Below, piece after piece: positions 1-64,000 of a stretch of 64,000 nt of DNA. The notes beneath the pieces were generated by a model. The model was given only the letters and a program-made list of their open reading frames with translations, was not told the origin of the DNA and did no database searches. The stretch is from Crateriforma conspicua (GTDB lineage: Bacteria > Planctomycetota > Planctomycetia > Pirellulales > Pirellulaceae). The stretch covers positions 2,046,001-2,110,000 of the forward strand of contig NZ_CP036319.1 in the NCBI RefSeq assembly GCF_007752935.1, read 5' to 3'. The first letter of the stretch is position 1, and each line of letters opens with the position of its first letter. The position numbers and the translations under genes are program-made.

Positions 1-1
1 T

Positions 2-631
2 TCCAGTGGTGGTCTCGGCTCTGGCGGAAGCGGCGGGGGTGGAGGCGGAGGAGCATCAGTTGGAGGGGCCGTCTCTGGGTTAGGTGGATTTGGTGCTGCA
101 GTTGGCACGGGGGGGCTCGACGCGGGCATTGAACGACTCGGCTTGGATGAACTTAAGGATAAGACAGCAATTGAAGTTGTTGCTGCTGTTGCTGAGCATC
201 TTGCCGAGCACGCCGAGGGACCACATCACGATCTCCTTGAAACGGCGTTGCGCGACGCCATTCTCGAATGTGCGGCGATCGAGGCGGACGGCTCATACGA
301 AGACCTCGATACGTCACTCCAGGGCTTCCTGAGCAGCGAAGGTATTGAAGGGCTCATTGAATCGTTCCTGTCCCACTTCGTTTTCGATCGAATTTGGAGC
401 TGGGTTGAACAACATGCGACTCAAAAGGTTGAACTGAATGGCGATACGCTCGCGATGGCCTCTGCGGTGAAAGAATCTTGCCGTGGTCATGTAGAACAGC
501 TTATGGACGACATTCGAGACGAAGGGCGATTCGGAACGACAGATTGGTTCGGACAAGAAGGAAAGCAGCTCGCTGAGGGAATAGTTGGAACGCTGGAATT
601 TCGCCTCAGCCTGCTCTCAAGTGAGGAGTGA
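2..631 (+). CDS. qatB: QatB-like protein, C-terminal part (5' end outside window)
   Basis: The reading frame is open from the first base of the window, so the start lies upstream. The first ~45 residues are a Gly/Ser-rich linker containing a run of seven glycines. An acidic, helical C-terminal domain of about 160 residues follows and ends at 631. A glycine-rich stretch followed by a helical domain, directly upstream of a QueC-like protein, is what I recall of QatB from QatABCD anti-phage systems. The assignment therefore leans on context more than on a motif. The stop lies three bases before the start of the next gene, so the two are translationally coupled. A TTG at 143 could serve as an internal start, but the continuous frame upstream argues against it. 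Confidence 0.5.
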   Translation, partial: SSGGLGSGGSGGGGGGGASVGGAVSGLGGFGAAVGTGGLDAGIERLGLDELKDKTAIEVVAAVAEHLAEHAEGPHHDLLETALRDAILECAAIEADGSYEDLDTSLQGFLSSEGIEGLIESFLSHFVFDRIWSWVEQHATQKVELNGDTLAMASAVKESCRGHVEQLMDDIRDEGRFGTTDWFGQEGKQLAEGIVGTLEFRLSLLSSEE

Positions 632-633
632 TC

Positions 634-2061
634 ATGAGAATCGTGCGCTACGTTGGCGAGGAAGCCTGCAACGACGAAAGGTACATCGCGGCACTCGACG
701 ACGCATCCGTTGGTGTCATCGATAGCCTGACTGGAGACAGAAACGTCACCGTGCAGTACAAGCTCAATGGGCAACCGATGCGTATCGAGCTTGACGCCGA
801 GACTCGTGACTTTGTGGATATTGCTATTTCCGTCTATATCGCCGACGAACTTGTGAAACGCGAGACGGCTGCAGACCGCTGGACTCGCGACTTCGACCTC
901 ATTATTCCGGTTGCCAAACCAGACAACTGGCAACGGGCATCATCATCGTTGTCGTCGACTTTGAAGTTTCTTTCTCAGGACCGATTTAGCTTTGAGTGGT
1001 TAGAGCGATCGGCCTTGCCAGACGGTCCCCGTCACCGGCAGTCGCTTCCTGAGGGATTCGACACCGTATGCCTGTTTTCAGGCGGAGTCGATTCACTACT
1101 CGGCGCACATAAGCTGCTTTCCGAAGGCCGTAAGGTATTGCTTGTGGGGCATCAGGCGGAGCCGACAACGGCAAGTGCACAAAAGGATCTGTTCCAGTTT
1201 CTAGCCGGGAAGTATGGCGACCAAGCTGCCCTCATTCAGTGTCGCGTTGCTCGCTCGGGAAATGTGACTCATCGCCATCCATTGCCAGACAAGATCGAAG
1301 ATTCGCATCGTCCACGGTCTTTTCTGTTTCTTGCCCTCGCTATCACGATCGCGAAAGCAGCTGGTATCAGTTCGGTCTTCATTCCTGAGAATGGCCTAAT
1401 TGCGTTGAATCCGCCTCTACAGCGGTCACGGGCAGGTTCCCACAGCACGCGTACGGTGCATCCGATCTACCTCCAACGCCTGCTTCGGACGCTGCACGCT
1501 TCTAACGTCTATGACGGAGAAATCCGAAATCCATTTCTATACTTAAGCAAGACAGATATGCTGCAGAATATGGATCCTTCTCTGATTGATGCCGTAAAGA
1601 GATCAGTTTCTTGTTCCCATCCCAGTCAACACAAGGACGAGAAGGTTGTGCACTGCGGCTACTGCGTCCCCTGCCTCTATAGACGTGCGGCAATGATGAA
1701 ACGTGGTTTGGATGATCCCGATTCCTACGCATTTGATATACTTGCTGGTACCCCATCTCGGATTAATGGTAAAAGCCTGACGCCATACAAGCAGCTCGAT
1801 GCCAAAGCTCTCATCCCTTTCGCGAAAAGTTTGGCATCTGCATCCGACGTTGAACTTCAGAGTCGTGTTCTCAGTCAGGGATATTTCCCATCTTCCATTG
1901 GCGAGTTGATTGGTCCAAAGGTTGTCGATTCATATCAGCCATGGGCTGATATGCTGAAGAGATGGGCGATCGATCTCGTTACTGAGTTTGAGGTACGAAC
2001 TTCGGATGAAATGAAGCGTCAGCTTGGCTTCACAACTAGTATGGTATCACAACCGGTATGA
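634..2061 (+). CDS. qatC: QueC-like protein of the Qat anti-phage system
   Basis: This is a two-part protein. An N-terminal domain of ~140 residues precedes an adenine nucleotide alpha-hydrolase (PP-loop) domain carrying the signature SGGVDS near residue 150. A cysteine cluster near residues 329, 343, 346 and 349 (C...CGYCVPC) matches the zinc site of QueC 7-cyano-7-deazaguanine synthases. At ~475 residues it is about twice the length of housekeeping QueC. The N-terminal extension is typical of QatC proteins in defence islands. The start at 634 is chosen because a GAGGAG box sits just upstream; a GTG at 628 is in frame. It overlaps the downstream ASCH gene by ATGA. QatC is needed for Qat immunity in known systems, but its chemistry there is not established. 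Confidence 0.75.
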   Translation: MRIVRYVGEEACNDERYIAALDDASVGVIDSLTGDRNVTVQYKLNGQPMRIELDAETRDFVDIAISVYIADELVKRETAADRWTRDFDLIIPVAKPDNWQRASSSLSSTLKFLSQDRFSFEWLERSALPDGPRHRQSLPEGFDTVCLFSGGVDSLLGAHKLLSEGRKVLLVGHQAEPTTASAQKDLFQFLAGKYGDQAALIQCRVARSGNVTHRHPLPDKIEDSHRPRSFLFLALAITIAKAAGISSVFIPENGLIALNPPLQRSRAGSHSTRTVHPIYLQRLLRTLHASNVYDGEIRNPFLYLSKTDMLQNMDPSLIDAVKRSVSCSHPSQHKDEKVVHCGYCVPCLYRRAAMMKRGLDDPDSYAFDILAGTPSRINGKSLTPYKQLDAKALIPFAKSLASASDVELQSRVLSQGYFPSSIGELIGPKVVDSYQPWADMLKRWAIDLVTEFEVRTSDEMKRQLGFTTSMVSQPV

Positions 2062-2399
2062 AAGCACTTTCAATCAAGCAGCCATGGGCGAACATGATCG
2101 CCAGTGGTGAAAAGACGATCGAAACGCGTACGTGGAAAACAGAGCATCGTGGCAAGTTGCTTATTGTTTCTTCTAAAGAGCCTGACATCGCGCCAGCTGG
2201 CTGCGCGTTGGCAGTTGTCGAACTCGTCGATTGTCGTCCGATGTCGGTGCTGGACGAGGCTCATGCTCGGTGCCGCAAATACAATGGGGCCTATTCATGG
2301 GTGCTAGAAAACGCCCGCGAACTCAAGCCGTTCTCAGTTCGTGGTCAGCCCGGCCTTTTCGAAGTCGAAGACGAACTGGTGATCGAGAATTTGAAGTAA
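2058..2399 (+). CDS. ASCH-domain protein
   Basis: This 113-residue protein opens with the ASCH signature KALSIKQPWANMI followed by GEKTIETRTW. ASCH domains are PUA-like folds that bind RNA or modified nucleosides; one characterised member is an N4-acetylcytidine amidohydrolase. The start codon overlaps the qatC stop (ATGA), so it belongs to the same operon. In the standard Qat arrangement the gene after qatC encodes a TatD-like nuclease, which is absent here: the next gene is convergent terminase. An accessory base-recognition role in the Qat operon is inference. Confidence 0.8.
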   Translation: MKALSIKQPWANMIASGEKTIETRTWKTEHRGKLLIVSSKEPDIAPAGCALAVVELVDCRPMSVLDEAHARCRKYNGAYSWVLENARELKPFSVRGQPGLFEVEDELVIENLK

Positions 2400-2536
2400 G
2401 AAGAGGACGGGAATCAAATCCGAGAACGAGGGTGCATTGGGATTGTGCGTTCATAAATATCCTCGCAGAAGCCAGCAATCTGCTACGGTTGTCGTGACTG
2501 ACGCTGAATCAAGTTTAAAGACAGGAGTGTCCGCCT

Positions 2537-4804
2537 CTAGCTTCTTTTTCTTCGCTGTAGGTCCCGAAAGCTAATGCGCTCACGAGTTAGTAGGGTCGAA
2601 GTATCTGTGCCAAAAAGCAACGCACCTTGCATCGATGCGGCGACGGCGGAGCCGACGAGGCAGTCGAGCCAGTGGTTGTCTGGTTGCTCGGGGCGGGCTT
2701 TCCATTCGTCGACGGTTCGGCCGCGGCCCTCGGTGCGGACATAATACTCAGCGGTCACTTGCTCGGCGAACATGCGGTGTTGGTCGGGGCGGTCACCAAA
2801 GATCGAGAGGCAACCGCGGTCACCCATGGCTACGGCTAACCGCGCGTGCGTGAAGGACTTCCACCAGTTGGTGTCGTAGATCACATGGCGGATCGCTCGC
2901 TTGCCATGGATGGTTGGCACTCGCCAGTTGAGTCCAACGCGATCGCCCGGACGGCGCTTATATTCGCTGAAGGGATTGGACGACGCGCCGACGAATCGGC
3001 CGTGCGATGGCAGCAGGATCGAAGCGTGGGAGCTTTGCCGGCAGAATTGGTAAACGACGTTGGTCGAGTGGCCCCAGTTGGCGTCAATCAAACAACGTCC
3101 GATCTTCATGGCCGCTCCGTCATCACGTTGCCACTCGCGAGAAAGTAGCTCGTTTGTCAACGCCTCGAGGCCGGCGTAGATGCTGCCTTCGAGTCCGGTT
3201 CCCTCGGCGGCAGTGGCCAATGTGTGCCGAGCGTCGCGGAGTGTGAAGTAGGTTCGTTGTTGATCGGGGTAGGTTCCGTAATCGACAACGTAGCCGGTGA
3301 AATCGTCTTCCCATGCGGCAACGACGTAGAACAGTAGTTTGCCTTGAACGTCGATGAATGCGGTCAGATGGTTGCCGGAGATCGGGACTCGACGACGAGG
3401 CAGGTTGTTGATCTTTGCAGCGACTTGGTCGGAGGTTAGTTGATCGGCACCGACGGTTTCTTCCGGCAGCGGTTCATTTTGGTATTCGGCGAAAAATGCA
3501 GCTTCGTCTTGAAGCTTCAAGTTCATCGCGTGTTGGATCGCCGATAGTTCGTCGTGGTTGAAGCGTTCTTTCCATGAAACGTCCGCGCCGGCATCCATGG
3601 CTTCACGGTTCTGGCGATAGAACTTTGTGCCGGCGGCTCCACCATCGCCGGACCGCAATCCTTCCGCACGGATCTCGGCGTAGCGTTGCCAGAGCGTTTC
3701 GTTGGCTGGAAACGCGTTGACCATGCGTGTTCGTTCGCCGTTCCATTCCGGGTGAAGGTCGCGGTTAAGAATGTTGTCGGCCATGTCGCCGGGACGGATG
3801 ACCGTGCAGGGCATGATGCCTGAGATCTTCTTGCCGGGGCCTGCCAGTCCGAGCACCGCGCCGGCGAGGATGGCTTCACGGTTGGCACATTGGGATAGCG
3901 ATCGAGCGGATTCGTCGGTTTGCGGGTCGTCGAGAACCACTAACGATGGGCGGACCGTTTTGCCATCGGGGCGTTTGAACTTCATCCCTCGAATGCGACC
4001 GGTCAGTCCGGCGACCTTGATGATCGCGCCGCTGGCTTTGCTGCCGGCAAGGGTTGGCAAGACGATTTCTTTAGCCGTCCAACCGATCTGAGTTCGCTTG
4101 CCTTTGAATAGCTGGCCGTTCGCTCGGTTGGCGATGCCGTCGAGGGCTTGGATCGGAAAGCAAACTTCCGGGTAGTCGACGGCAAGCAGATCGTTGCTAT
4201 CAAGTTCGGTCTTGATCGAGTCGAGCATGTCGCAGGCGTGACCTTCGTCGCTACCGATCAAACAAACGAAGTCACGATAGCCGTTCAGCACTGCCCAGAT
4301 GCAAGCGACTTCGGCGAGTGAGCTTTTGCCGGATCCCCGGGCCATCGCGAGAGAGAATAGACCGCCGCGGATGACCGCTTCTTCGATCTTGTTGATCACC
4401 TTCAAGTGGTCCGGAGACCATGCAAGGTGAAACGTCAGACGAAAGTAGGCTTCGCAGAAAAATCGGAATGATCCGGCAGCCGCAGCCTTGCGATCTGGAT
4501 TCTCGACCGCCGGCAATTCTCCGATGTCGCGACCGGCCAGGGCAATGGCAGCGTTACGCGCTCGGGCGCTCTCTTTGAGCTTTGCGTACGGATCGACATC
4601 GGAAATCTGTTTCGGTGCATGCCGTTTTTCATGTAGCCAATCAGCGTAGGCAAGTAGATCGACATGCCGGCCGTCTCCGATGCGATTGCCCGCTTCGACT
4701 CGGTGCCGATGCAACTGCCGTTCGTTGATCACGGTGCCGAGGGGCGTCGAGTTGAGTAACCGGCAGCACTCACTTGGCTTCAGTTTGCGTGGGTCATTCA
4801 CCAC
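2537..4804 (-). CDS. terL: Phage terminase large subunit
   Basis: This 755-residue protein has a Walker A-like motif (MARGSGKSS, ~154-162) and a Walker B (SLVVLDDPQ, ~287-295). These fit the ATPase motor of a DNA-packaging terminase. The C-terminal half (from ~480, FIDVQGKLLF) looks like the RNase H-fold nuclease. It would cut and pump DNA into a capsid. The start is GTG at 4804 (GTG GTG), preceded by a near-perfect AAAGGAGG. It overlaps the upstream small ORF by 11 bases. No portal or capsid gene lies beside it, which is unusual for a complete phage. The family call rests on motif reading; subfamily is unknown. Confidence 0.8.
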   Translation of the reverse strand: MVNDPRKLKPSECCRLLNSTPLGTVINERQLHRHRVEAGNRIGDGRHVDLLAYADWLHEKRHAPKQISDVDPYAKLKESARARNAAIALAGRDIGELPAVENPDRKAAAAGSFRFFCEAYFRLTFHLAWSPDHLKVINKIEEAVIRGGLFSLAMARGSGKSSLAEVACIWAVLNGYRDFVCLIGSDEGHACDMLDSIKTELDSNDLLAVDYPEVCFPIQALDGIANRANGQLFKGKRTQIGWTAKEIVLPTLAGSKASGAIIKVAGLTGRIRGMKFKRPDGKTVRPSLVVLDDPQTDESARSLSQCANREAILAGAVLGLAGPGKKISGIMPCTVIRPGDMADNILNRDLHPEWNGERTRMVNAFPANETLWQRYAEIRAEGLRSGDGGAAGTKFYRQNREAMDAGADVSWKERFNHDELSAIQHAMNLKLQDEAAFFAEYQNEPLPEETVGADQLTSDQVAAKINNLPRRRVPISGNHLTAFIDVQGKLLFYVVAAWEDDFTGYVVDYGTYPDQQRTYFTLRDARHTLATAAEGTGLEGSIYAGLEALTNELLSREWQRDDGAAMKIGRCLIDANWGHSTNVVYQFCRQSSHASILLPSHGRFVGASSNPFSEYKRRPGDRVGLNWRVPTIHGKRAIRHVIYDTNWWKSFTHARLAVAMGDRGCLSIFGDRPDQHRMFAEQVTAEYYVRTEGRGRTVDEWKARPEQPDNHWLDCLVGSAVAASMQGALLFGTDTSTLLTRERISFRDLQRRKRS

Positions 4805-5000
4805 GGCCGGCCTCCTTTAACATCCATGCGGTGTAGGTCAACAGGTTCAATCGGTCGGCACCGTTGGTCGGTGCGCCGTCCTCGATGTCGGCTTTGATCT
4901 CGGCAACGGGAACCTTTCGCCGACGCAACTTGGAGAACAACGCGGCAGTTTGTTCGGCGGTCATCGCATTCGGGTTCAGCTCTTCATTGCTGCCTTCCAT
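4794..5000 (-). CDS. Small protein upstream of terminase, possible small terminase subunit
   Basis: This encodes a 68-residue protein from ATG 5000, which has GGAG about eight bases upstream. The frame continues to 5111 but that extension is arginine-rich and lacks a clear ribosome site. The sequence contains a segment (TAEQTAALFSKLRRRKVP) that could be a helix-turn-helix, as in small terminase subunits. The stop overlaps the start of the large subunit. The function is inferred from position and size only. Confidence 0.45.
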   Translation of the reverse strand: MEGSNEELNPNAMTAEQTAALFSKLRRRKVPVAEIKADIEDGAPTNGADRLNLLTYTAWMLKEAGRGE

Positions 5001-5171
5001 GGCGGGCTCCGTGGACGAGGTTGCGACTGCGCCAACACGTCGGCGACTGTCGCGAGGATGTGCATGTTTGCGGTCAGTGGCCGCATGTTTTCGGCGGCGA
5101 CGTGGGGCCAAAACTGGCCGCCTGTGGGCAAGAAAAGAAAGCTGCAGATTACTGGAACATTACTTTCGAAC

Positions 5172-5215
5172 TTCGCTTGAGGTGTCTCGAAACGCATGGC
5201 TCATGTGTGTCAACG
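5172..5215 (+). promoter_or_regulatory. Bipartite repeated promoter-like element, copy A
   Basis: TTCGCTTG begins at 5172 and ATGGCTCATGTGTGT at 5196, a start-to-start spacing of 24 nt shared by all five copies. It lies 54 bases ahead of the original amidoligase start at 5250. An upstream CTGCAGATT block is also present but 11 nt further away than in copies B-D. Confidence 0.65.
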
Positions 5216-5249
5216 CAAAACGAATTCCACGCTTTTCGGGGACACAAAC

Positions 5250-5280
5250 ATGCACGCCAACGACATCGCCTTCGGTATCG
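5250..5280 (+). pseudogene. Severed 5' end of the amidoligase gene
   Basis: ATG at 5250 is preceded by GGGGACACAAAC, the same leader pattern seen before the other cassette genes. The ten codons read MHANDIAFGI and then run into the RIT left end. If the RIT element is removed at the shared GTATCG, the frame continues into the gene at 8763 to give FGIEIETHMPG, the expected amidoligase N-terminus (FGxEIE). Confidence 0.8.
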
Positions 5281-5309
5281 ATTATGCGGAGTTCGGGATT
5301 ATGCAGAGT
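5277..5309. repeat. RIT left inverted repeat
   Basis: This 33-bp arm is the exact reverse complement of 8708-8740. It contains two TTATGC cores. An inverted partial copy (ACTCCGCATAATCCC) follows at 5375-5389, giving a palindromic sub-structure at the left end. Confidence 0.85.
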
Positions 5310-5401
5310 CTGAAGTCTGTCACGCTGTTTGGCATCATGAATAGCTACCTTTCTTGATCGGCGACTCGCCCTGCACTCCGCATAATCCCATGGTCGCGAA
5401 T

Positions 5402-6403
5402 CTACAACGATTTCAGAAATTTCAGCAGTTCATCGTCCGGCTGAAATCGCATCGAGCTGTTCTTGACCGGCTGGAGAGCGGCGAGCGTCGCCTCTTTAAG
5501 TTCAAGGTTCGCTGTAATGTAGAGGTGCGTTGTTTCGATACTTTCGTGACCGAGCCACATTGCGATCAGCGTAATGTCGACGCCGGATTGAAGAAGATGC
5601 ATGGCTGTCGTGTGACGTAACGTATGCGGCGAAATCCGCTTTTGCACGAGTGATGGACGGGCTGAAGTTGCTCGAATAATCGCCTGCTTCAGTCGCTTTT
5701 CCACCCCCGAGCGTGTCATCATCGCGCCTCGAGCGTTGGGAAACAGCGGTTGCGATGGTCGCAGCCCAGTTCCCTTGATCCACTGGCCAAGCGTCTTTGA
5801 TGTTGATTTCCAAAGAGGTAACAGCCGCTCTTTTCGACCTTTGCCTTGAAACCGAAACGTTCCACTTGGTTTCAACGTCACATCCGACACTATGGCACTC
5901 ACGACTTCGGAGACCCGTGCCCCCGTGTTGTACATCATTGCAAGCAGAGCTCGATCACGCTTTCCGCTCCAGGTGTTTGCGTCCGGCGCATCCAAGATAG
6001 CTTCCATTTCATCGCGGTCCAGAAAGCCGAGCACTTGCCGCGATGTCCGTTTTGATGGAATGGCGAGGATGCTCTCCATATCACTTGAGATAAGTGGTTC
6101 CTTCCAACGAAGGTACCTCGCGAAGGCACGAATTGCCGACAAGCGTTGGTTGCGAGTTGAGTCGCTGCATTTCTTAGTCCGCTGCAGGTGGCTGAGAAAC
6201 GCCACAACATTCTCCGCGGAGAAATCGCTTGCGGTGATCGCTCGCGGCGCAAGGTTTTTCTTATGTTGAAGGTAAGTCAAGAAGGCGCACAGAGCATCGC
6301 GGTATGAATGTACCGTGTTGAGACTACAGCCACGGTCCTGCACTAAATGCTCACCGAGAAAATGCTGCAGATGACGTGGGATATCGGGTCCAGATTTTTT
6401 CAT
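5402..6403 (-). CDS. ritC: Tyrosine recombinase, third of the RIT trio
   Basis: This 333-residue protein has an N-terminal SAM-like DNA-binding domain (LNTVHSYRDALCAFL) and a C-terminal catalytic domain. Catalytic features visible are Arg in GARVSEV, HTLRH, the GHES box and a C-terminal Tyr in THLYI. It is the last gene of the trio in transcription order, and its ATG overlaps the stop of ritB (ATGA). It ends ~90 bp from the left repeat. It should act with the other two recombinases in moving the element; their division of labour is not known to me. Confidence 0.85.
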   Translation of the reverse strand: MKKSGPDIPRHLQHFLGEHLVQDRGCSLNTVHSYRDALCAFLTYLQHKKNLAPRAITASDFSAENVVAFLSHLQRTKKCSDSTRNQRLSAIRAFARYLRWKEPLISSDMESILAIPSKRTSRQVLGFLDRDEMEAILDAPDANTWSGKRDRALLAMMYNTGARVSEVVSAIVSDVTLKPSGTFRFQGKGRKERLLPLWKSTSKTLGQWIKGTGLRPSQPLFPNARGAMMTRSGVEKRLKQAIIRATSARPSLVQKRISPHTLRHTTAMHLLQSGVDITLIAMWLGHESIETTHLYITANLELKEATLAALQPVKNSSMRFQPDDELLKFLKSL

Positions 6404-7371
6404 GACTCGCCTCCCAGTCTAGCGCGTTTGATCGACGATTCGCTCCGTTTAGAGCACTGCTGCATCAAGATCGGTACGGAACTGAGATACCAGTACGTTG
6501 AGGTCAGCGTTGCGTGCCCCAGATAGACCGACAACTCATGGACTGCGTCATCAATGTTGCAATCTTCTTGGTATGCTCTGAGAAGATGATTGCACGCGAA
6601 GGTGTGTCGCAGATCGTGCAAGCGAGGTTTACGTCCGTTTTCAGGATTCAGATTCGCTCGCTTCAGCAGTTGATCGAACGCGCATCGCATTGTTGTGTAA
6701 GGCAGGTGCCCACCGCGAGGTGATCGGATGAATGGGTCAGCTTGATCCGCATTGCCGAACTGTCGATCCCTCGCGATGCGATAGTTCAACAAGCTGATTC
6801 GCGCCGAGTCGGACACCGGAACGAGACGCATCGGCAGGTTTTTGCTGTGGCAAACCCTCAAGACCCCCTCATCGAGATCCACGTGCTCATTCTTCAGTGC
6901 CAACACTTCGCCGATTCGCATTCCGGTGCACGCCAAAAGCCCGATGACGGTGGCGTTTCTCAGACCCGTCATTGGATCACGTTTGAAAGACGGAGCGTAC
7001 GTCAGGCACGTGCCCAACAACAGCGATATCTCTGCCGGGGCAAAGATGTATGGTGGGATACGATCATAACTTCTACCCAGCAGACCGCGCATCGGGATTT
7101 CGGTACGATCGTCAAAGACTGCGAGGTAGCGGGCCAGCGACCGGACGACATCCAATCGTTTCGCATGGTAAATTCGCTTCTTTCCTTTGCAATTGGTCGC
7201 CCACTGAAGCGCGACTTCGACCGTAAGTGGCCTCCCCGCAGCGTGATTGTCGGCGTACTGACCGAATGACCTCAACAAGTACGCCTCTGAGTGAATTCGA
7301 TACCCCAGCGAGCGTCGGTAAGCAATGTATCGTTCGACGAGTGAAGACATCGCGAGTGTTTTCTTGCTCAT
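6400..7371 (-). CDS. ritB: Tyrosine recombinase, second of the RIT trio
   Basis: From ATG 7371 (MSKKTLAMSS), which overlaps the ritA stop as ATGA, this gives a protein of 323 residues; the frame is open six codons further upstream. Catalytic signatures are GMRIGEV, LHDLRHTF and YLGHATLTSTYWYL with the nucleophilic Tyr. It is middle gene of the co-transcribed trio and overlaps both neighbours, so the three are probably made together. Confidence 0.85.
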   Translation of the reverse strand: MSKKTLAMSSLVERYIAYRRSLGYRIHSEAYLLRSFGQYADNHAAGRPLTVEVALQWATNCKGKKRIYHAKRLDVVRSLARYLAVFDDRTEIPMRGLLGRSYDRIPPYIFAPAEISLLLGTCLTYAPSFKRDPMTGLRNATVIGLLACTGMRIGEVLALKNEHVDLDEGVLRVCHSKNLPMRLVPVSDSARISLLNYRIARDRQFGNADQADPFIRSPRGGHLPYTTMRCAFDQLLKRANLNPENGRKPRLHDLRHTFACNHLLRAYQEDCNIDDAVHELSVYLGHATLTSTYWYLSSVPILMQQCSKRSESSIKRARLGGES

Positions 7372-8606
7372 ACTGTCACCTCCGGCCACTCACCTGCTAC
7401 ACGACGAAGCGCTGGTAAATCGACCTGTGCATACAGGGTTGTCGTTTGCAAGGAATGGTGCCCAAGCACATCTGCGATTGACTTCAAGCTTTGTCCCTCA
7501 TGCTTCAAACATGTCGCCATCGTGTGACGGAGAATGTGGGTGCCACGATTCGGTCCGGTAAACCCAGCTCGTTTCCATGCAACTGAAACCATCCGCTTCA
7601 GAGATGCTGCCGATGCAGGCTGACCAATTGGATGCGTGTGACGCAAGAACACATTGCGGTGCGGAGTTGCGGGGCGACCCTTTCGCAGATAATCGGCGAT
7701 GGCAACACCTGTTCGATCCGGCAATGGTAAGTCATAAGGTCTGCCGCGCTTGTGGTTTGAAATCCGAATCGTCCCATGGGTCCAATCAATGTCATCCAAT
7801 CGAAGCACAGCTACATCGCCGACCCGTACTCCTAAGTCCATCATGCAAAGAATCGCGGCATAATTTCGCCTACCAATCTTGGTGGATCGGTCAACCGCTT
7901 GTAGCAGCTTTGCAGCATCGCCATCACCCAGCCATTTCGGCGACAACGCCATTCGATTGCTGCGGACGACCGGTAAACACTGTTGTAAGTTGCTGGTGCA
8001 GATCCCATTCATGCGGAGAAATCGAAAGTAGGCTCGCAATGCCGCACAGCAATTCCGCTGCTGACTTCGATGCGGCAAGCCTGTCACATATTTGTGAACA
8101 CTTTCGGCTGACAGTCGCTTCATCGAAATTTGGCAATTGCCAAACATGCTTCTAAAGAACAACAACAATCCTCGTTGGTGATGTTCGACCGTCCCGCGCG
8201 CTAAACCTCGCTCAGTTCGGAGGAACTCAGAGAAACGTTCAACCTCCTTCTCAGCAAAGCTGGATGAAAGTCTTGGCGGATGCTTCTTCCGGACCAACGA
8301 GAGAACGTTGTTGACAGCCGAAACCGCACGCTTTCTCCGCGGACTGTTTGCGTCCGGAGAGACTGAATCGAAAAACTGCACGACATGGTCGTCAGAGATT
8401 GAATCGATCTTAACTCTCTGACATTTTAGCCAGTCGCCAAATGCGGCGGAGTAACCCAATGATGCTCGTGCGTACTTGAAGAAGTAACCTTGGGCATGGA
8501 AGTACACGGCAGCCTCGTTGAGGAACGCCGACAGGTGATTGCTTTCCATCGCGGCAAGCCGCTTGGGATCGCGAAAATAGAAGCTCAACATAATTACCAA
8601 CTCCAC
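7368..8606 (-). CDS. ritA: Tyrosine recombinase, first of the RIT trio
   Basis: This 412-residue protein has an N-terminal core-binding domain and a catalytic domain with Arg in LGVRVGDVAVL, HILRHTMAT, GHHSLQTT and a final Tyr in LYAQVD. It is the first gene after the right end of the element, with ~100 bp of leader before the inverted repeat. It is longer than its partners because of its N-terminal region. The ATG at 8606 was kept; an internal MLSF start about five residues later is also possible. Confidence 0.85.
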   Translation of the reverse strand: MELVIMLSFYFRDPKRLAAMESNHLSAFLNEAAVYFHAQGYFFKYARASLGYSAAFGDWLKCQRVKIDSISDDHVVQFFDSVSPDANSPRRKRAVSAVNNVLSLVRKKHPPRLSSSFAEKEVERFSEFLRTERGLARGTVEHHQRGLLLFFRSMFGNCQISMKRLSAESVHKYVTGLPHRSQQRNCCAALRAYFRFLRMNGICTSNLQQCLPVVRSNRMALSPKWLGDGDAAKLLQAVDRSTKIGRRNYAAILCMMDLGVRVGDVAVLRLDDIDWTHGTIRISNHKRGRPYDLPLPDRTGVAIADYLRKGRPATPHRNVFLRHTHPIGQPASAASLKRMVSVAWKRAGFTGPNRGTHILRHTMATCLKHEGQSLKSIADVLGHHSLQTTTLYAQVDLPALRRVAGEWPEVTV

Positions 8607-8707
8607 AAATCAGGGTGCGAGCAGATCAATGTGACCCGCGGGTTGGCAGATTGTTATGCGGACTCACAAACTTGAAAAATCAACGTTTTTCGGTGCATAA
8701 CCGACCA

Positions 8708-8740
8708 ACTCTGCATAATCCCGAACTCCGCATAATCGAT
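8708..8740. repeat. RIT right inverted repeat with adjoining palindrome
   Basis: This is the exact reverse complement of the left 33-bp arm. It is followed at 8742-8761 by a perfect 20-bp palindrome (CTATGCGGAG and its complement) that is not matched at the left end, so the two ends are asymmetric. Confidence 0.85.
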
Positions 8741-9593
8741 GCTATGCGGAGCTCCGCATAGTATCGAAATCGAAACCCACATGCCCGGAAACGACCGCAC
8801 GCCGATCGGCGGCTACCACAACGGCCTTCCGGTTTCCTGGCTTCCCGCGGGTTGGAAGGCGGAACGCGACGGCAGCATCCGCACGCCGGCCGGCCGCAAA
8901 CCTTGCGAGTTTGTTTCACCGGTCCTTCGCGGACGCGAGGGTTTGCAAAACGTCGAGACCGCGGTCGACGCGATCAGAGAACGCGGGGCGCGGGTCAACG
9001 AATCTTGCGGGCTGCACATCACCATTTCTTGGAACGGCGACGCGGCGGCCTTGGCCCGACTGATTTCCTTGATCGCCAACCATGAAAAGGCCATCTACGC
9101 ATCGACCGGAACACGACGCCGCGAACGAAACCAATGGGCGAAGCAAATCAAAACCTACGGCAACAAGGACGCTGCGAAGACACGCTGCGAACGAGACCGC
9201 TACCACCTTTTGAACCTGACGCACCTGGCTCGCGGACGGCAAAGGATTGAGATCCGGGCCTTCGCCGGAACGCTCAACAAAACCAAATTGATCGGCTACA
9301 TCCAAATGATCCTGGGCTTGGCCGAACTCGCCTTGAACCAAAAACGATGCGCGGGCTGGGACTACGCCAAGAAGCCCGGAACGAAATCTTGCTGGGACCG
9401 ACCGGACGCCGGCCACGGGGAAACGGAACTGAACCGGCTCTTCTACCGGCTGGGTTGGACAAAGGGTTGGTACAAGGGCGAGCTTCGCAATAAACGATTC
9501 GGCGAACTGACCGCCGGCGAAACCGGATGCGACTTTCGCCCGGTCAAAAAGAAGCTTCTCGACTTGGCCCGCAAATATGACCAGGCGGTTTGA
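8739..9593 (+). CDS. Amidoligase-family protein (5' end replaced by RIT sequence)
   Basis: The body (IEIETHMPGND..., CGLHITISW, then a basic region and IEIRAFAGTLN near residue 190) fits the amidoligase (COOH-NH2 ligase) family of the glutamine-synthetase fold. These enzymes join amine and carboxyl groups on peptides. The family's opening FGxEIE motif is split: FGI is left at 5271-5279 and the rest begins here. The current ATG at 8739 lies inside the RIT repeat and gives eight foreign residues before IEIE. ATG 8784 is another possible start. Loss of the first strand and of the original promoter probably weakens or kills the gene. Confidence 0.7.
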   Translation: MLCGAPHSIEIETHMPGNDRTPIGGYHNGLPVSWLPAGWKAERDGSIRTPAGRKPCEFVSPVLRGREGLQNVETAVDAIRERGARVNESCGLHITISWNGDAAALARLISLIANHEKAIYASTGTRRRERNQWAKQIKTYGNKDAAKTRCERDRYHLLNLTHLARGRQRIEIRAFAGTLNKTKLIGYIQMILGLAELALNQKRCAGWDYAKKPGTKSCWDRPDAGHGETELNRLFYRLGWTKGWYKGELRNKRFGELTAGETGCDFRPVKKKLLDLARKYDQAV

Positions 9594-9619
9594 CGGAACG
9601 ACTTCTCCTTTTCGATCGC

Positions 9620-9650
9620 ACGCCGTAGTGAACGCTGCGGCGTTTCTTTG
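9620..9650 (+). terminator. Hairpin terminator after the amidoligase gene
   Basis: Stem 9620-9628 pairs with 9635-9643 (ACGCCGTAG with CTGCGGCGT, one G-U), followed by a T-rich tail. It lies 27 bases after the amidoligase stop. Confidence 0.65.
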
Positions 9651-9800
9651 TTTTGTGGCCGCGACACTCGCCGTTTGTGGGCGATGTCGGGTAGGTCAAA
9701 CGTAGGTGGCCACCAATGCCGCTGACGCGACAGGGGCGGTTTGTGGGCGACGTCGGCGACGCGCTGAAACATGGAAAAACCCTGCGAATTACTGGCTGGA

Positions 9801-9845
9801 TTCGCTTGCTGTGTTTGGAAACGCATGGCTCATGTGTGTCATCGG
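9801..9845 (+). promoter_or_regulatory. Bipartite repeated promoter-like element, copy B
   Basis: TTCGCTTG is at 9801 and ATGGCTCATGTGTGT at 9825, with the same 24-nt phasing as the other copies. An upstream CTGCGAATT block at 9782 sits 19 nt before TTCGCTTG, as in copies C and D. The next start codon is 58 bases after the ATGGCTC box. Confidence 0.65.
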
Positions 9846-9882
9846 AAGACGGTTTTTCATTCACCCAAACGGAGAAACAAAC

Positions 9883-10158
9883 ATGACCCTCGGCGAACTG
9901 ATCGGCTTGCTTGAAGAGTACCGCGACGAGCACGGCGAAGACTGCGAAGTGCGGTTGATGACGCAACAGAACTGGCCCTTTGAAAACCGCATCGCCGGCG
10001 TAACGAGCGGCGCGGAAATGAACGAAGCGGAACACGATGATCCGCACGAGTTCGCGGATGCCCAAGACGTCGCCGAAGACGCGATGGTCTACATCGTCGA
10101 AGGTGGACAGATCTGCTACGGCAGCAAGCGGGCATGGGAAACCTGCCGCGATTGCTAA
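9883..10158 (+). CDS. Small acidic cassette protein, unknown function
   Basis: This encodes 91 residues from ATG 9883, chosen because the CGGAGAAACAAAC leader fits the other cassette genes. The frame is open upstream to 9706 but that part crosses the promoter-like repeat. The sequence (LGELIGLLEEYRDEHGEDC, then a DAMVYIVEGGQICYG C-terminus) is acidic and looks like a compact alpha/beta protein. I do not recognise a domain. It is a one-gene transcription unit between promoter copy B and a strong hairpin at 10173. Confidence 0.65.
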   Translation: MTLGELIGLLEEYRDEHGEDCEVRLMTQQNWPFENRIAGVTSGAEMNEAEHDDPHEFADAQDVAEDAMVYIVEGGQICYGSKRAWETCRDC

Positions 10159-10172
10159 ACGCGAATCAACAC

Positions 10173-10208
10173 GCCGGCGGCGCTGGATCACGCCGCCGGC
10201 CTTTCTTT
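10173..10208 (+). terminator. Hairpin terminator
   Basis: A perfect 10-bp GC stem (10173-10182 with 10191-10200) is followed by CTTTCTTTT. It ends the unit encoding the 91-residue protein. Confidence 0.7.
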
Positions 10209-10230
10209 TCACCAGAGATGAGCATAAACC

Positions 10231-10443
10231 ATGAATCAAAAGCAGAACCTTGAAGAAGCCTATGTCGCCGCCCACGCTCGGGCGTTGCAAGCGGCGGAAG
10301 CCGTCCGACAGATGATTGAGGACCTACCGGCTCCGGACAGCGAAACGCGGATCGGTTGGGATCACGTCGGAACGCTTCGCCACTACGCAGCGCGGCTTGA
10401 GGAATTGCTTGAATCCAATGAACCGGAAGACAACGGCAGCTAA
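10231..10443 (+). CDS. Small helical cassette protein, unknown function
   Basis: This 70-residue, mostly helical, acidic protein (AYVAAHARALQAAEAVRQ, then HYAARLEELLES) contains LPAPDSETRIGWDHVG. It resembles the 77-residue protein at 12420 in size and in the pattern helix, DLPxPDS/RPDSKDL, W, helix, so the two may be distant paralogs. It follows a terminator and precedes another. No copy of the repeated promoter lies directly upstream, so it may depend on read-through. Confidence 0.65.
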   Translation: MNQKQNLEEAYVAAHARALQAAEAVRQMIEDLPAPDSETRIGWDHVGTLRHYAARLEELLESNEPEDNGS

Positions 10444-10469
10444 TTCGTAAAGCGAACTCTTTCGCCCAT

Positions 10470-10507
10470 ACGCCGCGACGTTCGCAACCTGTCGCGGCGT
10501 TTTCTTG
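10470..10507 (+). terminator. Hairpin terminator
   Basis: Perfect 10-bp stem ACGCCGCGAC / GTCGCGGCGT (10470-10479 with 10491-10500) followed by TTTTCTTG. It is closely similar to the hairpin at 9620. Confidence 0.75.
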
Positions 10508-10604
10508 TTTGCGGGTTGTTTGCCGTATGCCCATGGAACGGCGTTTCGGCCGAACGTCGCCGGCCAACCCAAAGCTGAAAAAAGACTGCAGATTCTCTCC
10601 GGAC

Positions 10605-10648
10605 TTCGCTTGCTGCGTTTGAAAACGCATGGCTCATGTGTGTCACCG
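10605..10648 (+). promoter_or_regulatory. Bipartite repeated promoter-like element, copy C
   Basis: TTCGCTTG at 10605 and ATGGCTCATGTGTGT at 10629 keep the 24-nt phasing. CTGCAGATT at 10586 is 19 nt upstream. The gene start at 10687 is 58 bases after the second box. Confidence 0.65.
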
Positions 10649-10686
10649 AAACGGTTTTCACGCTTCCCACCTACGGAGACAGACAC

Positions 10687-10905
10687 ATGGCCAACACAAC
10701 TGCCCGCCCAACTTCCGCAGACCTTCTGTACCTGCACACGCAAACGCTCGAGTTGATTGAAGAGTTGCACGCTGCGGTCAAAGACTTGCCGCTTGCCGCA
10801 GCGGCCAACAGCGCCAACTTCGAGCGAGTCTTTGGCGAACTCGATGACTTGCACGACACCATCGACGGGCTGGCAGCGAAACTTCGGCGCAACACGGCCG
10901 AGTGA
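10687..10905 (+). CDS. Small helical cassette protein, unknown function
   Basis: This 72-residue protein starts at ATG 10687 after CGGAGACAGACAC. It is all-helical and probably forms a coiled coil (LLYLHTQTLELIEELHAAVKD, then FGELDDLHDTIDGLAAKL). The heptad-like leucine spacing suggests self-association. No known domain is recognised. It is a single-gene unit under promoter copy C. Confidence 0.65.
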   Translation: MANTTARPTSADLLYLHTQTLELIEELHAAVKDLPLAAAANSANFERVFGELDDLHDTIDGLAAKLRRNTAE

Positions 10906-10976
10906 CATCGCCTGAGCAGCGGCATTGTTCGCAGTCTTTGAAAAACCTTTCAAAAGACTGCGAATTGCTGCCGGAC

Positions 10977-11020
10977 TTCGCTTGATGTGCTGCGAAACGA
11001 ATGGCTCATGTGTGTTAACG
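10977..11020 (+). promoter_or_regulatory. Bipartite repeated promoter-like element, copy D
   Basis: TTCGCTTG at 10977 and ATGGCTCATGTGTGT at 11001 keep the 24-nt phasing. CTGCGAATT at 10958 is 19 nt upstream. The gene start is 67 bases after the second box. Confidence 0.65.
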
Positions 11021-11067
11021 CCGACAGGGCGAACCAAGAACCACGACCTTCTACCGGAGACAAAACC

Positions 11068-11310
11068 ATGGCCAAAGAAAGCAAGACCGCCGACCTTCGC
11101 ACCGCGATGCAACAACTCGACCCGGCGACCTTCCAAGAGATTCGCGAAAGCTACTACCGCATCGCCGACACCCTGAAGCCGCTGGCCGACGCTTTGGAAA
11201 AGGCTGACGCGGACCAAGGCGGCCACGCCGGCCCGCTCCTCGACGAGCATTTTCTCTTCCTGCAAATGTACGACCTGCTTCGCAAGAGCAACCTTGGCGG
11301 GGTGGTTTGA
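11068..11310 (+). CDS. Small cassette protein, unknown function
   Basis: This 80-residue protein starts at ATG 11068 behind CCGGAGACAAAACC. It contains LRTAMQQLDPATFQEIRESYYRI-type amphipathic helices and a C-terminal HFLFLQMYDLLRKS helix. I see no catalytic motif. A GC-rich inverted repeat without a T run (about 11323-11360) follows and may be a weak terminator before the next gene. Confidence 0.65.
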   Translation: MAKESKTADLRTAMQQLDPATFQEIRESYYRIADTLKPLADALEKADADQGGHAGPLLDEHFLFLQMYDLLRKSNLGGVV

Positions 11311-11427
11311 ACCGAAAGCCGAAACGCCGGCCCCATTCCTCAAACGAATCGGGTCGGCGTCGTCGCGGGCGGTTCCTGCGGCCTGACGATGGCAGCCAAC
11401 CATGAACACAAATTTGGAGACGCAAAC

Positions 11428-11913
11428 ATGAAAAAGGCAGACGTAAAGATCGGTAGCGAGTACTACGCGACGGTGACGAACAAGAAAGTGGTTGTGCGCA
11501 TCGACGCGGAGAACGCCTCGGGCGGTTGGGACGCGACCAACCTTTCGACAAACAAGAGAGTCCGCATCAAGACGGCTGGTCGGTTGCAAGGACCGGCACG
11601 GACGGCCCAGTCGACTGCGGAGCCCGCCACGCGAGCAAAGAAGCGAGTCACCAAGAAGAAATCCGAAGCCAGCACCGGCGGCGAGAAAAAGCTTTCCTGC
11701 GTGAAAGCGGCCTTGCAGGTTTTGGAATCCGCCGGCGAACCCATGAACACGCAGGAAATGATCGCCGCGATGGTTGACCAGAATCTCTGGGAAAGCCCCG
11801 GCGGAAAGACTCCGCATGCGACGTTGTACTCGGCGATCCTTCGTGACTTGGCGAAAGGCGACGGAAGCCGGTTTGTAAAGACGGAACGCGGCCGATTCAC
11901 GGTTCGGGCATAG
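11428..11913 (+). CDS. HARE-HTH winged-helix protein
   Basis: This 161-residue protein has three parts. An N-terminal ~45-residue beta domain (VKIGSEYYATVTNKKVVVRI) is followed by a basic linker (RAKKRVTKKKSEA). The C-terminal winged helix (SCVKAALQVLESAGEPMNTQ ... HATLYSAILRDLAKG) matches the HARE-HTH domain found in restriction enzymes and RNA polymerase delta. It probably binds DNA, perhaps modified DNA as proposed for HARE-HTH. The start at 11428 follows TTTGGAGACGCAAAC; an upstream in-frame ATG at 11389 is less likely. It is followed 12 bases later by another small gene. Confidence 0.75.
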   Translation: MKKADVKIGSEYYATVTNKKVVVRIDAENASGGWDATNLSTNKRVRIKTAGRLQGPARTAQSTAEPATRAKKRVTKKKSEASTGGEKKLSCVKAALQVLESAGEPMNTQEMIAAMVDQNLWESPGGKTPHATLYSAILRDLAKGDGSRFVKTERGRFTVRA

Positions 11914-11925
11914 GAGGCTGGCAAG

Positions 11926-12156
11926 ATGTTTATCGGAGACGTTCGACAAATCGAGGACCTTGCGGAAGAGGAAACGGCAACGCCGGAACCCGACATGGGA
12001 TACGAACTGCGGACCGCCATTGGCGACCGCTTTGAACGTGGCACGGTGGAACACCTGGTTCGACGCAGCGACATGATCATCGCCCGAACAACCGCCGGCG
12101 AAGAGTTCGCGGTTGTCGGCCGGAACGCGCACGTCTTGGTCCCTCTCTCCTTCTAA
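11926..12156 (+). CDS. Small protein co-transcribed with the HARE-HTH gene
   Basis: This 76-residue protein follows AGGAGG at a good distance (CATAGGAGGCTGGCAAGATG). The second half (DRFERGTVEHLVRRSDMIIA ... EFAVVGRNAHVLVPLSF) reads as a small beta-rich domain. No family is recognised. The 12-base gap from the HARE-HTH gene and the terminator at 12196 define a two-gene unit. Confidence 0.65.
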   Translation: MFIGDVRQIEDLAEEETATPEPDMGYELRTAIGDRFERGTVEHLVRRSDMIIARTTAGEEFAVVGRNAHVLVPLSF

Positions 12157-12195
12157 CTTCGACACTTTCTTCCCCCGGCGAACAGTTCGCCACAC

Positions 12196-12228
12196 ACGCC
12201 CGACGTTGGCCACGGTCGGGCGTTTTGT
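12196..12228 (+). terminator. Hairpin terminator
   Basis: Perfect 9-bp stem ACGCCCGAC / GTCGGGCGT (12196-12204 with 12215-12223) followed by TTTTG, ending the HARE-HTH unit. Confidence 0.7.
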
Positions 12229-12338
12229 CGTTGGTCGGCTACCTCGCCGCACTACTTCACAAGGCCGCACGCGGCAAAGACAGCCGCGATTTCTACCTAC
12301 CGAAAAACATGGCGAATCTTTCCGCATGCTTGGCAAAG

Positions 12339-12382
12339 TTCGCTTGCTGTGTTCGCGGACTCATGGCTCATGTGTGTTAACG
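12339..12382 (+). promoter_or_regulatory. Bipartite repeated promoter-like element, copy E
   Basis: TTCGCTTG at 12339 and ATGGCTCATGTGTGT at 12363 keep the 24-nt phasing; the spacer is the most diverged. The start of the next gene is 57 bases after the second box. Confidence 0.65.
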
Positions 12383-12419
12383 CGAACGCCATTTCATTTC
12401 ACGAACACGAAGAACCCAA

Positions 12420-12653
12420 ATGAGCAAAGTTCAAAACCTGAATCCTCGGCCGATCGAGCCGGCCCCGGCCTATGAGAACGGCCACCAAATCGCTCGCGAC
12501 CTATTGCGGCACATCGAGCTGCAACTCGACCGCATGATGCGACCGGATAGCAAAGACCTTCGATGGCAACACGTACGAGCGGTCAACCTCATCAACGCTC
12601 AGCTATCGGAGGTCGCCACGCTACTCGACGAAACCAACGGAGTTCGAAACTGA
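12420..12653 (+). CDS. Small helical cassette protein, unknown function
   Basis: This 77-residue protein is helical throughout, with HQIARDLLRHIELQLDRMM and VRAVNLINAQLSEVATLL as the main helices. It is similar in layout to the 70-residue protein at 10231. It is first of a three-gene run (12420, 12653, 12902) under promoter copy E, and its stop overlaps the next ATG (TGATG). Function unknown. Confidence 0.65.
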   Translation: MSKVQNLNPRPIEPAPAYENGHQIARDLLRHIELQLDRMMRPDSKDLRWQHVRAVNLINAQLSEVATLLDETNGVRN

Positions 12654-12898
12654 TGAAAACCAAATGCGACTTCAAGGCGGGCGATCGCGTAAGTCTGATC
12701 GAGATGGGCGATGATCCCGATCCGATCCCAGCCGGCACGACAGGAACGGTTGCCGGCGTTTATCCGCAACACGATTGGTTGCAACTCGATGTCGACTGGG
12801 ACAACGGCCGGTCGCTGATGCTTTCCATTCCGCCGGATCGCGTCGAACGGCTTTCCGGCGGCAATTCCAAATCCAATTCTTCAAGCCAAGGAAACTGA
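12653..12898 (+). CDS. DUF4314-like protein
   Basis: This 81-residue protein has FKAGDRVSLIEMGDDPDPIP followed by GTTGTVAGV and a W-containing strand. The pattern matches DUF4314, a small SH3-like beta barrel common in phages and mobile elements; no function is known. The last ~15 residues are a Ser/Asn-rich tail. The start overlaps the previous stop. Confidence 0.75.
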   Translation: MKTKCDFKAGDRVSLIEMGDDPDPIPAGTTGTVAGVYPQHDWLQLDVDWDNGRSLMLSIPPDRVERLSGGNSKSNSSSQGN

Positions 12899-12901
12899 AC
12901 C

Positions 12902-13219
12902 ATGTCCACACGAGCAATAATTGCCACGCAGACTTACGATCGAGGAATCCTCGCCACGTACTTGCACTTTGACGGCTACCCGGAACACGTCCTGCCGATT
13001 CTGGTCGATGGGTACCTGGATCCGGACGAAGCCATCGAGTTGATTGAAGGCGGCGAACTGCGATCGCTTCAACCACGCCCTGCTGAGCCTGAGTATTTCG
13101 CGACCAGTCGGCAAACCGAGGTGTTGAAAGACGAATCGGAATTGGATCGGCTTGCCCGGTACTTAAATGCAGAGCACATTTACTTCTACGATGACATGTG
13201 GCGACACCGAAAGGCTTGA
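12902..13219 (+). CDS. Conserved phage-type hypothetical protein
   Basis: This 105-residue protein begins MSTRAIIATQTYDRG and has LHFDGYPEHVLPIL. The combination MSTRxxI plus a xxHxDGYPEH box is frequent in small phage proteins that have no assigned role. It starts four bases after the DUF4314 stop, behind AAGGAAACTGAACC. It is last gene of the plus-strand cassette run and converges with the methyltransferase gene. Confidence 0.7.
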   Translation: MSTRAIIATQTYDRGILATYLHFDGYPEHVLPILVDGYLDPDEAIELIEGGELRSLQPRPAEPEYFATSRQTEVLKDESELDRLARYLNAEHIYFYDDMWRHRKA

Positions 13220-13228
13220 TCGCTCCAC

Positions 13229-14539
13229 TCATCGCATGTTCTCCTCGCGAGCGCCGACGCGGATCGGTGACTCGCCGGTCCGCTCGAGCACCGCGGCTTT
13301 GCCGGTGAACCGCTGGTAGCGATCGACGATCACGTCGCAGTACGGCGGATCGAGTTCCATCAAGAAAGCCTTGCGTCCGGTCTGCTCGGCGGCGATCAAC
13401 GTCGAACCGCTGCCGCCAAAGAGATCGAGGACGTTGTCGCCGCGTCGCGATGAATACTGCATCGCCATCACCGCGAGTTCGGCCGGTTTGCCGGTGAGGT
13501 GCTCCAACTGCTGCGGCGGAATCTTCTTGACGTGCCACAGGTCCGTCGCATTGTTCGGTCCGAAGAATTTGTGGCCGGCCCCTTCTTTCCAGCCATAGAA
13601 CGCCCATTCGTGCGCGCCCATGAAATCCTTGCGAGTCATCACGGGATGCATCTTGTCCCAAATGATGGCCTGCGAGAAATACAACCCGGCTTTTGCCAGC
13701 ACGGGCGGGTAGTTTGCGATGTTGGAGAAGCCTCCCCAGATGTAGAAGCTTCGGCCGGGTTCGAGAACGCGAGCAATGTTGCCGAACCAGGCTTCGAGCA
13801 AGCGATTGAATTCCTCGTCCGAAACAAAATCGTTCGCGAGCGGCCGATCTTTGGCTCGCATCTTCTTCGGACCGTCTTTCGATTTCCCTTTGCCGGCCTC
13901 AAAGGAGCTGTTGCCGGCGGCGATCGCGTTCTTGCTACGGGGTTCAACCTTCACGTTGTATGGCGGATCCGTATTGCACAGTTGAATCTTCGCACCGTTC
14001 AATAGCCGATCGAGATCTTCCACGCTGGTCGAGTCGCCACATAGCAATCGGTGGTCGCCGAGGATCCAAAGGTCGCCGGGCTGGGTGACCGGATCGTCAG
14101 GTGGCTCCGGGACATCGTCGGGATCGGTCAGTCCCGGTTCAACACCTGGATCGAGGAGCTTGGCCAGCTCGTCGCTGTTGAAGCCGAGCAATTCGCAATC
14201 GAATCCGACGTGCTGTAGCTCGCCAATTTCGAGCGGCAACAGATCGTAATCCCACTCGGCGTTCTCACCGGTCCTATTATCGGCGATGCGATAGGCCTTC
14301 ACCGCCTCCGGCTCAAGGTCCGTTGCAACATGGACCGGAACCTCGGCGAGGTTCAACTGCTTCGCGGCTTTCCAACGTGTATGGCCGACGATGATAACGC
14401 CATCGGGATCAACCACGATCGGCTGCCGGAAGCCGAACTCGTTGATAGACTGGACGACGGGGGCAACCGCGTCGTCGTTGATTCGCGGATTCTTTTCGTA
14501 AGGCTTGATCCGATCAAGCGACCACATTTCGACCTGCAT
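13229..14539 (-). CDS. ParB-like domain fused to DNA methyltransferase
   Basis: From ATG 14539 the protein has 436 residues; GAAGGG lies upstream and a TTG at 14557 is an alternative. Residues ~1-90 form a ParB/sulfiredoxin-like domain (IKPYEKNPR, then VGHTRWKAAK). The rest is an N6-adenine or N4-cytosine methyltransferase, with DPPYN near residue 195 ahead of DLFGGSGSTLIAA near 385, an order typical of the beta class. ParB-methyltransferase fusions are common in phages and integrative elements, where they mark element DNA against host restriction or modulate expression. No partner restriction gene is nearby, so it is an orphan. Confidence 0.88.
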   Translation of the reverse strand: MQVEMWSLDRIKPYEKNPRINDDAVAPVVQSINEFGFRQPIVVDPDGVIIVGHTRWKAAKQLNLAEVPVHVATDLEPEAVKAYRIADNRTGENAEWDYDLLPLEIGELQHVGFDCELLGFNSDELAKLLDPGVEPGLTDPDDVPEPPDDPVTQPGDLWILGDHRLLCGDSTSVEDLDRLLNGAKIQLCNTDPPYNVKVEPRSKNAIAAGNSSFEAGKGKSKDGPKKMRAKDRPLANDFVSDEEFNRLLEAWFGNIARVLEPGRSFYIWGGFSNIANYPPVLAKAGLYFSQAIIWDKMHPVMTRKDFMGAHEWAFYGWKEGAGHKFFGPNNATDLWHVKKIPPQQLEHLTGKPAELAVMAMQYSSRRGDNVLDLFGGSGSTLIAAEQTGRKAFLMELDPPYCDVIVDRYQRFTGKAAVLERTGESPIRVGAREENMR

Positions 14540-14650
14540 GTGCAAAAGCCCTTCCAAGGCGAGGAGAGAAACGGAAGGGTTTGGTCAGTGGTTGGTTAGA
14601 TGTTCAAATAGCTGGGAAATTGGTTGGGTGTGCTTCTCGACGCTGCAGGT

Positions 14651-14851
14651 CTACTCGTCGCCGGCAATTGGTGGTTGCTGCTTGGGTTCATCGAACTCAG
14701 GAGAAAATGGATCGAGTTCGACAACCTTGCCGTCGCGCCAAACGACGATTGGCGTTTTGTGACGCCGGGCACGCAACAACACGTCGTTAGCGGCTTGTTC
14801 CATGGCGGCGTTCGCTTGCTTCACGGTTTCAGGCGTATCGTCACGGATCAT
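14651..14851 (-). CDS. Small protein coupled to the zeta-type kinase, candidate antitoxin
   Basis: This 66-residue protein has an N-terminal helix (TVKQANAAMEQAANDVLLRA), a strand pair (TPIVVWRDGKVVEL) and a proline-rich tail. Its ATG overlaps the stop of the upstream zeta-type gene (ATGA), so the pair is co-translated. Size and position suit an antitoxin or regulatory partner. The sequence is not one I recognise as epsilon. Confidence 0.55.
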   Translation of the reverse strand: MIRDDTPETVKQANAAMEQAANDVLLRARRHKTPIVVWRDGKVVELDPFSPEFDEPKQQPPIAGDE

Positions 14852-15444
14852 GGCAATAATTCCGGGGAAAACTGTTTGAGTTCAGCAAAACCGACATCGT
14901 CATAGACCCGTCGGTTGCCATCCTGCTGGCCTACAATAATTCCAGCTGGTCGGCAGGATCCATTGTAGACAAACCACTCGTCGAGGACTGGCATATACAA
15001 CGACGCAAAGTTTTTGATTCCAAGATCGTAGCGACGCCGGATCGTTGGTTCGGGGATATTGTGACCACCCTCTCTGACGCGAGTCGCAACACGTGCAATG
15101 GCTTGGTCGACGGACGGAAGCCAAATGAAAAACAAAGACACTCGGTAACCAAAGCTTTTCATCGCTCGCAACCTTTTCGCATGAGCGCGGCCAGCAAGTG
15201 TCGTCTCAAATCCGAATGTGGCTTGGGCTGATGTCAACTCGTTGATCCGATCAAGCATTAAGCGGCCCGCAGCAGCCGATTGGGATTCTGGATTGAATGG
15301 TGACAGACCGGCAGCAATCAAATCAGCGTTCACGAATTCCTGGCAACCAGCAAACTGCGGTAGATACCGACTGGCGAACGTTGTCTTGCCGGCACCATTG
15401 GGACCGGCGATGACGTAAACGGTTGGATTGGCGGGCTCGCTCAA
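14848..15444 (-). CDS. Zeta-toxin-like P-loop kinase
   Basis: This 198-residue protein has Walker A GPNGAGKTTFA (~13-23), FVNADLIAAGLSP, FETTLAGR and RRRYDLGIKN. These are the marks of zeta-toxin/UDP-N-acetylglucosamine-kinase-like proteins. Known zeta toxins phosphorylate nucleotide sugars and block wall synthesis; shorter relatives like this one are less understood. The start at 15444 is TTG; no good ATG lies nearby. With the small downstream gene it forms a toxin-first two-gene unit that could stabilise the element. Confidence 0.75.
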   Translation of the reverse strand: MSEPANPTVYVIAGPNGAGKTTFASRYLPQFAGCQEFVNADLIAAGLSPFNPESQSAAAGRLMLDRINELTSAQATFGFETTLAGRAHAKRLRAMKSFGYRVSLFFIWLPSVDQAIARVATRVREGGHNIPEPTIRRRYDLGIKNFASLYMPVLDEWFVYNGSCRPAGIIVGQQDGNRRVYDDVGFAELKQFSPELLP

Positions 15445-15593
15445 ACTGATTGGGTTCCTCTTGCCAGCATTTTACGGCGTGAATGAAGTTTTACCAACTT
15501 GGATTATTCATTCGGACAAGCAAAACAAACTGTGCCCAATAAGGCGGCTGTTCCCGCGGCCCTGACCAGAGAACCGATCGGTGGGAAGTACCT

Positions 15594-15861
15594 AATCCGT
15601 CAGGGGAGATCCGTCGAGATGCCCCCTCATGCGTGCGCGGGCACTTCGCGGGGGCACGGGGCTGACACACTGACGTATTCATAGAAAGAGAGAGTTTTTC
15701 TTTGTATCTAAGGACTTTTACTCGGTTCGAATCCGTCAGAAATCCGTCAGTTGGTCGGTTGACGTTTCTTGACGGATTTGACTGGATTGCTTGCCCAAGT
15801 TCACAGCAGCACGCCGAATGCGTCAGAATCGATTGACGGATACTGACGGATTACTGACGCA
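15594..15861. repeat. Iteron-like cluster of TGACGGAT, candidate replication origin
   Basis: The octamer ATCCGTCA/TGACGGAT occurs exactly at 15595, 15731, 15742, 15770, 15834 and 15844, with degenerate forms at 15609 and 15854. Both orientations are used. An AT-rich stretch (about 15688-15720) lies inside. The cluster sits in a ~400-bp gap with no gene, directly downstream of the primase-polymerase gene, the usual setting of an element-borne origin or of an operator array. Confidence 0.55.
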
Positions 15862-18040
15862 TTTCCGTTGGCTCGATCAGACGGTATCCCTGGGCTGGTT
15901 TTGTCTTGGTCTGGATGGTGACCGGTTCGATTTCTTCTTGCTGCATGAGCGTCAAGATGACTTGGTCAAAATCGTGTGCCTTGAGCGTCATCGATCGCAT
16001 GATTTCGCGACGCGCCATCGTACGGTCGGGACGATCGGAAAGCCGTTTCTTAAGCCGCAGGCATTCTGCGTGGAATGGGTTCTCGGCAACGTGGACCGAT
16101 GCGAGGTAGAGCTGCCGGCGGGCTTGATGCAGCGCGAACTCGCTGGCCCAACGGACGGCAGCAAGCGTGATCTTTGGTTCGACGTGGTTCTCGCTGCAGG
16201 CGTAGATCAACGCCAGCTTCTTGGCGTGCTCGCAGGTACGGCTCCACGCTGTCCTGGCGACCTCGTCACCAGCGTCGTCGGCTTTGTCGTACTCGGCTTC
16301 GGTTAGCTCCCTTAGCTCCGTAATGGCAGTTTCGGCATCGTCCATGAACGGTATGCAGCTCGGTTTCGGATGCACACTCATGAAGTTGCCACCGCCGGGC
16401 TCGAAGTCGGCCCACCATTTCGCAATGTCAAGAATAGCATCGGGTAGGTTCCGAGCGGATCCAGGTGTCTGACCCTTGCCGCGTTTTCCGACATCGATGA
16501 TGTTCAGTCGAGCAAAGAAACCGTTGGTCAGCATCCGCTTCGAGAGCGACTCGTAGAAGTGCTGTGGCGTCGCGGTGCCGAATAATGTCAGGTGTGGCTG
16601 ATCGACATGGATGGCGTCCTTTTGGTTTGCCTTCACGCGTAGCGGATACACGTCCCCAGCTGATGTGTAAAGCGTGAGCAGAATGTTGGGGATAGATTCA
16701 CGACTGTTGTCGCGATCCAGATTGATTTGACGCAGCACTCCGTCCATCTCATCGTTCTGGAACAGCATCTTTCCAGACCGCGCCAAAGCGTCCTGGATGC
16801 CTTCGCCGGAAGCGAACTTGTCGCCGATCGATTTGGATTCGCCGATCTGAAACAGAACTTGGGAGTTAACCTTACGAGGGAACTCCTTTCCTGTCCCACT
16901 GCCGGCGAGGGCGAGCAGATAGATATTGGTACGCAGGTCGCCGGTCGTGGCAACCTTTCGACCGGCTAAGAATGACTGCAACGCCATCGCCCCGCAGAAC
17001 GCGAGGCCAACGTTCGGGTAGGGTGCGTTGGCAAGCGTGAAATCCATGACGCGACGAACGAATCCAGGCACTTCGAACAGTCGCTCGGGAAGATGTCCTG
17101 GATCGAGTGCCGTAGCAAGTTTCGATTCAGTTTTCTCATCACGTGACGCAACCACCGTTGGCTTCGTCATGAATGCACTGAGATCGACTGGATCAACCGA
17201 CGGTTCCGTCAACGATTCATCCCGCAGCCAGCCGAATGGTCGATCATGCGGTTTGGTTGCCGCTTGATTGACTTTGTGCAGGAGTTCTTTCTCGGACCAG
17301 GGCGGATTGCATCGAGGGTTGTATTCGGCCGTGAGGATTGCCATCGCGCGATCTGGGTCGATCCCGAAGCCGTGGACGAGTGCCGTCGCCGCGGCGTAGG
17401 TTTGCGAGTGACCGCCGCTGCCGGAGACTGCCGGCGGCATCGCGGCGAGGTAGGCGATAGCCCGAGTTTCGACGTCGGTCGCGTCAGTCGGCGAGACTGG
17501 CGGCGACATTGGCGGCATCGCCGAGATTGGTCCCCCGCGTCGCACGATGACGGCATCGGCGAGAGCTTTCACGCAGGCAGCCAGCATCGGAGCGGGGACG
17601 GTCGCGGGTTCGGCATCGAGCCGGTCATATTCTTCACCGCTGGGATGGATGCTGGGACCAACCACCGTCTGCGCGCCGGTTGCCCTTAGCTCGACGATCA
17701 TCGCCCCGCTGGCGTCGGTGTGCTTCTCGGTGCTCGCTCCCACGGCGATGTACCAACGGTGTGATCTCGGTGAAGATGGCCGGCCGGTGATCGCTGCGGT
17801 TGGCGGCAGGTACTGATCGGCAAGTTCGATCGCTTCAGGGCAATCCAGGTCGACGTCGACAAGCCAGCCCGAGGGTTCGCCGAGGATGATGCCGATGTTC
17901 GAATTCTCGGGAAAGACTTCGGGGGTCAATCGCAGGTTGGTCCAGTCACGCCGCGTTGGCGATTTGGACTGCGGGCGCAGCGGCACGCAGTACCAGCCTC
18001 GCTGGCGATAGATTGCGACCTGATCCCGAACGCTCGTCAC
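15851..18040 (-). CDS. Primase-polymerase with DUF3987-type ATPase domain
   Basis: This 729-residue protein starts with a bifunctional primase/polymerase (Prim-Pol) domain: RGWYCVPLRPQSKSP, then VDVDLDCPEA carrying the acidic metal ligands, and ITGRPSSPRSHRWY. A primase C-terminal segment follows around 230-290 (AAATALVHGFGIDPDRA). The remainder resembles DUF3987 (LAGSGTGKEFPRK near 380; FQNDEMDG), a P-loop ATPase domain of replication proteins. It would start replication of the element. The stop overlaps the iteron cluster, and the start abuts the helicase stop at 18040, giving a tight replication operon. Confidence 0.8.
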   Translation of the reverse strand: MTSVRDQVAIYRQRGWYCVPLRPQSKSPTRRDWTNLRLTPEVFPENSNIGIILGEPSGWLVDVDLDCPEAIELADQYLPPTAAITGRPSSPRSHRWYIAVGASTEKHTDASGAMIVELRATGAQTVVGPSIHPSGEEYDRLDAEPATVPAPMLAACVKALADAVIVRRGGPISAMPPMSPPVSPTDATDVETRAIAYLAAMPPAVSGSGGHSQTYAAATALVHGFGIDPDRAMAILTAEYNPRCNPPWSEKELLHKVNQAATKPHDRPFGWLRDESLTEPSVDPVDLSAFMTKPTVVASRDEKTESKLATALDPGHLPERLFEVPGFVRRVMDFTLANAPYPNVGLAFCGAMALQSFLAGRKVATTGDLRTNIYLLALAGSGTGKEFPRKVNSQVLFQIGESKSIGDKFASGEGIQDALARSGKMLFQNDEMDGVLRQINLDRDNSRESIPNILLTLYTSAGDVYPLRVKANQKDAIHVDQPHLTLFGTATPQHFYESLSKRMLTNGFFARLNIIDVGKRGKGQTPGSARNLPDAILDIAKWWADFEPGGGNFMSVHPKPSCIPFMDDAETAITELRELTEAEYDKADDAGDEVARTAWSRTCEHAKKLALIYACSENHVEPKITLAAVRWASEFALHQARRQLYLASVHVAENPFHAECLRLKKRLSDRPDRTMARREIMRSMTLKAHDFDQVILTLMQQEEIEPVTIQTKTKPAQGYRLIEPTEMRQ

Positions 18041-19701
18041 TAAAAAGGCGCCTCTTCAAGAGCGGAGTTCGGTATCTCGGACAAGCGATACTTGATGATG
18101 CGATCGTAACGCTCGCCAGTGATCGAGCGAACGGTGATGGCTTCAGTGGTAGCAAGAAGTCTGGCGTCGGCCAGTTCAAGAGCCTCGTCGGCATTCTCGG
18201 GACAGGGATCGAGGCATCGCTCGCGCCACCAGGTTTCGGCTTTCCGTCTCGCGAAGCCAGAATGCTCGATGCAGATAAACTCACTTTGCCAGTGATCGAG
18301 ACCGATCATGTAGTCGACGCGCAGGCAGCGAGGTGCATCGTCCTCAGCGTCACGTTTTCGATGAATACGATAAACAACGTCATGGACGTCGTATTCTGTG
18401 TCGCTGACTTCACCCGAAAGCACGCCGGCCTCGCTTGCTTGTGCTTCGTGCGATTCGCGATCAGGCGGTGGGAAGGGATGACCGCATTCAGGACAGTTCG
18501 CGTATCCACATGCGACCAGTGTGTGACACTTCTCGCACTCTTTCGCCGGCGGCAACTGGCCTGTTCGCGATTGCTTTTCCTTCGGCTTGATTTGGTCGAT
18601 CGGCCCGTGGCGTTCAATATTGCCACCGAAGTCCAACACCAGGCAATTCTGTTTGTTGGGGTGCAGTCGAAAGCCGCGGCCCACGCATTGATAGAGCAGA
18701 CCGGGTGACATGGTTGGACGCAGCATTACCACGCAATCCACACGAGGTGCGTCGAAGCCCGTGGTCAGCACGTTGACGTTGCAGAGATATCGCAACGGCT
18801 CCCGGCCGAATAGAGAATCGCATTCATCACCTCGGAAGCGGGCTAGCACTTCATCGCGTTCCGCCGCCGGCGTTTGCCCTGTGACGAATCCACATTCGAT
18901 CCCGTGATTAGTCCGTAGCGTTTCGACGACTTGCTGACCGTGTGCCACGCTGGTGGCGAAGTTCAGAATCGCTCGACGATCGGACGAAAGCTCCACGATT
19001 TCGGCGCACGCAGCCGAGACGAGAGCTTGGTCACCGGCAAGCCGATCGACCTCGTCTGACACGAACTCGCCGGCCCGGATATGTACCCCAGAGAAGTCAG
19101 CACGATTGACACCGGCCTTTGAGATCAACGGACAAAGAAATCCGTCGCGGATCAGCTCTTTGATGCCAATCTCGTAGCAGACATGATTGAGAAAATGGTC
19201 CGGCGAACAGATCATGCCCGAGTCGAGGCGAAACGGAGTGGCCGTCAAGCCGATCACGCGAACATGCGGATTGATGACTTTGCAATCCGCGAGAAACTGC
19301 CGATACATGCCATCGCCCTTCTTGCTGATCAGATGGGCTTCGTCGACAACGATCAGGTCAAACGGATCTAGGTCGCAGGCACGTTTGTAGATGCTCTGAA
19401 TGCCGGCAACGAGGATCGGCGTCTTGGTGTCTCGCTTTTTCAGGCCAGCCGAATACAGACCAACCTTGATCTCGGGGCACAGGCGGCGGACCTTGTCGGC
19501 GTTCTGCTCGAGTAGTTCTTTAACGTGGGCGAGAATTAAAACACGACCACTCCATCTCGACACCGCATCGGAAGCGATCTTCGCTAGGACCAGCGATTTG
19601 CCAGCGCCGGTCGGCAGTACCGCGACAGGATTGTCGTTTCGATTGCGCAAGTGATCGTAGACCGCATCCACCGCGGCTTGTTGGTAGCCGCGCAGCTTCA
19701 T
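18040..19701 (-). CDS. Superfamily II DEAD/DEAH-type helicase
   Basis: From ATG 19701 (MKLRGYQQAAVDAVY) this is a 553-residue protein. Motif I VLPTGAGKSLVLA, motif II VVDEAHLI, motif III GLTATPFRLDSG and motif VI QCVGRGFRLHPNK are all present. A CxxC...CPECGH zinc ribbon follows near the C-terminal third. This is the architecture of phage and plasmid SF2 helicases related to RecG/UvsW-type enzymes. The ATG overlaps the stop of the RusA-like gene (ATGA). It belongs to the replication and recombination operon. Confidence 0.85.
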   Translation of the reverse strand: MKLRGYQQAAVDAVYDHLRNRNDNPVAVLPTGAGKSLVLAKIASDAVSRWSGRVLILAHVKELLEQNADKVRRLCPEIKVGLYSAGLKKRDTKTPILVAGIQSIYKRACDLDPFDLIVVDEAHLISKKGDGMYRQFLADCKVINPHVRVIGLTATPFRLDSGMICSPDHFLNHVCYEIGIKELIRDGFLCPLISKAGVNRADFSGVHIRAGEFVSDEVDRLAGDQALVSAACAEIVELSSDRRAILNFATSVAHGQQVVETLRTNHGIECGFVTGQTPAAERDEVLARFRGDECDSLFGREPLRYLCNVNVLTTGFDAPRVDCVVMLRPTMSPGLLYQCVGRGFRLHPNKQNCLVLDFGGNIERHGPIDQIKPKEKQSRTGQLPPAKECEKCHTLVACGYANCPECGHPFPPPDRESHEAQASEAGVLSGEVSDTEYDVHDVVYRIHRKRDAEDDAPRCLRVDYMIGLDHWQSEFICIEHSGFARRKAETWWRERCLDPCPENADEALELADARLLATTEAITVRSITGERYDRIIKYRLSEIPNSALEEAPF

Positions 19702-20219
19702 CGGATCACCTTGCCGTTGTGACGCTTGAGTCCGCGGACGACGGGCGTGCATTCCGGAAGTCCACGGTTGATCATCGTGCAGACATTGCAGATGCGGTTA
19801 TGGGGACCTTCTGAATCGAAAACATATCCGCAACGCAGACACGTCCGCGCGTCGATCAACTCCATGTCGGCCGGCAATGCTTGGATGCGAACGGTCGCTT
19901 TGCCGGCTTTCGGCAACGGTTCGTGCTTTTCGATTGTCAGCCGTACGATTTGGCTGTCGTCCTCGAACGCACCGGCGAACTGCAGCGAATCGAGCAGTGC
20001 TTTCAAGACGTTATCAACATCACGTCGCCGACGGTCTGGCGGGTTGATCGTGATGTCGACGATCAAATCGCCCTCGATCGGCTTAATGCGTTTGGCACGC
20101 AGTTGATTGCAGACCTCGGTGCGGAACTGCCGTCCGTGCTTGCTGATCAGGACTCGCGGGCCGACATGTCGCCAATAGGTATTGACCGAAGGCGGATAAG
20201 GTAAAGTCAGTTGGTGCAT
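19698..20219 (-). CDS. rusA: RusA-like Holliday junction resolvase with C-terminal zinc ribbon
   Basis: From ATG 20219 (MHQLTLPYPPSVNTYW) this is a 173-residue protein. The RusA fold is shown by LPYPPSVNTYW and by the acidic motif DRRRRDVDNVLKALLD, whose aspartates bind the metal in RusA. Past residue ~120 is an added zinc-ribbon-like segment (CLRCG and CNVC), absent from classic ~120-residue RusA. The frame extends upstream to 20336, but those residues are low quality and overlap the neighbour. It would cut four-way junctions made during element recombination. Confidence 0.8.
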   Translation of the reverse strand: MHQLTLPYPPSVNTYWRHVGPRVLISKHGRQFRTEVCNQLRAKRIKPIEGDLIVDITINPPDRRRRDVDNVLKALLDSLQFAGAFEDDSQIVRLTIEKHEPLPKAGKATVRIQALPADMELIDARTCLRCGYVFDSEGPHNRICNVCTMINRGLPECTPVVRGLKRHNGKVIR

Positions 20220-20323
20220 TGCTTCGTGGTGTTTCCGCGTCTTCAAAAAGAAAACGCCCAGCCGGCATTCCCTTGCCAGAGGGGCGTCTGATTGCCTTGG
20301 AACGATTTCAAGAGAAGCCGCGG

Positions 20324-20806
20324 CTATCGTTTCCAAGGCGGGGCATCGGCACCGGTAGCATCCGGCGTTGAAGAGGCGACTTGGCTCGCCGCAACCGGCT
20401 GAGCAGAGGCGTCGCGCCGCGAATACCCCTTCACTTCGTTCTGCAACTCACCGGTATCCGATCGGCGTTTGACACGAACGTGAATGAAACAAGGCAGGTT
20501 GTGCAGGTCGGCGGAATCGGTCGGAGTCAGCACGCCAACGGCTCGACAGATCGAAGACAGTTCTCGCCGAGCAATCTCGACGGCCGTTCCATTGGGGTTG
20601 TCGAGATTGAGTCGCACCCACAGCAGTCGATTGGCATATTCGCCTTCGATGATTTGGAAGGTGAGCTGAAGATACGATCCCGTCCCCGATTTAGTCGGCT
20701 TCACTTCGCTATCGGTAACGACGGCGACGTACTTGCCGGCGGGAATCGGTTCGAGATCATCGGCTGGTTCGACGGTATTGGCATCAAAGCCTTGGAGGTT
20801 TGCCAT
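20324..20806 (-). CDS. DUF669 phage replication-associated protein
   Basis: This 160-residue protein contains PIPAGKYVAVVTDSEVKPTKSGTG-type sequence and LQLTFQIIEGEYANRLLWVRLNL-type sequence, the hallmarks of DUF669. Members sit beside RecA-like recombinases in phages and are thought to act as single-strand DNA-binding accessories. The tail is Ala/Ser/Pro-rich and ends PPWKR, similar to the acidic or flexible tails of SSB-like proteins. It lies between the ATPase and RusA genes, as in many phage recombination cassettes. Confidence 0.8.
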   Translation of the reverse strand: MANLQGFDANTVEPADDLEPIPAGKYVAVVTDSEVKPTKSGTGSYLQLTFQIIEGEYANRLLWVRLNLDNPNGTAVEIARRELSSICRAVGVLTPTDSADLHNLPCFIHVRVKRRSDTGELQNEVKGYSRRDASAQPVAASQVASSTPDATGADAPPWKR

Positions 20807-20855
20807 GGTTGGATCCTTGGTTGAGTGGATAGGAAGATCGAAACTGGAAATTGGA

Positions 20856-21614
20856 TCAATTGGCGGTCATGGCAGACATGAACGCGGGCCAGGAAAGGGA
20901 GAGTTCCTCGGAGATGCCGTAGCGGTTTTTGGCGACGCAGCTCGGCGAACCGTAAGCACGCATCACTCGTTCGCCACCGTCCTTGCCGATCGCGTGAGCC
21001 ACCGTGCGTTTGCGATTGAAACCGGCTTCTTCCGTTTGAGTTCGCATCTTGCGTGTCGCAAACAAGACGGCGTCGCACCATTCCTTGACGAGGGCCGCGG
21101 CGTGTTTGTGGAGTCGCGGTGAATACCGGTCGTAGGGAGAACTTTCCGGATCCTCGAAACGTTCGACCTTGGAGTGGGCGATCAGCACGATCACCATCCC
21201 GCGAGAACGAAGCACGTTCAGTAAGTCGAGAACTTCACGCCAAAGCGTCAGCGCGTGGGTGTAGCCTCGTGCGTATCCGCCATCGACCTTCTCGATTGAT
21301 TCAACACCATACTGCTGGCAGAGCTTGTCCCAGACGAGACGTTCGAGCCAATCAAGCGAATCGATCACCACGGTTTCGTATTCATGCTTTTCATTGACGA
21401 GCGATTTCAACGCTGCGATCACATCGTCGAACTTGGTGGCCAAAGGGAATCGATCGCAGTCGATCTCATCGAGCCCGTCTTCGGTTTGAATGAAGATCGG
21501 CTTAGGAGCTTGGCTGCCGAAGGTGGATTTGCCGATCCCTTCGACGCCATAGAGCAAAACACGAGGCGGTTTGGCTTGCCGGCCGGATTGGATGGTTTCG
21601 AGTAAGCTGGTCAC
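20856..21614 (-). CDS. RecA-like phage ATPase (AAA_24 / Sak4 type)
   Basis: This 252-residue protein has Walker A GVEGIGKSTFG near residue 24, Walker B TVVIDSLDWLE near 90 and VIVLIAHSKVERF near 153. The pattern fits phage ATP-binding proteins of the Sak4/AAA_24 group, single-strand annealing recombinases. It partners with the DUF669 protein immediately downstream. The start is GTG at 21614 with AAGGAG about 11 bases ahead. It forms part of the minus-strand replication operon. Confidence 0.8.
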   Translation of the reverse strand: MTSLLETIQSGRQAKPPRVLLYGVEGIGKSTFGSQAPKPIFIQTEDGLDEIDCDRFPLATKFDDVIAALKSLVNEKHEYETVVIDSLDWLERLVWDKLCQQYGVESIEKVDGGYARGYTHALTLWREVLDLLNVLRSRGMVIVLIAHSKVERFEDPESSPYDRYSPRLHKHAAALVKEWCDAVLFATRKMRTQTEEAGFNRKRTVAHAIGKDGGERVMRAYGSPSCVAKNRYGISEELSLSWPAFMSAMTAN

Positions 21615-21653
21615 TGGTTGAAGGACTCCTTGGACAAGTGGGTGAGTGGATGT

Positions 21654-21893
21654 TTAGAGAGATTCGATGGTTTCGACGTTGAGATTCCCTGCGCGATCAC
21701 TGGACACGAGGTAGTGCTTGAAGTCGGCTTGCGTGACGAACCGTTGACCATGTCCGAGCTGTTTCCGCAGCGAGTCGCATGCTTCGGTGAATTCACGCGA
21801 AACCTCGTTGAAACGGTTGGCTGACCGAACGTACCGACCGACCGCAATCGAAAGACGGACGCGGCGATCGATGTCGAGTGCTTGTTCCGGCAT
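21654..21893 (-). CDS. Small basic protein, unknown function
   Basis: This 79-residue protein starts at ATG 21893 (MPEQALDIDRRVRLSIAVGR). It consists of two helices followed by a short strand region (QRFVTQADFKHYLVSS). The longer open frame upstream to 22142 overlaps the sigma factor gene in another frame and is not coding. It lies between the sigma factor and RecA-like ATPase genes on the same strand. No family recognised. Confidence 0.6.
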   Translation of the reverse strand: MPEQALDIDRRVRLSIAVGRYVRSANRFNEVSREFTEACDSLRKQLGHGQRFVTQADFKHYLVSSDRAGNLNVETIESL

Positions 21894-21973
21894 ATAGGCT
21901 CCTAATGAATGCGTGCTGCTTACTGCCGGTCGACACGGACACCGGGCCGCCGCCGGGAATAGACCTACCCGGT

Positions 21974-22588
21974 TCACGTTCGAGCCGACGAAGTGGCTTG
22001 GAAATAATCGGCCAGACCAGCCTCTGCGAAACGCTCCCGGATCTTCTGGAAACGCGCGGAAATAGTCGTTCGTGCGACACCTATCTGTTCCGCGATCTCG
22101 GTGATCGAGAATGTTTTGCGTAGTTCGACAATGTGCTGCCAATCGGCCGGCAATTCATCGATCACCGCCTGGACGTCCAATCGCAATTGCGAGATTTCGG
22201 TATCCGATCGGCGTGATCGACCGGTATGCCGATCATTCGATGAGCCGGAGAGTGTGTGAGTGACGCGAATCGACTCGCCGTCAGCTTCGGACAACGGCGT
22301 GCTCAGTAACACCGTGTCCGCATCGCATCGTTTCTCGGCACAGCGATCGCGAACGATGTTCGCCACGTATCGCTCGACCACCGCGGTAATGAACTTGTTT
22401 TGGTGACCTTCATTGCGATCGTATGACCGCAGGCTCTGAAGCACTCTCAGGTACATGTCCTGCTGAAGATCGTCGCGGTCGATCTCGGTGTAGCCATACT
22501 TGCCGATCAATTGATTGGCTTTGCGTTGGACCAACCTTCGGGTGAAAGTGTCTTCGAGCGGATTGAAGTTAGAAATGGATTGAGTCAC
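21974..22588 (-). CDS. Element-encoded sigma-70 family factor
   Basis: The start is GTG at 22588 because AAGGAG lies eight bases ahead (GGCAAGGAGATATTCCGTG); upstream residues in frame are not coding. The 204-residue protein has a sigma region 2 (DRDDLQQDMYLRVLQSLRSYD, then NKFITAVVERYVANIVRD) and a region 4 helix-turn-helix (VELRKTFSITEIAEQIGVAR, then TTISARFQKIRER). There is no region 1 or 3, so it is an ECF-like alternative sigma. It sits at the head of the replication operon, and the repeated bipartite elements at 5.2-12.4 kb are its obvious candidate targets. That link is inference. Confidence 0.8.
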   Translation of the reverse strand: MTQSISNFNPLEDTFTRRLVQRKANQLIGKYGYTEIDRDDLQQDMYLRVLQSLRSYDRNEGHQNKFITAVVERYVANIVRDRCAEKRCDADTVLLSTPLSEADGESIRVTHTLSGSSNDRHTGRSRRSDTEISQLRLDVQAVIDELPADWQHIVELRKTFSITEIAEQIGVARTTISARFQKIRERFAEAGLADYFQATSSART

Positions 22589-22620
22589 GGAATATCTCCT
22601 TGCCGGAGAAAAGCCGAGGC

Positions 22621-22711
22621 GTGGGCGACCAAACGATGCAGGCCAACAACAAAGCGGAGGCAATTGCGTCGCACCAACATTGGATTGGTGTCGCCCACAA
22701 TCGCCTCCGCT
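22621..22711. repeat. Nested inverted repeats upstream of the sigma factor gene
   Basis: AGCGGAGGCAATTG (22653-22666) pairs with CAATCGCCTCCGCT (22698-22711). An inner pair GCACCAA / TTGGTG lies between, and GTGGGCGAC at 22621 matches GTCGCCCAC at 22690. On the minus strand this precedes the sigma factor start by ~30-120 bases, so it may be a leader structure, a terminator of the upstream gene, or an operator. Confidence 0.45.
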
Positions 22712-22769
22712 AGGCGGCCGGCTGAATGTCAGGTGTGTGTTGTAAGAACGGTTGGAGTTGAGGTCTGAG

Positions 22770-23096
22770 TTAAGCCGCCGGCTCGATGACAATCATGCGA
22801 AAGGGCAAGCCGTGTTTCACTTCGAGGACATCGATTTCGCCGTCGACCCGTTGATCGAAGTACTGGAACAGCTCGACAAGCGGACGCTTCAGCGTGAAGT
22901 CGGACTTGTCCGATTCTGGTCGTGGACCGTTCTCCGCCGAAAACTTGTGTTCGCGGACGATCTTGGAATCGTCATGCAGTTCGGGCTGGCCGCTGCGAAA
23001 ACGGATATGCTCCAGTCGGCCAAAATTGACTCGCTGAAGTGTTTCGACCAGAAGCTGGCGTTGAAGTGAAAGGGAAGATTTGTGAATGAGTTCCAT
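22770..23096 (-). CDS. Hypothetical protein
   Basis: This 108-residue protein has a clear AAGGAGATCCCACG leader ahead of ATG 23096. It is charged, with helix (SLSLQRQLLVETLQRVNFG) then a basic/acidic stretch and a final strand (LPFRMIVIEPAA). No domain recognised. It lies upstream of the sigma factor gene on the same strand, separated by the nested inverted repeats. Confidence 0.6.
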   Translation of the reverse strand: MELIHKSSLSLQRQLLVETLQRVNFGRLEHIRFRSGQPELHDDSKIVREHKFSAENGPRPESDKSDFTLKRPLVELFQYFDQRVDGEIDVLEVKHGLPFRMIVIEPAA

Positions 23097-23352
23097 CGTG
23101 GGATCTCCTTAACGGATTGATCCACAGCGACCAACGACAGGCAGTGGGAATTGGCTCACCGGGACTTGTCCGATCTTGCGTCGATGTTTGGATCAACTGA
23201 GCCTGTCGTCCCTTACTGGCGAAATTTCGCTGGCCGTCTGAAATTTCGCTCCGAATACGACGGACAACTGCTGAATTGAAAACGAATCGCCGAGCGCAAT
23301 GAATTGCGATTTTTCTGCGAGATTTTGGAATCGACTCGACGAAGTTTCACGG
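23097..23352. promoter_or_regulatory. Intergenic region with direct repeats of GAAATTTCGCT
   Basis: This 256-bp gap contains GAAATTTCGCT twice (about 23221 and 23241), the first within the palindrome GCGAAATTTCGC. There is also a wide inverted repeat ACGACAGGC ... GCCTGTCGT (about 23131 and 23206). The duplicated box is a plausible operator for the minus-strand replication operon. No gene is seen. Confidence 0.35.
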
Positions 23353-24387
23353 TCACCAACAATCTGAATCGATCCTGAAGACGGTGCGGTATCCCTTGAT
23401 GGACCTGTCGTATTCGATTGGCGTCCCCGCGATGCCCAGTGATGCGATCAGCTTTTTGTTCAGCTCCTGAGTTTGCTTTTTGACATTCTGGCCGGAGCCG
23501 CTGTCACGCCAGGTTAGGAGGCCGTGGTTGTCGGCGTAGGTACGGAGCAATTGCCACTGCTTAACGGGCTTGGCGTTCCGGCTGTTGGCCATTCCAAGTT
23601 GTGTGTAGTGAAAGATGCCGGACGAGCCTGGCACGCTAACGCGAATGGTCTCGTAATCGATGAAGCGAATCTGGACTGAGTTCCAGGTTGTTCCAGCCGG
23701 AACGTCGAGACCTCTGTTTTGCGGGTTGGGTTCCGGTGGCGGACTGTGTTGTCGGCGGAAGTCCGTTAAACGCTGCAGCGCGGAATCGTTGAGCGCGACG
23801 ATGCCTCGATCGTCGAGTTCGGTGCATAGCGGCAACGCGAATTCAATCGATTGCATCCGTTGCAGCATCAATTGCGAGTTTGCATCGAGATCCCCACCGC
23901 TGCTTCGAAAGATGACGCATGGTTTATTGCTGACAGCTGCGAGATAAGCCAGCGAAGCGTCCAAGCCACTGCTCGCATAGAAGATTGAAAGCTGGACACT
24001 TGGCGAGAGTGAATCGATCGCGATCCGAGATAGCCCTTCGGCCGCTCGAACCTCGTGATAGTCCCATTGCCAGTCGGCCGCCCGACAGATACTGCGAAAG
24101 ATCAGCGGAACATTGACACGGAAGACCACGGCGTCGCGTCGAGGCAAGGTTTGGGTTTCCATCGTTGCTTTGTTCGTTGCGTAGATGGACTGCTGATCGC
24201 GGACCTCGACATCCCACCAAGTCCATCCGCAGGTTGGACTCGGGATGTGACTGCCGAGCTGGTCCGTCGCCAGCAAGAGATGCTCGAAGAATGGCAATTG
24301 CTCACCGAGCATTTGACGCCAGTGAGCAAGCGTCGTCTCGTTTCGACAACGCCTAGCTGCCCGCCAGAACGGCTCCATCGATCGCAT
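23353..24387 (-). CDS. Hypothetical protein, partner of the 24353 gene
   Basis: This 344-residue protein of unknown function contains a conserved-looking centre (TFxVNVPLIFRSICRAADWQ-type), a Ser/Asp-rich loop and a basic C-terminal third (QWQLLRTYADNHGLLTWR, then KKQTQELNKKLIASLG). That last part reads like a winged-helix DNA-binding module ending in a beta hairpin. The start overlaps the upstream gene's 3' end by 35 bases, so the two are coupled. An internal ATG at 24378 is equally possible. I do not recognise a family; the neighbourhood suggests recombination or maintenance of the element. Confidence 0.6.
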   Translation of the reverse strand: MRSMEPFWRAARRCRNETTLAHWRQMLGEQLPFFEHLLLATDQLGSHIPSPTCGWTWWDVEVRDQQSIYATNKATMETQTLPRRDAVVFRVNVPLIFRSICRAADWQWDYHEVRAAEGLSRIAIDSLSPSVQLSIFYASSGLDASLAYLAAVSNKPCVIFRSSGGDLDANSQLMLQRMQSIEFALPLCTELDDRGIVALNDSALQRLTDFRRQHSPPPEPNPQNRGLDVPAGTTWNSVQIRFIDYETIRVSVPGSSGIFHYTQLGMANSRNAKPVKQWQLLRTYADNHGLLTWRDSGSGQNVKKQTQELNKKLIASLGIAGTPIEYDRSIKGYRTVFRIDSDCW

Positions 24388-25558
24388 AGGGCTGCCAGTC
24401 TTGCTCGGTGATGAAGCCTCGGTCGCGAAGGAATCGCTCGACGATTTCGCTATCGCCGTCGCGACTGTAGATTGCCACGTTGGGAGGCTTGATCGTCACG
24501 ACTCGAGATCGTCGGCTGGATGCGAACAACAGATTGAACTTTGCTTCCGTCAAACGAATGTCCTCGTAGCCTTGCCGAGCGAGCCATTTCATTCGTTGCT
24601 CTAAAACTTCCAAGACATCTTGCCGTCGCGAGGTCAGCTCTTCGGGTTTGTGCCCCGGCAGTAACATCTTCACCGAATGACATTCAACACTCGTCAGCTC
24701 TTCGATCATCGCGACGGACAGCGAGGCCTCGCCGTATTCCAGAAGCGGACCGAGAGTAAATTTCTCGCCTGGTGGAAACATCTCTTCGTTGCCAAACAAA
24801 TGCTTGCCGATCAAACGCCGATAAATCTCGCGTTGCGGAATTGTTTCTGCATTGATTCGGAGCTCGCCAATCAGTTTGTCGAACACGGCGACATCATGTT
24901 TTAGCGGCCGACAGATGAGCGAATCCGGCAATCCCTGTTCGAGCACATCCAACCGACGCATCGGTGTGCCGTGGCTGACGAAGACATACAGCGAACCGTC
25001 GTTCTGATTGCACTGAGCTGACGCGCCTCGACCGCAACCGCGCCGATAGAACCATTGGTCGAGGTCTCGTGTCAATGTACGAGTCCCCGTCGCAAGATCC
25101 GCCACAAGTTGCGGTGGCGATGATGACTGTGACTGGAACGACGTAAACGCTCTTCGTGATTGCGCGGAATGATGGCTGAGCATTCGTTCCGCTTGATCAC
25201 GATCGCGGAGAAATGCTTCGATGGCCACGTCTCCGGGAAAAGGATCGTCTTCGTTTTGAAACGTGTCGATCAGTCCATCGATTTGATCGAACAGCAGATC
25301 GACCGTAGCCCGGCCCGTCAAACCGTTGACGATATGCAGAGCATCCAGAAGTGGTGATGGCGTATCCGCATCCGGGGAAGCAAACACTTCGGCGAGCCTC
25401 TGAACGTAATCCTTGTGGGAAAGATCGTTCTGGTCCGGATGCAATTGCTTCGCAGAAAGGTAATCACGAAACGGCTCCAGGAATTCCCGAAGCCGTTGTG
25501 GTTTGATCGATAGCAAGAATGGCAAGTTGGTAAATCGTTGATAGTTGAGCGTGTGCAT
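24353..25558 (-). CDS. Hypothetical protein in the recombinase operon
   Basis: From ATG 25558 (MHTLNYQRFTNLPF) this gives 401 residues; a GTG at 25579 is in frame. The central part (WFYRRGCGRGASAQCNQND, then SLYVFVSHGTPMRRLDVL) contains two cysteines and a basic patch. The C-terminal part (RMKWLARQGYEDIRLTEAKF, then RSRVVTIKPPNVAIYSRDGD) looks alpha/beta. No known domain recognised. It is co-directional and tightly packed with the serine recombinase genes upstream. Confidence 0.6.
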   Translation of the reverse strand: MHTLNYQRFTNLPFLLSIKPQRLREFLEPFRDYLSAKQLHPDQNDLSHKDYVQRLAEVFASPDADTPSPLLDALHIVNGLTGRATVDLLFDQIDGLIDTFQNEDDPFPGDVAIEAFLRDRDQAERMLSHHSAQSRRAFTSFQSQSSSPPQLVADLATGTRTLTRDLDQWFYRRGCGRGASAQCNQNDGSLYVFVSHGTPMRRLDVLEQGLPDSLICRPLKHDVAVFDKLIGELRINAETIPQREIYRRLIGKHLFGNEEMFPPGEKFTLGPLLEYGEASLSVAMIEELTSVECHSVKMLLPGHKPEELTSRRQDVLEVLEQRMKWLARQGYEDIRLTEAKFNLLFASSRRSRVVTIKPPNVAIYSRDGDSEIVERFLRDRGFITEQDWQPYAIDGAVLAGS

Positions 25559-25586
25559 CGATTGTCCAAAGCGGATCACGAACAGG

Positions 25587-25799
25587 TCATAAAGCGTCCA
25601 TGGGGAAAAAGGTCAGTTCCATTCCGAATGGCTGATTGAAAGTGCGACGAGGCTGAGCGATGGCGGATTCCACCACCGTTCCAATTGGGTCTCCGTTCCG
25701 CTCGTCCGTGGCCTGCTGTTCGAGCGATCCGTTTGGGCGTCCTGCCGATTCACCCAGCCCCGTCGCCGGAGTTGCTAGCATTGCGATAGGGGTGGACAC
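25587..25799 (-). CDS. Small hypothetical protein
   Basis: This 70-residue frame runs from GTG 25799 to 25587, overlapping the end of the HTH gene by 25 bases and ending eight bases before the next frame opens. It is low in hydrophobic residues and may be largely unstructured, ending FGMELTFFPMDAL. Support is only its fit between neighbouring coding genes on the same strand. Confidence 0.4.
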   Translation of the reverse strand: MSTPIAMLATPATGLGESAGRPNGSLEQQATDERNGDPIGTVVESAIAQPRRTFNQPFGMELTFFPMDAL

Positions 25800-26119
25800 G
25801 TTTGGTCACGCGGCGAAAAGAAAAGCGGTGAATTCTTGACTGGAGTTGGGAATGCAGCGACGAACGCCAGATCCGCAGGCGTTGATCGTTCGGGGAAAAG
25901 TTGTCGGAAGCCATCGAAGGCCAGGCGATCCCACGGCGGGGAATCGAGAATGTCGTCCAGTTTCTCAATCAGGTCGTCATCGCCTTCCTCAAACTCACCA
26001 TGTTCCAGCGAGGCCAGGTGCTGAGGCGAAATCCAAAGTTGCTCGGCGAGCTGGGGCAGCTCGAGGTGATTTTCAAGTCGACGAATGCGGATTTGGGCAC
26101 CAAACTTTTGCGGGGTCAT
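25775..26119 (-). CDS. XRE-type helix-turn-helix protein
   Basis: This 114-residue protein opens FGAQIRIRRLENHLELPQLA with EQLWISPQHLASLEHG, the canonical XRE/Cro helix-turn-helix. About 40 acidic residues follow, then a Pro-rich tail. It probably represses or controls the recombinase/element genes. It lies 85 bases after the HTH gene at 26204 in the same direction. Confidence 0.7.
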   Translation of the reverse strand: MTPQKFGAQIRIRRLENHLELPQLAEQLWISPQHLASLEHGEFEEGDDDLIEKLDDILDSPPWDRLAFDGFRQLFPERSTPADLAFVAAFPTPVKNSPLFFSPRDQTCPPLSQC

Positions 26120-26203
26120 CTGTCACTCCATCCTGGAAGCGGGAAACGAACTTCGGCCGGCAATCGAGATTGCTGGCATTAACGAAAGCAGCGATGCCGG
26201 CGA

Positions 26204-26641
26204 TTATTGGGAGTCCGTGGACACGTTTGGTCCCAGCCGCGAGGAAAGTTCCCGCCACATGTCTCGCTGGTGTTCCCAGTTCGCGGTCAGAGCGATCGGT
26301 TGCATGTCGCGAACGGAAATTGGATCGCGACCCTTGCGAATTTCCGGGGCGAACAGAATGGCTTCTTGGATGTCTGGAGCGAGTAATCGCAGGTTCATGA
26401 TCTGCGTCACACGTGCTCGGGAAACGAGGCTGAGCCTCGCGAGTTCGGCGTAGTCCGTGACGACGCCGTCGGCGATCAGTTCCTCGAACCGAATCGCCAA
26501 CGCCATCAGTTTGGCGACTTTCATCAGACGTCCGTCTGGCAGATCATCTTCGTCCGGCTTCTCGCCCGTTGCGACTCGCCTCGCTCCGGCCCCGCGACGT
26601 TCAAAGGTCAGATCAGCTTCGAAGACAATTGGCGAGTTCAT
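26204..26641 (-). CDS. HTH accessory protein of the serine recombinase
   Basis: This 145-residue protein has a helix-turn-helix region in its middle (VVTDYAELARLSLVSRARVT followed by QIMNLRLLAPDIQEAI). It resembles the KorB/ParB-type HTH proteins that sit next to resolvase genes in planctomycetes and proteobacterial elements. The ATG overlaps the recombinase stop (ATGA), so the two are co-translated. It may be a directionality or regulatory partner. Confidence 0.7.
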   Translation of the reverse strand: MNSPIVFEADLTFERRGAGARRVATGEKPDEDDLPDGRLMKVAKLMALAIRFEELIADGVVTDYAELARLSLVSRARVTQIMNLRLLAPDIQEAILFAPEIRKGRDPISVRDMQPIALTANWEHQRDMWRELSSRLGPNVSTDSQ

Positions 26642-28203
26642 TCGGTAGGCCCCGCAAGCAATCGTTGTTCAATCACACCAATTCCTGAAGGATGAAACGC
26701 GATCGAGATCTTTCCGGCCTCGCCGTCGTACTCGATCGATTGGATCAGCATCTGAATCAACTCGGTTTGTTCTCTGGGGACAAGCGATTGCCAGAGATCA
26801 TCGAAGTGCGCTAACGTCTCGGTCGCCGAATCAGGATCGACTTTGGATCGGGCCAGTTGATCCGATTCAATCCGAATCGTGGTCAGTCGCTTTTCTCCTT
26901 CACGGATTCGGTCTTGCAGATCGGCCAGGATTCCTAGCATCACCGAATCCTCGCCCATCGCTGGCAGCTTGCGGAGAACTTCACCGAGCTGTGTTTGCCA
27001 GAGGCTGAGATTCTTCAGCAGCAGATGTTCCTCATTGGCCAACGCGGCAATCTGCGTTCGCGATTCGACTTCGGCTTGTTCCATCACCTTTCGAGCAAGA
27101 TCCGAATCGCGGCCGATGCAACGAATCTGGTCGACGACGAAGCGTTCGATCTCGCCAGCCGGCACCGACTTGGTTGGGCAATTCGCCCAGCCTCGTTTTA
27201 GTGCCATGGCGCAAACGTAGTACCGATATCGTTTGCCATTTGGCTTCGTCGAATGCGATGGAATCATAGTGCAATCGCAGGGCTTGCAGCGAAGCAGTCC
27301 GCGTAGCAATGCACCGAACTTGTTTTTCACTTCGCCGCCGCCGGATCGTCCGTTGCGGTTCATCAAGGCCTGCACCTTCTTCCAGACATCCTCGTCGACG
27401 ATCGCATCGTGTTCGCCCTCGTGGATCTCGTCCTTGTACCTCAGCTTCCCGAGGTAGGTCACGTTCGTCAGCAGGCGATGCAAACTCGTCTTGCAGAACG
27501 GCCGGCCTCCACGCTGGGTGCCCTTGCGAGTTGTCCATTGTTTGGCAACCCAGCAGCGGCGATCCAGTTCTGCGACGACTCCCAGCAATGACTTGCGTTC
27601 GAGGTACAGATCGAAGATGGCTCGCACACGCTCGGCCTCCAATGGATCGACCACCAGCTTGGTTGAGCCTTCCGGGACCGTGTAACCAAGCACTGGCATC
27701 CCGCCCGACCATTTGCCTCGGCGACGCGCAGCGGCGATCTTGTCCCTCGTTCGCTCCGAGATGATTTCGCGTTCGAACTGGGCGAACGAGAGTAGAATGT
27801 TCAGCGTCAGTCGTCCCATGCTGCAGGTCGTGTTGAACTGCTGAGTGACCGAAACGAATGACACCTTCTTTTGTTCGAACTCATCCATCATGCGAGAGAA
27901 GTCGAGCAGCGATCGACTAAGACGGTCGACTTTATAGACGACCACACAATCGATCTTGCCCCGGTCGATGTCTGCCATCATCTGTTTGAGCGCCGGCCGG
28001 TCCATGTTCCCGCCGGTGAAACCGCCGTCGTCGTATTGAGTCGGCAGTGCGACCCAACCTTCACTTGCTTGACTAGCAATGAAATTCTCGGCCGACGCAC
28101 GTTGGGCATCGAGCGAGTTGAACTCCTGGTCGAGTCCTTCTTCAGTCGACTTCCGCGTGTAGATCGCGCAGCGGATCGTTTTCTTGGTTTCGGTCTTTTT
28201 CAT
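26638..28203 (-). CDS. Large serine recombinase (integrase)
   Basis: This 521-residue protein has the resolvase catalytic domain (CAIYTRKSTEEG with the nucleophile near Ser19; VVYKVDRLSRS; FAQFEREIISERTRDKI), a recombinase domain and a zinc ribbon (LLRCKPCDCTMIP ... CPTK). A coiled-coil stretch follows near 380-450. This is the layout of large serine integrases that insert elements at att sites without host factors. The start overlaps the DUF2924 stop (ATGA). It is the best candidate for the enzyme that integrated the phage-like element. Confidence 0.9.
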   Translation of the reverse strand: MKKTETKKTIRCAIYTRKSTEEGLDQEFNSLDAQRASAENFIASQASEGWVALPTQYDDGGFTGGNMDRPALKQMMADIDRGKIDCVVVYKVDRLSRSLLDFSRMMDEFEQKKVSFVSVTQQFNTTCSMGRLTLNILLSFAQFEREIISERTRDKIAAARRRGKWSGGMPVLGYTVPEGSTKLVVDPLEAERVRAIFDLYLERKSLLGVVAELDRRCWVAKQWTTRKGTQRGGRPFCKTSLHRLLTNVTYLGKLRYKDEIHEGEHDAIVDEDVWKKVQALMNRNGRSGGGEVKNKFGALLRGLLRCKPCDCTMIPSHSTKPNGKRYRYYVCAMALKRGWANCPTKSVPAGEIERFVVDQIRCIGRDSDLARKVMEQAEVESRTQIAALANEEHLLLKNLSLWQTQLGEVLRKLPAMGEDSVMLGILADLQDRIREGEKRLTTIRIESDQLARSKVDPDSATETLAHFDDLWQSLVPREQTELIQMLIQSIEYDGEAGKISIAFHPSGIGVIEQRLLAGPTE

Positions 28204-28694
28204 GAGTCCGCCTTTTGGATGTTGAAGAATGCGTAGCCGCTGCAGTGCTGGCCAGTGATCGCTTTAGCCACTGCGGTCAGTGACTTGTAGAATTCGCCGT
28301 CGTACTCAAAGCCGTCTTGACGAACTTTGCAGATATGGAGTTGCCCCTTGTATTTGCGTGTGATGAGGTTTCCGGGTGGCGGAAGACGCTTGTCGATCGA
28401 CGGTCTGAATTCCTCCGTCAACTTGCGGTCCGGTGGAGGCTTCGGCTTGGGCATTTCCGGCGGAGGTGACATCCGCACGTCAGAATCGCATGCGATCTCC
28501 AACGCTCGCTGCCGAGCCCGCTTGGAAATGTCGCCTTCTTTGTTCGATTGCATCCGCCAAGCGATACGCTTAATCAGCCAATCTTTGTTGGACGCATTGG
28601 TCGCTTCGCCGAAGACTTCGGCGTACTGTTTGCGAAGGTCGCGGACGGAGCATTTCTCCATCTTCCGAACCTCCCTGGTCACGTTGAGTGCCAT
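28200..28694 (-). CDS. DUF2924 domain protein
   Basis: This 164-residue protein contains KCSVRDLRKQYAEVFGE, NKDWLIKRIAWRMQ and the C-terminal RKYKGQLHICKV ... FEYDGEFYKSLTAVAKAITG. These match DUF2924, a family almost always found next to serine recombinases; the C-terminal part resembles a small DNA-binding fold. It is coupled by ATGA to the recombinase downstream. A role as recombination accessory is inferred from this constant linkage. Confidence 0.85.
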   Translation of the reverse strand: MALNVTREVRKMEKCSVRDLRKQYAEVFGEATNASNKDWLIKRIAWRMQSNKEGDISKRARQRALEIACDSDVRMSPPPEMPKPKPPPDRKLTEEFRPSIDKRLPPPGNLITRKYKGQLHICKVRQDGFEYDGEFYKSLTAVAKAITGQHCSGYAFFNIQKADS

Positions 28695-28728
28695 TGTTTG
28701 GGTCTCCTTCTCGAGAATCTCGGGTGCG

Positions 28729-29028
28729 TTAACCGTTGTGGACAGTCAGCCCGGAGTCGCGAGAAGACTCAAGCCGAGATGCGGAAGAGTCGCCAGATGT
28801 TTCCGATGGTTGGGTTCCGTCTGGTTCAGTCGATTTGCTCAACCCGCCGCGACCGTTCAATCGCGCCAGTGCGATCCCGAGAATTTCAACAACGCGGCGT
28901 TGATGCTGATCGGCCGTGTTCTGACCGATCGGTTGTTCTGTCTCTTCGTCTGCTCCATCGAGTTGTTGACGCACTTGATGGACGGAATGTCGGTGAATGC
29001 GAGGATCGGGTTCGGTGTCTCGTTGCAT
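28729..29028 (-). CDS. Small hypothetical protein, tandem paralog 1
   Basis: This 99-residue protein has a C-terminal half (RRVVEILGIALARLNGRGG, then LSKSTEPDG and SASRLESSRDSGLTV) nearly the same as the C-terminal half of the protein at 29061-29294. The N-terminal halves differ. The pair arose by local duplication. It lies upstream of the DUF2924 gene on the same strand. Function unknown; the conserved amphipathic helix RVVEILxIxLxRLN may bind a partner. Confidence 0.6.
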   Translation of the reverse strand: MQRDTEPDPRIHRHSVHQVRQQLDGADEETEQPIGQNTADQHQRRVVEILGIALARLNGRGGLSKSTEPDGTQPSETSGDSSASRLESSRDSGLTVHNG

Positions 29029-29060
29029 CGGTAGTCTCGTTTGCGGAAATCTGAAACGGG

Positions 29061-29294
29061 TTAACGGTTGGGAACAGTCAGCCCAGAATCCGAAAGAGAC
29101 TCAAGCCGAGATGCGGCGGAGTCGCCAGAGATTGGCAAAGAAGTGGAACCATCCCGCTCGGTTGCTTTGGACAACCCGGCTCGACGATTCAGACGCATCA
29201 GCCCGATTGCCAGGATTTCGACGACACGTTGTTCGCGCTGATCGGCGGAAAGCTCGCCAGCAGATAGGTCTTCGGTGAGATAAAGCGATGACAC
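29061..29294 (-). CDS. Small hypothetical protein, tandem paralog 2
   Basis: The start is GTG 29294 because GAGGAG lies six bases ahead; the frame continues to 29318 without a better site. It encodes 77 residues, of which the last ~55 align with paralog 1 (EQRVVEILAIGLMRLNRRAG, SASRLESLSDSGLTVPNR-type end). It is the first gene of the recombinase operon as read on the minus strand. Confidence 0.6.
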   Translation of the reverse strand: MSSLYLTEDLSAGELSADQREQRVVEILAIGLMRLNRRAGLSKATERDGSTSLPISGDSAASRLESLSDSGLTVPNR

Positions 29295-29389
29295 AGAATG
29301 CTCCTCAAGTGGAAACAACCCGCGCCAAGTGCCTGCGATGCTCGCCCAGCCAAAGCCTACGGAGAAGAAGTTAACAGTCAGCGAGATTT

Positions 29390-29419
29390 ACCTACCCGGT
29401 TCACGCCCGGGCCGACGAA
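29390..29419. repeat. 30-bp direct repeat shared with 21963-21992
   Basis: 27 of 30 bases match 21963-21992 in the same orientation (ACCTACCCGGTTCACG, then GCCGACGAA after a variable stretch). One copy overlaps the 3' end of the sigma factor gene, the other lies just past the exonuclease gene. Together they bracket the recombinase-containing segment. Confidence 0.5.
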
Positions 29420-29440
29420 CGGGATTCGTCGAACTTGCTG

Positions 29441-30004
29441 CTATAGCTTCGTAGCTCTCGCGGCGCCGAGCAATCGGCAAAGAATACCAGCAATATTCCA
29501 GGCGTCGTCGTCTCCCCGGTGGTGGGTACCTTCCATCGGAAGGTTCAACATCTCGTATGCGCCGTCGAGACCGACCTCGTGTTTCAGGCCATGCGATACC
29601 GCGAAAAGCGATTTGACATTCAGATGCGTGATCCCAAAGGGATAACCAACGCCTGCCGCCGAACAAACTCGCTCGAACTGGCGACGATCGTAGTCTCCCC
29701 AGCTGGCCCACAGTCGGTCTTTCGAATCGAACTCCTGCTTCAATCGTTTGACCGCTTCGCGGAGTGATCCCGCTGCTTCGAACATGTCCGGCGTCAAAGT
29801 TGTGAGTTCCGTGCAGAACGGACTGATCGTGGATCGTTCGGGACGGACGAGAAGACTGTGCTTGCTCAATCGCTCGAGTTTGCCAACGTCGATCACGCAC
29901 AAACCGATCTCGATGATCTCGCTCTCTTCGCCTTCGGGCGGCGGGCCATCCCAACACGTCGATTCAACGTCGACTACCAGAATCTGGTCTAGTTTTCTTG
30001 CCAT
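29441..30004 (-). CDS. DEDDh 3'-5' exonuclease (ERI1-like)
   Basis: This 187-residue protein starts MARKLDQILVVDVESTCWDG, which carries the first catalytic Asp/Glu pair (DVEST). It continues with EIIEIGLCVID, WASWGDYDRRQFERVC and a C-terminal HHRGDDDAWNIAGIL supplying the last His/Asp pair. The short length and these motifs resemble the ERI1/KapD-type exonucleases, which trim structured RNA 3' ends. It lies next to a PARG and COG3541 nucleotidyltransferases, suggesting RNA processing or repair. Confidence 0.85.
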   Translation of the reverse strand: MARKLDQILVVDVESTCWDGPPPEGEESEIIEIGLCVIDVGKLERLSKHSLLVRPERSTISPFCTELTTLTPDMFEAAGSLREAVKRLKQEFDSKDRLWASWGDYDRRQFERVCSAAGVGYPFGITHLNVKSLFAVSHGLKHEVGLDGAYEMLNLPMEGTHHRGDDDAWNIAGILCRLLGAARATKL

Positions 30005-30028
30005 CGATTCTTCTTTGTTGTGTGATTG

Positions 30029-30838
30029 CTAGACGCCAAAGGTATCGCGGAACGCATCCAGATTGGCTTTGCTTTGCCGGCCTTTGCCGGGGATCGCGAA
30101 GACGATTTCGTCGATTCCGCCTCCGTCCTTCTCGATCGCCGATTTCGCCGTCCGTGAAGCCATCACTGGATCACCTCCGAAAGCGCCGCATCCCCAGGCA
30201 CCTAGGAGCAGGCGTTTGACACCTTGGTCTCTTGAGATGCGTAGCACGTTCCGCCAGCGTCGCTCGAACGTTTGCTCAAGCTCCACGGTAGCGTCTGAGT
30301 TGCCTCGCAAGAACGGGCCACTGTTCGGTGCTGGTGCGGTGATCACCGAGGCAAAGAACGGCTCGGCAAGCAAGTCACCGGTGCCGCGTGTCTTGAAGAA
30401 CGGAACCGACGGACTGAAGATCACGTGGTCGGTGTAAAGCAGCGATGATTGAGCACGATTGGTGTCGTAATAGTTCATGCACTGGATCAAACACGGATAC
30501 AGACCACTGCAGCGACACAGGTCTTCTTCCTGCGCCTTCGCACCATTCAGAAATCCGCCGCCGGGATTTCGGGCCGATGCGAAGTTCAACAGCGCAACAT
30601 CGCCTTGTGCGGCCATGGTCAGGGCGACGACTTGAGTCGTCCCGTCCACCACTCGAATCGTCTGGTTTTCATCGGCTGGCGACGCGGATAGCGCAGCGAT
30701 TTCATCAGGTCGGTAGAGGCGTGTGCCACGGACGGCCGACTCTTGCTGCTCGGTAAACCTCACGGTCTGACCGTCTGCTTGGTATTCGCCCGCCTCAATC
30801 AGGTCGAGTGTTTCTTGTGCGAGTTGTTTCAGTGTCAT
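30029..30838 (-). CDS. Bacterial-type poly(ADP-ribose) glycohydrolase family protein (TIGR02452)
   Basis: This 269-residue protein has VALLNFASARNPGGGF ... AKAQEEDLCRCSGLYPCL, the GGG-x-QEE catalytic signature of microbial PARG macrodomains, and a later LGAWGCGAFGGDP. Such enzymes remove ADP-ribose from proteins or nucleic acids. It lies 24 bases upstream of the exonuclease on the same strand and is divergent from the nucleotidyltransferase pair. Which ADP-ribosylated substrate it serves cannot be told from sequence. Confidence 0.88.
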   Translation of the reverse strand: MTLKQLAQETLDLIEAGEYQADGQTVRFTEQQESAVRGTRLYRPDEIAALSASPADENQTIRVVDGTTQVVALTMAAQGDVALLNFASARNPGGGFLNGAKAQEEDLCRCSGLYPCLIQCMNYYDTNRAQSSLLYTDHVIFSPSVPFFKTRGTGDLLAEPFFASVITAPAPNSGPFLRGNSDATVELEQTFERRWRNVLRISRDQGVKRLLLGAWGCGAFGGDPVMASRTAKSAIEKDGGGIDEIVFAIPGKGRQSKANLDAFRDTFGV

Positions 30839-31008
30839 GTTGAATTCCTCCCTGCGGGATTCTCCTTTAAATCATGACAGGACACGTGTCTCGATGTTTC
30901 GGTTCGCTCCGGCAGAACCCATCCAGCTAGAATCTGTCTGTTTAGTGTCGTCCAATCAATTTTGTTGGCAGAGACTTTATCGAAATCGATTTCAACGGAA
31001 GCACTTCG
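30839..31008. promoter_or_regulatory. Divergent intergenic region between PARG and nucleotidyltransferase genes
   Basis: This 170-bp region separates two outward-facing genes. It must hold both promoters. GAGGGAGGAA on the minus strand at 30847-30856 is the ribosome site of the PARG gene. I see no convincing operator. Confidence 0.35.
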
Positions 31009-31944
31009 GTGACGGAACAATCACTTATCTACAGTGTCGGCACGCAGGTGGTCGCTCAGAAGGAAGTCATGGCGGCAAACGATCGCATTGCGCACCCGGC
31101 GGGCGCCGTCGGTGTGATCGTCCGGTCGCCAGTTGATCGCACACACGCCTACCGCGTAAAGTTCAGTGACGGGTTCGAGGCGCCGATCCATCACGATCAA
31201 CTCGTTCGGCTGGCGGAGTTCAAGTCCAACAGCATTCGCGACAACGATGCGCCGTTGATGAGTTCGGGCTTGTACGATCGCGTGATCTATCGCTGCGTAA
31301 TTGGGTCGCGGGCTTACGGACTGGAAGACGAAGCGTCGGATACCGATCGCCGTGGAATCTACCTGCCAGCGGCTGACCTGCACTGGTCGTTATTCGGGGT
31401 TCCTGAGCAATTGGAAAATGATGAGACTCAGGAGGTTTACTGGGAGTTGCAGAAGTTCATCGTGCTCGCACTGAAGGCGAACCCGAATGTGCTCGAGTGC
31501 CTCTATTCCCCAATCGTTGAGTCGGCGACTCCGCTGGGCGAAGAACTGCTCGAGATGCGATCTGCATTCCTCTCGAAGCTTATTTTTCAGACGTTCTCCG
31601 GATACGTCGCGTCACAGTTCAAGAAGATGCAAACCGACATCCGCAATCAGGGGCGTGTGAAGTGGAAGCACGTGATGCACTTGGTTCGGTTGCTGCTGTC
31701 GGGAACGCACGTCTTGCGTTCAGGCGAGATGATGGTGGACGTCGGCCAGTATCGAGATCGATTGCTGACGATCAAACGAGGTGAAATGCCGTTCGCCGAA
31801 GCAGACTCGTGGCGGAAGGAACTGCAAAACGATTTTGAGTCTGCGTTCAAAACAACCAAGCTACCGGACCGTCCCGACTATGAGCGTGCCAACGCATTCC
31901 TGGTCGACGCGCGCCGGCGAGCGATGGAGGAGTCATTGCCATGA
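31009..31944 (+). CDS. COG3541-family nucleotidyltransferase (RlaP-like), copy 1
   Basis: This 311-residue protein has a DNA-polymerase-beta nucleotidyltransferase core (IGSRAYGLEDEASDTDRRGI with the GS and DxD residues). A helical C-terminal region (VKWKHVMHLVRLLLSGTHVL) matches COG3541. Ahead of the core, residues ~1-75 form a small YccV/SH3-like domain (VGTQVVAQKEVM, then GAVGVIVRSPVDRTHAYRVK). Members are linked to RNA ligases and RNA repair. The stop overlaps the start of a second copy by ATGA, so the two were one operon before an IS broke copy 2. Confidence 0.8.
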   Translation: MTEQSLIYSVGTQVVAQKEVMAANDRIAHPAGAVGVIVRSPVDRTHAYRVKFSDGFEAPIHHDQLVRLAEFKSNSIRDNDAPLMSSGLYDRVIYRCVIGSRAYGLEDEASDTDRRGIYLPAADLHWSLFGVPEQLENDETQEVYWELQKFIVLALKANPNVLECLYSPIVESATPLGEELLEMRSAFLSKLIFQTFSGYVASQFKKMQTDIRNQGRVKWKHVMHLVRLLLSGTHVLRSGEMMVDVGQYRDRLLTIKRGEMPFAEADSWRKELQNDFESAFKTTKLPDRPDYERANAFLVDARRRAMEESLP

Positions 31945-32172
31945 CCGATGCCAGCACGATTGACCACGCGAAGATGATGCAGCACGTCGAGTCGCATCCG
32001 TACCCGCTGCTGTTTGCGACCATCAGTGGAGCCCATCTCTATGGTTTTCCTTCGCCCGATTCCGACTTCGATCTCCGTGGCGTTCATATGCTGCCACTGG
32101 AGACTGGAATTGCCCACGAAAAGTTGACAGTGGAACGATCCTAACGGGAAGGGAAATTGTGAGTCCTGACGA

Positions 32173-33009
32173 TCAGGATTCACTGACGAGTGAGAGTTTT
32201 TTGAAGGCTTGCTCAAACTCGATGGGACTCTGGTATTCCAACGATGAGTGCAAGCGAATTGGGTTATAAAATCCTTCGATGTATTCTGACACGCCGCGCG
32301 TCGCATGCTCGTGGGTGTCGTATATCTCTTGAACTTCTTCGGTTTTGTAACTCTTAAAGAAAGATTCCATTGGGGCGTTGTCGTAGCAGTTGCCACGACG
32401 GCTCATGCTTTGAACGAGCCGGTGGCAATTCAATCGACCTCGGAAATGTTCGCTCGCGTACTGGGAACCACGATCACTGTGGATGATCAATCCTGCTTTA
32501 GGGGTGCGGATCGCAAGGGCCTGATCCAGCGCCGCGACCACCAGATTTGAGTCGATGTGGTGACTGGTTCTCCAGCCAACGATCTTTCGTGAATGCAGGT
32601 CAACAAACGCGGCCAGGTAGGTGAATCCTTCTTTAGTGGGGATGTACGTGATGTCTGTCAGCCAGACTTGATTGAGCGTCTCAGTCGAAAAGTCCTGTTC
32701 AAGAAGATTGGGAGCAATCGGTGAATTGTGATTGGAGTCGGTGGTGGAGATTCTAAAGTTGGCACGGCGATTTGCTTGGATTCCTGCTTTTCGCATGCAC
32801 TTGGCAACTGTGTTTCGGCAGCACTGGATGCCGCGTTTGACAAGCTCGCGATGCATTCTTGGGCTTCCATAGGCATCGTGATGCCTTTGCGAATGAACCG
32901 CTTTGATTGCGTCGATGACCTGTGATTGCTTTGCCTGTGTCGGCGTATCTTTACGGTTGGCGAACTTGTAGAAAGCCGCACGCGTCACTTCGAGAGCTCG
33001 GCAGAGCAC
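32173..33009 (-). CDS. IS3-family transposase, OrfB (DDE integrase)
   Basis: This 278-residue protein has the HTH_21 region (SPRMHRELVKRGIQCCRNTV) and the rve catalytic core. The three acidic residues lie in VWLTDITYIPT, LIIHSDRGSQYAS and NAPMESFFKSYKTE. It is likely made as an OrfAB fusion by -1 frameshifting near the end of OrfA, so the stated ATG may be only the start of the free OrfB. It reaches within 60 bp of the left IS end. Confidence 0.92.
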   Translation of the reverse strand: MLCRALEVTRAAFYKFANRKDTPTQAKQSQVIDAIKAVHSQRHHDAYGSPRMHRELVKRGIQCCRNTVAKCMRKAGIQANRRANFRISTTDSNHNSPIAPNLLEQDFSTETLNQVWLTDITYIPTKEGFTYLAAFVDLHSRKIVGWRTSHHIDSNLVVAALDQALAIRTPKAGLIIHSDRGSQYASEHFRGRLNCHRLVQSMSRRGNCYDNAPMESFFKSYKTEEVQEIYDTHEHATRGVSEYIEGFYNPIRLHSSLEYQSPIEFEQAFKKLSLVSES

Positions 33010-33053
33010 CGCGATCGGCCATCGTTCGCGGTGCTCGTCGATAAACTGAATTC

Positions 33054-33344
33054 TCAGCTGTTTTCTTTGGCGAAGAACGCCGTCGCTTTTTTTAAAATGT
33101 CGCGTTCCATTTTGAGCTGTCGATTTTCTTCACGGAGTCGCTTCAGCTCGGATTCGACTGAACTGCTGCTGGTGATTTCACTTTCCAGCGAGCCGTCGGC
33201 TTCAAAGTTTTTCTTCCACTTGCGAATCAGATTCGCACCGACATCGAGGTCTTTGGCGACCGCTGGAAATGACAAACCGTGCTCCACGACTTTTCGGACT
33301 GCCGCGAGTTTGAACTCACGACTATAAATTCGACGCTTTTCCAT
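33054..33344 (-). CDS. IS3-family transposase, OrfA
   Basis: This 96-residue protein has the HTH_Tnp_1 motif (REFKLAAVRKVVEHGLSFPA, then VAKDLDVGANLIRKWKK). A leucine-zipper-like tail follows (SELKRLREENRQLKMERDIL). It binds the IS ends and provides the first half of the fusion transposase. An A-rich stretch near its 3' end (about 33085-33095 on the minus strand) is the probable frameshift region. Confidence 0.92.
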   Translation of the reverse strand: MEKRRIYSREFKLAAVRKVVEHGLSFPAVAKDLDVGANLIRKWKKNFEADGSLESEITSSSSVESELKRLREENRQLKMERDILKKATAFFAKENS

Positions 33345-34021
33345 AAATGGGTTCTCCTGTCAGATGAGTCTGACATGCGCCGCCCCACTGTCAACTTTTC
33401 GTGGGCAATTCCAGACCGTTGTCGGACTCGATGAAGGCGATCAGACTGTTGAGAAAGAGGGCATCTACGACGGCCTCGAAATCGATCTGGTCACGCACGA
33501 CGTGGAAAAGTTCTTCCGATTGATGCTGAAGCGGAACGGGTACGTGCTTGAGCAAATCTTCTCGCCGCTGGTGGTGTACAGCACTTCCGAGCACGAGGAA
33601 CTCAAGTCGATCGCCAGGAACTGCATCACGCGCCACCACGCACATCACTATCTCGGATTTGCCGCGACCCAGTGGAAACTCTTCGCCAAGGAGTCGCCGC
33701 CGCGCGTCAAGCCGCTGCTGTACGTCTATCGCGTGCTGCTGACGGGCATCCACTTGATGCGCACCGGCGAGGTGGAAGCCAACCTGATCGCGCTGAACGA
33801 GTCGGCGAAGCACTCGTACATTGACGAGCTCGTGGACCGCAAGCGTTCTGGACCGGAGAAAGGAACGCTTCAAGCTGCCGATCTAGAATTCCACACCCGA
33901 GAATACGAGCGACTCACCGCCGAACTCGAGTCGGCCTATGAAGCCAGCAAGCTTCCCGAGATGCCGTCGGCTCGTGATGAATTGAATGATCTGCTCGTGC
34001 GTTTGCGGTTGCGGTGAAATT

Positions 34022-34076
34022 GTAGTGGATGAGGCGACGAATCCCTTACGCTGGGACTCGTCGCCTCGTCCACTAC
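34022..34076. repeat. Long intergenic palindrome
   Basis: A 19-bp stem with one G-U pair (34022-34040 with 34058-34076, core GTAGTGGATGAGGCGACGA) encloses a 17-base loop, five bases after the broken nucleotidyltransferase gene. There is no T run; an A run follows, so it could terminate transcription in the opposite direction. It resembles the multi-copy palindromes scattered through Rhodopirellula genomes. Confidence 0.6.
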
Positions 34077-34142
34077 GAAAAAAACGCGAACCAGTCTCAC
34101 CCCTAGGTGTCTCTGCTTCGGTCCGTCAATTCTGGAAACCCA

Positions 34143-34226
34143 ATGACTACTTTCACCACAACATCAACATCATCAACGACCGACTCGTCATTCGACGGCG
34201 AGGCGGGGATGGTGCGTCGTGGTTGA
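34143..34226 (+). CDS. Possible Thr/Ser-rich small peptide
   Basis: ATG 34143 opens a 27-codon frame, very rich in Thr and Ser in its first half and ending GEAGMVRRG. It lies 24 bases before a strong terminator, so a short transcript ends right after it. There is no good Shine-Dalgarno box, and the region could equally be a small RNA or the leader of tuf. Low confidence. Confidence 0.25.
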   Translation: MTTFTTTSTSSTTDSSFDGEAGMVRRG

Positions 34227-34250
34227 AATCTAAGTTCAAAACGATTCGCA

Positions 34251-34288
34251 AAGCCCGCCTGGTGATTCACTTGGCGGGCTTTTTTTTG
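34251..34288 (+). terminator. Strong intrinsic terminator upstream of tuf
   Basis: Perfect 9-bp stem AAGCCCGCC / GGCGGGCTT (34251-34259 with 34273-34281) is followed by an eight-T run. It separates a short upstream transcript from the EF-Tu gene or acts as an attenuator. Confidence 0.8.
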
Positions 34289-34439
34289 TGGATCGTCGGT
34301 TCGTGATTGACGGCGTTTTCCTGTTTCTTCGTTTCCGTTCATCTGGCGCTCACGCAGGGCAAAAAGGTTGCCGAGGCTGCTCACCTCGGCCGCTGGCGAT
34401 CGGTGCGAAACGTTTCCTTTACCCAGGAGTTTGCGAGCT

Positions 34440-35642
34440 ATGGTTCAGAACGAAATGACGCGAAATGGCAAGGTCTCGGTCAACGTCGGCACGATCGGTC
34501 ACATCGACCACGGCAAAACGACCCTGACTTCTGCCCTGTTGCGCGTTCAATCCGAGAAGGGACTAGCCAAGTACAAGTCGTACGAATCGATCGCGAAAGG
34601 CGGCATTGTTCGTGACAAGAACAAGACCGTGACGGTGATCGCTTCGCACGTGAAGTACGAGACCGCTGGTCGCAACTACGCCCACATCGACTGTCCCGGT
34701 CACGCCGATTACATCAAGAACATGATCACTGGTGCGGCTCAGATGGACGGCGCGGTGTTGTTGGTGTCCGCAGCTGATGGTCCGATGCCGCAGACTCGCG
34801 AGCACTTGTTGCTGGCCCGACAAGTTGGCGTGCCGCACTTGGTCGTGTTCATGAATAAATGCGACTTGGTTGAAGACGCCGAATTGCTCGAGCTGGTCGA
34901 ACTAGATTTGCGCGAGTTGCTCAGCGAGTACGGTTACGACGGTGAAAAGACTCCGGTCATTCGTGGTTCGGCCAAGCTGGCGCACGACGATCCCACGAAT
35001 CCAAAGGCAATCGAGTGCGTTGAGCAATTGCTGAATGCACTGGACCGCTGGATTCCCGATCCTGTTCGTCTGATCGACAAGCCGTTCTTGATGCCGATCG
35101 AGAACGTTTATTCGATTGCTGGCCGCGGCACCGTCGTGACTGGCAAGATTGAGCAGGGAATGGTTCGCGCCGGTGACAGCGTCGAGATCCTCGGACTGAG
35201 ATCCGCGACCACGACGGATGTGATCACGCAAGTGGAATCGTTCAGCGAGGTCTTGGAAGCCGGAAACGCTGGTGAAAACGTCGGTGTGTTGCTTCGCAAG
35301 ACGGCTCACAACGACATCACCAAAGGTCAAGTTTTGGCGAAGGCGGGAACATTGACTCCGCATCGCGAATTCGAGGCCGAAGTGTACGTGTTGAAGAAAG
35401 AGGAAGGAGGCCGGCACACGCCGTTCTTTGACGGCTACGCTCCTCAGTTCTTCTTCCGAACCACGAATGTGACCGGTAGTGCAAACGTGCTGGGCGGAGT
35501 CGACATGGCGATGCCCGGCGACGGTGTGCAGTTGAAAGTCACGCTGAAGCAACCGATTGCAGTCGCTGACGGTGACCGCTTCGCCATACGTGAAGGCGGC
35601 AGGACCGTCGGATCGGGCGTGGTGACACGAGTCGTCGGTTAG
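34440..35642 (+). CDS. tuf: Divergent elongation factor Tu
   Basis: This 400-residue EF-Tu has all three domains: [18 protein letters not shown] (P-loop), [28 protein letters not shown], and C-terminal [19 protein letters not shown] and [12 protein letters not shown]. The switch I loop is unusual: E. coli RGITINTSHVEYD corresponds here to [13 protein letters not shown]. It keeps the Mg-binding Thr but changes Gly59-Ile60, and the preceding effector loop is also altered. It stands alone, not beside rpsG/fusA, and has its own terminator. The start at 34440 follows AGGAG. It is probably the second, non-canonical EF-Tu seen in planctomycetes, but its role is unknown. Confidence 0.88.
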
Positions 35643-35669
35643 ATCGACGACAATTGGATAGCATTGCAC

Positions 35670-35708
35670 AACGCTCGCGGCGGAGAGATCCGTCGCGGGC
35701 GTTTTGGT
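35670..35708 (+). terminator. Terminator of the EF-Tu gene
   Basis: Stem AACGCTCGCGGCGG (35670-35683) pairs with CCGTCGCGGGCGTT (35690-35703) with two G-U pairs; GTTTTGG follows. It lies 28 bases after the tuf stop. Confidence 0.7.
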
Positions 35709-35743
35709 TCTACTGAAGTATTCGATACGCGGCGAGACTAACA

Positions 35744-36556
35744 GTGACAGCAATAATCTGGATTCTCGAATCCGAAGTGTTCCCAAGTTCCCACGCAAGG
35801 CTGCGGCGGGCCATCAATGACGCTGGGCACCGCATCGTTGAGTCACGGGATGATTGGTGGCTGGACGAACCACCCCAATTCGATGAGCAGACACCGGTTG
35901 TTTTCCATGGGTCCCTCGGCAATGCGGCTGTCATTGAAGCAAAGGCGAATTGGAATCCCGGCTCGTTTTGCCCAGTGAACGATTTTTGCTGCACGTCTTG
36001 GTACCCGAGAGCGAGCAATTGGTTGTTGCATCGCGATTGGCGGTGTGTGCCGGCGAATGACTTGGTCGCCAGTGCTGCCGACGTCGCTAGCTCGATTGGT
36101 TGCACTGATCGTGTCTTTGTTCGACCAGACAGCCCCCTCAAACCTTTTAGCGGTCGCGTGCTGGATGTAGATTCGATTTCCCTCAAGGCACTCGACCATG
36201 GGTTCTACTACGAAGACGAAACGCTTCCGGTTATTGTCGCGCCGGTCGCCAAGGTTGGACGCGAGTGGCGTTTCGTGGTCGTTGATGGACAAGTGATTGC
36301 TGGCAGCAGCTACGACGCGGAAACACGGCGTGCATCATCCGCAGGCGAGGACTCGAATGCTCTCGACTTGGCTGAGGAGATCGCAACCTCCATGGAACCG
36401 CCATCGCCGGTCTACGTCTTGGACATCTGCGAGGTGGACGATGAATGCCGTCTACTTGAGCTGAATCCGTTTGGAGGAGCCGACTTGTACGATTGCGACC
36501 CCCAAGCCATCGTAAAAGCTGTGTCTGATCATGCCATTCGGAGTATTAAATCGTGA
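35744..36556 (+). CDS. ATP-grasp domain protein (DUF4343-like)
   Basis: This 270-residue protein has the ATP-grasp pattern in its C-terminal two thirds: VFVRPDSPLKPFSG, LPVIVAPVAKVGREWRFVVV, GSSYDAETR and a metal-binding LLELNPFGGADLYDCD at the end. ATP-grasp enzymes join a carboxylate to an amine or thiol through an acyl phosphate. The partner substrate is unknown. It is first gene of an operon with the macro-domain gene, whose GTG start overlaps its stop, and with the ACP-SUMF fusion. Confidence 0.75.
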   Translation: MTAIIWILESEVFPSSHARLRRAINDAGHRIVESRDDWWLDEPPQFDEQTPVVFHGSLGNAAVIEAKANWNPGSFCPVNDFCCTSWYPRASNWLLHRDWRCVPANDLVASAADVASSIGCTDRVFVRPDSPLKPFSGRVLDVDSISLKALDHGFYYEDETLPVIVAPVAKVGREWRFVVVDGQVIAGSSYDAETRRASSAGEDSNALDLAEEIATSMEPPSPVYVLDICEVDDECRLLELNPFGGADLYDCDPQAIVKAVSDHAIRSIKS

Positions 36557-37011
36557 ACAGAATCGAAGGTGACCTACTGAAATTTGCTGGCGAGGGCCGT
36601 TTCGACGTGATCATTCACGGATGCAATTGTTTTTGCACGATGGGGGCAGGCATCGCGAAGGCTATCCGCGACCGATTTCCAGCAGCGTATGAGGCAGATT
36701 TGGCAACCGAGAAAGGGAGCCGTGAGAAGTTGGGCTCTTATTCATCAGCCGATGTATCGATCGACGATCATCGACTCACCGTCGTAAACGCGTACACGCA
36801 GTTCAACTATCGTGGCGCCGGCGTAAAAGCCGACTACGACGCGATCCGAAACGTGTTTCGCAAAGTGAGATCTGACTTCAAGGGTAAACGAATCGGATAC
36901 CCAATGCTCGGTGCCGGTTTGGCAGGTGGTGATTGGGATACAATCAGTTCGATTATCAATGAAGAGCTTGAGGGAGAAGACCACACGCTGGTTGTATTTC
37001 AGCCTTCGTAA
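36553..37011 (+). CDS. Macro-domain protein
   Basis: This 152-residue single macrodomain shows RFDVIIHGCNCFCTMGAGIA, then AIRDRFP and IGYPMLGAGLAGGDW. This fits the ALC1-like or POA1-like group that binds or hydrolyses ADP-ribose derivatives, including ADP-ribose 1''-phosphate. The start is GTG overlapping the ATP-grasp stop. It is the second ADP-ribose-linked gene in the window after the PARG at 30029. Confidence 0.88.
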   Translation: MNRIEGDLLKFAGEGRFDVIIHGCNCFCTMGAGIAKAIRDRFPAAYEADLATEKGSREKLGSYSSADVSIDDHRLTVVNAYTQFNYRGAGVKADYDAIRNVFRKVRSDFKGKRIGYPMLGAGLAGGDWDTISSIINEELEGEDHTLVVFQPS

Positions 37012-37034
37012 TAGTTTGAGACAGGGGTGTGTTT

Positions 37035-38279
37035 ATGACGGACCGATGCGGATGGCTCGAATTGGAACAAATTGAAGCCCGGCTTTGCGTCATAACTGCG
37101 GAGCAACTGGGGTTAGATTTGGATGAGGTTAAGCCAGAGAGCCGCCTCATCGAAGACCTGAACTGTGATAGCCTCGACATGATCGAGCTGATCATGGAAA
37201 CGGAAGATGAGTTTGGCATTACGATCCCGGACTCTCCGAAAACCCCAGTCGGTAAACTAATTTTTACGCGTCAACCATTTAGAATTCGTGACTTGGCTGA
37301 GTTTGCATTTTTGAATCAAGGTGCCGGCTCGCCCGTCCGCGGCGGATGGCGAAAGAAGCCAATCGAACTGCCTCCCGCGATCGAGTCTGGCTTCACGCAA
37401 CTAAGCGGACGATTCGTCTCGACTGATTTGGCGCAATCCAAATTGTTCGAGCGACTTGCTGTTTGTGGTGAGTTTCCACTCTACCGCCGCGGGACCGACG
37501 GAATGGTATGCGTCCAGATTCCGGGAGGTGCCGTTGAGATAGGCAGCGACGATCCTGAGGCCCATGACGATGAGACACCGCGACACCAAGTAACGCTGTC
37601 ATCGTATCTGATTGATACTGAGCCAGTTTCGGTAGCGGCTTTCTGCCGGTTCCTCAATTCTATCGATATCACGTCGCATGAAATACAAACGTTGATCGAC
37701 CTGCCGGAGAATGATGATCGGCAGTCAGACGTGCAATTCGAGTTTGACGACGGCCGCTGGAAACCACGTGCCGGCAAGGCAATGCAGCCAGTCGTAATGG
37801 TGTGCTGGTACGCAGCAGACGCCTATTCCAGGTGGGCCAATGGAGTCGACTGGCGTATCATGGACACGAGCTTTCTACCGACTGAAGCTCAATGGGAGCA
37901 CGCTACTCAAAATGCTTTCGAAAACAAAGAGCTTGTCTATGCCGGAATCCATCGTCGTGGTCAATCATACGATTCTGTAGGGTTGCCCCTACCAAACGTT
38001 CAAGAAGCCCTCGGCCAGTCGCGGTTTGGCCTCAGGCACATGAGCGGTACAATTTGGCACTGGTGCCGTGACTGGTTTTCTGCTGATTCCTACAAAACTG
38101 TTGGCAACGACCAACGTGATCCGGTGGCCAACATCGAAACCGGCGTTCGTAGTGAAAGAGGCGGTAGCTGGGTCGGCCCGATCGAACTTTGTCGCCCAAG
38201 TTATCGCCGAGGCCGAAATCCGGACGCGCGCGGTCGTTGCCTCGGCTTTCGCTGCGTCGGCAAGCCTCTTGCTGAATAG
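37035..38279 (+). CDS. Acyl-carrier-protein domain fused to a SUMF/FGE-sulfatase domain
   Basis: From ATG 37035 this is a 414-residue protein. Residues ~1-85 are an acyl carrier protein: LGLDLDEVKPESRLIEDLN, then CDSLDMIELIMETEDEFGI, where the Ser of DSLD would carry phosphopantetheine. A linker follows. From ~160 a formylglycine-generating-enzyme (SUMF1) fold begins (VQIPGGAVEIGSDDPEAHDD ... FLPTEAQWEHAT ... RSERGGSW ... GFRCVG). The paired copper-binding cysteines of true FGE are not both visible, so another SUMF activity is likely. It follows the macro-domain gene by ~20 bases and converges on an AAA ATPase gene. Confidence 0.8.
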   Translation: MTDRCGWLELEQIEARLCVITAEQLGLDLDEVKPESRLIEDLNCDSLDMIELIMETEDEFGITIPDSPKTPVGKLIFTRQPFRIRDLAEFAFLNQGAGSPVRGGWRKKPIELPPAIESGFTQLSGRFVSTDLAQSKLFERLAVCGEFPLYRRGTDGMVCVQIPGGAVEIGSDDPEAHDDETPRHQVTLSSYLIDTEPVSVAAFCRFLNSIDITSHEIQTLIDLPENDDRQSDVQFEFDDGRWKPRAGKAMQPVVMVCWYAADAYSRWANGVDWRIMDTSFLPTEAQWEHATQNAFENKELVYAGIHRRGQSYDSVGLPLPNVQEALGQSRFGLRHMSGTIWHWCRDWFSADSYKTVGNDQRDPVANIETGVRSERGGSWVGPIELCRPSYRRGRNPDARGRCLGFRCVGKPLAE

Positions 38280-38282
38280 CAA

Positions 38283-39401
38283 TTACCTGGCCGGCCATTT
38301 CCAACCGAATTGGCTCAGCAAATCTCCGCCTTGAAGTTTGGTTTCGCCGTCAACCTTCTCTAGTCGAATGGGAACACAAATCTCATCCGCCTCCAGCAGA
38401 TTGACCAATTCCGCATTGTGGCTCACGACAATCACCTGACTGTTCTCCGCTGCAAGCTGAATCAACTTGGCCAAAGCGGGCATCAAATCTGGATGTAGGC
38501 TATTCTCTGGTTCGTTCAAGACGAACATGGCCGGCGGACGTGGCGTCAGCAGGGCTGCGATAAGTAGCAAGAACCGTAGCGTCCCGTCTGAGAGCTCTCG
38601 TGCCGACAAATCTCGCTTCATACCTGGCTGTTCGAAGTAGACCTCCATTTGCGAGTCGATACGTTCGACCTTGATTCGACATCCCGGAAACGCGTCGTCG
38701 ATGGCTTCGCTTAAACCTCCCGAGTCGCCAATTTCGCATATCGTTTGGAGTGCGGCCGCCAAGTCGCGTCCATCTCCTGCCATGATGGGGGTAAATGTGG
38801 CAATCGAGGAGCGTCGCGCGGGCGAGTCGACATCGACTCGGAAAGTATCGTAGAACCGCCAAGAGCAAATCAGTTCGCGAATGACGATCAGTTCTGGTGC
38901 ATGAAATGGATCCGAGTATTCGGAGAGCATGCTTCCGTGTCGCGATAAGGGAACATCGACATCCTGCCATTTCCCCGACTCTCCGCGGCAGCGTAGTGTT
39001 GTCACTTTACGATCGGCACAGAGCGACTTGGCATCCATGCCGACTCCGCGCCAAAGACATTCCCGTTTTACTTCGGGATCATGATCAAAGGCGGAATCCG
39101 CCGGAATGGGAAGCCCAAGATCCATGCAGTAGCTGTAGCTATCAGCGGTGAAGCCCAGACGCAAACTCACTGGATCCTTCTTGTTCTTTTTGGGACCAGC
39201 CCAACGAATCGAGTCAAAGCCACCTTCGATCGCAATAGACTCTGCCAGTCGTCCATGCGCTGCGTCCGCGATAAGCTTCAATGCACGGTAGAGATTCGAT
39301 TTACCAGAACCATTTGCTCCGGTGACGACGTTCAATTGACCTAACCGCAAAATGATGGATTGAATCGAACGGTATCCAGAAATGGCAATTCGATCAATCA
39401 C
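38283..39401 (-). CDS. AAA ATPase of the RecF/OLD-like type
   Basis: This 372-residue protein has GQLNVVTGANGSGKSNLYRA (Walker A near 30), an ABC-type signature LSARELSDGTLRFL near 270, Walker B MFVLNEPENSLHPDL near 300 and a switch His in VIVVSHNAELV. No TOPRIM nuclease domain follows, so it is an AAA_21-type ATPase rather than a full OLD. Such proteins occur in DNA repair and defence. Its ATG overlaps the stop of the phosphatase gene upstream on the minus strand. Confidence 0.82.
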   Translation of the reverse strand: MIDRIAISGYRSIQSIILRLGQLNVVTGANGSGKSNLYRALKLIADAAHGRLAESIAIEGGFDSIRWAGPKKNKKDPVSLRLGFTADSYSYCMDLGLPIPADSAFDHDPEVKRECLWRGVGMDAKSLCADRKVTTLRCRGESGKWQDVDVPLSRHGSMLSEYSDPFHAPELIVIRELICSWRFYDTFRVDVDSPARRSSIATFTPIMAGDGRDLAAALQTICEIGDSGGLSEAIDDAFPGCRIKVERIDSQMEVYFEQPGMKRDLSARELSDGTLRFLLLIAALLTPRPPAMFVLNEPENSLHPDLMPALAKLIQLAAENSQVIVVSHNAELVNLLEADEICVPIRLEKVDGETKLQGGDLLSQFGWKWPAR

Positions 39402-39760
39402 GGTATGGGAGGTTCTTTTGATTGGTAAGAATCAATGAATGGCTCAGTGGCGACACGAATGAATTCTACCAATTCCGAGTCCATGAACTGGTAGTCGTCG
39501 GGAATATGCAGGACTTCGATGGGCAGGAATTTGGTCTCACCGGGAAAGTCTGCAAGCAAACGATGGCGATGTTTGTCTTCCATCACCACAACTAGATCCG
39601 CCCAAGCGAGATCGCCAGCGCGAATCGTCTGCCTCGCAGATCTCGCCGTACCTCGAGATCGAACCGACACTCGCGGATCGTCCCGATAGACCGCTTCGGC
39701 CGTCGGGCTCCGCCACTGATTCTTGCTGCAAACGAACAAGACGTTGATTCGATTGGCCAT
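39398..39760 (-). CDS. Low-molecular-weight protein-tyrosine-phosphatase-like protein
   Basis: This 120-residue protein begins MANRINVLFVCSKNQWRSPT. The CX5R phosphate loop runs from Cys11 to Arg17, followed by Ser. It then has RSRGTARSARQTI and LAWADLVVVMEDKHRHRL with the usual late Asp region (HIPDDYQFMD). It matches the short LMW-PTP/arsenate-reductase-like family common in this type of neighbourhood. Its stop overlaps the AAA ATPase start and its own start overlaps the upstream methyltransferase stop. Confidence 0.82.
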   Translation of the reverse strand: MANRINVLFVCSKNQWRSPTAEAVYRDDPRVSVRSRGTARSARQTIRAGDLAWADLVVVMEDKHRHRLLADFPGETKFLPIEVLHIPDDYQFMDSELVEFIRVATEPFIDSYQSKEPPIP

Positions 39761-40740
39761 CAGACGCTATCCGTTTGTTTCGCGTCATTTTTGGCATCAG
39801 GCAATTCCGAACCTTCAAATTCTTGTTGACCAGTCCATCCTATTGTTGGAACCCAAACTCGAACGCGGCTTCGGTAACGCTCGTATTCAGAGCCGAACCT
39901 TTCAAGCAAGTCTTTTTCTTCTACGGGACGCACGAAAACATGCCACGCAACGATGCCAATCAATGAATAAACAATGACCGGCACACTGCCGAGCAGCCAA
40001 CCCACCGCAATTCCCTGGAGAATGCCCGCAACGGCCATCGGATTCCGAACGAATCGGTAAGGTCCGGCAATCACCAACCGCGGCGCGGTCGCGGTTGGCA
40101 GCGGTGTTCCTCCGCCTAAAGTTACCATCGAGAGTCCACTCCATAAGCCGACGCACGACGCCAGCAGGAATAGACCTGTCGACGTCTGGGTCTGAAACGG
40201 ATGTTCAAACCGTTTCCAACTCAGAGCCTCCTGAAGCTCAACGATTCCCATGGGCATAATCCAGAGGAAAGTTCCCCAAAAAATCACGATCTGCCCGAGG
40301 GTCGACAGCAATGAACTAACCCGATTCATTGACGTCACTCGAAATGCCGCGGGAGCATCGCCTTGCTTGCCCTGAATAGTAGCCATCGCAAGAGAGAGTC
40401 CTGCCATGCTGACCATCATGGCTGAAGCAATCCACGCGTCACCCGTTCTCATGCTTGTGGCGATGCATACCAATGTCGGATACCAACAGATCGCGGCAAC
40501 GCTCCAAACCGCTGTCGATGCCCATTTGCGTTGATGCCAAACGCTGAAAGCAGCGATACACGAACCGCCTACGATCAGAGTGAAATCTGCGAGCCAATAG
40601 GAGAGCAACGCATCGTCTGGCCAACCCTGCGGATGAAACCATCCGATACTTTGTGGATCTAGCATCAACAGTGCCCACCAAGCCACGACTCCAATCGCTT
40701 GCAAAGCAAAATAGCCAGAAACGATTTGTCGTGGGTTCAT
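39760..40740 (-). CDS. Isoprenylcysteine carboxyl methyltransferase-like membrane protein
   Basis: From ATG 40740 (MNPRQIVSGYFALQAIG) this is a 326-residue multi-pass membrane protein with about eight hydrophobic segments. The C-terminal part has GPYRFVRNPMAVAGILQGIA and RPVEEKDLLERFGSEYERYR. These are the SAM-binding signatures of the ICMT/phospholipid methyltransferase group. Substrate unknown: a membrane lipid or isoprenoid thiol would fit. It forms an operon with the phosphatase and AAA ATPase. Confidence 0.8.
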   Translation of the reverse strand: MNPRQIVSGYFALQAIGVVAWWALLMLDPQSIGWFHPQGWPDDALLSYWLADFTLIVGGSCIAAFSVWHQRKWASTAVWSVAAICWYPTLVCIATSMRTGDAWIASAMMVSMAGLSLAMATIQGKQGDAPAAFRVTSMNRVSSLLSTLGQIVIFWGTFLWIMPMGIVELQEALSWKRFEHPFQTQTSTGLFLLASCVGLWSGLSMVTLGGGTPLPTATAPRLVIAGPYRFVRNPMAVAGILQGIAVGWLLGSVPVIVYSLIGIVAWHVFVRPVEEKDLLERFGSEYERYRSRVRVWVPTIGWTGQQEFEGSELPDAKNDAKQTDSV

Positions 40741-40848
40741 GGGCATCAAGGAGTTCAGCAGATTGAATCGGTTTAATGATACCTCTTATTAGCAATGACT
40801 CATCACCTGCCGCTACAGATTTGAGAGTCGCTCGATTGAAGAGATTCC

Positions 40849-41106
40849 CTATTCCATTTTTTGGCGAGCAGAAATGTTGGCGGAGTGAACTTTGATCTTG
40901 GGCGGTACGAAGTTGTTCGTCGCAACCTGCTCTTCGATCCATGTGACCACATCGTAACCGGTGCCGCGGTTGTCGTCTCCAAGATCGTGGTCGAGGCTGA
41001 GCTCGGTCACCTGACCTGTTCGCAATAGTTCGATTGCTTCATCCGGCCAATAAACCCGAGTCCAACCTGCCGGTGTTTCTCTTTCATCGTCAAGATAGAC
41101 TTTCAT
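40849..41106 (-). CDS. cREC-type (cyclic-phosphate-linked receiver) protein
   Basis: This 85-residue protein reads MKVYLDDERETPAGWTRVYW, then LSLDHDLGDDNRGTGYDVV and IKVHSANISARQKM. It resembles a receiver fold with paired acidic residues (LDDER, DHDLGDD) but without the canonical Lys-containing signalling surface. The pattern matches the cREC family, predicted to handle nucleotide cyclic phosphates in RNA repair. The start overlaps the end of the metallophosphoesterase gene (41103), so the two are coupled. Confidence 0.75.
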   Translation of the reverse strand: MKVYLDDERETPAGWTRVYWPDEAIELLRTGQVTELSLDHDLGDDNRGTGYDVVTWIEEQVATNNFVPPKIKVHSANISARQKME

Positions 41107-41918
41107 GATGCTTCACTCGTGAGAATGACGACTCTCGCGTCGACGTTGAGTATCTGAGTCCCGTTTGAGAGTTCTGCGAGAGGTTCATTCCAATGAGCGT
41201 GCCCTCGAACAATAAGCGTTGGCTCCGAACGCTCGATTGCTTCTCGCATTCTAGGCGAACCGCGGAAACCGAATTCAGGTGCATCCGGTCCTTCGTGCAT
41301 GACCAATATTCCCGGCGATTCGCATAGCAGTCCTTCCAGTGCTTCAACGAAATCCTCTTCTGACCGACGCCATGGGCGCCTTGGATTGCCCGGGATGCCA
41401 CTCAGCCCTGCGATCGGCAGTTCATCGATGGTGACTGTGTCGTTGTCGAGAAAATGAACTGGGGCGGTAAATCGGGGACGAGTTGCTGCGTCGCCGAACA
41501 GGTCGTGGTTTCCGGCGACGCCAACGATCCAATCGAACTCGTCGGCAAACGCCTGCCATACGGAAGATACGTCACCGGATCCGCCACGCTTGTCGAGTGC
41601 GGGAACCGTGTAGAAGTCGCCTGCCAGGAGCACGCCAATCCTCCCGTCGGCGAGGCCGAGATTTGGAAGGATCTCACGGGCAAGGATCGCCGGCAGGACT
41701 TCACCGAGCAGACTAAGTGGTTTGCCGCTAGCCGATTCGAAAGTCTCGCGTCCTTGCAGATCAGCAGTGGCGATGATCGCGGATATTCCCTCAGGTAGCG
41801 CATCCACAAATCCACGGTGCACCGGCAGCGAGTCCCTGTAGAAACCGCCCGGCCCTCGGCCAGCATTCAGGAATGGAATCTCCCGAATCAGCTCGGGTTG
41901 AATTGATATGATCTTCAT
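41103..41918 (-). CDS. Calcineurin-like metallophosphoesterase
   Basis: From ATG 41918 (MKIISIQPELIREIPF) this is a 271-residue protein. Metal-binding motifs include LAGDFYT, VGVAGNHDLFGD, LVMHEGPDAPEFG and VRGHAHW. The first motif, usually DxH, reads ATADLQGRE, so the His ligand is replaced. It is similar to phosphoesterases that act on nucleotides or cyclic phosphates. Its stop overlaps the cREC gene, implying joint action on 2',3'-cyclic phosphates or related ends; that is inference. Confidence 0.8.
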   Translation of the reverse strand: MKIISIQPELIREIPFLNAGRGPGGFYRDSLPVHRGFVDALPEGISAIIATADLQGRETFESASGKPLSLLGEVLPAILAREILPNLGLADGRIGVLLAGDFYTVPALDKRGGSGDVSSVWQAFADEFDWIVGVAGNHDLFGDAATRPRFTAPVHFLDNDTVTIDELPIAGLSGIPGNPRRPWRRSEEDFVEALEGLLCESPGILVMHEGPDAPEFGFRGSPRMREAIERSEPTLIVRGHAHWNEPLAELSNGTQILNVDARVVILTSEAS

Positions 41919-42334
41919 GCCGGCCAAGACACCGTGACGAACGAGGTGGTTCAACCACAGGGAATCACAATGGAGGTCAAAATCGGCTCTCTCTGAGATC
42001 TCTCTCTTGCCAAGGTCTATCTCAGAGATGTCCCCACATCGGCGTAATGAACTCGATACCTCGCGCAGTCTCTCTCAATCTCTTGACTGGATTCGGGAGA
42101 GGTTTGCGGGAACACCGGCGAGCAGGTTGGCCCGGTGCATCGAAGAGAGATCGGGCGTTAACCCGGTTGGGCTCGTGATACAGAGAGAGTGAGATGTTTT
42201 GGCGGTCTCGGCGGGGATTCGAGCGCGATCTTAGGTTTCACGCTTGTCTCAGAGATGACAGATCGCGGACGCGCGAGAGGTAGCCGGCCCGGGAGAAGTC
42301 GCGTGACACCGCGAAAATCGGGGCAAGAACGAGA
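41919..42334. other. Gene-poor region rich in CTCTCT/AGAGAG tracts
   Basis: Short frames cross this stretch but none has a ribosome site or protein-like composition. It contains many CTCTCT and AGAGAG tracts and TCTGAGATCT/CTCAGAGAT inverted pieces. I see no recognisable gene or site. Confidence 0.35.
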
Positions 42335-42517
42335 AACGCCCGCGGGCCGGATTGGGCCTTACGGGCGTTAACTGGACGGTACTTCGTTCCGTAGTTTTTC
42401 AAAAAGCTCCCCGCTCCCAACGCTTTGCGGAACAAGTCTCGGTTTGGGGATCTGCATAACCCATGGTACTGAATAGGATTACAGCAAATCCGTCCGGTTC
42501 GGTCAATGCCTTTTGCG
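42335..42517. repeat. 183-bp diverged direct repeat, left copy
   Basis: It aligns with 44951-45133 over the same length. Shared blocks are AACGCCCGCG with a hairpin, AGCTCCCCG.ACCCAACGCT-type sequence, AGTCTCGGTTTGGG, and an exact 40-bp block at the right edge (42478-42517 equals 45094-45133). The pair brackets the Rpn-like gene and the rve transposase gene. Confidence 0.75.
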
Positions 42518-42636
42518 ATCCCAACGGTCGCGAACTTTTTGTGAGCCGGTTCACACCGATGTGTTAACCAGAGTGCTATTTCTTCTTTCGCATGGGACAA
42601 AGTGACTTGCTGGTTCACAGAGCGACACGAATCGAG

Positions 42637-43518
42637 TCAGGTTCGGTCGCGAAGTCGCTGCTGGTAGGTGGTTTCAAGTTGCCCCAACTGATCGAGCGAA
42701 AGCCCCGCTAGATCCGAGTCCGACGGATCGCTCTCGCCGACAATGTCACGAAGCATTTTGACTGTGCGAAGACGCTCTTCTCGTCTGCCTTCCGCAAACC
42801 CTTCGATCTTCGCCTGTTCGGTCCTTGCCCACTCATCGCGTTCGGCTTTAAGCCGATCGTCGTAGTGCTGTCGTTCTTCAGGGTTTCGGGCGATCATTTG
42901 CAAAACTCCTGTGGCTTCAGCGAATACCGGGTCGGGGAGGCGGTCGGCCAGTTCTTCGGGAGTGCAGTCGGCTGCACGACGGAAAAAGTACAACCACTGC
43001 TCGACCGGGTCGACGATGACTTGATTATCGCTTGGGATGGCGTACTTGGGAAGTTCGAAAACGTGGACCTGCAAGCAATTGGTCAGCGATAACCCGCCGA
43101 CGGTGCGAAGTCCGAACGCGTGCTGCAGGCCCGGTTCATAGCGGAACATGACCGAATCGAGCAAGCAGATGCTGATCGACGGGTTCAGATCGGCGTACTG
43201 GTCGCCTTCGCCAAGTTGCTCGATCAATTGCTTGGCCGCGTAGTACGTCAACCGCTTCGGCAGGCCCAACGGCCGGGTCGTTTGGACTTCGATGTTGTAT
43301 CTCCGGCCCACTCTGTCGGTCGCTTTGATGTCCAGGATCGACAATTTGTCGACGTCGAAGTCCTTCAGGTTAATCGGGTTCAAAATCGTCACATCGACGA
43401 TTCGGTCGGCAAACCCGAGCACCGCGTTCAGGAAGTGCAGCGTGATCGACGAATGTTCCGGACTGCCGAGCACCCGCTTGGCGGCGAAGTCGACGAGCGG
43501 GTCGATGCCAATTGACAT
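42637..43518 (-). CDS. Rpn-family PD-(D/E)XK nuclease / putative transposase
   Basis: This 293-residue protein begins with the typical DPLVDFAAKRVLGSPEHSSI and LHFLNAVLG. The nuclease core follows: LDIKATDRVGRRYNIEVQTT carries the D...ExQ catalytic residues. The charged C-terminal helices (ERDEWARTEQAKIEGFAEGR, then REERLRTVKMLRDI) are usual. The family (PDDEXK transposase, Rpn recombination-promoting nuclease) is highly multi-copy in planctomycetes. It is divergently arranged with the rve transposase at 43614. Confidence 0.88.
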   Translation of the reverse strand: MSIGIDPLVDFAAKRVLGSPEHSSITLHFLNAVLGFADRIVDVTILNPINLKDFDVDKLSILDIKATDRVGRRYNIEVQTTRPLGLPKRLTYYAAKQLIEQLGEGDQYADLNPSISICLLDSVMFRYEPGLQHAFGLRTVGGLSLTNCLQVHVFELPKYAIPSDNQVIVDPVEQWLYFFRRAADCTPEELADRLPDPVFAEATGVLQMIARNPEERQHYDDRLKAERDEWARTEQAKIEGFAEGRREERLRTVKMLRDIVGESDPSDSDLAGLSLDQLGQLETTYQQRLRDRT

Positions 43519-43613
43519 GGGGAGATCGAGAAAGAGGCAATGTTGTCGGCGATACCATTCAAATTATCGTCCTTGGCTTGCCACCGTACCACCCGTGCTC
43601 CTTACATGCGAAC

Positions 43614-44708
43614 ATGCCGAATCAATCTCCATTCATTTTTCAGCCCTGGCTGTTCGTCCTGTGGTGCATGGCAGGGTGGATTGGCAAACAGCAACAGGAA
43701 GTCATCGACTACCTCGTCACCGAGAATGCGATCCTTCGAGAGAAGGTCGGCGGCAAACGAATTCTGCTGGACGACGATCAGCGTCGACGACTCGCTGTCA
43801 AAGGCAAGGTGCTGGGGCGGAAACGCCTTCGGCAGATCAAGACGCTGTTCACACCGGACACGCTGCTGCGTTGGCATCGACGACTGGTTGCCGAGAAACA
43901 CACGTATCCCGGTAGCGGAAAGTCCGGTCGACCGAAGATCTCCGTCGACACCGAAGCGCTGATCGTTCGGTTGGCCAACGAAAATTCGACTTGGGGGTGC
44001 GATCGTATACAAGGTGAACTTCGCAAACTGAGCGTGATCGTTTCGGACACCACCGTTCAAAACGTCTTGAAGAGCAACGGCATCGAGCCGCAACCGACAC
44101 GCAAAGATGGCACGTCATGGTCGGAGTTCCTGGCCGCCCACCTCGATTGCCTTGGGGCGATTGACTTCACGACGGTCGATGTTTGGACGCCAAAAGGACT
44201 GCGGACGATCTACTTGCTGTTCGCGATGCAGATCGGAACGCGGAAGGTGCAGTGCCTTGGCAGTACCGAACATCCCGATGAAGCCTGGATGCTCGAAGCG
44301 GTCGATCGGGTGACGGCAGATGACGGCATCTTCGGCGGCGAAAATCACCCGACGATCGTACTGATGGATCGCGATACAAAGTTCAGCAAAGCATTCCGGG
44401 CAAAGCTAGAAAACAAAGAAGTGAAGCCTCATGTCCTGCCGCCGCGTTCACCAAACTTAAACGCTCACATGGAGCGGTTTATCGGCACGTACAAGCGAGA
44501 GTTGGCTCGGCAGATGATCTTCTTCGGCAAGTCGATGCTCGATAAAGCCACCGCAATCTTTTTGGAACACTATCACGACGAACGACCGCACCAGGGACTC
44601 GATAACGAGCGGATCATGAAGTTCGAACATCCGCCGCCAGATAAAGGCGAGATCGTCGTCGACAAGCGACTCGGCGGACTGCTGAAGTCGTACAGCCGGG
44701 CGGCTTGA
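43614..44708 (+). CDS. rve-type integrase/transposase
   Basis: From ATG 43614 (MPNQSPFIFQPWLFVL) this is a 364-residue protein. It has an N-terminal helix (EVIDYLVTENAILREKVGGK), an HTH_21-type region (RLANENSTWGCDRIQGELRK) and an integrase core. The acidic residues are in GAIDFTTVDVWTP, VLMDRDTKFSKAF and NAHMERFIGTYKREL. A C-terminal HYHDERPHQGLDNE completes the fold. It belongs to a large planctomycete family of rve integrases. No short terminal inverted repeats or target duplication are obvious, only the diverged 183-bp direct repeats. Confidence 0.85.
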   Translation: MPNQSPFIFQPWLFVLWCMAGWIGKQQQEVIDYLVTENAILREKVGGKRILLDDDQRRRLAVKGKVLGRKRLRQIKTLFTPDTLLRWHRRLVAEKHTYPGSGKSGRPKISVDTEALIVRLANENSTWGCDRIQGELRKLSVIVSDTTVQNVLKSNGIEPQPTRKDGTSWSEFLAAHLDCLGAIDFTTVDVWTPKGLRTIYLLFAMQIGTRKVQCLGSTEHPDEAWMLEAVDRVTADDGIFGGENHPTIVLMDRDTKFSKAFRAKLENKEVKPHVLPPRSPNLNAHMERFIGTYKRELARQMIFFGKSMLDKATAIFLEHYHDERPHQGLDNERIMKFEHPPPDKGEIVVDKRLGGLLKSYSRAA

Positions 44709-44950
44709 CCTTCTGATTGTCTAACCAGATTGAAAAAGATCAGTTTGATCGGCGTTCGCTGCTGCGCAGTCGGTCGAAAAACCGTCGGCTTGACCAAGCT
44801 TGATTCGCTTTCGCCCAGTGGTTCGGCCGAATTGCCGACTGCTACATGCCACTTTAGCTCGCCAAAAACCGATCCGAAACGACCGGCCCACTTTTTTGAC
44901 AGGACGGGCGTGGTTGGCCAGAGTGCCGCGAAACGCGGGGCACAACGCAA

Positions 44951-45133
44951 AACGCCCGCGAGCCGATGCTGGCCAGCGGGCGCTAAGTGGTCAGTCTGAG
45001 AATTCCAGGATTTTCAGTTTAGCTCCCCGAACCCAACGCTCTCCGGAAAGAGTCTCGGTTTGGGCAAACAGCTAACACTTTGTCTACCAACACATTACAG
45101 CAAATCCGTCCGGTTCGGTCAATGCCTTTTGCG
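44951..45133. repeat. 183-bp diverged direct repeat, right copy
   Basis: Partner of 42335-42517, with an identical 40-bp block at 45094-45133. The hairpin at its left edge (AACGCCCGCG ... AGCGGGCG) could end the transposase transcript. Confidence 0.75.
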
Positions 45134-45791
45134 GGTGTGACACTCGCGAAATTTGGAACGGCCGGTTAACAGCGTGGTGTTAACCGGAGGTCGTTTAGTT
45201 CTGAGAGAAAGACAAGTCGCCTCTCGGTTAACAGCGAGAGCTATCACAAAGACGCGGTGGAACGCCGCTGTCATTCACCCCGCGATTAAATGCTGCCGAT
45301 TCGCGACGAAGCGATCACCCTGCAATCAAGTTCAGCAAAGAAAAGGTTGTCTGCGACTCGGAATCCGATACGCAGCTACCCCCGTTCCGATGGTCCGCTC
45401 ATCGAAACAAATGATCACTGAGTCACTTAACATCACAGTCGTCAGTTCAGATCCGAAGCCCGCAAATTCTCGGAACGATCAAAGTCGTTTCCGACCCTGA
45501 AGTGAATAAAAGGTCGACATGGTTTCCGTGTCGGCCTTTTTTCGTTCTTGCCCCGTGTTTCGGGGTGTCTGCGGATGAGGGCGTTTGCCAGACGCGTTCT
45601 TCGTTTCTTTGGCACCACCGTTACCTGGGTAATGGGCTTGGGCCTGATTTTGGGTCTCCGGGCGAGAATGGATGGTTCATGATCGACTGCAGGTATCCCT
45701 AAACGATTTCTTGTGTGATTCGACGGTGCCGAAGGATACGTCGCTTAATCATAGGCCCTGCTGAAACGCATGCACCGCCAAGCACCGAACG
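45134..45791. other. Gene-poor spacer before the nitrogen cluster
   Basis: No frame here has a convincing start and composition. An intrinsic terminator lies at 45511-45545. Short open frames at 45153-45500 and 45502-45702 look like chance. Confidence 0.4.
45511..45545 (+). terminator. Intrinsic terminator in the spacer
   Basis: AGGTCGACAT (45511-45520) pairs with GTGTCGGCCT (45528-45537) including G-U pairs, followed by a T-rich tail. No gene ends nearby, so it may close a small RNA or a decayed gene. Confidence 0.6.
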
Positions 45792-46481
45792 CTACGTATT
45801 GATTATGCGGATGCCGCGGCCGGAGGTGATCTCAATATGGCCACGGTCGGCGAGACTGCGGAGCGTTCGCGAGAACGTTTCGCTCGTTAAATCAAGGTGG
45901 TTGGCGATGTGTTTTTTGGGACCGGGCAGGTCGACGATGCCGGTGGCGTCGCGGGGTAAAGATTGCAGATAACTGAGAATGCGGTCCGATGCATCTCGCA
46001 GGACGATGTCGCTGAGTAAATCAGTGAAGTGCCGGGTCCAGAACGCCATGCTGGCAAGCATCTGGCGACAAAAGTCGTGATTGGTGGCGATCTGGTCTTG
46101 AATGATCTCAGCGGGAATGAAGAGACAACGCGTGGCCTCGACGCTTGCCGCATTGGCGGGCAGGTCAAAATCAGCGAACACGGCGACCTCCGCGAACGAT
46201 TGACCGGGGCCGCAAAGATGAAGCACGTGCTCTTGTCCTCCACCGCCCCGGCAATAAACCCGCACCACTCCGGTTTCGACAATGTAAACGCCAGCACATT
46301 GCTCGCCTTGCCTAAAGATCAATTCGCCCGCTGCAAAGTCTTGAATTCTGGCGGCCAAGGCAAGCGACCGGATATTCGCAGGCCCGAGCCCCGCAAATAG
46401 GGGACAGCCGAGGATCACACGTTCCAGCGGCTGATCGTTGGCGATGCGGTCTGATTCGCTAGAAGGTTTTTGTTCGGACAT
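45792..46481 (-). CDS. Crp/Fnr-family regulator
   Basis: This 229-residue protein has a cyclic-nucleotide-binding-type sensor domain (~20-140: LIFRQGEQCAGVYIVETGVV, then GQSFAEVAVFADFD). The HTH_Crp domain has KKHIANHLDLTSETFSRTLR as the recognition region. No N-terminal Cys cluster of FNR is present, so it more likely senses NO or redox through heme, as Dnr/NnrR do. It is divergent from nrfHA, with an FNR-type box between them. It is the natural regulator of this nitrate/nitrite/NO cluster. Confidence 0.85.
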   Translation of the reverse strand: MSEQKPSSESDRIANDQPLERVILGCPLFAGLGPANIRSLALAARIQDFAAGELIFRQGEQCAGVYIVETGVVRVYCRGGGGQEHVLHLCGPGQSFAEVAVFADFDLPANAASVEATRCLFIPAEIIQDQIATNHDFCRQMLASMAFWTRHFTDLLSDIVLRDASDRILSYLQSLPRDATGIVDLPGPKKHIANHLDLTSETFSRTLRSLADRGHIEITSGRGIRIINT

Positions 46482-46494
46482 AGACAGCCGCGAC

Positions 46495-46508
46495 TTGACC
46501 TACATCAA
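46495..46508. promoter_or_regulatory. FNR/DNR-type operator between the regulator and nrfHA
   Basis: TTGACCTACATCAA matches the TTGAT-N4-ATCAA consensus at nine of ten positions; the arms extend to GACTTGA / TCAAGTC. It lies 14 bases upstream of the regulator start and ~85 bases upstream of nrfH, so it can serve both. Confidence 0.75.
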
Positions 46509-46579
46509 GTCGCTTGAAAGGCAGCCTGAAATGGCTTTAATATTGAGAAAGTGCTCGCACGTTGATATGGAATCACACA

Positions 46580-47122
46580 GTGACGAAGGATACGTCCCAC
46601 ACGAACCGACCGGAACCTGACGAAGGATCAGGACCAGCGACATCAGACCCAGCGTCACCGCAAGCGAAGCCGCGTTTCGGCAAGGGCGCGATCGTGTTTG
46701 CGATGACGCTTGGGGTGCTCGCTGGCGTGGGGATGTTCACGTTTGGGTACGGCAAAGGGGCCAGCTACCTAAGCAACAATCCGCAGACGTGCGTGAACTG
46801 CCACGTGATGCAGGATCACATGGATTCGTGGCAACAGAGCAGTCACCACCACGTCGCGGTTTGCAACGATTGTCATCTGCCGCATGACCCGATCGGGAAG
46901 TGGGTGACCAAAGCCGACAACGGGTTCTTCCACTCGTTGGCGTTTACGTTGGGCGGATATGACGATCCGATCCAGATCAAACCACGCAACCGACGGGTGA
47001 CGCAAAGCACCTGCGTCGATTGTCACAAGAACTTCGTGCACAACCTGCTGCCGGCCAACACTGGATCAGACATGACCAATTGCGTGCATTGCCACGGAGA
47101 CGTCGGCCACGCCGGACGCTGA
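46580..47122 (+). CDS. nrfH: NrfH-type tetraheme quinol dehydrogenase
   Basis: The likely start is GTG 46580 (TTG 46562 is in frame). The ~180-residue protein has a Pro-rich cytoplasmic head, one membrane helix ([20 protein letters not shown]) and four CXXCH heme sites: CVNCH, CNDCH, CVDCH and CVHCH. It belongs to the NapC/NrfH family, which takes electrons from menaquinol and passes them to NrfA. It is 64 bases upstream of nrfA, the usual order. The head is longer than in Desulfovibrio NrfH. Confidence 0.9.
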
Positions 47123-47186
47123 GTTTTTCTGCCTTCGATATTCACTCATCAAACTTCATTCACCTTTCACCCTTGAACTCTCAATC

Positions 47187-48752
47187 ATGGCGAACGAAAT
47201 GAAACGCGGCTTCGGATGGCTGGCCATGTTGACGCTGTTGACCGCAGTTGCAACCGTCGGCTTGGTGGCTCTGCTGGTCAACATTTTTGAACGGAAGCAG
47301 GAAGCCCGCGCACCTTTCACCAAAGTGGTCGAGGTGACCGAGGTCAGTAGCGACCCGAAACCGTGGGGACTGAACTTTCCGCAGCAGTACGAAGACTATC
47401 TAAAAACCGTCAACGATCCGTACACGGACTTCGGTGGCAATCACGCGCTGCCGCCCAGTAAGCTGAAAGAGCATCCGTGGTTGAAGCGATTGTTCGCCGG
47501 ATACGCGTTCAGTATCGACTACCGCGAAGCCCGTGGCCATGCTCACATGCTTTCCGACCAAGAAGTCACCAAGCGTGTCACCGACGTACAACAAGCCGGT
47601 GCCTGTTTGCATTGCCACGCTTCAATCATCCCGACCTATCGCCGCATCGGTTTGGAAGAGATGGGCGAAGACGCCACACCGGCGGTGCTGGCCGAAGACT
47701 TTAACATAGAAGCGGTCATGGCGGGCTTCAAAGCGGTCAGCCAAAAGACATACGAAGAAGTCCACGCCGAAGTCGAAAAGACCGCCGACGGTTTTGACGT
47801 TGCGTCGGGTGATCCGCACATGGGCGGGGCGCATCCGGTTTCGTGTGTCGATTGTCACGATCCCGACACGATGGAAATTCGCGTCACCCGGCCGGGTTTT
47901 ATTTTGGGCATCGACAAGCTGGCCAAGAGCGATGATCCGGTGCCGCACTTGCCCAGCATTGGCGAGTGGCGAGCGGCCGGCAGCAAGGGCGACTACGACC
48001 CGAACACGATGGCGACGCGTCAGGAAATGCGTTCGTTCGTGTGCGGACAGTGTCATGTCGAATACTACTGCGCGAACAAGATGACGCTGACGTTTCCGTG
48101 GAGCAACGGCCTGAAGATGGAAGAGCTCGAAGCCGAGTGGGACGCGACCGTGTTTCCGGATGGCGAAGACGGAAGCGAGGGTGGTGAGTTCTACGACTAC
48201 GTCCACAAAGAGACCGGCACGAAGGTATACAAGGCTCAGCACCCCGAGTTCGAATTGTGGAGCCAGGGCATTCATGCTCGGTCGGGTGTCAGTTGCAGCG
48301 ATTGCCACATGCCATACGAGAAGAAGGGGGCGACGAAGGTCAGTAGCCACTGGGTTCGCAGCCCGATGATGAACATCAACAAGGCCTGCCAAACCTGTCA
48401 TAACATTCCCGAGCAAGAGATCAAAGACCGCGTCGACCTGATCCAGGATCGAACGCGGGCGTTGATCGACCGGGCCGCCGCGGCGAACGTGGACATGTTC
48501 GACGCGATCATCGAAGTGCAGAAAGCCGGCGCGACGGAAGAACAACTAGCACCGATTCGCAAGCTGCAACGTAAGGCGATGTGGCGACTCGATTACATCG
48601 CCAGCGAAAACAGCAAGGGTTTCCACGCTCGCCAGGAAGCCGCCCGCATCCTGGGCGAGTCCGCGGACTACGCCCGCCAAGCGATCGCGGTGTGCTACAA
48701 GCTGGACTTAGACGCCAAGCCGGAAGACGAGACGGTCGCGGCGGCGGAATAG
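47187..48752 (+). CDS. nrfA: Pentaheme ammonia-forming cytochrome c nitrite reductase
   Basis: This 521-residue protein has an N-terminal membrane anchor or signal ([20 protein letters not shown]) and five heme sites, CLHCH (Cys140), CVDCH, CGQCH, CSDCH and CQTCH. Active-site features are present: CHVEYYC with the Tyr, and [10 protein letters not shown] with the catalytic Lys/Gln/His. The first heme site has CXXCH where most NrfA have CXXCK, so the active heme ligand is probably His. It reduces nitrite to ammonium with six electrons, in the periplasm, fed by NrfH. Confidence 0.93.
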
Positions 48753-48787
48753 ACGTCGACAGACACTGGGACGCTGAGCAAGACAAT

Positions 48788-48857
48788 CTCGTTTCTTCGC
48801 GTTGCCCCGATCTTCCCTGCGGCTCTCTCCTCTCGCGACTCCGCGTCAAATTTTTAA
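48788..48857. repeat. CGCAGAG-family repeat, single arm
   Basis: It contains CTCTCGCGACTCCGCGTCAA, a close match to arms at 51428-51515, 56002-56042 and 58207-58266. It fills the gap between nrfA and the YwiC-like gene. Confidence 0.6.
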
Positions 48858-48859
48858 CG

Positions 48860-49654
48860 ATAATCACGAGAACCGCCACGATTCAAAACACGACCTCACA
48901 AGCTACGCCGGCGACCAAGCTGAAACCCAAGGAACACGGGGCGTACGCGATTGTCGGGATCCCGATTATCACCGCCCTTGTGATCGCTGGCCCGACGGTT
49001 GCCGGGGTGTGCGTGGCCGTCGCCGCCGTGACGGGTTTTTTGGCTCATGAACCGTTGCTTGTCACGCTCGGTCACCGCGGTTCGCGTGCCCAACGAACCA
49101 CGCCGGCGGCATCCCGACGACTCGCGGTTTTGGTGTCCATCACCGTTGCTTGTGGCACCGTCGCGATCGCGATGGGCTCCGCCTCGGTCCGATGGTCATT
49201 GGTACTCTGCGGCGTGCTGGCAACCGCCAGCTTTGCTTTGGCGATCGTGGGCAAACACAAAACACTCGGCGGTCAGCTCTTTGGGGTTGTCGGTTTGTCG
49301 GTCCCGTGTGTGCCAATCATGCTTGCTGGGAAAGCACCGCTTGCCTTGACCTTAGAAGCTTGGAGCACTTGGCTGATCGGCTTCGCTGCCACGACGATGG
49401 CGGTTCGGGGGGTCATTGCAACCCAAAAGCGGCAAGCACGATGGTTGCATTGGTGGTCCCTTGGAGGATTGACGCTATTGGTCGTCTTGTTGACGTACAG
49501 GGCAATGCAGCTTCCGATCGTCACCTTCCCAATGCTGGTGATGTCTTGGTATCTCATGGTGGATCCTCCCCACGCCAAGCAACTTAAACGCGTTGGCTGG
49601 ACCTTAGTTGTCGGCACCGTTGCGTCGGCGATCTGGATGACACGCAACGCTTGA
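48860..49654 (+). CDS. YwiC-like membrane protein
   Basis: The recognisable protein begins at KLKPKEHGAYAIVGIPIITA, the conserved opening of YwiC-like proteins. It has eight or so hydrophobic segments to the end (~250 residues). YwiC-like genes occur with nitrate-respiration genes (B. subtilis ywiC is near narGHJI/fnr) but the function is unknown. No ATG, GTG or TTG lies in frame between nrfA and the conserved region; candidates are ATA 48860, ATT 48881 or CTG 48922. A CGCAGAG repeat abuts this point and may have damaged the normal start. The stated start is tentative. Confidence 0.65.
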   Translation: MITRTATIQNTTSQATPATKLKPKEHGAYAIVGIPIITALVIAGPTVAGVCVAVAAVTGFLAHEPLLVTLGHRGSRAQRTTPAASRRLAVLVSITVACGTVAIAMGSASVRWSLVLCGVLATASFALAIVGKHKTLGGQLFGVVGLSVPCVPIMLAGKAPLALTLEAWSTWLIGFAATTMAVRGVIATQKRQARWLHWWSLGGLTLLVVLLTYRAMQLPIVTFPMLVMSWYLMVDPPHAKQLKRVGWTLVVGTVASAIWMTRNA

Positions 49655-49692
49655 ACAAAAGCCAACAACGGACTGCCAAGAATACTAATGCA

Positions 49693-50048
49693 TTGACGGA
49701 CATTCCGTCATTGAAGTCGATCGAGGAATCCTCGTTTGTCGTCGAAGCGGGAAACCGATGGCGAGAGGGAACCCATGCCAAGTTCCTCGACACGATTCGA
49801 GACGGAACATTCCTTGCATGACCCTTTACAGGCATCTTGGAACGTCATTGATGTCGAAGGTTCATGACGATCACCCGTACCGCGATTGGATCACGAGATA
49901 CGCAAGTGATGAATTTGCACAGCTTTGCAACGGACTCGAAGGTCTGCTCGATGAAGTGGCATCGGACACCGTCTCGATACGGGACGCCTACCGATACGCG
50001 ATGCAGTGCGAATTCGATTTCTTCACCGCCCCGCTCGATGGCGAGTAG
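49693..50048 (+). pseudogene. Degraded TenA/thiaminase-II-like gene
   Basis: A first frame (TTG 49693 to stop 49819) encodes RWREGTHAKFLDTIRDGTFL, like the TenA N-terminus. A second frame (to 50048) encodes YRDWITRYASDEFAQLCNG and a terminal helix ending CEFDFFTAPLDGE, like the TenA C-terminus. About 100 central residues and the frame are lost, so the protein cannot be functional. Assignment is from pattern reading. Confidence 0.5.
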
Positions 50049-50071
50049 CACGGAAGCGTCTTCCGCCGATG

Positions 50072-51325
50072 CTATCGCGAGTGCTCGGCCGGATGCTTAA
50101 GGGTTGGCAGTGCGGTTTTGATGGCGATCGTGAAGACCATCAGGCCAAAAGCCCAGATGCCGACGGTGACTTTCCATTCGAGTTGGCTGGGGACGTATTC
50201 GACGATCTCGTGCAGCGTGCTGGGGACAAAGCCGGGGATGATCAGGCCCATGCCTTTTTCGATCCACGCACCGACGAATGCCATCACGCAAGCGGTCACC
50301 AGTAAAGGTCGCCAGCGAAATCGCAGCAGTCCCGGCCACAGGAAAAGCAGCGCCGCGGTGACATTCAGTCCGATCGCGGTCCATGTCCATGGCACAAGTG
50401 CGGTCTTGCCGTGCAAACCGAAGAACAAGTATTTCGCGGCGCTGACATGCGATCCGCCGGTGTAGAACTCAGTGAATAGTTCCGAGGCAACCATCAGCAG
50501 GTTGACCAGGATCGTGACTCGGATGATTTTGGTCAGCGTCGCGATCGGTTGATCGAGGCCGCCGACGCCGGTCAGTCGTTTGATCAGCACCATCGATACG
50601 ATGATGAACGCCGGACCGGAAACGAAGGCGGACGCGAGGAAACGCGGCGCGAGCAGGGCCGTATTCCAGAACGGTCGCCCGCCGAGGCCGCAGTACAAGA
50701 ACGCGGTGACGGTGTGGATCGAGATCGCCCAAACGATTGAAAGCATCACGAACGGGATGTACCACGTCGGATTGGGCTTGCGACCGAGGAACCGCATGTA
50801 AAGCAGATAGCCGCAGATGTGTAGGTTCAACAGCAGGTAGCCGTTCAGCACAATCACATCCCACGTCAACATCGAGATCGGCCAGTTGAATTTGCCGATG
50901 ATGGGCAGCATGTGCCAGAACCGATCGGGACGACCGAGGTCAGCGACGACGAACAGCAAGCACATCACGATAGCGGCGATCGCCAACAGTTCGCCGATGA
51001 TGACGACGTCGTGCATCTTGCGGTCATGATACAGGTACGCCGGGATCACCATCATCACTCCACCGGCCGCCAATCCGACCATGAACGTAAAGTTGGCGAT
51101 GTACAGTCCCCACGAAACCTGATCGGTCATGTTGGTGCCGATCATGCCGCCGGCGACTTGGTTGGCCCAAGCGTTCGCGCCGACCAAGAACAACGCGGTC
51201 AGCATCGTCATCCATGCGTAAAACGCGAACGAACCTTCGGTTGCCAACCATAACGATCGCCCGATGAACTTCGGGTAGCTTGTGACGTGCGATTCAGATT
51301 CGCTCGGTGTGATGATGCTGCTCAT
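50072..51325 (-). CDS. nrfD: NrfD/PsrC-family membrane quinol-interacting subunit
   Basis: From ATG 51325 (MSSIITPSESESHV) this is a 417-residue protein with eight to ten membrane helices. Examples are FAFYAWMTMLTALFLVGANA, IIGELLAIAAIVMCLLFVVA and ITVTAFLYCGLGG-like segments with ADLGRPDRFWHM, a motif of NrfD/PsrC subunits. It exchanges electrons between menaquinol and the iron-sulfur partner encoded just upstream (51520). It is separated from it by a paired CGCAGAG repeat. It is last gene of the minus-strand module. Confidence 0.85.
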   Translation of the reverse strand: MSSIITPSESESHVTSYPKFIGRSLWLATEGSFAFYAWMTMLTALFLVGANAWANQVAGGMIGTNMTDQVSWGLYIANFTFMVGLAAGGVMMVIPAYLYHDRKMHDVVIIGELLAIAAIVMCLLFVVADLGRPDRFWHMLPIIGKFNWPISMLTWDVIVLNGYLLLNLHICGYLLYMRFLGRKPNPTWYIPFVMLSIVWAISIHTVTAFLYCGLGGRPFWNTALLAPRFLASAFVSGPAFIIVSMVLIKRLTGVGGLDQPIATLTKIIRVTILVNLLMVASELFTEFYTGGSHVSAAKYLFFGLHGKTALVPWTWTAIGLNVTAALLFLWPGLLRFRWRPLLVTACVMAFVGAWIEKGMGLIIPGFVPSTLHEIVEYVPSQLEWKVTVGIWAFGLMVFTIAIKTALPTLKHPAEHSR

Positions 51326-51345
51326 GGTTCGTTTCGGAAAAAATT

Positions 51346-51515
51346 GACGCAGAGGCGGGGAGACGCGGGGACGCAGAGTTGTGGGATCGTTCCAACGCAG
51401 AGAACAAATCAAAAAACTAGATAGGGATTGAACTCAACTGCGACTCTGCGTTTTCCCTTCCCATCTTCTTCTCTGCGTCTCCCCGCCTCTCGCGACTCTG
51501 CGTCAACTTCTTCTC
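51346..51515. repeat. CGCAGAG-family repeat, inverted pair
   Basis: The left arm (51346-51412: TTGACGCAGAGGCGGGGAGA, CGCGGGGACGCAGAG, CAACGCAGAGAAC) faces a right arm (51428-51515: CTGCGACTCTGCG ... CTCCCCGCCTCTCGCGACTC). The arms are roughly complementary and would form a long imperfect hairpin between the FeS and NrfD genes. Confidence 0.7.
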
Positions 51516-51519
51516 CCCT

Positions 51520-52461
51520 CTAATCGAAGTAATAGAAGAAAGCTGGCTTCGTGCCGAGTTCTTCTTTAAGGATGTACACGCGTTTGTTCTCGAGGATCCA
51601 GCGGATGTTGGATTTTGGGTCGAGGATGTTGCCGAAGACTCGAGCACCAGTGGGGCATGCTTCCAAGCACGCGGGCAACTTGCCGCGTCGCGTTCGGTGC
51701 AAGCAGTACGTGCACTTTTCGACGACGCCGACCGGACGGATACGGTTGCTCAGGTAGCTTTGGTCGGGATTGACTTCCTTGGCCGGCACCTCGGGCTTCT
51801 TCCAATTGAAACGCCGCGCGTGGTAGGGGCACGCCGCTTCGCAGTACCGGCATCCGATGCACCAGTTGTAATCGACCACGACAATGCCATCTTCTTCCTT
51901 CCACGTGGCCTTAACCGGACAAACGTCGACGCACGGCGGCTCGTCGCATTGCTGGCACTGCACGGGCAGGTAGAACTTGTCGTCCTTCGGGACCGCTCCG
52001 GTGTAGGTGGTGGAGCCCTTTTCCATGTCCATCGTGCCCTTGGGCATTTCGATCACACGGATGTACGACTGATTCGTGTCGCGGTCGTGGTTGTTTTCCT
52101 TGTGACAAGCTTCGACGCATTTGCCGTTGCCGTTGCACACGCTCAGGTTGATCGCGTACACGAACTTCGTGCCGGGAATTGGTCGATCATCGGCGATCGT
52201 CACGTCGGCGTCGTATTTCTCTTTCGCTTCGGCTTCCAAGCGAGCGATCACGTCGGCCTTTTGTTCCGGCGACAATTCGCTGTAATGCGTCTGCATGAAC
52301 TCGGCGGCCGACGAATTCCTGGCGGCTTGCCGCAGCGGCGAGATTGCGGCAACGAACGCGCCAGCACCCAGTGTCGCGAACGCGCCTTTAACGGCGGCCC
52401 GTCGCGTGAAGTTTTCGACGATCGGAAGTGATGGCTTCTGCGGTGTTTCAGTGGTCGTCAT
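51520..52461 (-). CDS. nrfC: NrfC/DmsB-type four-cluster ferredoxin with Tat signal
   Basis: From ATG 52461 (MTTTETPQKPSLPIVENF) this is a 313-residue protein. A Tat signal (FTRRAAVKGAFATLGAGAF) is followed by four cysteine clusters: CNGNGKCVEACHKEN, CQQCDEPPCVDVCP, CIGCRYCEAACPYHARRF and CTYCLHRTRRGKLPACLEACP. This is the electron-transfer subunit that pairs with NrfD-type membrane proteins. It sits between a tetraheme cytochrome and NrfD, giving a quinol-linked electron module facing the periplasm. Confidence 0.9.
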   Translation of the reverse strand: MTTTETPQKPSLPIVENFTRRAAVKGAFATLGAGAFVAAISPLRQAARNSSAAEFMQTHYSELSPEQKADVIARLEAEAKEKYDADVTIADDRPIPGTKFVYAINLSVCNGNGKCVEACHKENNHDRDTNQSYIRVIEMPKGTMDMEKGSTTYTGAVPKDDKFYLPVQCQQCDEPPCVDVCPVKATWKEEDGIVVVDYNWCIGCRYCEAACPYHARRFNWKKPEVPAKEVNPDQSYLSNRIRPVGVVEKCTYCLHRTRRGKLPACLEACPTGARVFGNILDPKSNIRWILENKRVYILKEELGTKPAFFYYFD

Positions 52462-53170
52462 GCGATTCCGCTCCTTCGTGGTCGTGGTGGTCGGCACGCG
52501 GTGCGTTGAAGCGATCTTTCGGTTTAAAGCCGACCATCATCTTGGGGTAGGCCGGTGAGTGCGGATCGTGGCAATCAACGCAGTTGTTCTTCATTTGCGG
52601 TCCGCGAGTCAAATCCCAGTGTCCATTCATGCCTCCGTGAGCACCATGGGCGAACGCGGTCGCTTGCGGGCCGTGACACTGCGAACACATCGTCATGACG
52701 TCTTGATAAGCGACTTTGGTTCCGTCGGCCAATTTCAACGAATCGGAATCTTCAGGGTTGTGGCAGGCGTAACAGGCGAGCTTGCCGTGGTTGACAACCA
52801 ATCCTTGGTGAAACTCGTCGAGCGTTTCGGGCGTCTTGTTTTCAAGATTGGGTTGGCGAACGCTGTGACAGGTCGAGCAGGCGACTTCACCGCTGCGCCC
52901 TTGCGGGTCGAAGCCGGTCAGCTTGACTCGCGGCGGCCCGTCGGGCTGACGGATGATGACTGGGTGTGTTCTGGTAGTTGCGGAAGTGGTCGAGGCTTTC
53001 GACGAGCCTGTGTCCGCGGCGGGCCGAAGCTCTTGACGAGTTCCACTACGGATGTCTTCCGCAACTGGTGCCAAGCCATCTTGCCCGGCACGCTTTGACA
53101 CAACAACCGCGATCATGAAAACGACCAGAATTGACGTTGCGGCAAAGATCAGATTTGTCGGTCGAAGCAT
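52448..53170 (-). CDS. Tetraheme cytochrome c of the NrfCD module
   Basis: This 240-residue protein has an N-terminal membrane anchor (LIFAATSILVVFMIAVVVS), a Ser/Thr-rich linker and four CXXCH sites: CSTCH, CYACH, CSQCH and CVDCH. The C-terminal tail is His/Asp-rich (DHHDHEGAESHDDH) and may bind metal or act as a flexible end. It overlaps the FeS gene start by 14 bases. It is probably the electron exit or entry point of the module. It is divergent from napD, with only 125 bp between. Confidence 0.88.
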   Translation of the reverse strand: MLRPTNLIFAATSILVVFMIAVVVSKRAGQDGLAPVAEDIRSGTRQELRPAADTGSSKASTTSATTRTHPVIIRQPDGPPRVKLTGFDPQGRSGEVACSTCHSVRQPNLENKTPETLDEFHQGLVVNHGKLACYACHNPEDSDSLKLADGTKVAYQDVMTMCSQCHGPQATAFAHGAHGGMNGHWDLTRGPQMKNNCVDCHDPHSPAYPKMMVGFKPKDRFNAPRADHHDHEGAESHDDH

Positions 53171-53210
53171 CTCTTTTTGTCCAAAACACGGTTCCGCTGC
53201 TTACCGACAA

Positions 53211-53233
53211 TGTATACACTTGGGTGCACGTTA
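53211..53233. promoter_or_regulatory. Shared GGTGCAC operator-like motif between the cytochrome and napD genes
   Basis: GTATACACTTGGGTGCACGTT (read as two parts) matches the hmp upstream sequence at 58464-58484 at 15 of 21 positions, with GGTGCACNTT the conserved core. It lies ~65 bases upstream of napD and ~40 bases upstream of the cytochrome gene. Confidence 0.4.
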
Positions 53234-53295
53234 GCGAAACCCCGTTTTTGGATTCGCTTCGCCCGTTTTTCTAAGTCCTGTACATCGCAAGCCTG

Positions 53296-53547
53296 ATGCC
53301 AATCAGCGGACTCGTCGTGACTTTCGATTCACCGGTGGAGCAATGTACCGAGGCGGTCGAAACGCTGCGGGCAATGCCGGAAGTTGATCTAGGTCAAGTG
53401 CGAGACAATAAGCTTGCAATCGTCGTCGATACCGTTTCTAAAACACAGGACCGGAACGTTTGGGATGCGGTCCAACAATTACCAAACGTAACCGATTTGG
53501 CGATCGCAATGGTCGCTTTTGATGAGGACAAGGACGAAAACCCATGA
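53296..53547 (+). CDS. napD: NapD-type chaperone
   Basis: This 83-residue protein begins MPISGLVVTFDSPVEQCTEA and has the ferredoxin-like NapD pattern (short strands around LRAMPEVDLG and KLAIVVDT). NapD binds the Tat signal of NapA and holds back export until the cofactor is loaded. Its stop overlaps the napA ATG (ATGA). An FNR-like box, TTGATCTAGGTCAA, lies inside the gene at 53384 and may be fortuitous. Confidence 0.82.
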   Translation: MPISGLVVTFDSPVEQCTEAVETLRAMPEVDLGQVRDNKLAIVVDTVSKTQDRNVWDAVQQLPNVTDLAIAMVAFDEDKDENP

Positions 53548-55985
53548 GCCAATCCATGCAGACGTTAAGCCACGACCGTCGTCAACTGTTGAAAGCTTCC
53601 GCACTCGCCGCGGCCGGTTCTTTGGTGACCGGCGGATCGCTGCCGGTGGTTCAGGCTGACCAAGCCGTCGACGATTTGCCAACCGGCGAAGGCATGTCGT
53701 GGAACAAAGCACCGTGTCGCTTTTGCGGAACCGGTTGCCATGTGCAAGTCGGCGTGGAAGACGGCCGCGTCGTGGCGGTGGCTGGCGATAAAGCGGCCGA
53801 TGTCAACAAAGGTCTTCTTTGCGTCAAAGGCTATCACGTCGGCGGCATCCTGTACGGCAAAGACCGCTTGACCGAGCCGCTGCTTCGCCAAGAAGATGGC
53901 AGCTTGAAACCGATCGAGTGGGACGAAGCGATCAAGATCATCGCCAAGCGGATCTTCGATTCGCCGGAGACTTTTGCGTTCTACGGCAGCGGCCAGTGGA
54001 CGATTCCCGAAGGCTACGCCGCGCAAAAGTTCATGAAGGGCGGACTGAGCAACAATCACATCGACCCCAACGCTCGGTTGTGTATGGCGTCGGCGGTCAC
54101 GGGATTCCTAGGAACGTACGGCGTCGATGAACCGGCCGGTTGTTATCAAGACCTCGATGAGTGCGACGTGCTTATCACGTGGGGTAACAACCCCGCCGAA
54201 ATGCACCCGGTCCTGTTTTCACGCGTGACCGATCGCCGGTCGCGGGGTGAGAACGTTCGCATCATCGACATCGGAACCCGTCGGACCCGCACGACTGACG
54301 CGGCCAACGACTATCTGGAGATGGATTCCCACGGCGACGTTCCGATCGCGCTGGGGATTATGCACTTGCTGATCGAAAACGGCACCTATGACAAGTCGTT
54401 CGTCGAGAAGCATTGCAACTTCCGCGCTCACCCCGAATCCGGCAAGACACTGTTCGGCGAAGCGATCAGCGAAGATGAGTTTCGCAAACGCATCGCCGAG
54501 TACACGCCCGAGCGAGTTTCCGAATTGTCGGGTTTGTCGGTCGAACAAATCCGAATGCTCGGCGATCTGTTCGGCGACGATGACGTCAAGATCACCAGCC
54601 TGTGGTGCATGGGGATGAATCAGCACACGATGGGCACGGCGATCAACACCTTGGTTCACGGGGTGCATCTGCTGTCAGGCCACTTCGGCAAACCCGGCGA
54701 TTCGCCGACCAGCTTAACGGGGCAACCATCGGCCTGCGGAACCGTTCGCGAAGTCGGAACGTTGGCTCATGCGTTGCCCGGCGGACGCATCGTCGCCAAT
54801 CCCGAGCATCGTCAGCAATGCGAAGGGTTTTGGAACATTCCCGAAGGCCGCATCAACGCGACACCGGGTTATCACACGGTCAAAATGTTTGACCAATTCA
54901 CGATACCAACCGACGAAGGTGGCGACATCACGACGATGTTCGTGCAAGTGACCAATCCCGGTCAGACGCTGCCCAACTTGAATAAGCTGTTCAACGACAA
55001 GAAAAACCTCGCTGACAAATTCTTGATCGTCAGTGATGTCTACCCGACGCCGACCACCGAGCTTGCCGATTTGATTCTGCCCGCCGCGATGTGGGTCGAA
55101 AAGAATGGGATATACGGCAACAGCGAACGCCGCACGCAGCAGTGGTTCAAGATGGTCGATCCGCCGGGCGATGCTCGTGATGACACTTGGATGACGATCG
55201 CGATCGCTCACAAGTTGTTCGAGATGGGTCACGAAGGCATGAAGGACAAAGACGGCGAATTTATCTTCGCCGTCAAAGACGAGTCCGGCGAAGAAGTCCC
55301 GATCTGGGAATTCGATCGCTACTACGACACCAACGTCGACAAGCATCTGTTCGAGGAATATCGCCAGTTCACGACGATGAAGCACAAGAACCTCGCACCG
55401 TACGATGAATACGTTAAAGCACGCGGACTGCGTTGGCCAGTCGTCGAGCAAGAAGACGGTTCATGGCGGGAGACGAAATTCAGGTTCTCCGGTTTTGACG
55501 ATCCGTTTGTCGCCGAAGGAGAGGAGTTCGACTTCTATCACTCCTCGACCAAAGACGGTCGGGCACAAATCTGGTTCCATGACTATGAACCGCCGCCGGA
55601 AATGCCCGACGACGAATACCCGATGTGGCTTTGCACCGGACGCGTGCTGGAGCACTGGCACACAGGCAGCATGACGCGGCGATTGGCTCCACTGAATCGA
55701 GCGATGCCGACCGGCTACGTCGAAATGAACATGGAAGACGCCAAGGCCGCCAACATTCGCCAAGGCGAGAAGGTAATCGTCGAGTCACGCCGTGGCTCCT
55801 GCGAGTTGCCCGTTTGGATCGACGGTCGCGGCCGTCCGCCGCGTGGAACCATCTTCGTACCGTTCTTCGACGAAACAAAATTGATCAACAACGTCACGCT
55901 CGACGAGCACTGTCCGATTTCAAAACAGCCCGACTACAAGAAGTGCGCCGCGCGGGTGAAGAAGCTCAGCGAGGCCGAATCATGA
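53544..55985 (+). CDS. napA: Periplasmic nitrate reductase catalytic subunit
   Basis: This 813-residue protein has a Tat signal (DRRQLLKASALAAAGSLV), a [4Fe-4S] motif (CRFCGTGCHVQV ... GLLCVKG) and the molybdenum-ligand Cys in NARLCMASAV. Molybdopterin-dinucleotide-binding segments follow (WGNNPAEMHPVLFSR; the C-terminal domain has CTGRVLEHWHTGSMTRR). It reduces nitrate to nitrite in the periplasm using electrons from NapB. It is coupled to napD by ATGA and followed by a CGCAGAG repeat and the duplicated napB. Confidence 0.93.
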   Translation: MSQSMQTLSHDRRQLLKASALAAAGSLVTGGSLPVVQADQAVDDLPTGEGMSWNKAPCRFCGTGCHVQVGVEDGRVVAVAGDKAADVNKGLLCVKGYHVGGILYGKDRLTEPLLRQEDGSLKPIEWDEAIKIIAKRIFDSPETFAFYGSGQWTIPEGYAAQKFMKGGLSNNHIDPNARLCMASAVTGFLGTYGVDEPAGCYQDLDECDVLITWGNNPAEMHPVLFSRVTDRRSRGENVRIIDIGTRRTRTTDAANDYLEMDSHGDVPIALGIMHLLIENGTYDKSFVEKHCNFRAHPESGKTLFGEAISEDEFRKRIAEYTPERVSELSGLSVEQIRMLGDLFGDDDVKITSLWCMGMNQHTMGTAINTLVHGVHLLSGHFGKPGDSPTSLTGQPSACGTVREVGTLAHALPGGRIVANPEHRQQCEGFWNIPEGRINATPGYHTVKMFDQFTIPTDEGGDITTMFVQVTNPGQTLPNLNKLFNDKKNLADKFLIVSDVYPTPTTELADLILPAAMWVEKNGIYGNSERRTQQWFKMVDPPGDARDDTWMTIAIAHKLFEMGHEGMKDKDGEFIFAVKDESGEEVPIWEFDRYYDTNVDKHLFEEYRQFTTMKHKNLAPYDEYVKARGLRWPVVEQEDGSWRETKFRFSGFDDPFVAEGEEFDFYHSSTKDGRAQIWFHDYEPPPEMPDDEYPMWLCTGRVLEHWHTGSMTRRLAPLNRAMPTGYVEMNMEDAKAANIRQGEKVIVESRRGSCELPVWIDGRGRPPRGTIFVPFFDETKLINNVTLDEHCPISKQPDYKKCAARVKKLSEAES

Positions 55986-56001
55986 GCACCTTGCAAACTT
56001 C

Positions 56002-56112
56002 GCCCCCTGCGTCCCCGCGTCTCCCCGCCTCCGCGTCAAATTTACTTCCAAAGAAGTTGACGCAGAGTCGCGAAAGTCGGAGAGACGCAAAGAGGGATCA
56101 ACGCGGAGGTAA
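56002..56112. repeat. CGCAGAG-family repeat, inverted pair
   Basis: Left arm 56002-56042 (CTGCGTCCCCGCGTCTCCCC) and right arm 56057-56112 (TTGACGCAGAGTCGCGAAAG ... AACGCGGAGG). The last bases, GCGGAGG, appear to supply the ribosome-binding site of napB at 56119. Confidence 0.65.
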
Positions 56113-56118
56113 AATGTC

Positions 56119-56928
56119 ATGTTAAAAAGACTTGCCCCGATCTTCTTCGCGTGCGTCATTGCGTTCGCGTTCATCGGTTACTTCGTGGGAATTAGTGATG
56201 GCGTTCCGAAGCCTGATGGGCTGGACGAATCCGCATTGGTCGCAAAGTTCGACCAAGCCGAAATTGAATCGGACCCCAAGTTGATCCCTGCGGTCTCCTA
56301 CGCCGAGGTCTCGCAGACCGCGATGGGACCGACAGCGACGTGGAGTCTAAAAGGCCAAGCGTTGCCGCAACCGGAGTATGATCTCTACACCAAGATTGAA
56401 CCGAGCGAAGCTGAAAAGGAAGCGTCCAGCAAACTGCGGTCGTCGCGTCGCGCCTTCAACGGTGCTCCACCGATCATCCCGCACCCGGTTGAGAACACGA
56501 CCGATGCGGCTTGCTACGCATGTCATGGAAACGGCGTGAAGATGGCAGGCCTGAAAGCCAGCGTGATGTCGCACGAGTTCCTTGGCAACTGCGTTCAGTG
56601 CCACGCTCCGATGCCGCCGGCACCATTCCAAGATGCGGACACGTCCGTCGAATCAAGTTTCGTCGGCCTGCCGGCCCCCAAGGAAGGCAAACGAGCGTAT
56701 CCCGGCGCACCGCCGACGATTCCGCACTCGCGGTGGATGCGAGAGAATTGCAACGCGTGTCACGGCGGCCCGCACGGATGGGCTGGCATGGAATCGACAC
56801 ACCCATGGCGAACCAACTGCACCCAGTGTCACGCCCCATCGGCAACCCTGGACCAAATGCCTGAGGCCGAAATGTTCAGCCCGGATTCGGTCCCAATGTT
56901 GCCGCCGTTGGACGTGGTCGCCAATTAG
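56119..56928 (+). CDS. napB: NapB-like cytochrome c, duplicated to four hemes
   Basis: This 269-residue protein has an N-terminal membrane anchor (APIFFACVIAFAFIGYFVG) and four CXXCH sites: CYACH, CVQCH, CNACH and CTQCH. Two halves repeat the same plan: RAFNGAPPIIPHP ... CxxCH ... CVQCHAP, and RAYPGAPPTIPHS ... CxxCH ... CTQCHAP. Classical NapB has two hemes and ~140 residues, so this is a tandem duplication of the NapB domain. It would pass electrons to NapA. It immediately follows napA, separated by a CGCAGAG repeat. Confidence 0.85.
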   Translation: MLKRLAPIFFACVIAFAFIGYFVGISDGVPKPDGLDESALVAKFDQAEIESDPKLIPAVSYAEVSQTAMGPTATWSLKGQALPQPEYDLYTKIEPSEAEKEASSKLRSSRRAFNGAPPIIPHPVENTTDAACYACHGNGVKMAGLKASVMSHEFLGNCVQCHAPMPPAPFQDADTSVESSFVGLPAPKEGKRAYPGAPPTIPHSRWMRENCNACHGGPHGWAGMESTHPWRTNCTQCHAPSATLDQMPEAEMFSPDSVPMLPPLDVVAN

Positions 56929-56940
56929 CAGTCGTGCGAT

Positions 56941-56982
56941 AGGCTTCCAGCCTGTCAATTCGCTGAGACAGGCTGGAAGCCT
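56941..56982. repeat. Intergenic palindrome AGGCTTCCAGCCTGTC
   Basis: A perfect 16-bp stem (56941-56956 with 56967-56982) and ten-base loop lie just after napB. It resembles the 'gacaggctggaagcc' palindromes repeated in Rhodopirellula genomes. A terminator role is possible but no T run follows. Confidence 0.7.
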
Positions 56983-57027
56983 GTCTTACCTGTCGCAAGT
57001 CTTCATGCAGAATCGAAATTGAGATCC

Positions 57028-57795
57028 ATGAATTCATTGTTGCACAGGTTGAAACGACTCTTCTCTGCGACTCTCCGTCTACCCGTCTCTGCGTCAGCGT
57101 TCCTCTTGCGTCCCGCCCGTACCAACCAAAGCCGACGCGATCTTCTGCAAGGTCGTCTTTGGCGACTCCTGCCGCGTGACCGTTTTCCGCCGCTGGTGAC
57201 CCGGCTGCCCAAGCCACAAACGGAAGAACCACCAGCAGAATCCCCCCGCAGCATCGGCGGCATCAATATCGACCCGGTGCCCGCGACCGACCTTGGGAAG
57301 AAGTCCGTCGCGCGTTCGTTGCCCGTGCATCGTCCGCCCGGTGCGATCGACGAATTTCAGTTCTTAATCGGTTGCACCCGATGTGGCGACTGCATCACGG
57401 CATGTCCCTACGACGCCATTTTCAAAGCCCCCGATCGACTCGGCAATATCGCCAGCACGCCGATCATCCAAGCAGACACATCCGCATGCATGATGTGCGA
57501 AGACTTCCCGTGCATCGCCTCTTGCAAACCCGGCGTGCTGGTCGAGTCGATCCCACCAGTCATGGGAACCGCCCGCGTCACCGAGCACTTGTGTTTAGCT
57601 CATCACAACACCACCTGCACCGTGTGCGGCGAACGTTGTCCCGTCGAAGGGGCGATCACCGTCGCCGACGGAAAGCCGACCATCAATGAGGACACCTGCA
57701 CCGGCTGCGGAGTCTGCCGCTACGTCTGCCCCGCACCCGAAAACGCGATTCTTCTCATGCCCGCCTTCTCCCGTCCCGGAAGACCTCACGTATGA
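57028..57795 (+). CDS. NapG/NapF-like polyferredoxin
   Basis: From ATG 57028 this is a 255-residue protein with four cysteine clusters: CTRCGDCITACPYDAI, CMMCEDFPCIASC, CTVCGERCPVEG and CTGCGVCRYVCPAPENAI. SRRDLLQGRLW near residue 34 resembles the NapF/NapG N-terminus. The ~30 residues before it are encoded by a CGCAGAG-family repeat (57060-57098), so the true start may be TTG near 57108. It would carry electrons for the Nap system or help assemble it. No NapH or NapC is nearby. Confidence 0.75.
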   Translation: MNSLLHRLKRLFSATLRLPVSASAFLLRPARTNQSRRDLLQGRLWRLLPRDRFPPLVTRLPKPQTEEPPAESPRSIGGINIDPVPATDLGKKSVARSLPVHRPPGAIDEFQFLIGCTRCGDCITACPYDAIFKAPDRLGNIASTPIIQADTSACMMCEDFPCIASCKPGVLVESIPPVMGTARVTEHLCLAHHNTTCTVCGERCPVEGAITVADGKPTINEDTCTGCGVCRYVCPAPENAILLMPAFSRPGRPHV

Positions 57796-58112
57796 CCCCT
57801 GAAAAGCTCAGCCTTGAGTATCTGGAAAACAACGAGCCGCTTCCCGAAATCCTGCAAGCCGAATGGTCGGCGGATCAGGTGTTGCAGTTGTTCGATGATC
57901 TGCGTGATGGTGCCGATGTCCAGCATGTGCAAATGAAATCACCCCAGACGGATGCCACCGTCACGCTTGCCGAAGCCCACGCATCCTTCGCCGCCAAAGA
58001 AGCCATCGCGATTCAGGTGCGTTACGTTTTCGAGAACGAAACGTGGTGCGATACGATCATGCCTGGCGACCCCACCACCAAAATCATTCGCAATCGGCTA
58101 CCCAGCGGTTGA
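57792..58112 (+). CDS. Conserved small protein of the nap operon
   Basis: This 106-residue protein starts in the stop of the ferredoxin gene (ATGA). It has helix (QVLQLFDDLRDGADVQHVQM) and strand (AIAIQVRYVFENETWCDTIM) segments and ends PTTKIIRNRLPSG. I do not recognise a family. Coupling to the ferredoxin gene suggests a role in nitrate reductase assembly or regulation; that is inference. Confidence 0.6.
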   Translation: MTPEKLSLEYLENNEPLPEILQAEWSADQVLQLFDDLRDGADVQHVQMKSPQTDATVTLAEAHASFAAKEAIAIQVRYVFENETWCDTIMPGDPTTKIIRNRLPSG

Positions 58113-58120
58113 ACGAAAAA

Positions 58121-58266
58121 TTGACGCAGAAGCGGGGAGCCACGGGGACGCGGAGGTTGCGGGACGATTTCAATGCGGAGAACAAGCCAGCGCCGACGGC
58201 GACTTCGCGTTTACCTCCTCCTTCCCCTTTCTCTGGGTTTCTCCGTCTCTCGTGACTCTGCGTCAA
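58121..58266. repeat. CGCAGAG-family repeat, inverted pair
   Basis: Left arm 58121-58180 (TTGACGCAGAAGCGGGGAG, CGGGGACGCGGAGG, CAATGCGGAGAAC) and right arm 58207-58266 (TCTCCGTCTCTCGTGACTC, TGCGTCAACG). The order of motifs is the same as in the 51346-51515 copy. Confidence 0.7.
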
Positions 58267-58443
58267 CGTCCATAGCGACGGAGCACTTGAGTGATGTGAG
58301 CGACTTCTTCAGCGGGCGATGGCGTTTGGCTGCACGCCGACCGTTCTGCCAAACAAGTGAGTGCACGCAACGCGTATTCACTTGTTCTTGAAAGCATCCT
58401 TATCAAGCGAACGGGATTTTTCTGACCCGCCTAAACATACACC

Positions 58444-58484
58444 TTGACATGCAGGTTTAAACGTGTATCTTTTGGTGCACATTC
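58444..58484 (+). promoter_or_regulatory. Promoter of hmp with GGTGCAC motif
   Basis: TTGACA at 58444-58449 and TATCTT at 58466-58471 are separated by 16 bases, a good housekeeping promoter. TTGGTGCACATT directly follows and matches the motif upstream of napD (53211-53233). The hmp ATG is 80 bases from the -10 box. Confidence 0.6.
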
Positions 58485-58550
58485 TCTTTTTCCCTGTGTT
58501 TTAGCGAGTTTCCCACCTGCCCCACCCCACCCAACCTGAAACCGACACAC

Positions 58551-59777
58551 ATGCTGAGCGAAAAAACAATCCGGATTGTCAAAGAGATCACGCCGCTGGT
58601 TGCTGCCAACGCCGAAACCATCACGCGTCGCTTTTACGAACGAATGTTCGAGGCGAATCCGGAAGTGAAGGCGTTTTTTAACCAGGCCCACCAGCACACC
58701 GGTGGTCAACAAAAAGCACTCGCTGGTGCGATCTGTGCCTACTTCACTCACATCGACAATCCCGCCGTGCTGATGCCGGCGGTCGAGTTGATCGCACAGA
58801 AGCACGTGTCATTGGGTATCAAGGCCGAGCACTATCCGATCGTTGGTGAAAACCTGCTCGGTGCGATCGGCGACGTGATGGGTGACGCCGCCACGCCCGA
58901 GATCGTCGAAGCGGTCGGCGAAGCGTATGGATTCCTCGCCGACATCTTCATCGGTCGCGAAGGTGCGATCTACGAAGAACAAGCGTCAGCACCAGGCGGA
59001 TGGAACGGAACGCGAACCTTTGTTGTCGCCAAGAAGGTTCCTGAAAGCGACATCGTCACATCGTTCTATCTCAAGCCCGAAGACGAAGGACCGCTGCCAT
59101 CTTTCAAACCTGGCCAGTACATCACGGTCCACATCGACCACCCGCACACTCCAACGTCACCACGTAACTACAGCCTGTCGGACTGTGCCAGCCAACCTCA
59201 CTACCGCATCAGCGTCAAACGCGAAGAACGACTCGCCGCTGACGCGCCAGACGGCTTGATCAGCAACCACTTACACGACGCAATCGAAGAAGGCCATAAG
59301 ATCCAACTCGGCCCACCATGTGGCGAGTTCACTGTTGATCCCAATGAGGTTGCCAAACCGGTCGTGTTGATCGCCGGTGGCATCGGGGTTACGCCGCTGT
59401 TGTCGATGGCCAAGTCGATCATTCACGCCAATCCCGATGCGCAGGTTTACTTCATTCAAGCCGCTCGCAACAGCAACGTGCAAGCGTTCGCTGACGAACT
59501 CGGCAACTTGTCACAAGCCGGATCGAACGTTCGCACCAAAGTCATTTACGACGCACCGCTTCCGGGCGATGTCGAAGACGGCAAGTGCGACGGCACTGGA
59601 TTCGTCACGACGGACTTGTTGCGCGATTGGACGCCGTATTCCGAAGCGGACTTCTACTTTTGCGGTCCCAAACCGTTCATGCAAAGCATGCACGCTTGTT
59701 TGCAAGAACTGGGCGTGGACGAACATCGCACACGCTACGAATTCTTTGGTCCGAAGGAAGAATTGGTCAATGCGTAG
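58551..59777 (+). CDS. hmp: Flavohemoglobin, nitric oxide dioxygenase
   Basis: This 408-residue protein has a globin domain (~1-140: proximal His in [18 protein letters not shown]), an FAD domain ([19 protein letters not shown]) and an NAD(P) domain ([25 protein letters not shown]). These are all parts of Hmp. It oxidises NO to nitrate with oxygen, or reduces it without. It lies after the nap operon and before the NO reductase gene, fitting an NO-detoxification set. Confidence 0.95.
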
Positions 59778-59802
59778 CGCAGGATTCCTCGAACACGCTG
59801 TT

Positions 59803-59874
59803 AGCCGACGGCGCCAGCCGCGGGTTCCACACTCCCCGGTTCATACTCGACATCCGCGGCTAGCGCCGTGGGCT
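59803..59874. repeat. Intergenic palindrome between hmp and norB
   Basis: AGCCGACGGCGCCAGCCGCGG (in parts) at 59803-59823 is the near-complement of 59854-59874, a 21-bp stem with two mismatches and a 30-base loop. It resembles the 'agcccacggcgctagccgcgg' family of planctomycete palindromes. Confidence 0.65.
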
Positions 59875-59891
59875 CAAAAGAGACACCTCCC

Positions 59892-62231
59892 ATGAAACGT
59901 CTGTGGATGGCCTTTGCGGCCGTGATGATCGTCTCGTTCCTCATCCTTGGCTGGATTGGGACTCGCATCTATCAAGAGAAACCACCGATCCCTGAAAAGT
60001 ATGTCACGACTGATGGCGTGACGCTGATCGACAGTGGCGAAGTCGGCGAGGGCCAAAACGTTTGGCAATCGCTGGGCGGTATGCAAGTCGGTTCGATCTG
60101 GGGACACGGGAGCTACGTCGCACCGGACTGGACCGCCGATTGGTTGCACCGCGAGTCGATGTTCATTCTTGATCAGTGGGCCAACAAGGAATTTGGCGAG
60201 CCATTCGATTCGCTCTCCGGTGAACACCAAGCGACGTTAACTGGTCGGCTAACGGACTTGATGCGTACCAACACGTACGATGAATCGACTGCCGTGGTCA
60301 CAATTGATCCGATTCGCGCCGCCGCATTTGACGCAGGCGTCGATCATTACCGAACGGTGTTCATCGACGGCAACGCGGACTACGCCATTCCGGCCGGCTC
60401 AATCAGTAGCGAAGAGCGATTGCGAAAGTTCTCGGCGTTCGTATTCTGGACATCGTGGGCGGCGGCGACCGATCGCCCCAATGACATCGCCAGCTACACG
60501 AACAACTGGCCTCACGAACCACTGGTCGGAAACCGCCCCACCGGTGACAACGTGATGTGGACCGGCGTCAGTGTCATCATGCTGCTAGGCGGGATCGCTG
60601 CGATGGCGTGGTGGTACGCGGCTCGTCGCGAAGAAGAGGAAAAACCCGAAGGCATCGCGGCCAGCGATCCGTTGGCGCGGTGGCAAGCGACGCCCTCGCA
60701 GAAAGCCACGATGAAGTACTTCTGGGTTGTGGCCGCGTTGATCTTCGCGCAGATGACGCTCGGGATCATCACCGCCCACTACGGCGTCGAAGGTGAAGGA
60801 TTCTACGGATTTCCGCTGGCCGAGTACTTGCCTTACAGTGTTTCGCGAACCTGGCACGTGCAAATCGGGTTGTTCTGGATCGCGACCGCTTGGCTGGCAG
60901 CGGGGTTGTTCATCGGCCCGCTGGTCAGTAACCACGAACCAAAGTTCCAGCGTTTAGGCGTCAATGTTCTGTTCGCTGCTTTGTTGCTGGTCGTCGTCGG
61001 TTCGCTGACCGGCGAATGGTTGAGCGTCAAGAACTACATGAGCGACACGGTCTCGTTCTACCTTGGTCACCAAGGTTACGAGTACGTCGAACTGGGGCGG
61101 GTTTGGCAAATCGCCTTAATGACGGGACTGCTGTTGTGGCTAGTGCTGATGCTGCGAGTGCTTTGGCCGGCACTGACAAGAAAGCAAGAGGAGACGACCA
61201 GCGAAGCCAACTCGCAACGCCATTTGGTGACGCTGCTCGCCGTGGCAACGGGAGCGATCGCGTTGTTCTACGGAGCTGGTTTGACATGGGGCCAGCATGG
61301 TCACTTGTCGATGGTCGAGTATTGGCGATGGTGGGTGGTCCACCTGTGGGTCGAAGGTTTCTTTGAAGTGTTCGCGACCACTGTGATCGCATTCGTCTTC
61401 ATGCGACTCGGATTGGTGCGTCCCGGATTGGCTGCCGCTGCGGCACTGCTATCGGCGACCATCTTTCTGGCTGGCGGAATCATCGGAACGTGCCACCACC
61501 TGTATTTCTCCGGCACGCCCACGGTGGCGCTCGCGTGGGGATCGGTATTCAGTGCACTGGAAGTCGTGCCGCTCGTGTTGCTCGGATTCGACGCGACCGA
61601 CGATCTCAGGCGAAGCAAAGCGTCGCCGTGGGTACAGCGTTACAAGTGGCCGATCTACTTTTTTGTCGCCGTCGCGTTTTGGAACATGATCGGAGCCGGC
61701 TTGTTCGGATTCATGATCAACCCGCCGATCGCACTGTATTATATGCAAGGGCTCAACACGACACCGTTGCACGGACACGCGGCATTGTTCGGAGTGTACG
61801 GCATGTTGGGTATCGGACTGATGCTGATGTGCATGCGAGTGCTGCTGCCCGGACGGCCGTGGAAAGACGGAGCGCTCAAGCTCGGGTTCTGGGGCATGAA
61901 TGTCGGGCTGATGGCCATGTGTGTCCTAAGCCTGTTGCCGGTTGGTCTGCTGCAAACCAAAGCGTCGGTCGAACACGGGTATTGGTTTGCTCGCAGCAGT
62001 GAATTCATGCAAACAGAGCTGATGCAAACGCTCAGGTGGATGCGAGTTCCCGGCGACACAATCTTCTTCCTTGGTGCCGTCGCGCTCGTCTGGTTCATCT
62101 TCGGACTTTGGACCGGACACTCGTTCTCGAAGGAACCCGATGGCTTTGACCCGCCGGAGAACGAAGCAACCGACTTCGACCGCACAGACACCGAACAGCC
62201 TGAAGAGGATCGCGAAGCTGTCCTTGCCTAA
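59892..62231 (+). CDS. norZ: Quinol-dependent nitric oxide reductase
   Basis: From ATG 59892 (MKRLWMAFAAVMIVSFLI) this is a 779-residue protein. An N-terminal extension of ~200 residues (GQNVWQSLGGMQVGSIWGHG ... APDWTADWLHRE) is the qNOR extension that replaces NorC. About twelve membrane helices follow with the metal ligands in VVHLWVEGFFEVF, GTCHHLYFSGTP and LHGHAALFGVYG. It reduces 2 NO to N2O with quinol. The C-terminal tail is acidic. It is followed by the RIC gene. Confidence 0.93.
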   Translation: MKRLWMAFAAVMIVSFLILGWIGTRIYQEKPPIPEKYVTTDGVTLIDSGEVGEGQNVWQSLGGMQVGSIWGHGSYVAPDWTADWLHRESMFILDQWANKEFGEPFDSLSGEHQATLTGRLTDLMRTNTYDESTAVVTIDPIRAAAFDAGVDHYRTVFIDGNADYAIPAGSISSEERLRKFSAFVFWTSWAAATDRPNDIASYTNNWPHEPLVGNRPTGDNVMWTGVSVIMLLGGIAAMAWWYAARREEEEKPEGIAASDPLARWQATPSQKATMKYFWVVAALIFAQMTLGIITAHYGVEGEGFYGFPLAEYLPYSVSRTWHVQIGLFWIATAWLAAGLFIGPLVSNHEPKFQRLGVNVLFAALLLVVVGSLTGEWLSVKNYMSDTVSFYLGHQGYEYVELGRVWQIALMTGLLLWLVLMLRVLWPALTRKQEETTSEANSQRHLVTLLAVATGAIALFYGAGLTWGQHGHLSMVEYWRWWVVHLWVEGFFEVFATTVIAFVFMRLGLVRPGLAAAAALLSATIFLAGGIIGTCHHLYFSGTPTVALAWGSVFSALEVVPLVLLGFDATDDLRRSKASPWVQRYKWPIYFFVAVAFWNMIGAGLFGFMINPPIALYYMQGLNTTPLHGHAALFGVYGMLGIGLMLMCMRVLLPGRPWKDGALKLGFWGMNVGLMAMCVLSLLPVGLLQTKASVEHGYWFARSSEFMQTELMQTLRWMRVPGDTIFFLGAVALVWFIFGLWTGHSFSKEPDGFDPPENEATDFDRTDTEQPEEDREAVLA

Positions 62232-62286
62232 TCCGTTCTCTACTTCCAATCCTTTCACCAAACCACATCCTGAAGGAATCTCAACC

Positions 62287-63003
62287 ATGCTCACCCTCGA
62301 CCCTGAACAATCCGTCGGAGACTTCGTTCGCCAGAAACCCACTCGCGCTCGTGTCTTTGAGTCGCTCAAGATCGACTACTGCTGCGGCGGCAAAGTGTCG
62401 CTGAACCGTGCTTGCGAAAAACGCGGCATCGAAGTCGATGAAGTGCTGCTGGCGATCACTCAAAACGACGCTCAAGCCGACATCGACACGCTTGTGGACG
62501 TCGATGCGATGGGATTGACCGAGCTGGCCGATCATATCGAAACGACTCACCACGCCTATCTGCGTGAAGAGTTGCCTCGGCTCGATTTCATGACCGAGAA
62601 GGTTTCGCGAGTCCACGGCGACAAGGACCGGCGGCTGTTCAAGATGCGTGAGGCATTCGTCGCCCTGAAAGCCGAACTCGAGCCGCACATGATGAAAGAG
62701 GAGAAGATCCTTTTTCCGATCGTGCGCCAATTGGAAGCGTCGGCCGAGCGGCAAGAGAACCACTGTGGCAGCGTCGCCAACCCGATCCGTCAGATGGAAC
62801 ATGAGCATGACCAAGCCGGCAACGCACTGACTGTATTGAATGAGTCCACCGACGGTTACACGCCGCCCGAATGGGCGTGCAACACGTACCGTGCGATGCT
62901 CGATTCACTGGCGCAACTCGAACGCGACATGCATCAACACATCCACAAAGAGAACAACGTATTGTTTCCCAAAGCGATTGGGCTCGAACAAGGCAAAGGT
63001 TGA
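62287..63003 (+). CDS. RIC/ScdA-type di-iron protein for Fe-S cluster repair
   Basis: This 238-residue protein opens with a DUF542 domain (SVGDFVRQKPTRARVFESLK, IDYCCGGKVSL). A hemerythrin-like domain follows with the iron-binding His/Glu residues (HIETTHHAYLREELPRL, LEPHMMKEEKILFPI, MEHEHDQAG, MHQHIHKENNVLFP). RIC/YtfE proteins repair iron-sulfur clusters damaged by NO. It starts 55 bases after norZ behind CTGAAGGAATCTC. Confidence 0.93.
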   Translation: MLTLDPEQSVGDFVRQKPTRARVFESLKIDYCCGGKVSLNRACEKRGIEVDEVLLAITQNDAQADIDTLVDVDAMGLTELADHIETTHHAYLREELPRLDFMTEKVSRVHGDKDRRLFKMREAFVALKAELEPHMMKEEKILFPIVRQLEASAERQENHCGSVANPIRQMEHEHDQAGNALTVLNESTDGYTPPEWACNTYRAMLDSLAQLERDMHQHIHKENNVLFPKAIGLEQGKG

Positions 63004-63007
63004 AACG

Positions 63008-63850
63008 ATGTCCATGGCCACTCATCCGAACGCTGTTTCACAATCAAATTCTACCCCCGCGATGCCGGGCGAGAAACTCGACGCATCCAAGATGCCTGGG
63101 CATTGGCTGCTGGCGCGCCTGGGCAAGCGAGTCCTGCGCCCCGGCGGTATCGAACTGACCCGGCGGATGCTTGATTCATTGATGATTTCATCCTCCGACA
63201 CGGTCGTCGAACTCGCACCGGGATTGGGCACGACGGCTCGCATTACCCTGGCGAAGCGACCGGCGGCGTACATCGCCGTCGAACGTGATCCCGACGCGGC
63301 GGCCCAGGTGCAAGCATTGGTGTCCGATCCGCGTGATCGCTGCGTCCAAGGCAACGCAGCACAAACGGGCTTGCCGAGCGAGTCGGCCGACGTGGTCTAC
63401 GGCGAAGCGATGTTGACGATGCAAGTCGAAAGTCAGAAACAAGCCATCGCCGAAGAGGCCTGGCGAATTTTGCGTCCCGGCGGCCGCTACGCCATTCACG
63501 AACTCGGCTTGATGCCCGACGACAGCGATGAATCCCTCAAGGACGCGATCATGAAGAATGTCTCCGAAGCGATCCACGTCGGTGCCCGTCCGCTAACCGT
63601 TTCGGATTGGCGTCAAACGCTCGAAGCGGCCGGGTTGCATGTCGATTCATCGACCTGTGTGACCGCTCCGATGCACTTATTGAAACCACGACGTGTCCTG
63701 GCCGATGAAGGTTTCTTCGGCACCGCTCGGATCGCTTTCAACGTATTGCGAACACCCGCCGCACGAAAACGCGTTCACGCGATGCGTCGCGTTTTCCGTC
63801 GTTATGAAGATCACCTTTGCGCCGTCACGATGGTCGGCCAGAAATCCTAA
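63008..63850 (+). CDS. SAM-dependent methyltransferase
   Basis: This 280-residue class I methyltransferase has motif I VVELAPGLGTTARI, the following acidic VERDPDAAAQ, and the post-motif EEAWRILRPGGRYAIHELGL typical of UbiE-like enzymes. Substrate unknown. It starts five bases after the RIC stop, so it is in the same NO-response transcript. Confidence 0.85.
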   Translation: MSMATHPNAVSQSNSTPAMPGEKLDASKMPGHWLLARLGKRVLRPGGIELTRRMLDSLMISSSDTVVELAPGLGTTARITLAKRPAAYIAVERDPDAAAQVQALVSDPRDRCVQGNAAQTGLPSESADVVYGEAMLTMQVESQKQAIAEEAWRILRPGGRYAIHELGLMPDDSDESLKDAIMKNVSEAIHVGARPLTVSDWRQTLEAAGLHVDSSTCVTAPMHLLKPRRVLADEGFFGTARIAFNVLRTPAARKRVHAMRRVFRRYEDHLCAVTMVGQKS

Positions 63851-63877
63851 TTCCTCCCAACTCTAGAGAACTCAATC

Positions 63878-64000
63878 ATGATTCGTTACCTCACCCTCAT
63901 CCAATTCACAGACCAAGGCGCTCGAAACGTTGACAAATCGGTGCAACGAGCATCAGACTTTAGCAAGTCCGTCAGTGACGCTGGCGGCAAACTGGTCTCG
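63878..64000 (+). CDS. GYD-domain protein, N-terminal part (runs off the window)
   Basis: The 41 visible residues begin MIRYLTLIQFTDQGARNVDK and continue QRASDFSKSVSDAGGKLVS. This matches the start of GYD-domain proteins (~100 residues, ferredoxin-like fold, unknown role). It lies 27 bases after the methyltransferase and on the same strand. Confidence 0.75.
   Translation, partial: MIRYLTLIQFTDQGARNVDKSVQRASDFSKSVSDAGGKLVS

Follow-up and report, generated by a model that had tools for sequence, protein, structure and literature searches.

The window analysed here is a 64,000-nt stretch of the Crateriforma conspicua genome, and contains an array of small cassette genes bordered on the left by a terminase gene and on the right by a DNA methylase gene. 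The features discussed below, including a predicted sigma factor gene and an integration module, are listed by window position.

2537–4804, minus strand: terminase large subunit, left border of the array
5172–5210, plus: candidate array promoter copy 1, heading the amidoligase gene (ATG 5250)
5281–8745, plus: insertion splitting the first cassette gene (amidoligase), with three minus-strand tyrosine recombinase genes
8739–9593, plus: 3' part of the amidoligase gene, whose 5' part begins at 5250
9620–9643, plus: terminator-like hairpin (−16.8 kcal/mol; 3 of 200 shuffles fold as well)
9763–9800, plus: A-tract region upstream of array copy 2, an example
9801–9839, plus: candidate array promoter copy 2 (ATG 9883)
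10173–10200, plus: terminator-like hairpin (−24.0 kcal/mol; 0 of 200 shuffles)
10470–10500, plus: terminator-like hairpin (−19.4 kcal/mol; 2 of 200 shuffles)
10605–10643, plus: candidate array promoter copy 3 (ATG 10687)
10977–11015, plus: candidate array promoter copy 4 (ATG 11068), heading the c4–hammerhead–HARE-HTH unit
11068–11310, plus: small cassette gene c4
11317–11401, plus: type II hammerhead ribozyme, between c4 and the HARE-HTH gene
11428–11913, plus: HARE-HTH protein gene
12196–12223, plus: terminator-like hairpin (−20.7 kcal/mol; 11 of 200 shuffles)
12339–12377, plus: candidate array promoter copy 5 (ATG 12420)
13229–14557, minus: ParB-like / N6-N4 DNA methylase, right border of the array
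21977–22588, minus: predicted ECF-type sigma factor, divergent; open frame extends to 22792
26638–28694, minus: serine recombinase and DUF2924, integration module
28738–28773, minus: second-class core site CTTG-N19-GCTG.CTGTCC, before DUF2924–serine recombinase (ATG 28694)
29070–29105, minus: second-class core site, upstream of an ORF of 99 aa (ATG 29028)

The amidoligase gene of unit 1 (5172) is split by a 3.46-kb insertion (~5281 to ~8745). Units do not strictly hold one gene each, as the open reading frame (ORF) list gives two in unit 2 and three each in units 4 and 5. PADLOC returned nothing for nine cassette proteins, and no near relative of window positions 1–25000 was found among named phages. 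Terminator-like stem-loops do fold at the four positions where the first-pass annotation saw near-identical closing hairpins; their sequences, however, are not near-identical. Those at 9620 and 10173 passed a consensus terminator scan, and the loops at 10470 and 12196 are too long for it; because the scan gave 13 sites against 11.8 expected, it is weak evidence for terminators.

Sequence and geometry of the repeated element

The element, TTCGCTTG-N16-ATGGCTCATGTGTGT, is present in the window as five exact copies, all on the plus strand and all where the first-pass annotation had placed them, compared to none in 100 dinucleotide-preserving shuffles. From the end of TGTGT to the ATG the distance is 39, 43, 43, 52, and 42 nt for the copies at 5172, 9801, 10605, 10977, and 12339; the 54–67 nt given earlier is correct when counted from ATGGCTCAT. 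The motif is asymmetric and lies upstream of the ribosome-binding site. Its core, CTTG-N19-GCT, occurs at seven sites in the window (0.14 expected), all of them 74–87 nt upstream of an ATG.

A wider collection comprises 312 unique copies from 216 records (what was left of 503 model hits once 153 duplicates, 27 hits with short flanking context, and 11 lacking the two boxes had been removed). An ORF of ≥40 aa follows within 125 nt in 309 of the 312, mostly at a narrow range of distances (56% for random sites), and 71% have GGAG or GAGG ahead of the ATG (7% for random sites), although these counts are not independent, as the copies are related. Relative to gene starts, the element's place and direction are constant, as is looked for in a promoter. 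Over the same copies AA peaks at −38/−37, −28, and −18/−17 from CTTG, that is, as three A-tracts about one helical turn (10.5 bp) apart, as in UP-element promoters. The upstream patch CTGC(A/G).ATT that was noted before is present, but is part of this wider pattern. CTTG and GGCT are 22 nt apart in 294 of 312 copies, which is no free test because copy selection allowed only 21–23 nt. The free test is a scan of 1.83 Mb of element stretches for CTTG-N-GCTC..TGTG: a spacing of 19 nt has 25 occurrences, and none of the ten other spacings between 14 and 24 nt has more than one.

The array core also heads, with the same phasing, the DUF2924–serine recombinase operon in 23 of 29 elements, compared to 0 for the reversed control and 2 for 14 other spacings together; it was first spotted by eye in the very sequences later counted. 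The proposed search for the motif before other genes of the element therefore succeeds. Among far stretches with DUF2924, a strict integration-type site occurs in two of seven (G319 and G036c).

Distribution of the element and of the sigma factor gene

In the 7.18-Mb host genome, a search allowing up to three mismatches found 16 copies in three clusters, each inside a prophage-type element, rather than a motif widespread in the host and unrelated to gene starts. A looser core added one place (one mismatch), against two matches of a backward control pattern. That the element is a dedicated recognition sequence of independently transcribed small genes within a mobile element, as first suggested, is supported by this clustering and by the core site at the integration operon. 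The motif also occurs in records of the cultured Pirellulaceae Rhodopirellula rubra and Rubripirellula obstinata. For the IMG/VR 15-mer search (110 stretches), those without CTTG were counted as chance (among the matches listed: L008, L009, L013, L020, L026, and others). The motif-bearing element appears from its genes to be of tailed-prophage type: portal, head protease, major tail, and tape measure genes were identified in the sister element E1, and the terminase in the window's own element. The type of element, the second site class, and the sigma factor all go beyond the first-pass annotation.

The protein encoded at 21977–22588 scores 52.6 bits against TIGR02937 (curated cut-off 42.9) and matches PHROG sigma; its Pfam region 2 and region 4 matches are below their cut-offs. 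Domain placement is uncertain in its AlphaFold model (pLDDT 82, pTM 0.43), with which Foldseek retrieved mostly sigma factors, the best being an ECF sigma (E 6.6e-05, TM 0.26), and region 4 aligns to 2h27, sigma-E region 4 with −35 DNA (Z 8.6 over 67 residues). By family match and the modelled region 2 and region 4 folds, it is a predicted ECF / sigma-70 family sigma factor. Identity to the window's sigma ranges from 17 to 65% over 23 relatives, and the motif hardly varies; likewise, the region 4 helix varies and the CTTG box is constant.

The sigma gene is found in 38 of the 45 motif-bearing element stretches, in 37 of the 38 on the opposite strand and 5–14 kb downstream (the sole exception, G238b, has it the other way round), and this placement also holds for stretches in which no replication genes turned up. 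The host genome has three sigma relatives (E ≤ 0.001), one close to each motif cluster. Two weak sigma-like frames (1e-08, 5e-07) lie at 2.144–2.147 Mb without accompanying motif. Across 241 genomes of the family, 68 contain the motif, 76 the sigma, and 51 both (Fisher p 4.6e-19, kinship ignored), with motif but no sigma in 17 of 68 and sigma but no array motif at threshold in 25 of 76. Sigma is also encoded in 26 of 32 motif-bearing IMG/VR records (in one only as two weak pieces) and, at E ≤ 1e-15, in six of nine motif-positive genomes across the phylum. The six include all four that lie outside the family, a count of presence in the genome; in G655 the two are far apart.

Sigma was not found in seven of the 45 stretches. 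Two cases are explained, G188 having lost everything to the right of the methylase and G181 being split over two contigs; the other five are G063d, G063e, G064b, G085b, and G245, with weak frames near G064b (7e-07) and G063e (2e-04). Conversely, variant motifs were found by way of the sigma in G044 and in G640, G512, and G671. For the last three, a core relaxed after looking matched four times among 13 stretches, against no match in the reversed control and 1 in 20 shuffled sets. When one mismatch was permitted, matches in the 13 far stretches numbered 11, but the reversed control reached 5 and three shuffles gave 3, 4, and 9, so only exact-core matches count. In G319 the sigma is present and the HARE cassette has no clear motif; G194, G186, G446, G582, G347, G420, and G064a have a sigma, but an exact-core array site is missing from them, as is a strict integration-type site or the gene that it would precede. 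By eye only, G446, G329, and G064a show a core form one base longer or shorter. G036c, with sigma and without array motif, runs by our reading into a region of host type in which sulfatase-like genes recur, and retains an integration-type site.

Possible functions of the element

The first-pass annotation took the element to work at the DNA or RNA level, not through an encoded protein. It was right about protein: read as a leader peptide (MAHVC), the copies give 7 synonymous vs. 178 non-synonymous or stop codon differences, a rough ratio because frame-shifted copies are included, and one-base insertions occur. A structured RNA or riboswitch was not supported, as a consensus fold on the 95-nt motif repeat has 0 conserved pairs, and a suspected GGTT..AACC hairpin pairs in 57.5% of cells vs. 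57.2% in shuffles. This consensus fold is also what was observed with respect to the foldable attC sites of an integron cassette array. No Rfam family was found on the motif. With RNA structure and peptide coding unsupported, DNA is left. As to standard promoters, the sigma-70 housekeeping type (TTGACA/TATAAT, 16–18 nt) has one site vs. 3.3 expected, on the strand opposite the array, so that a host housekeeping promoter is not supported; sigma-54 (GG-N10-GC), compared by eye, does not fit either.

We consider it probable (about 0.64) that the element serves as promoter in a sigma regulon specific to the prophage and covering the cassette array and the integration module, a reading that adds to the computed features a promoter role, recognition by the prophage sigma, a start point, and a time of action. 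For RNA polymerase with the ECF-type sigma, CTTGA would be the −35 element. The −10 element would be GCTC, whose first base lies 23 nt beyond the C of CTTG; a TGTG(TGT) discriminator would come next, and transcription would start near the conserved YA directly past TGTGTGT. Array copies, possibly strengthened by the UP-like A-tracts, would drive small transcription units between terminase and methylase, several of them closing with a hairpin, and a weaker form of the promoter would stand at the head of the integration operon. Accessory genes and integration/excision would therefore come on together once the sigma is switched on.

The readings that do without this sigma have to be weighed against it. 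Counting against the sigma are the stretches and genomes with just one of motif and sigma, the few strict integration-type sites among far stretches, and the fast change of the sigma beside a nearly constant motif. A host sigma might recognise the promoter instead, or its activator might be a different DNA-binding protein of the prophage, such as an autoregulating HARE-HTH. We hold this to be unlikely, although HARE-HTH is tied to the motif more tightly than sigma (45 of 45 motif-bearing stretches) and is better conserved between the window and sister elements, and the two boxes, alike by eye (GCTTGATGTG / GCTC-ATGTG), look in consensus like direct repeats and might be two binding sites of a single DNA-binding protein. 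The core and spacing shared with the integration operon suit a sigma better, the array strand has no sigma-70 type box pair, and the single looser match in the host genome outside the three clusters is at control level.

Some phages carry asymmetric repeated operator or stoperator sites in one orientation before genes, and by analogy the element might be such a site, with the true promoter elsewhere. The ATG just 39–52 nt past the motif leaves little room for a separate promoter, and A-tracts lie upstream of the motif, which makes this quite improbable. We give even less credence to a cassette recombination site or 5' untranslated RNA element: copy number does vary, from 1 to 11 per motif-bearing stretch, but array gene order is preserved in E1, E3, and G188, the spacing is fixed, the same core recurs at the integration operon, and the RNA results above offer no fold.

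If the element is indeed the promoter of a prophage sigma regulon, this would be the first described transcription programme for planctomycete phages (none appeared among the records searched). It would also supply a sigma–promoter pair that could serve as a tool for orthogonal expression, and by which these prophage elements could be clearly recognised. A broader picture, which we offer tentatively and at somewhat less than even odds, is that of a self-contained mobile transcription programme across a bacterial phylum, in which a fast-evolving prophage sigma would read a near-frozen promoter that has grown from 1–2 to 11 copies into arrays of independently transcribed accessory genes. Its core unit would be the promoter, often c4 and the hammerhead ribozyme, and HARE-HTH, with integration under the same switch. 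Two puzzles are that the sigma has diverged to about 20% identity while the presumed promoter is fixed, and that a HARE-HTH protein, often preceded by a self-cleaving ribozyme, travels with the system.

Comparison with known systems

ECF sigma promoters have boxes at −35 and −10 with fixed spacing, and the corresponding sigma factors have regions 2 and 4. The planctomycete system resembles them in its two boxes, their positions and fixed spacing, and a sigma with both regions, but CTTGA / GCTC-TGTG is no usual ECF consensus, and conservation extends to the presumed start. Phage-encoded sigma factors that redirect RNA polymerase include T4 gp55, SPO1 gp28, and similar proteins. Among 50,697 named phage records, the closest relative of our sigma is that of Wolbachia phage WO (27% identity over 86% of the query), a likeness between the sigma proteins, the hosts being unrelated. 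Compared to the sporulation-type phage sigma factors tested in PMC9429907, the planctomycete protein shares the proposed redirecting of RNA polymerase, but it is ECF-type and appears to serve accessory cassettes and integration rather than a long late operon.

The start-associated sequences (SAS and ESAS) of cluster K mycobacteriophages, as described in PMC3203893, are conserved repeats before many genes, mostly in one orientation and of unproven function, with DNA binding or transcription initiation suggested for ESAS. The planctomycete motif is likewise one repeated conserved sequence ahead of many phage genes. It does not belong to SAS/ESAS, however: in that paper (PMC3203893) the ribosome-binding site falls within SAS, and ESAS consists of an imperfect inverted repeat of 17 bp, whereas the planctomycete motif is asymmetric and bipartite, stands on the upstream side of the ribosome-binding site at 39–52 nt from the ATG, and has a linked sigma gene and a matching integration-operon site.

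The prophage element and its core unit

The array of small cassette genes is part of a larger element, whose features are listed here in window coordinates.

628-2061: QueC-like protein (match 3.1e-08), just left of the terminase gene
2537-4804, minus strand: terminase gene, left border of the array
5172, 9801, 10605, 10977 and 12339, plus strand: array motif copies
5281-8745: insertion carrying three tyrosine recombinase genes side by side
11068-11310, plus strand: c4, a small cassette gene
11317-11401: type II hammerhead ribozyme (43.6 bits, gathering threshold 37), between c4 and the HARE-HTH gene
11428-11913, plus strand: HARE-HTH gene
13229-14557, minus strand: ParB/DNA-methylase gene, right border of the array
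21977-22588, minus strand: ECF-type sigma factor gene
28773 and 29105, minus strand: motif core sites before the integration module

Beyond the ParB/DNA-methylase gene follow genes for a primase-polymerase, helicase, RusA, DUF669, Sak4, the sigma factor and a serine recombinase with DUF2924. The host genome holds three such elements with genes in common (motif clusters at 1.72, 2.05 and 2.16 Mb). The terminase gene of E1, one of the two sister elements, adjoins genes for the portal, head protease, major tail and tape measure, which places the window element in a tailed-prophage family. Where the window has the QueC-like protein, E1 carries portal and head genes; the window's prophage may be rearranged left of the terminase. 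The 3.46-kb insertion, of the recombinase-in-trio type, is 100% identical in all three elements (sister copies at 1.73 and 2.16 Mb) and occupies the same point in an amidoligase gene, in two of them oriented opposite to the array. In all 15 other stretches that gave a match to the start of that gene, it is intact.

A hammerhead precedes the HARE-HTH gene in the window, in all seven related stretches and in two of seven more distant ones (10 of 15), and lies directly before it or within its frame start in 9 of the 14 related stretches. It follows c4 in the window and seven related stretches, directly except in G201, while c4 was not found in the two distant hammerhead-bearing stretches. Hammerheads flanking prophage genes are already known (PMC3088659).

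A motif with promoter-like anatomy

The first-pass annotation described tiny gene cassettes sharing one bipartite promoter-like element (a CTTG(A) box and a GCTC..TGTG(TGT) box) and individual terminators. Its five motif copies are present exactly, with none in 100 shuffles of the window, and the end of TGTGT lies 39, 43, 43, 52 and 42 nt before the next ATG. The terminators fared less well: all four hairpins close units or genes, but their sequences differ rather than being near-identical, one folds little better than its shuffles, and a terminator pattern scan of the region was overall at chance level (13 sites vs. 11.8 expected). The same annotation held that the motif does not encode protein, and codon-wise change is indeed unlike that of a peptide, so a peptide reading was rejected. 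For the motif region we found no consensus RNA fold, no covariation in the single plausible hairpin and no Rfam match.

From 503 model hits in 216 records we obtained 312 unique motif copies; these are mutually related, so the counts characterise a family and should not be read as independent tests. Of the 312, 309 have an ORF of 40 aa or longer within the next 125 nt (random sites, 56%), and in 214 of the 309 it lies at 40-49 nt. A-tracts peak at -38/-37, -28 and -18/-17 from CTTG, spaced one helical turn. If CTTGA is the -35 box, they would fall near -73, -63 and -53, and the conserved Y-A after TGTGTGT at -1/+1. The alpha C-terminal domains of RNA polymerase bind UP elements near -73, -63 and -53.

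Two side observations concern the motif itself. Its boxes are alike (GCTTGATGTG and GCTC-ATGTG) and are possible direct repeats; CATG recurs within the motif and A-tract region, with a prophage DNA methylase gene nearby, and these sites are possible methylation targets.

The same core before the integration operon

A general core, CTTG[AC]-N18-GCTN-N1-3-TGT, occurs seven times in the window, at the five array copies and at two places ahead of the integration module, always 74-87 nt upstream of an ATG (100 shuffles: mean 0.14, maximum 2). Across elements, CTTG-N19-GCT[CG] lies upstream of the DUF2924-serine recombinase operon in 23 of 29, phased exactly as the array motif (reversed control, 0; 14 other spacings summed, 2), although this site was first spotted by eye in the very sequences later counted. 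Typical forms are CTTGAG..N..GCTCTCTGTGACC and CTTGAGG..N..GCTCAGTGTCCAC, and a number of array copies that carry an additional base (GGCTCCATGTG, GGCTTCATGTG) share this spacing. The strict site was present in two of seven far stretches carrying DUF2924. In 1.83 Mb of element stretches, CTTG-N-GCTC..TGTG had 25 occurrences with the 19-nt spacing and no more than one with each other spacing from 14 to 24 (reversed control, 0). Two separate places in one element share a two-box core, phasing and ATG distance, and this is the strongest argument for a putative promoter function.

Linkage to the sigma factor and alternative readers

The sigma protein matches a PHROG sigma family (7.7e-14) and exceeds the TIGR02937 cut-off. 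Searched against the PDB, its AlphaFold model (pLDDT 82, pTM 0.43) hits sigma factors (best E 6.6e-05, with a TM-score of 0.26). Its region 4 can be aligned with that of sigma-E on -35 DNA (Z 8.6 over 67 residues, middling Z values being common among small helical domains). The host genome has three relatives at E <= 0.001, one at each motif cluster; a later profile search added two weak sigma-like frames elsewhere. Among 50,697 named-phage records, relatives at E <= 0.01 were limited to four of Wolbachia phage WO (HQ906663, KY695239, KX522565, HQ906662).

A 15-mer of the motif turns up in 110 IMG/VR stretches, with 5-11 copies in some of them, and a longer form in 36 stretches from named genomes, with planctomycete titles in all but one (Bacteroidia). 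A sequence-only model built from 72 diverse copies was positive in 9 of 392 genomes sampled across Planctomycetota, four of them outside Pirellulaceae, and in 68 of 241 Pirellulaceae genomes. Sigma was found in 76 of the latter and both together in 51 (p 4.6e-19, uncorrected for kinship). Linkage of the full-strength motif to sigma is a finding within the family; outside it the two co-occur at the level of the genome. Of 46 fetched stretches, mostly chosen for the motif, 45 carry it and 38 of these also encode sigma; in 37 of the 38 it lies 4.7-13.7 kb downstream on the opposite strand (the layout differs in G238b). The link extends to 20-kb stretches that yielded no replication genes (G092a, G092c, G093, G095, G063a and others). 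Sigma is also encoded by 26 of 32 motif-bearing IMG/VR records, once as two weak pieces; in three of the six without it (G268, G285, G294) the array lies, by eye, <6 kb from the contig end on sigma's expected side.

Most likely, the prophage sigma starts the units of the array as well as the integration operon: it would bind core polymerase, the complex would read CTTGA / GCTC-TGTG, and transcription would start at both places. The computation establishes the motif's anatomy, distribution and linkage, the matching site at the integration operon, and the family and fold of the sigma; promoter activity, this pairing, the start site and timing are inferences. The main rival is that another factor, above all the HARE-HTH protein, reads or activates the promoter. 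The HARE-HTH gene keeps closer company with the motif than sigma does, being present in 45 of 45 motif-bearing stretches and the sole gene accompanying it in every one compared; its domain also occurs in the RNA polymerase delta subunit. The sigma gene evolves fast: its matches in the sister elements E1 and E3 (2e-08 and 1e-26) are weak where helicase and Sak4 match at 1e-155 or better. The motif meanwhile stays constant, which counts against a sigma reading. So do incomplete pairings: sigma was not found in 7 of the 45 stretches (five remain without explanation) or in 17 motif-positive Pirellulaceae genomes, and the array motif was below threshold in 25 sigma-positive ones, some of these genomes being fragmentary.

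The prediction that sigma-only genomes carry weak motifs held in part when genomes were picked by sigma alone and then inspected. G044, from another family, has a variant motif about 8 kb from its sigma. In 13 further sigma stretches, a core defined after viewing the sequences (CTTG-N17-TGGCT-N2-4-TGTG) gave four sites, in G640, G512 and G671 (two), vs. none reversed and one in 20 shuffled sets. Those in G640 and G512 and one in G671 lie between terminase and HARE-HTH gene, as in the window, and G329 has a one-mismatch core there; no clear core was found in G319, nor the exact core in the other eight.

In the open-access literature, with incomplete coverage, we found neither a prior account of a phage sigma factor combined with such promoter-like repeats nor a transcription programme of planctomycete prophages. 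The components are of known kinds: phage sigma factors (PMC9429907) and the repeated start-linked sequences SAS/ESAS (PMC3203893).
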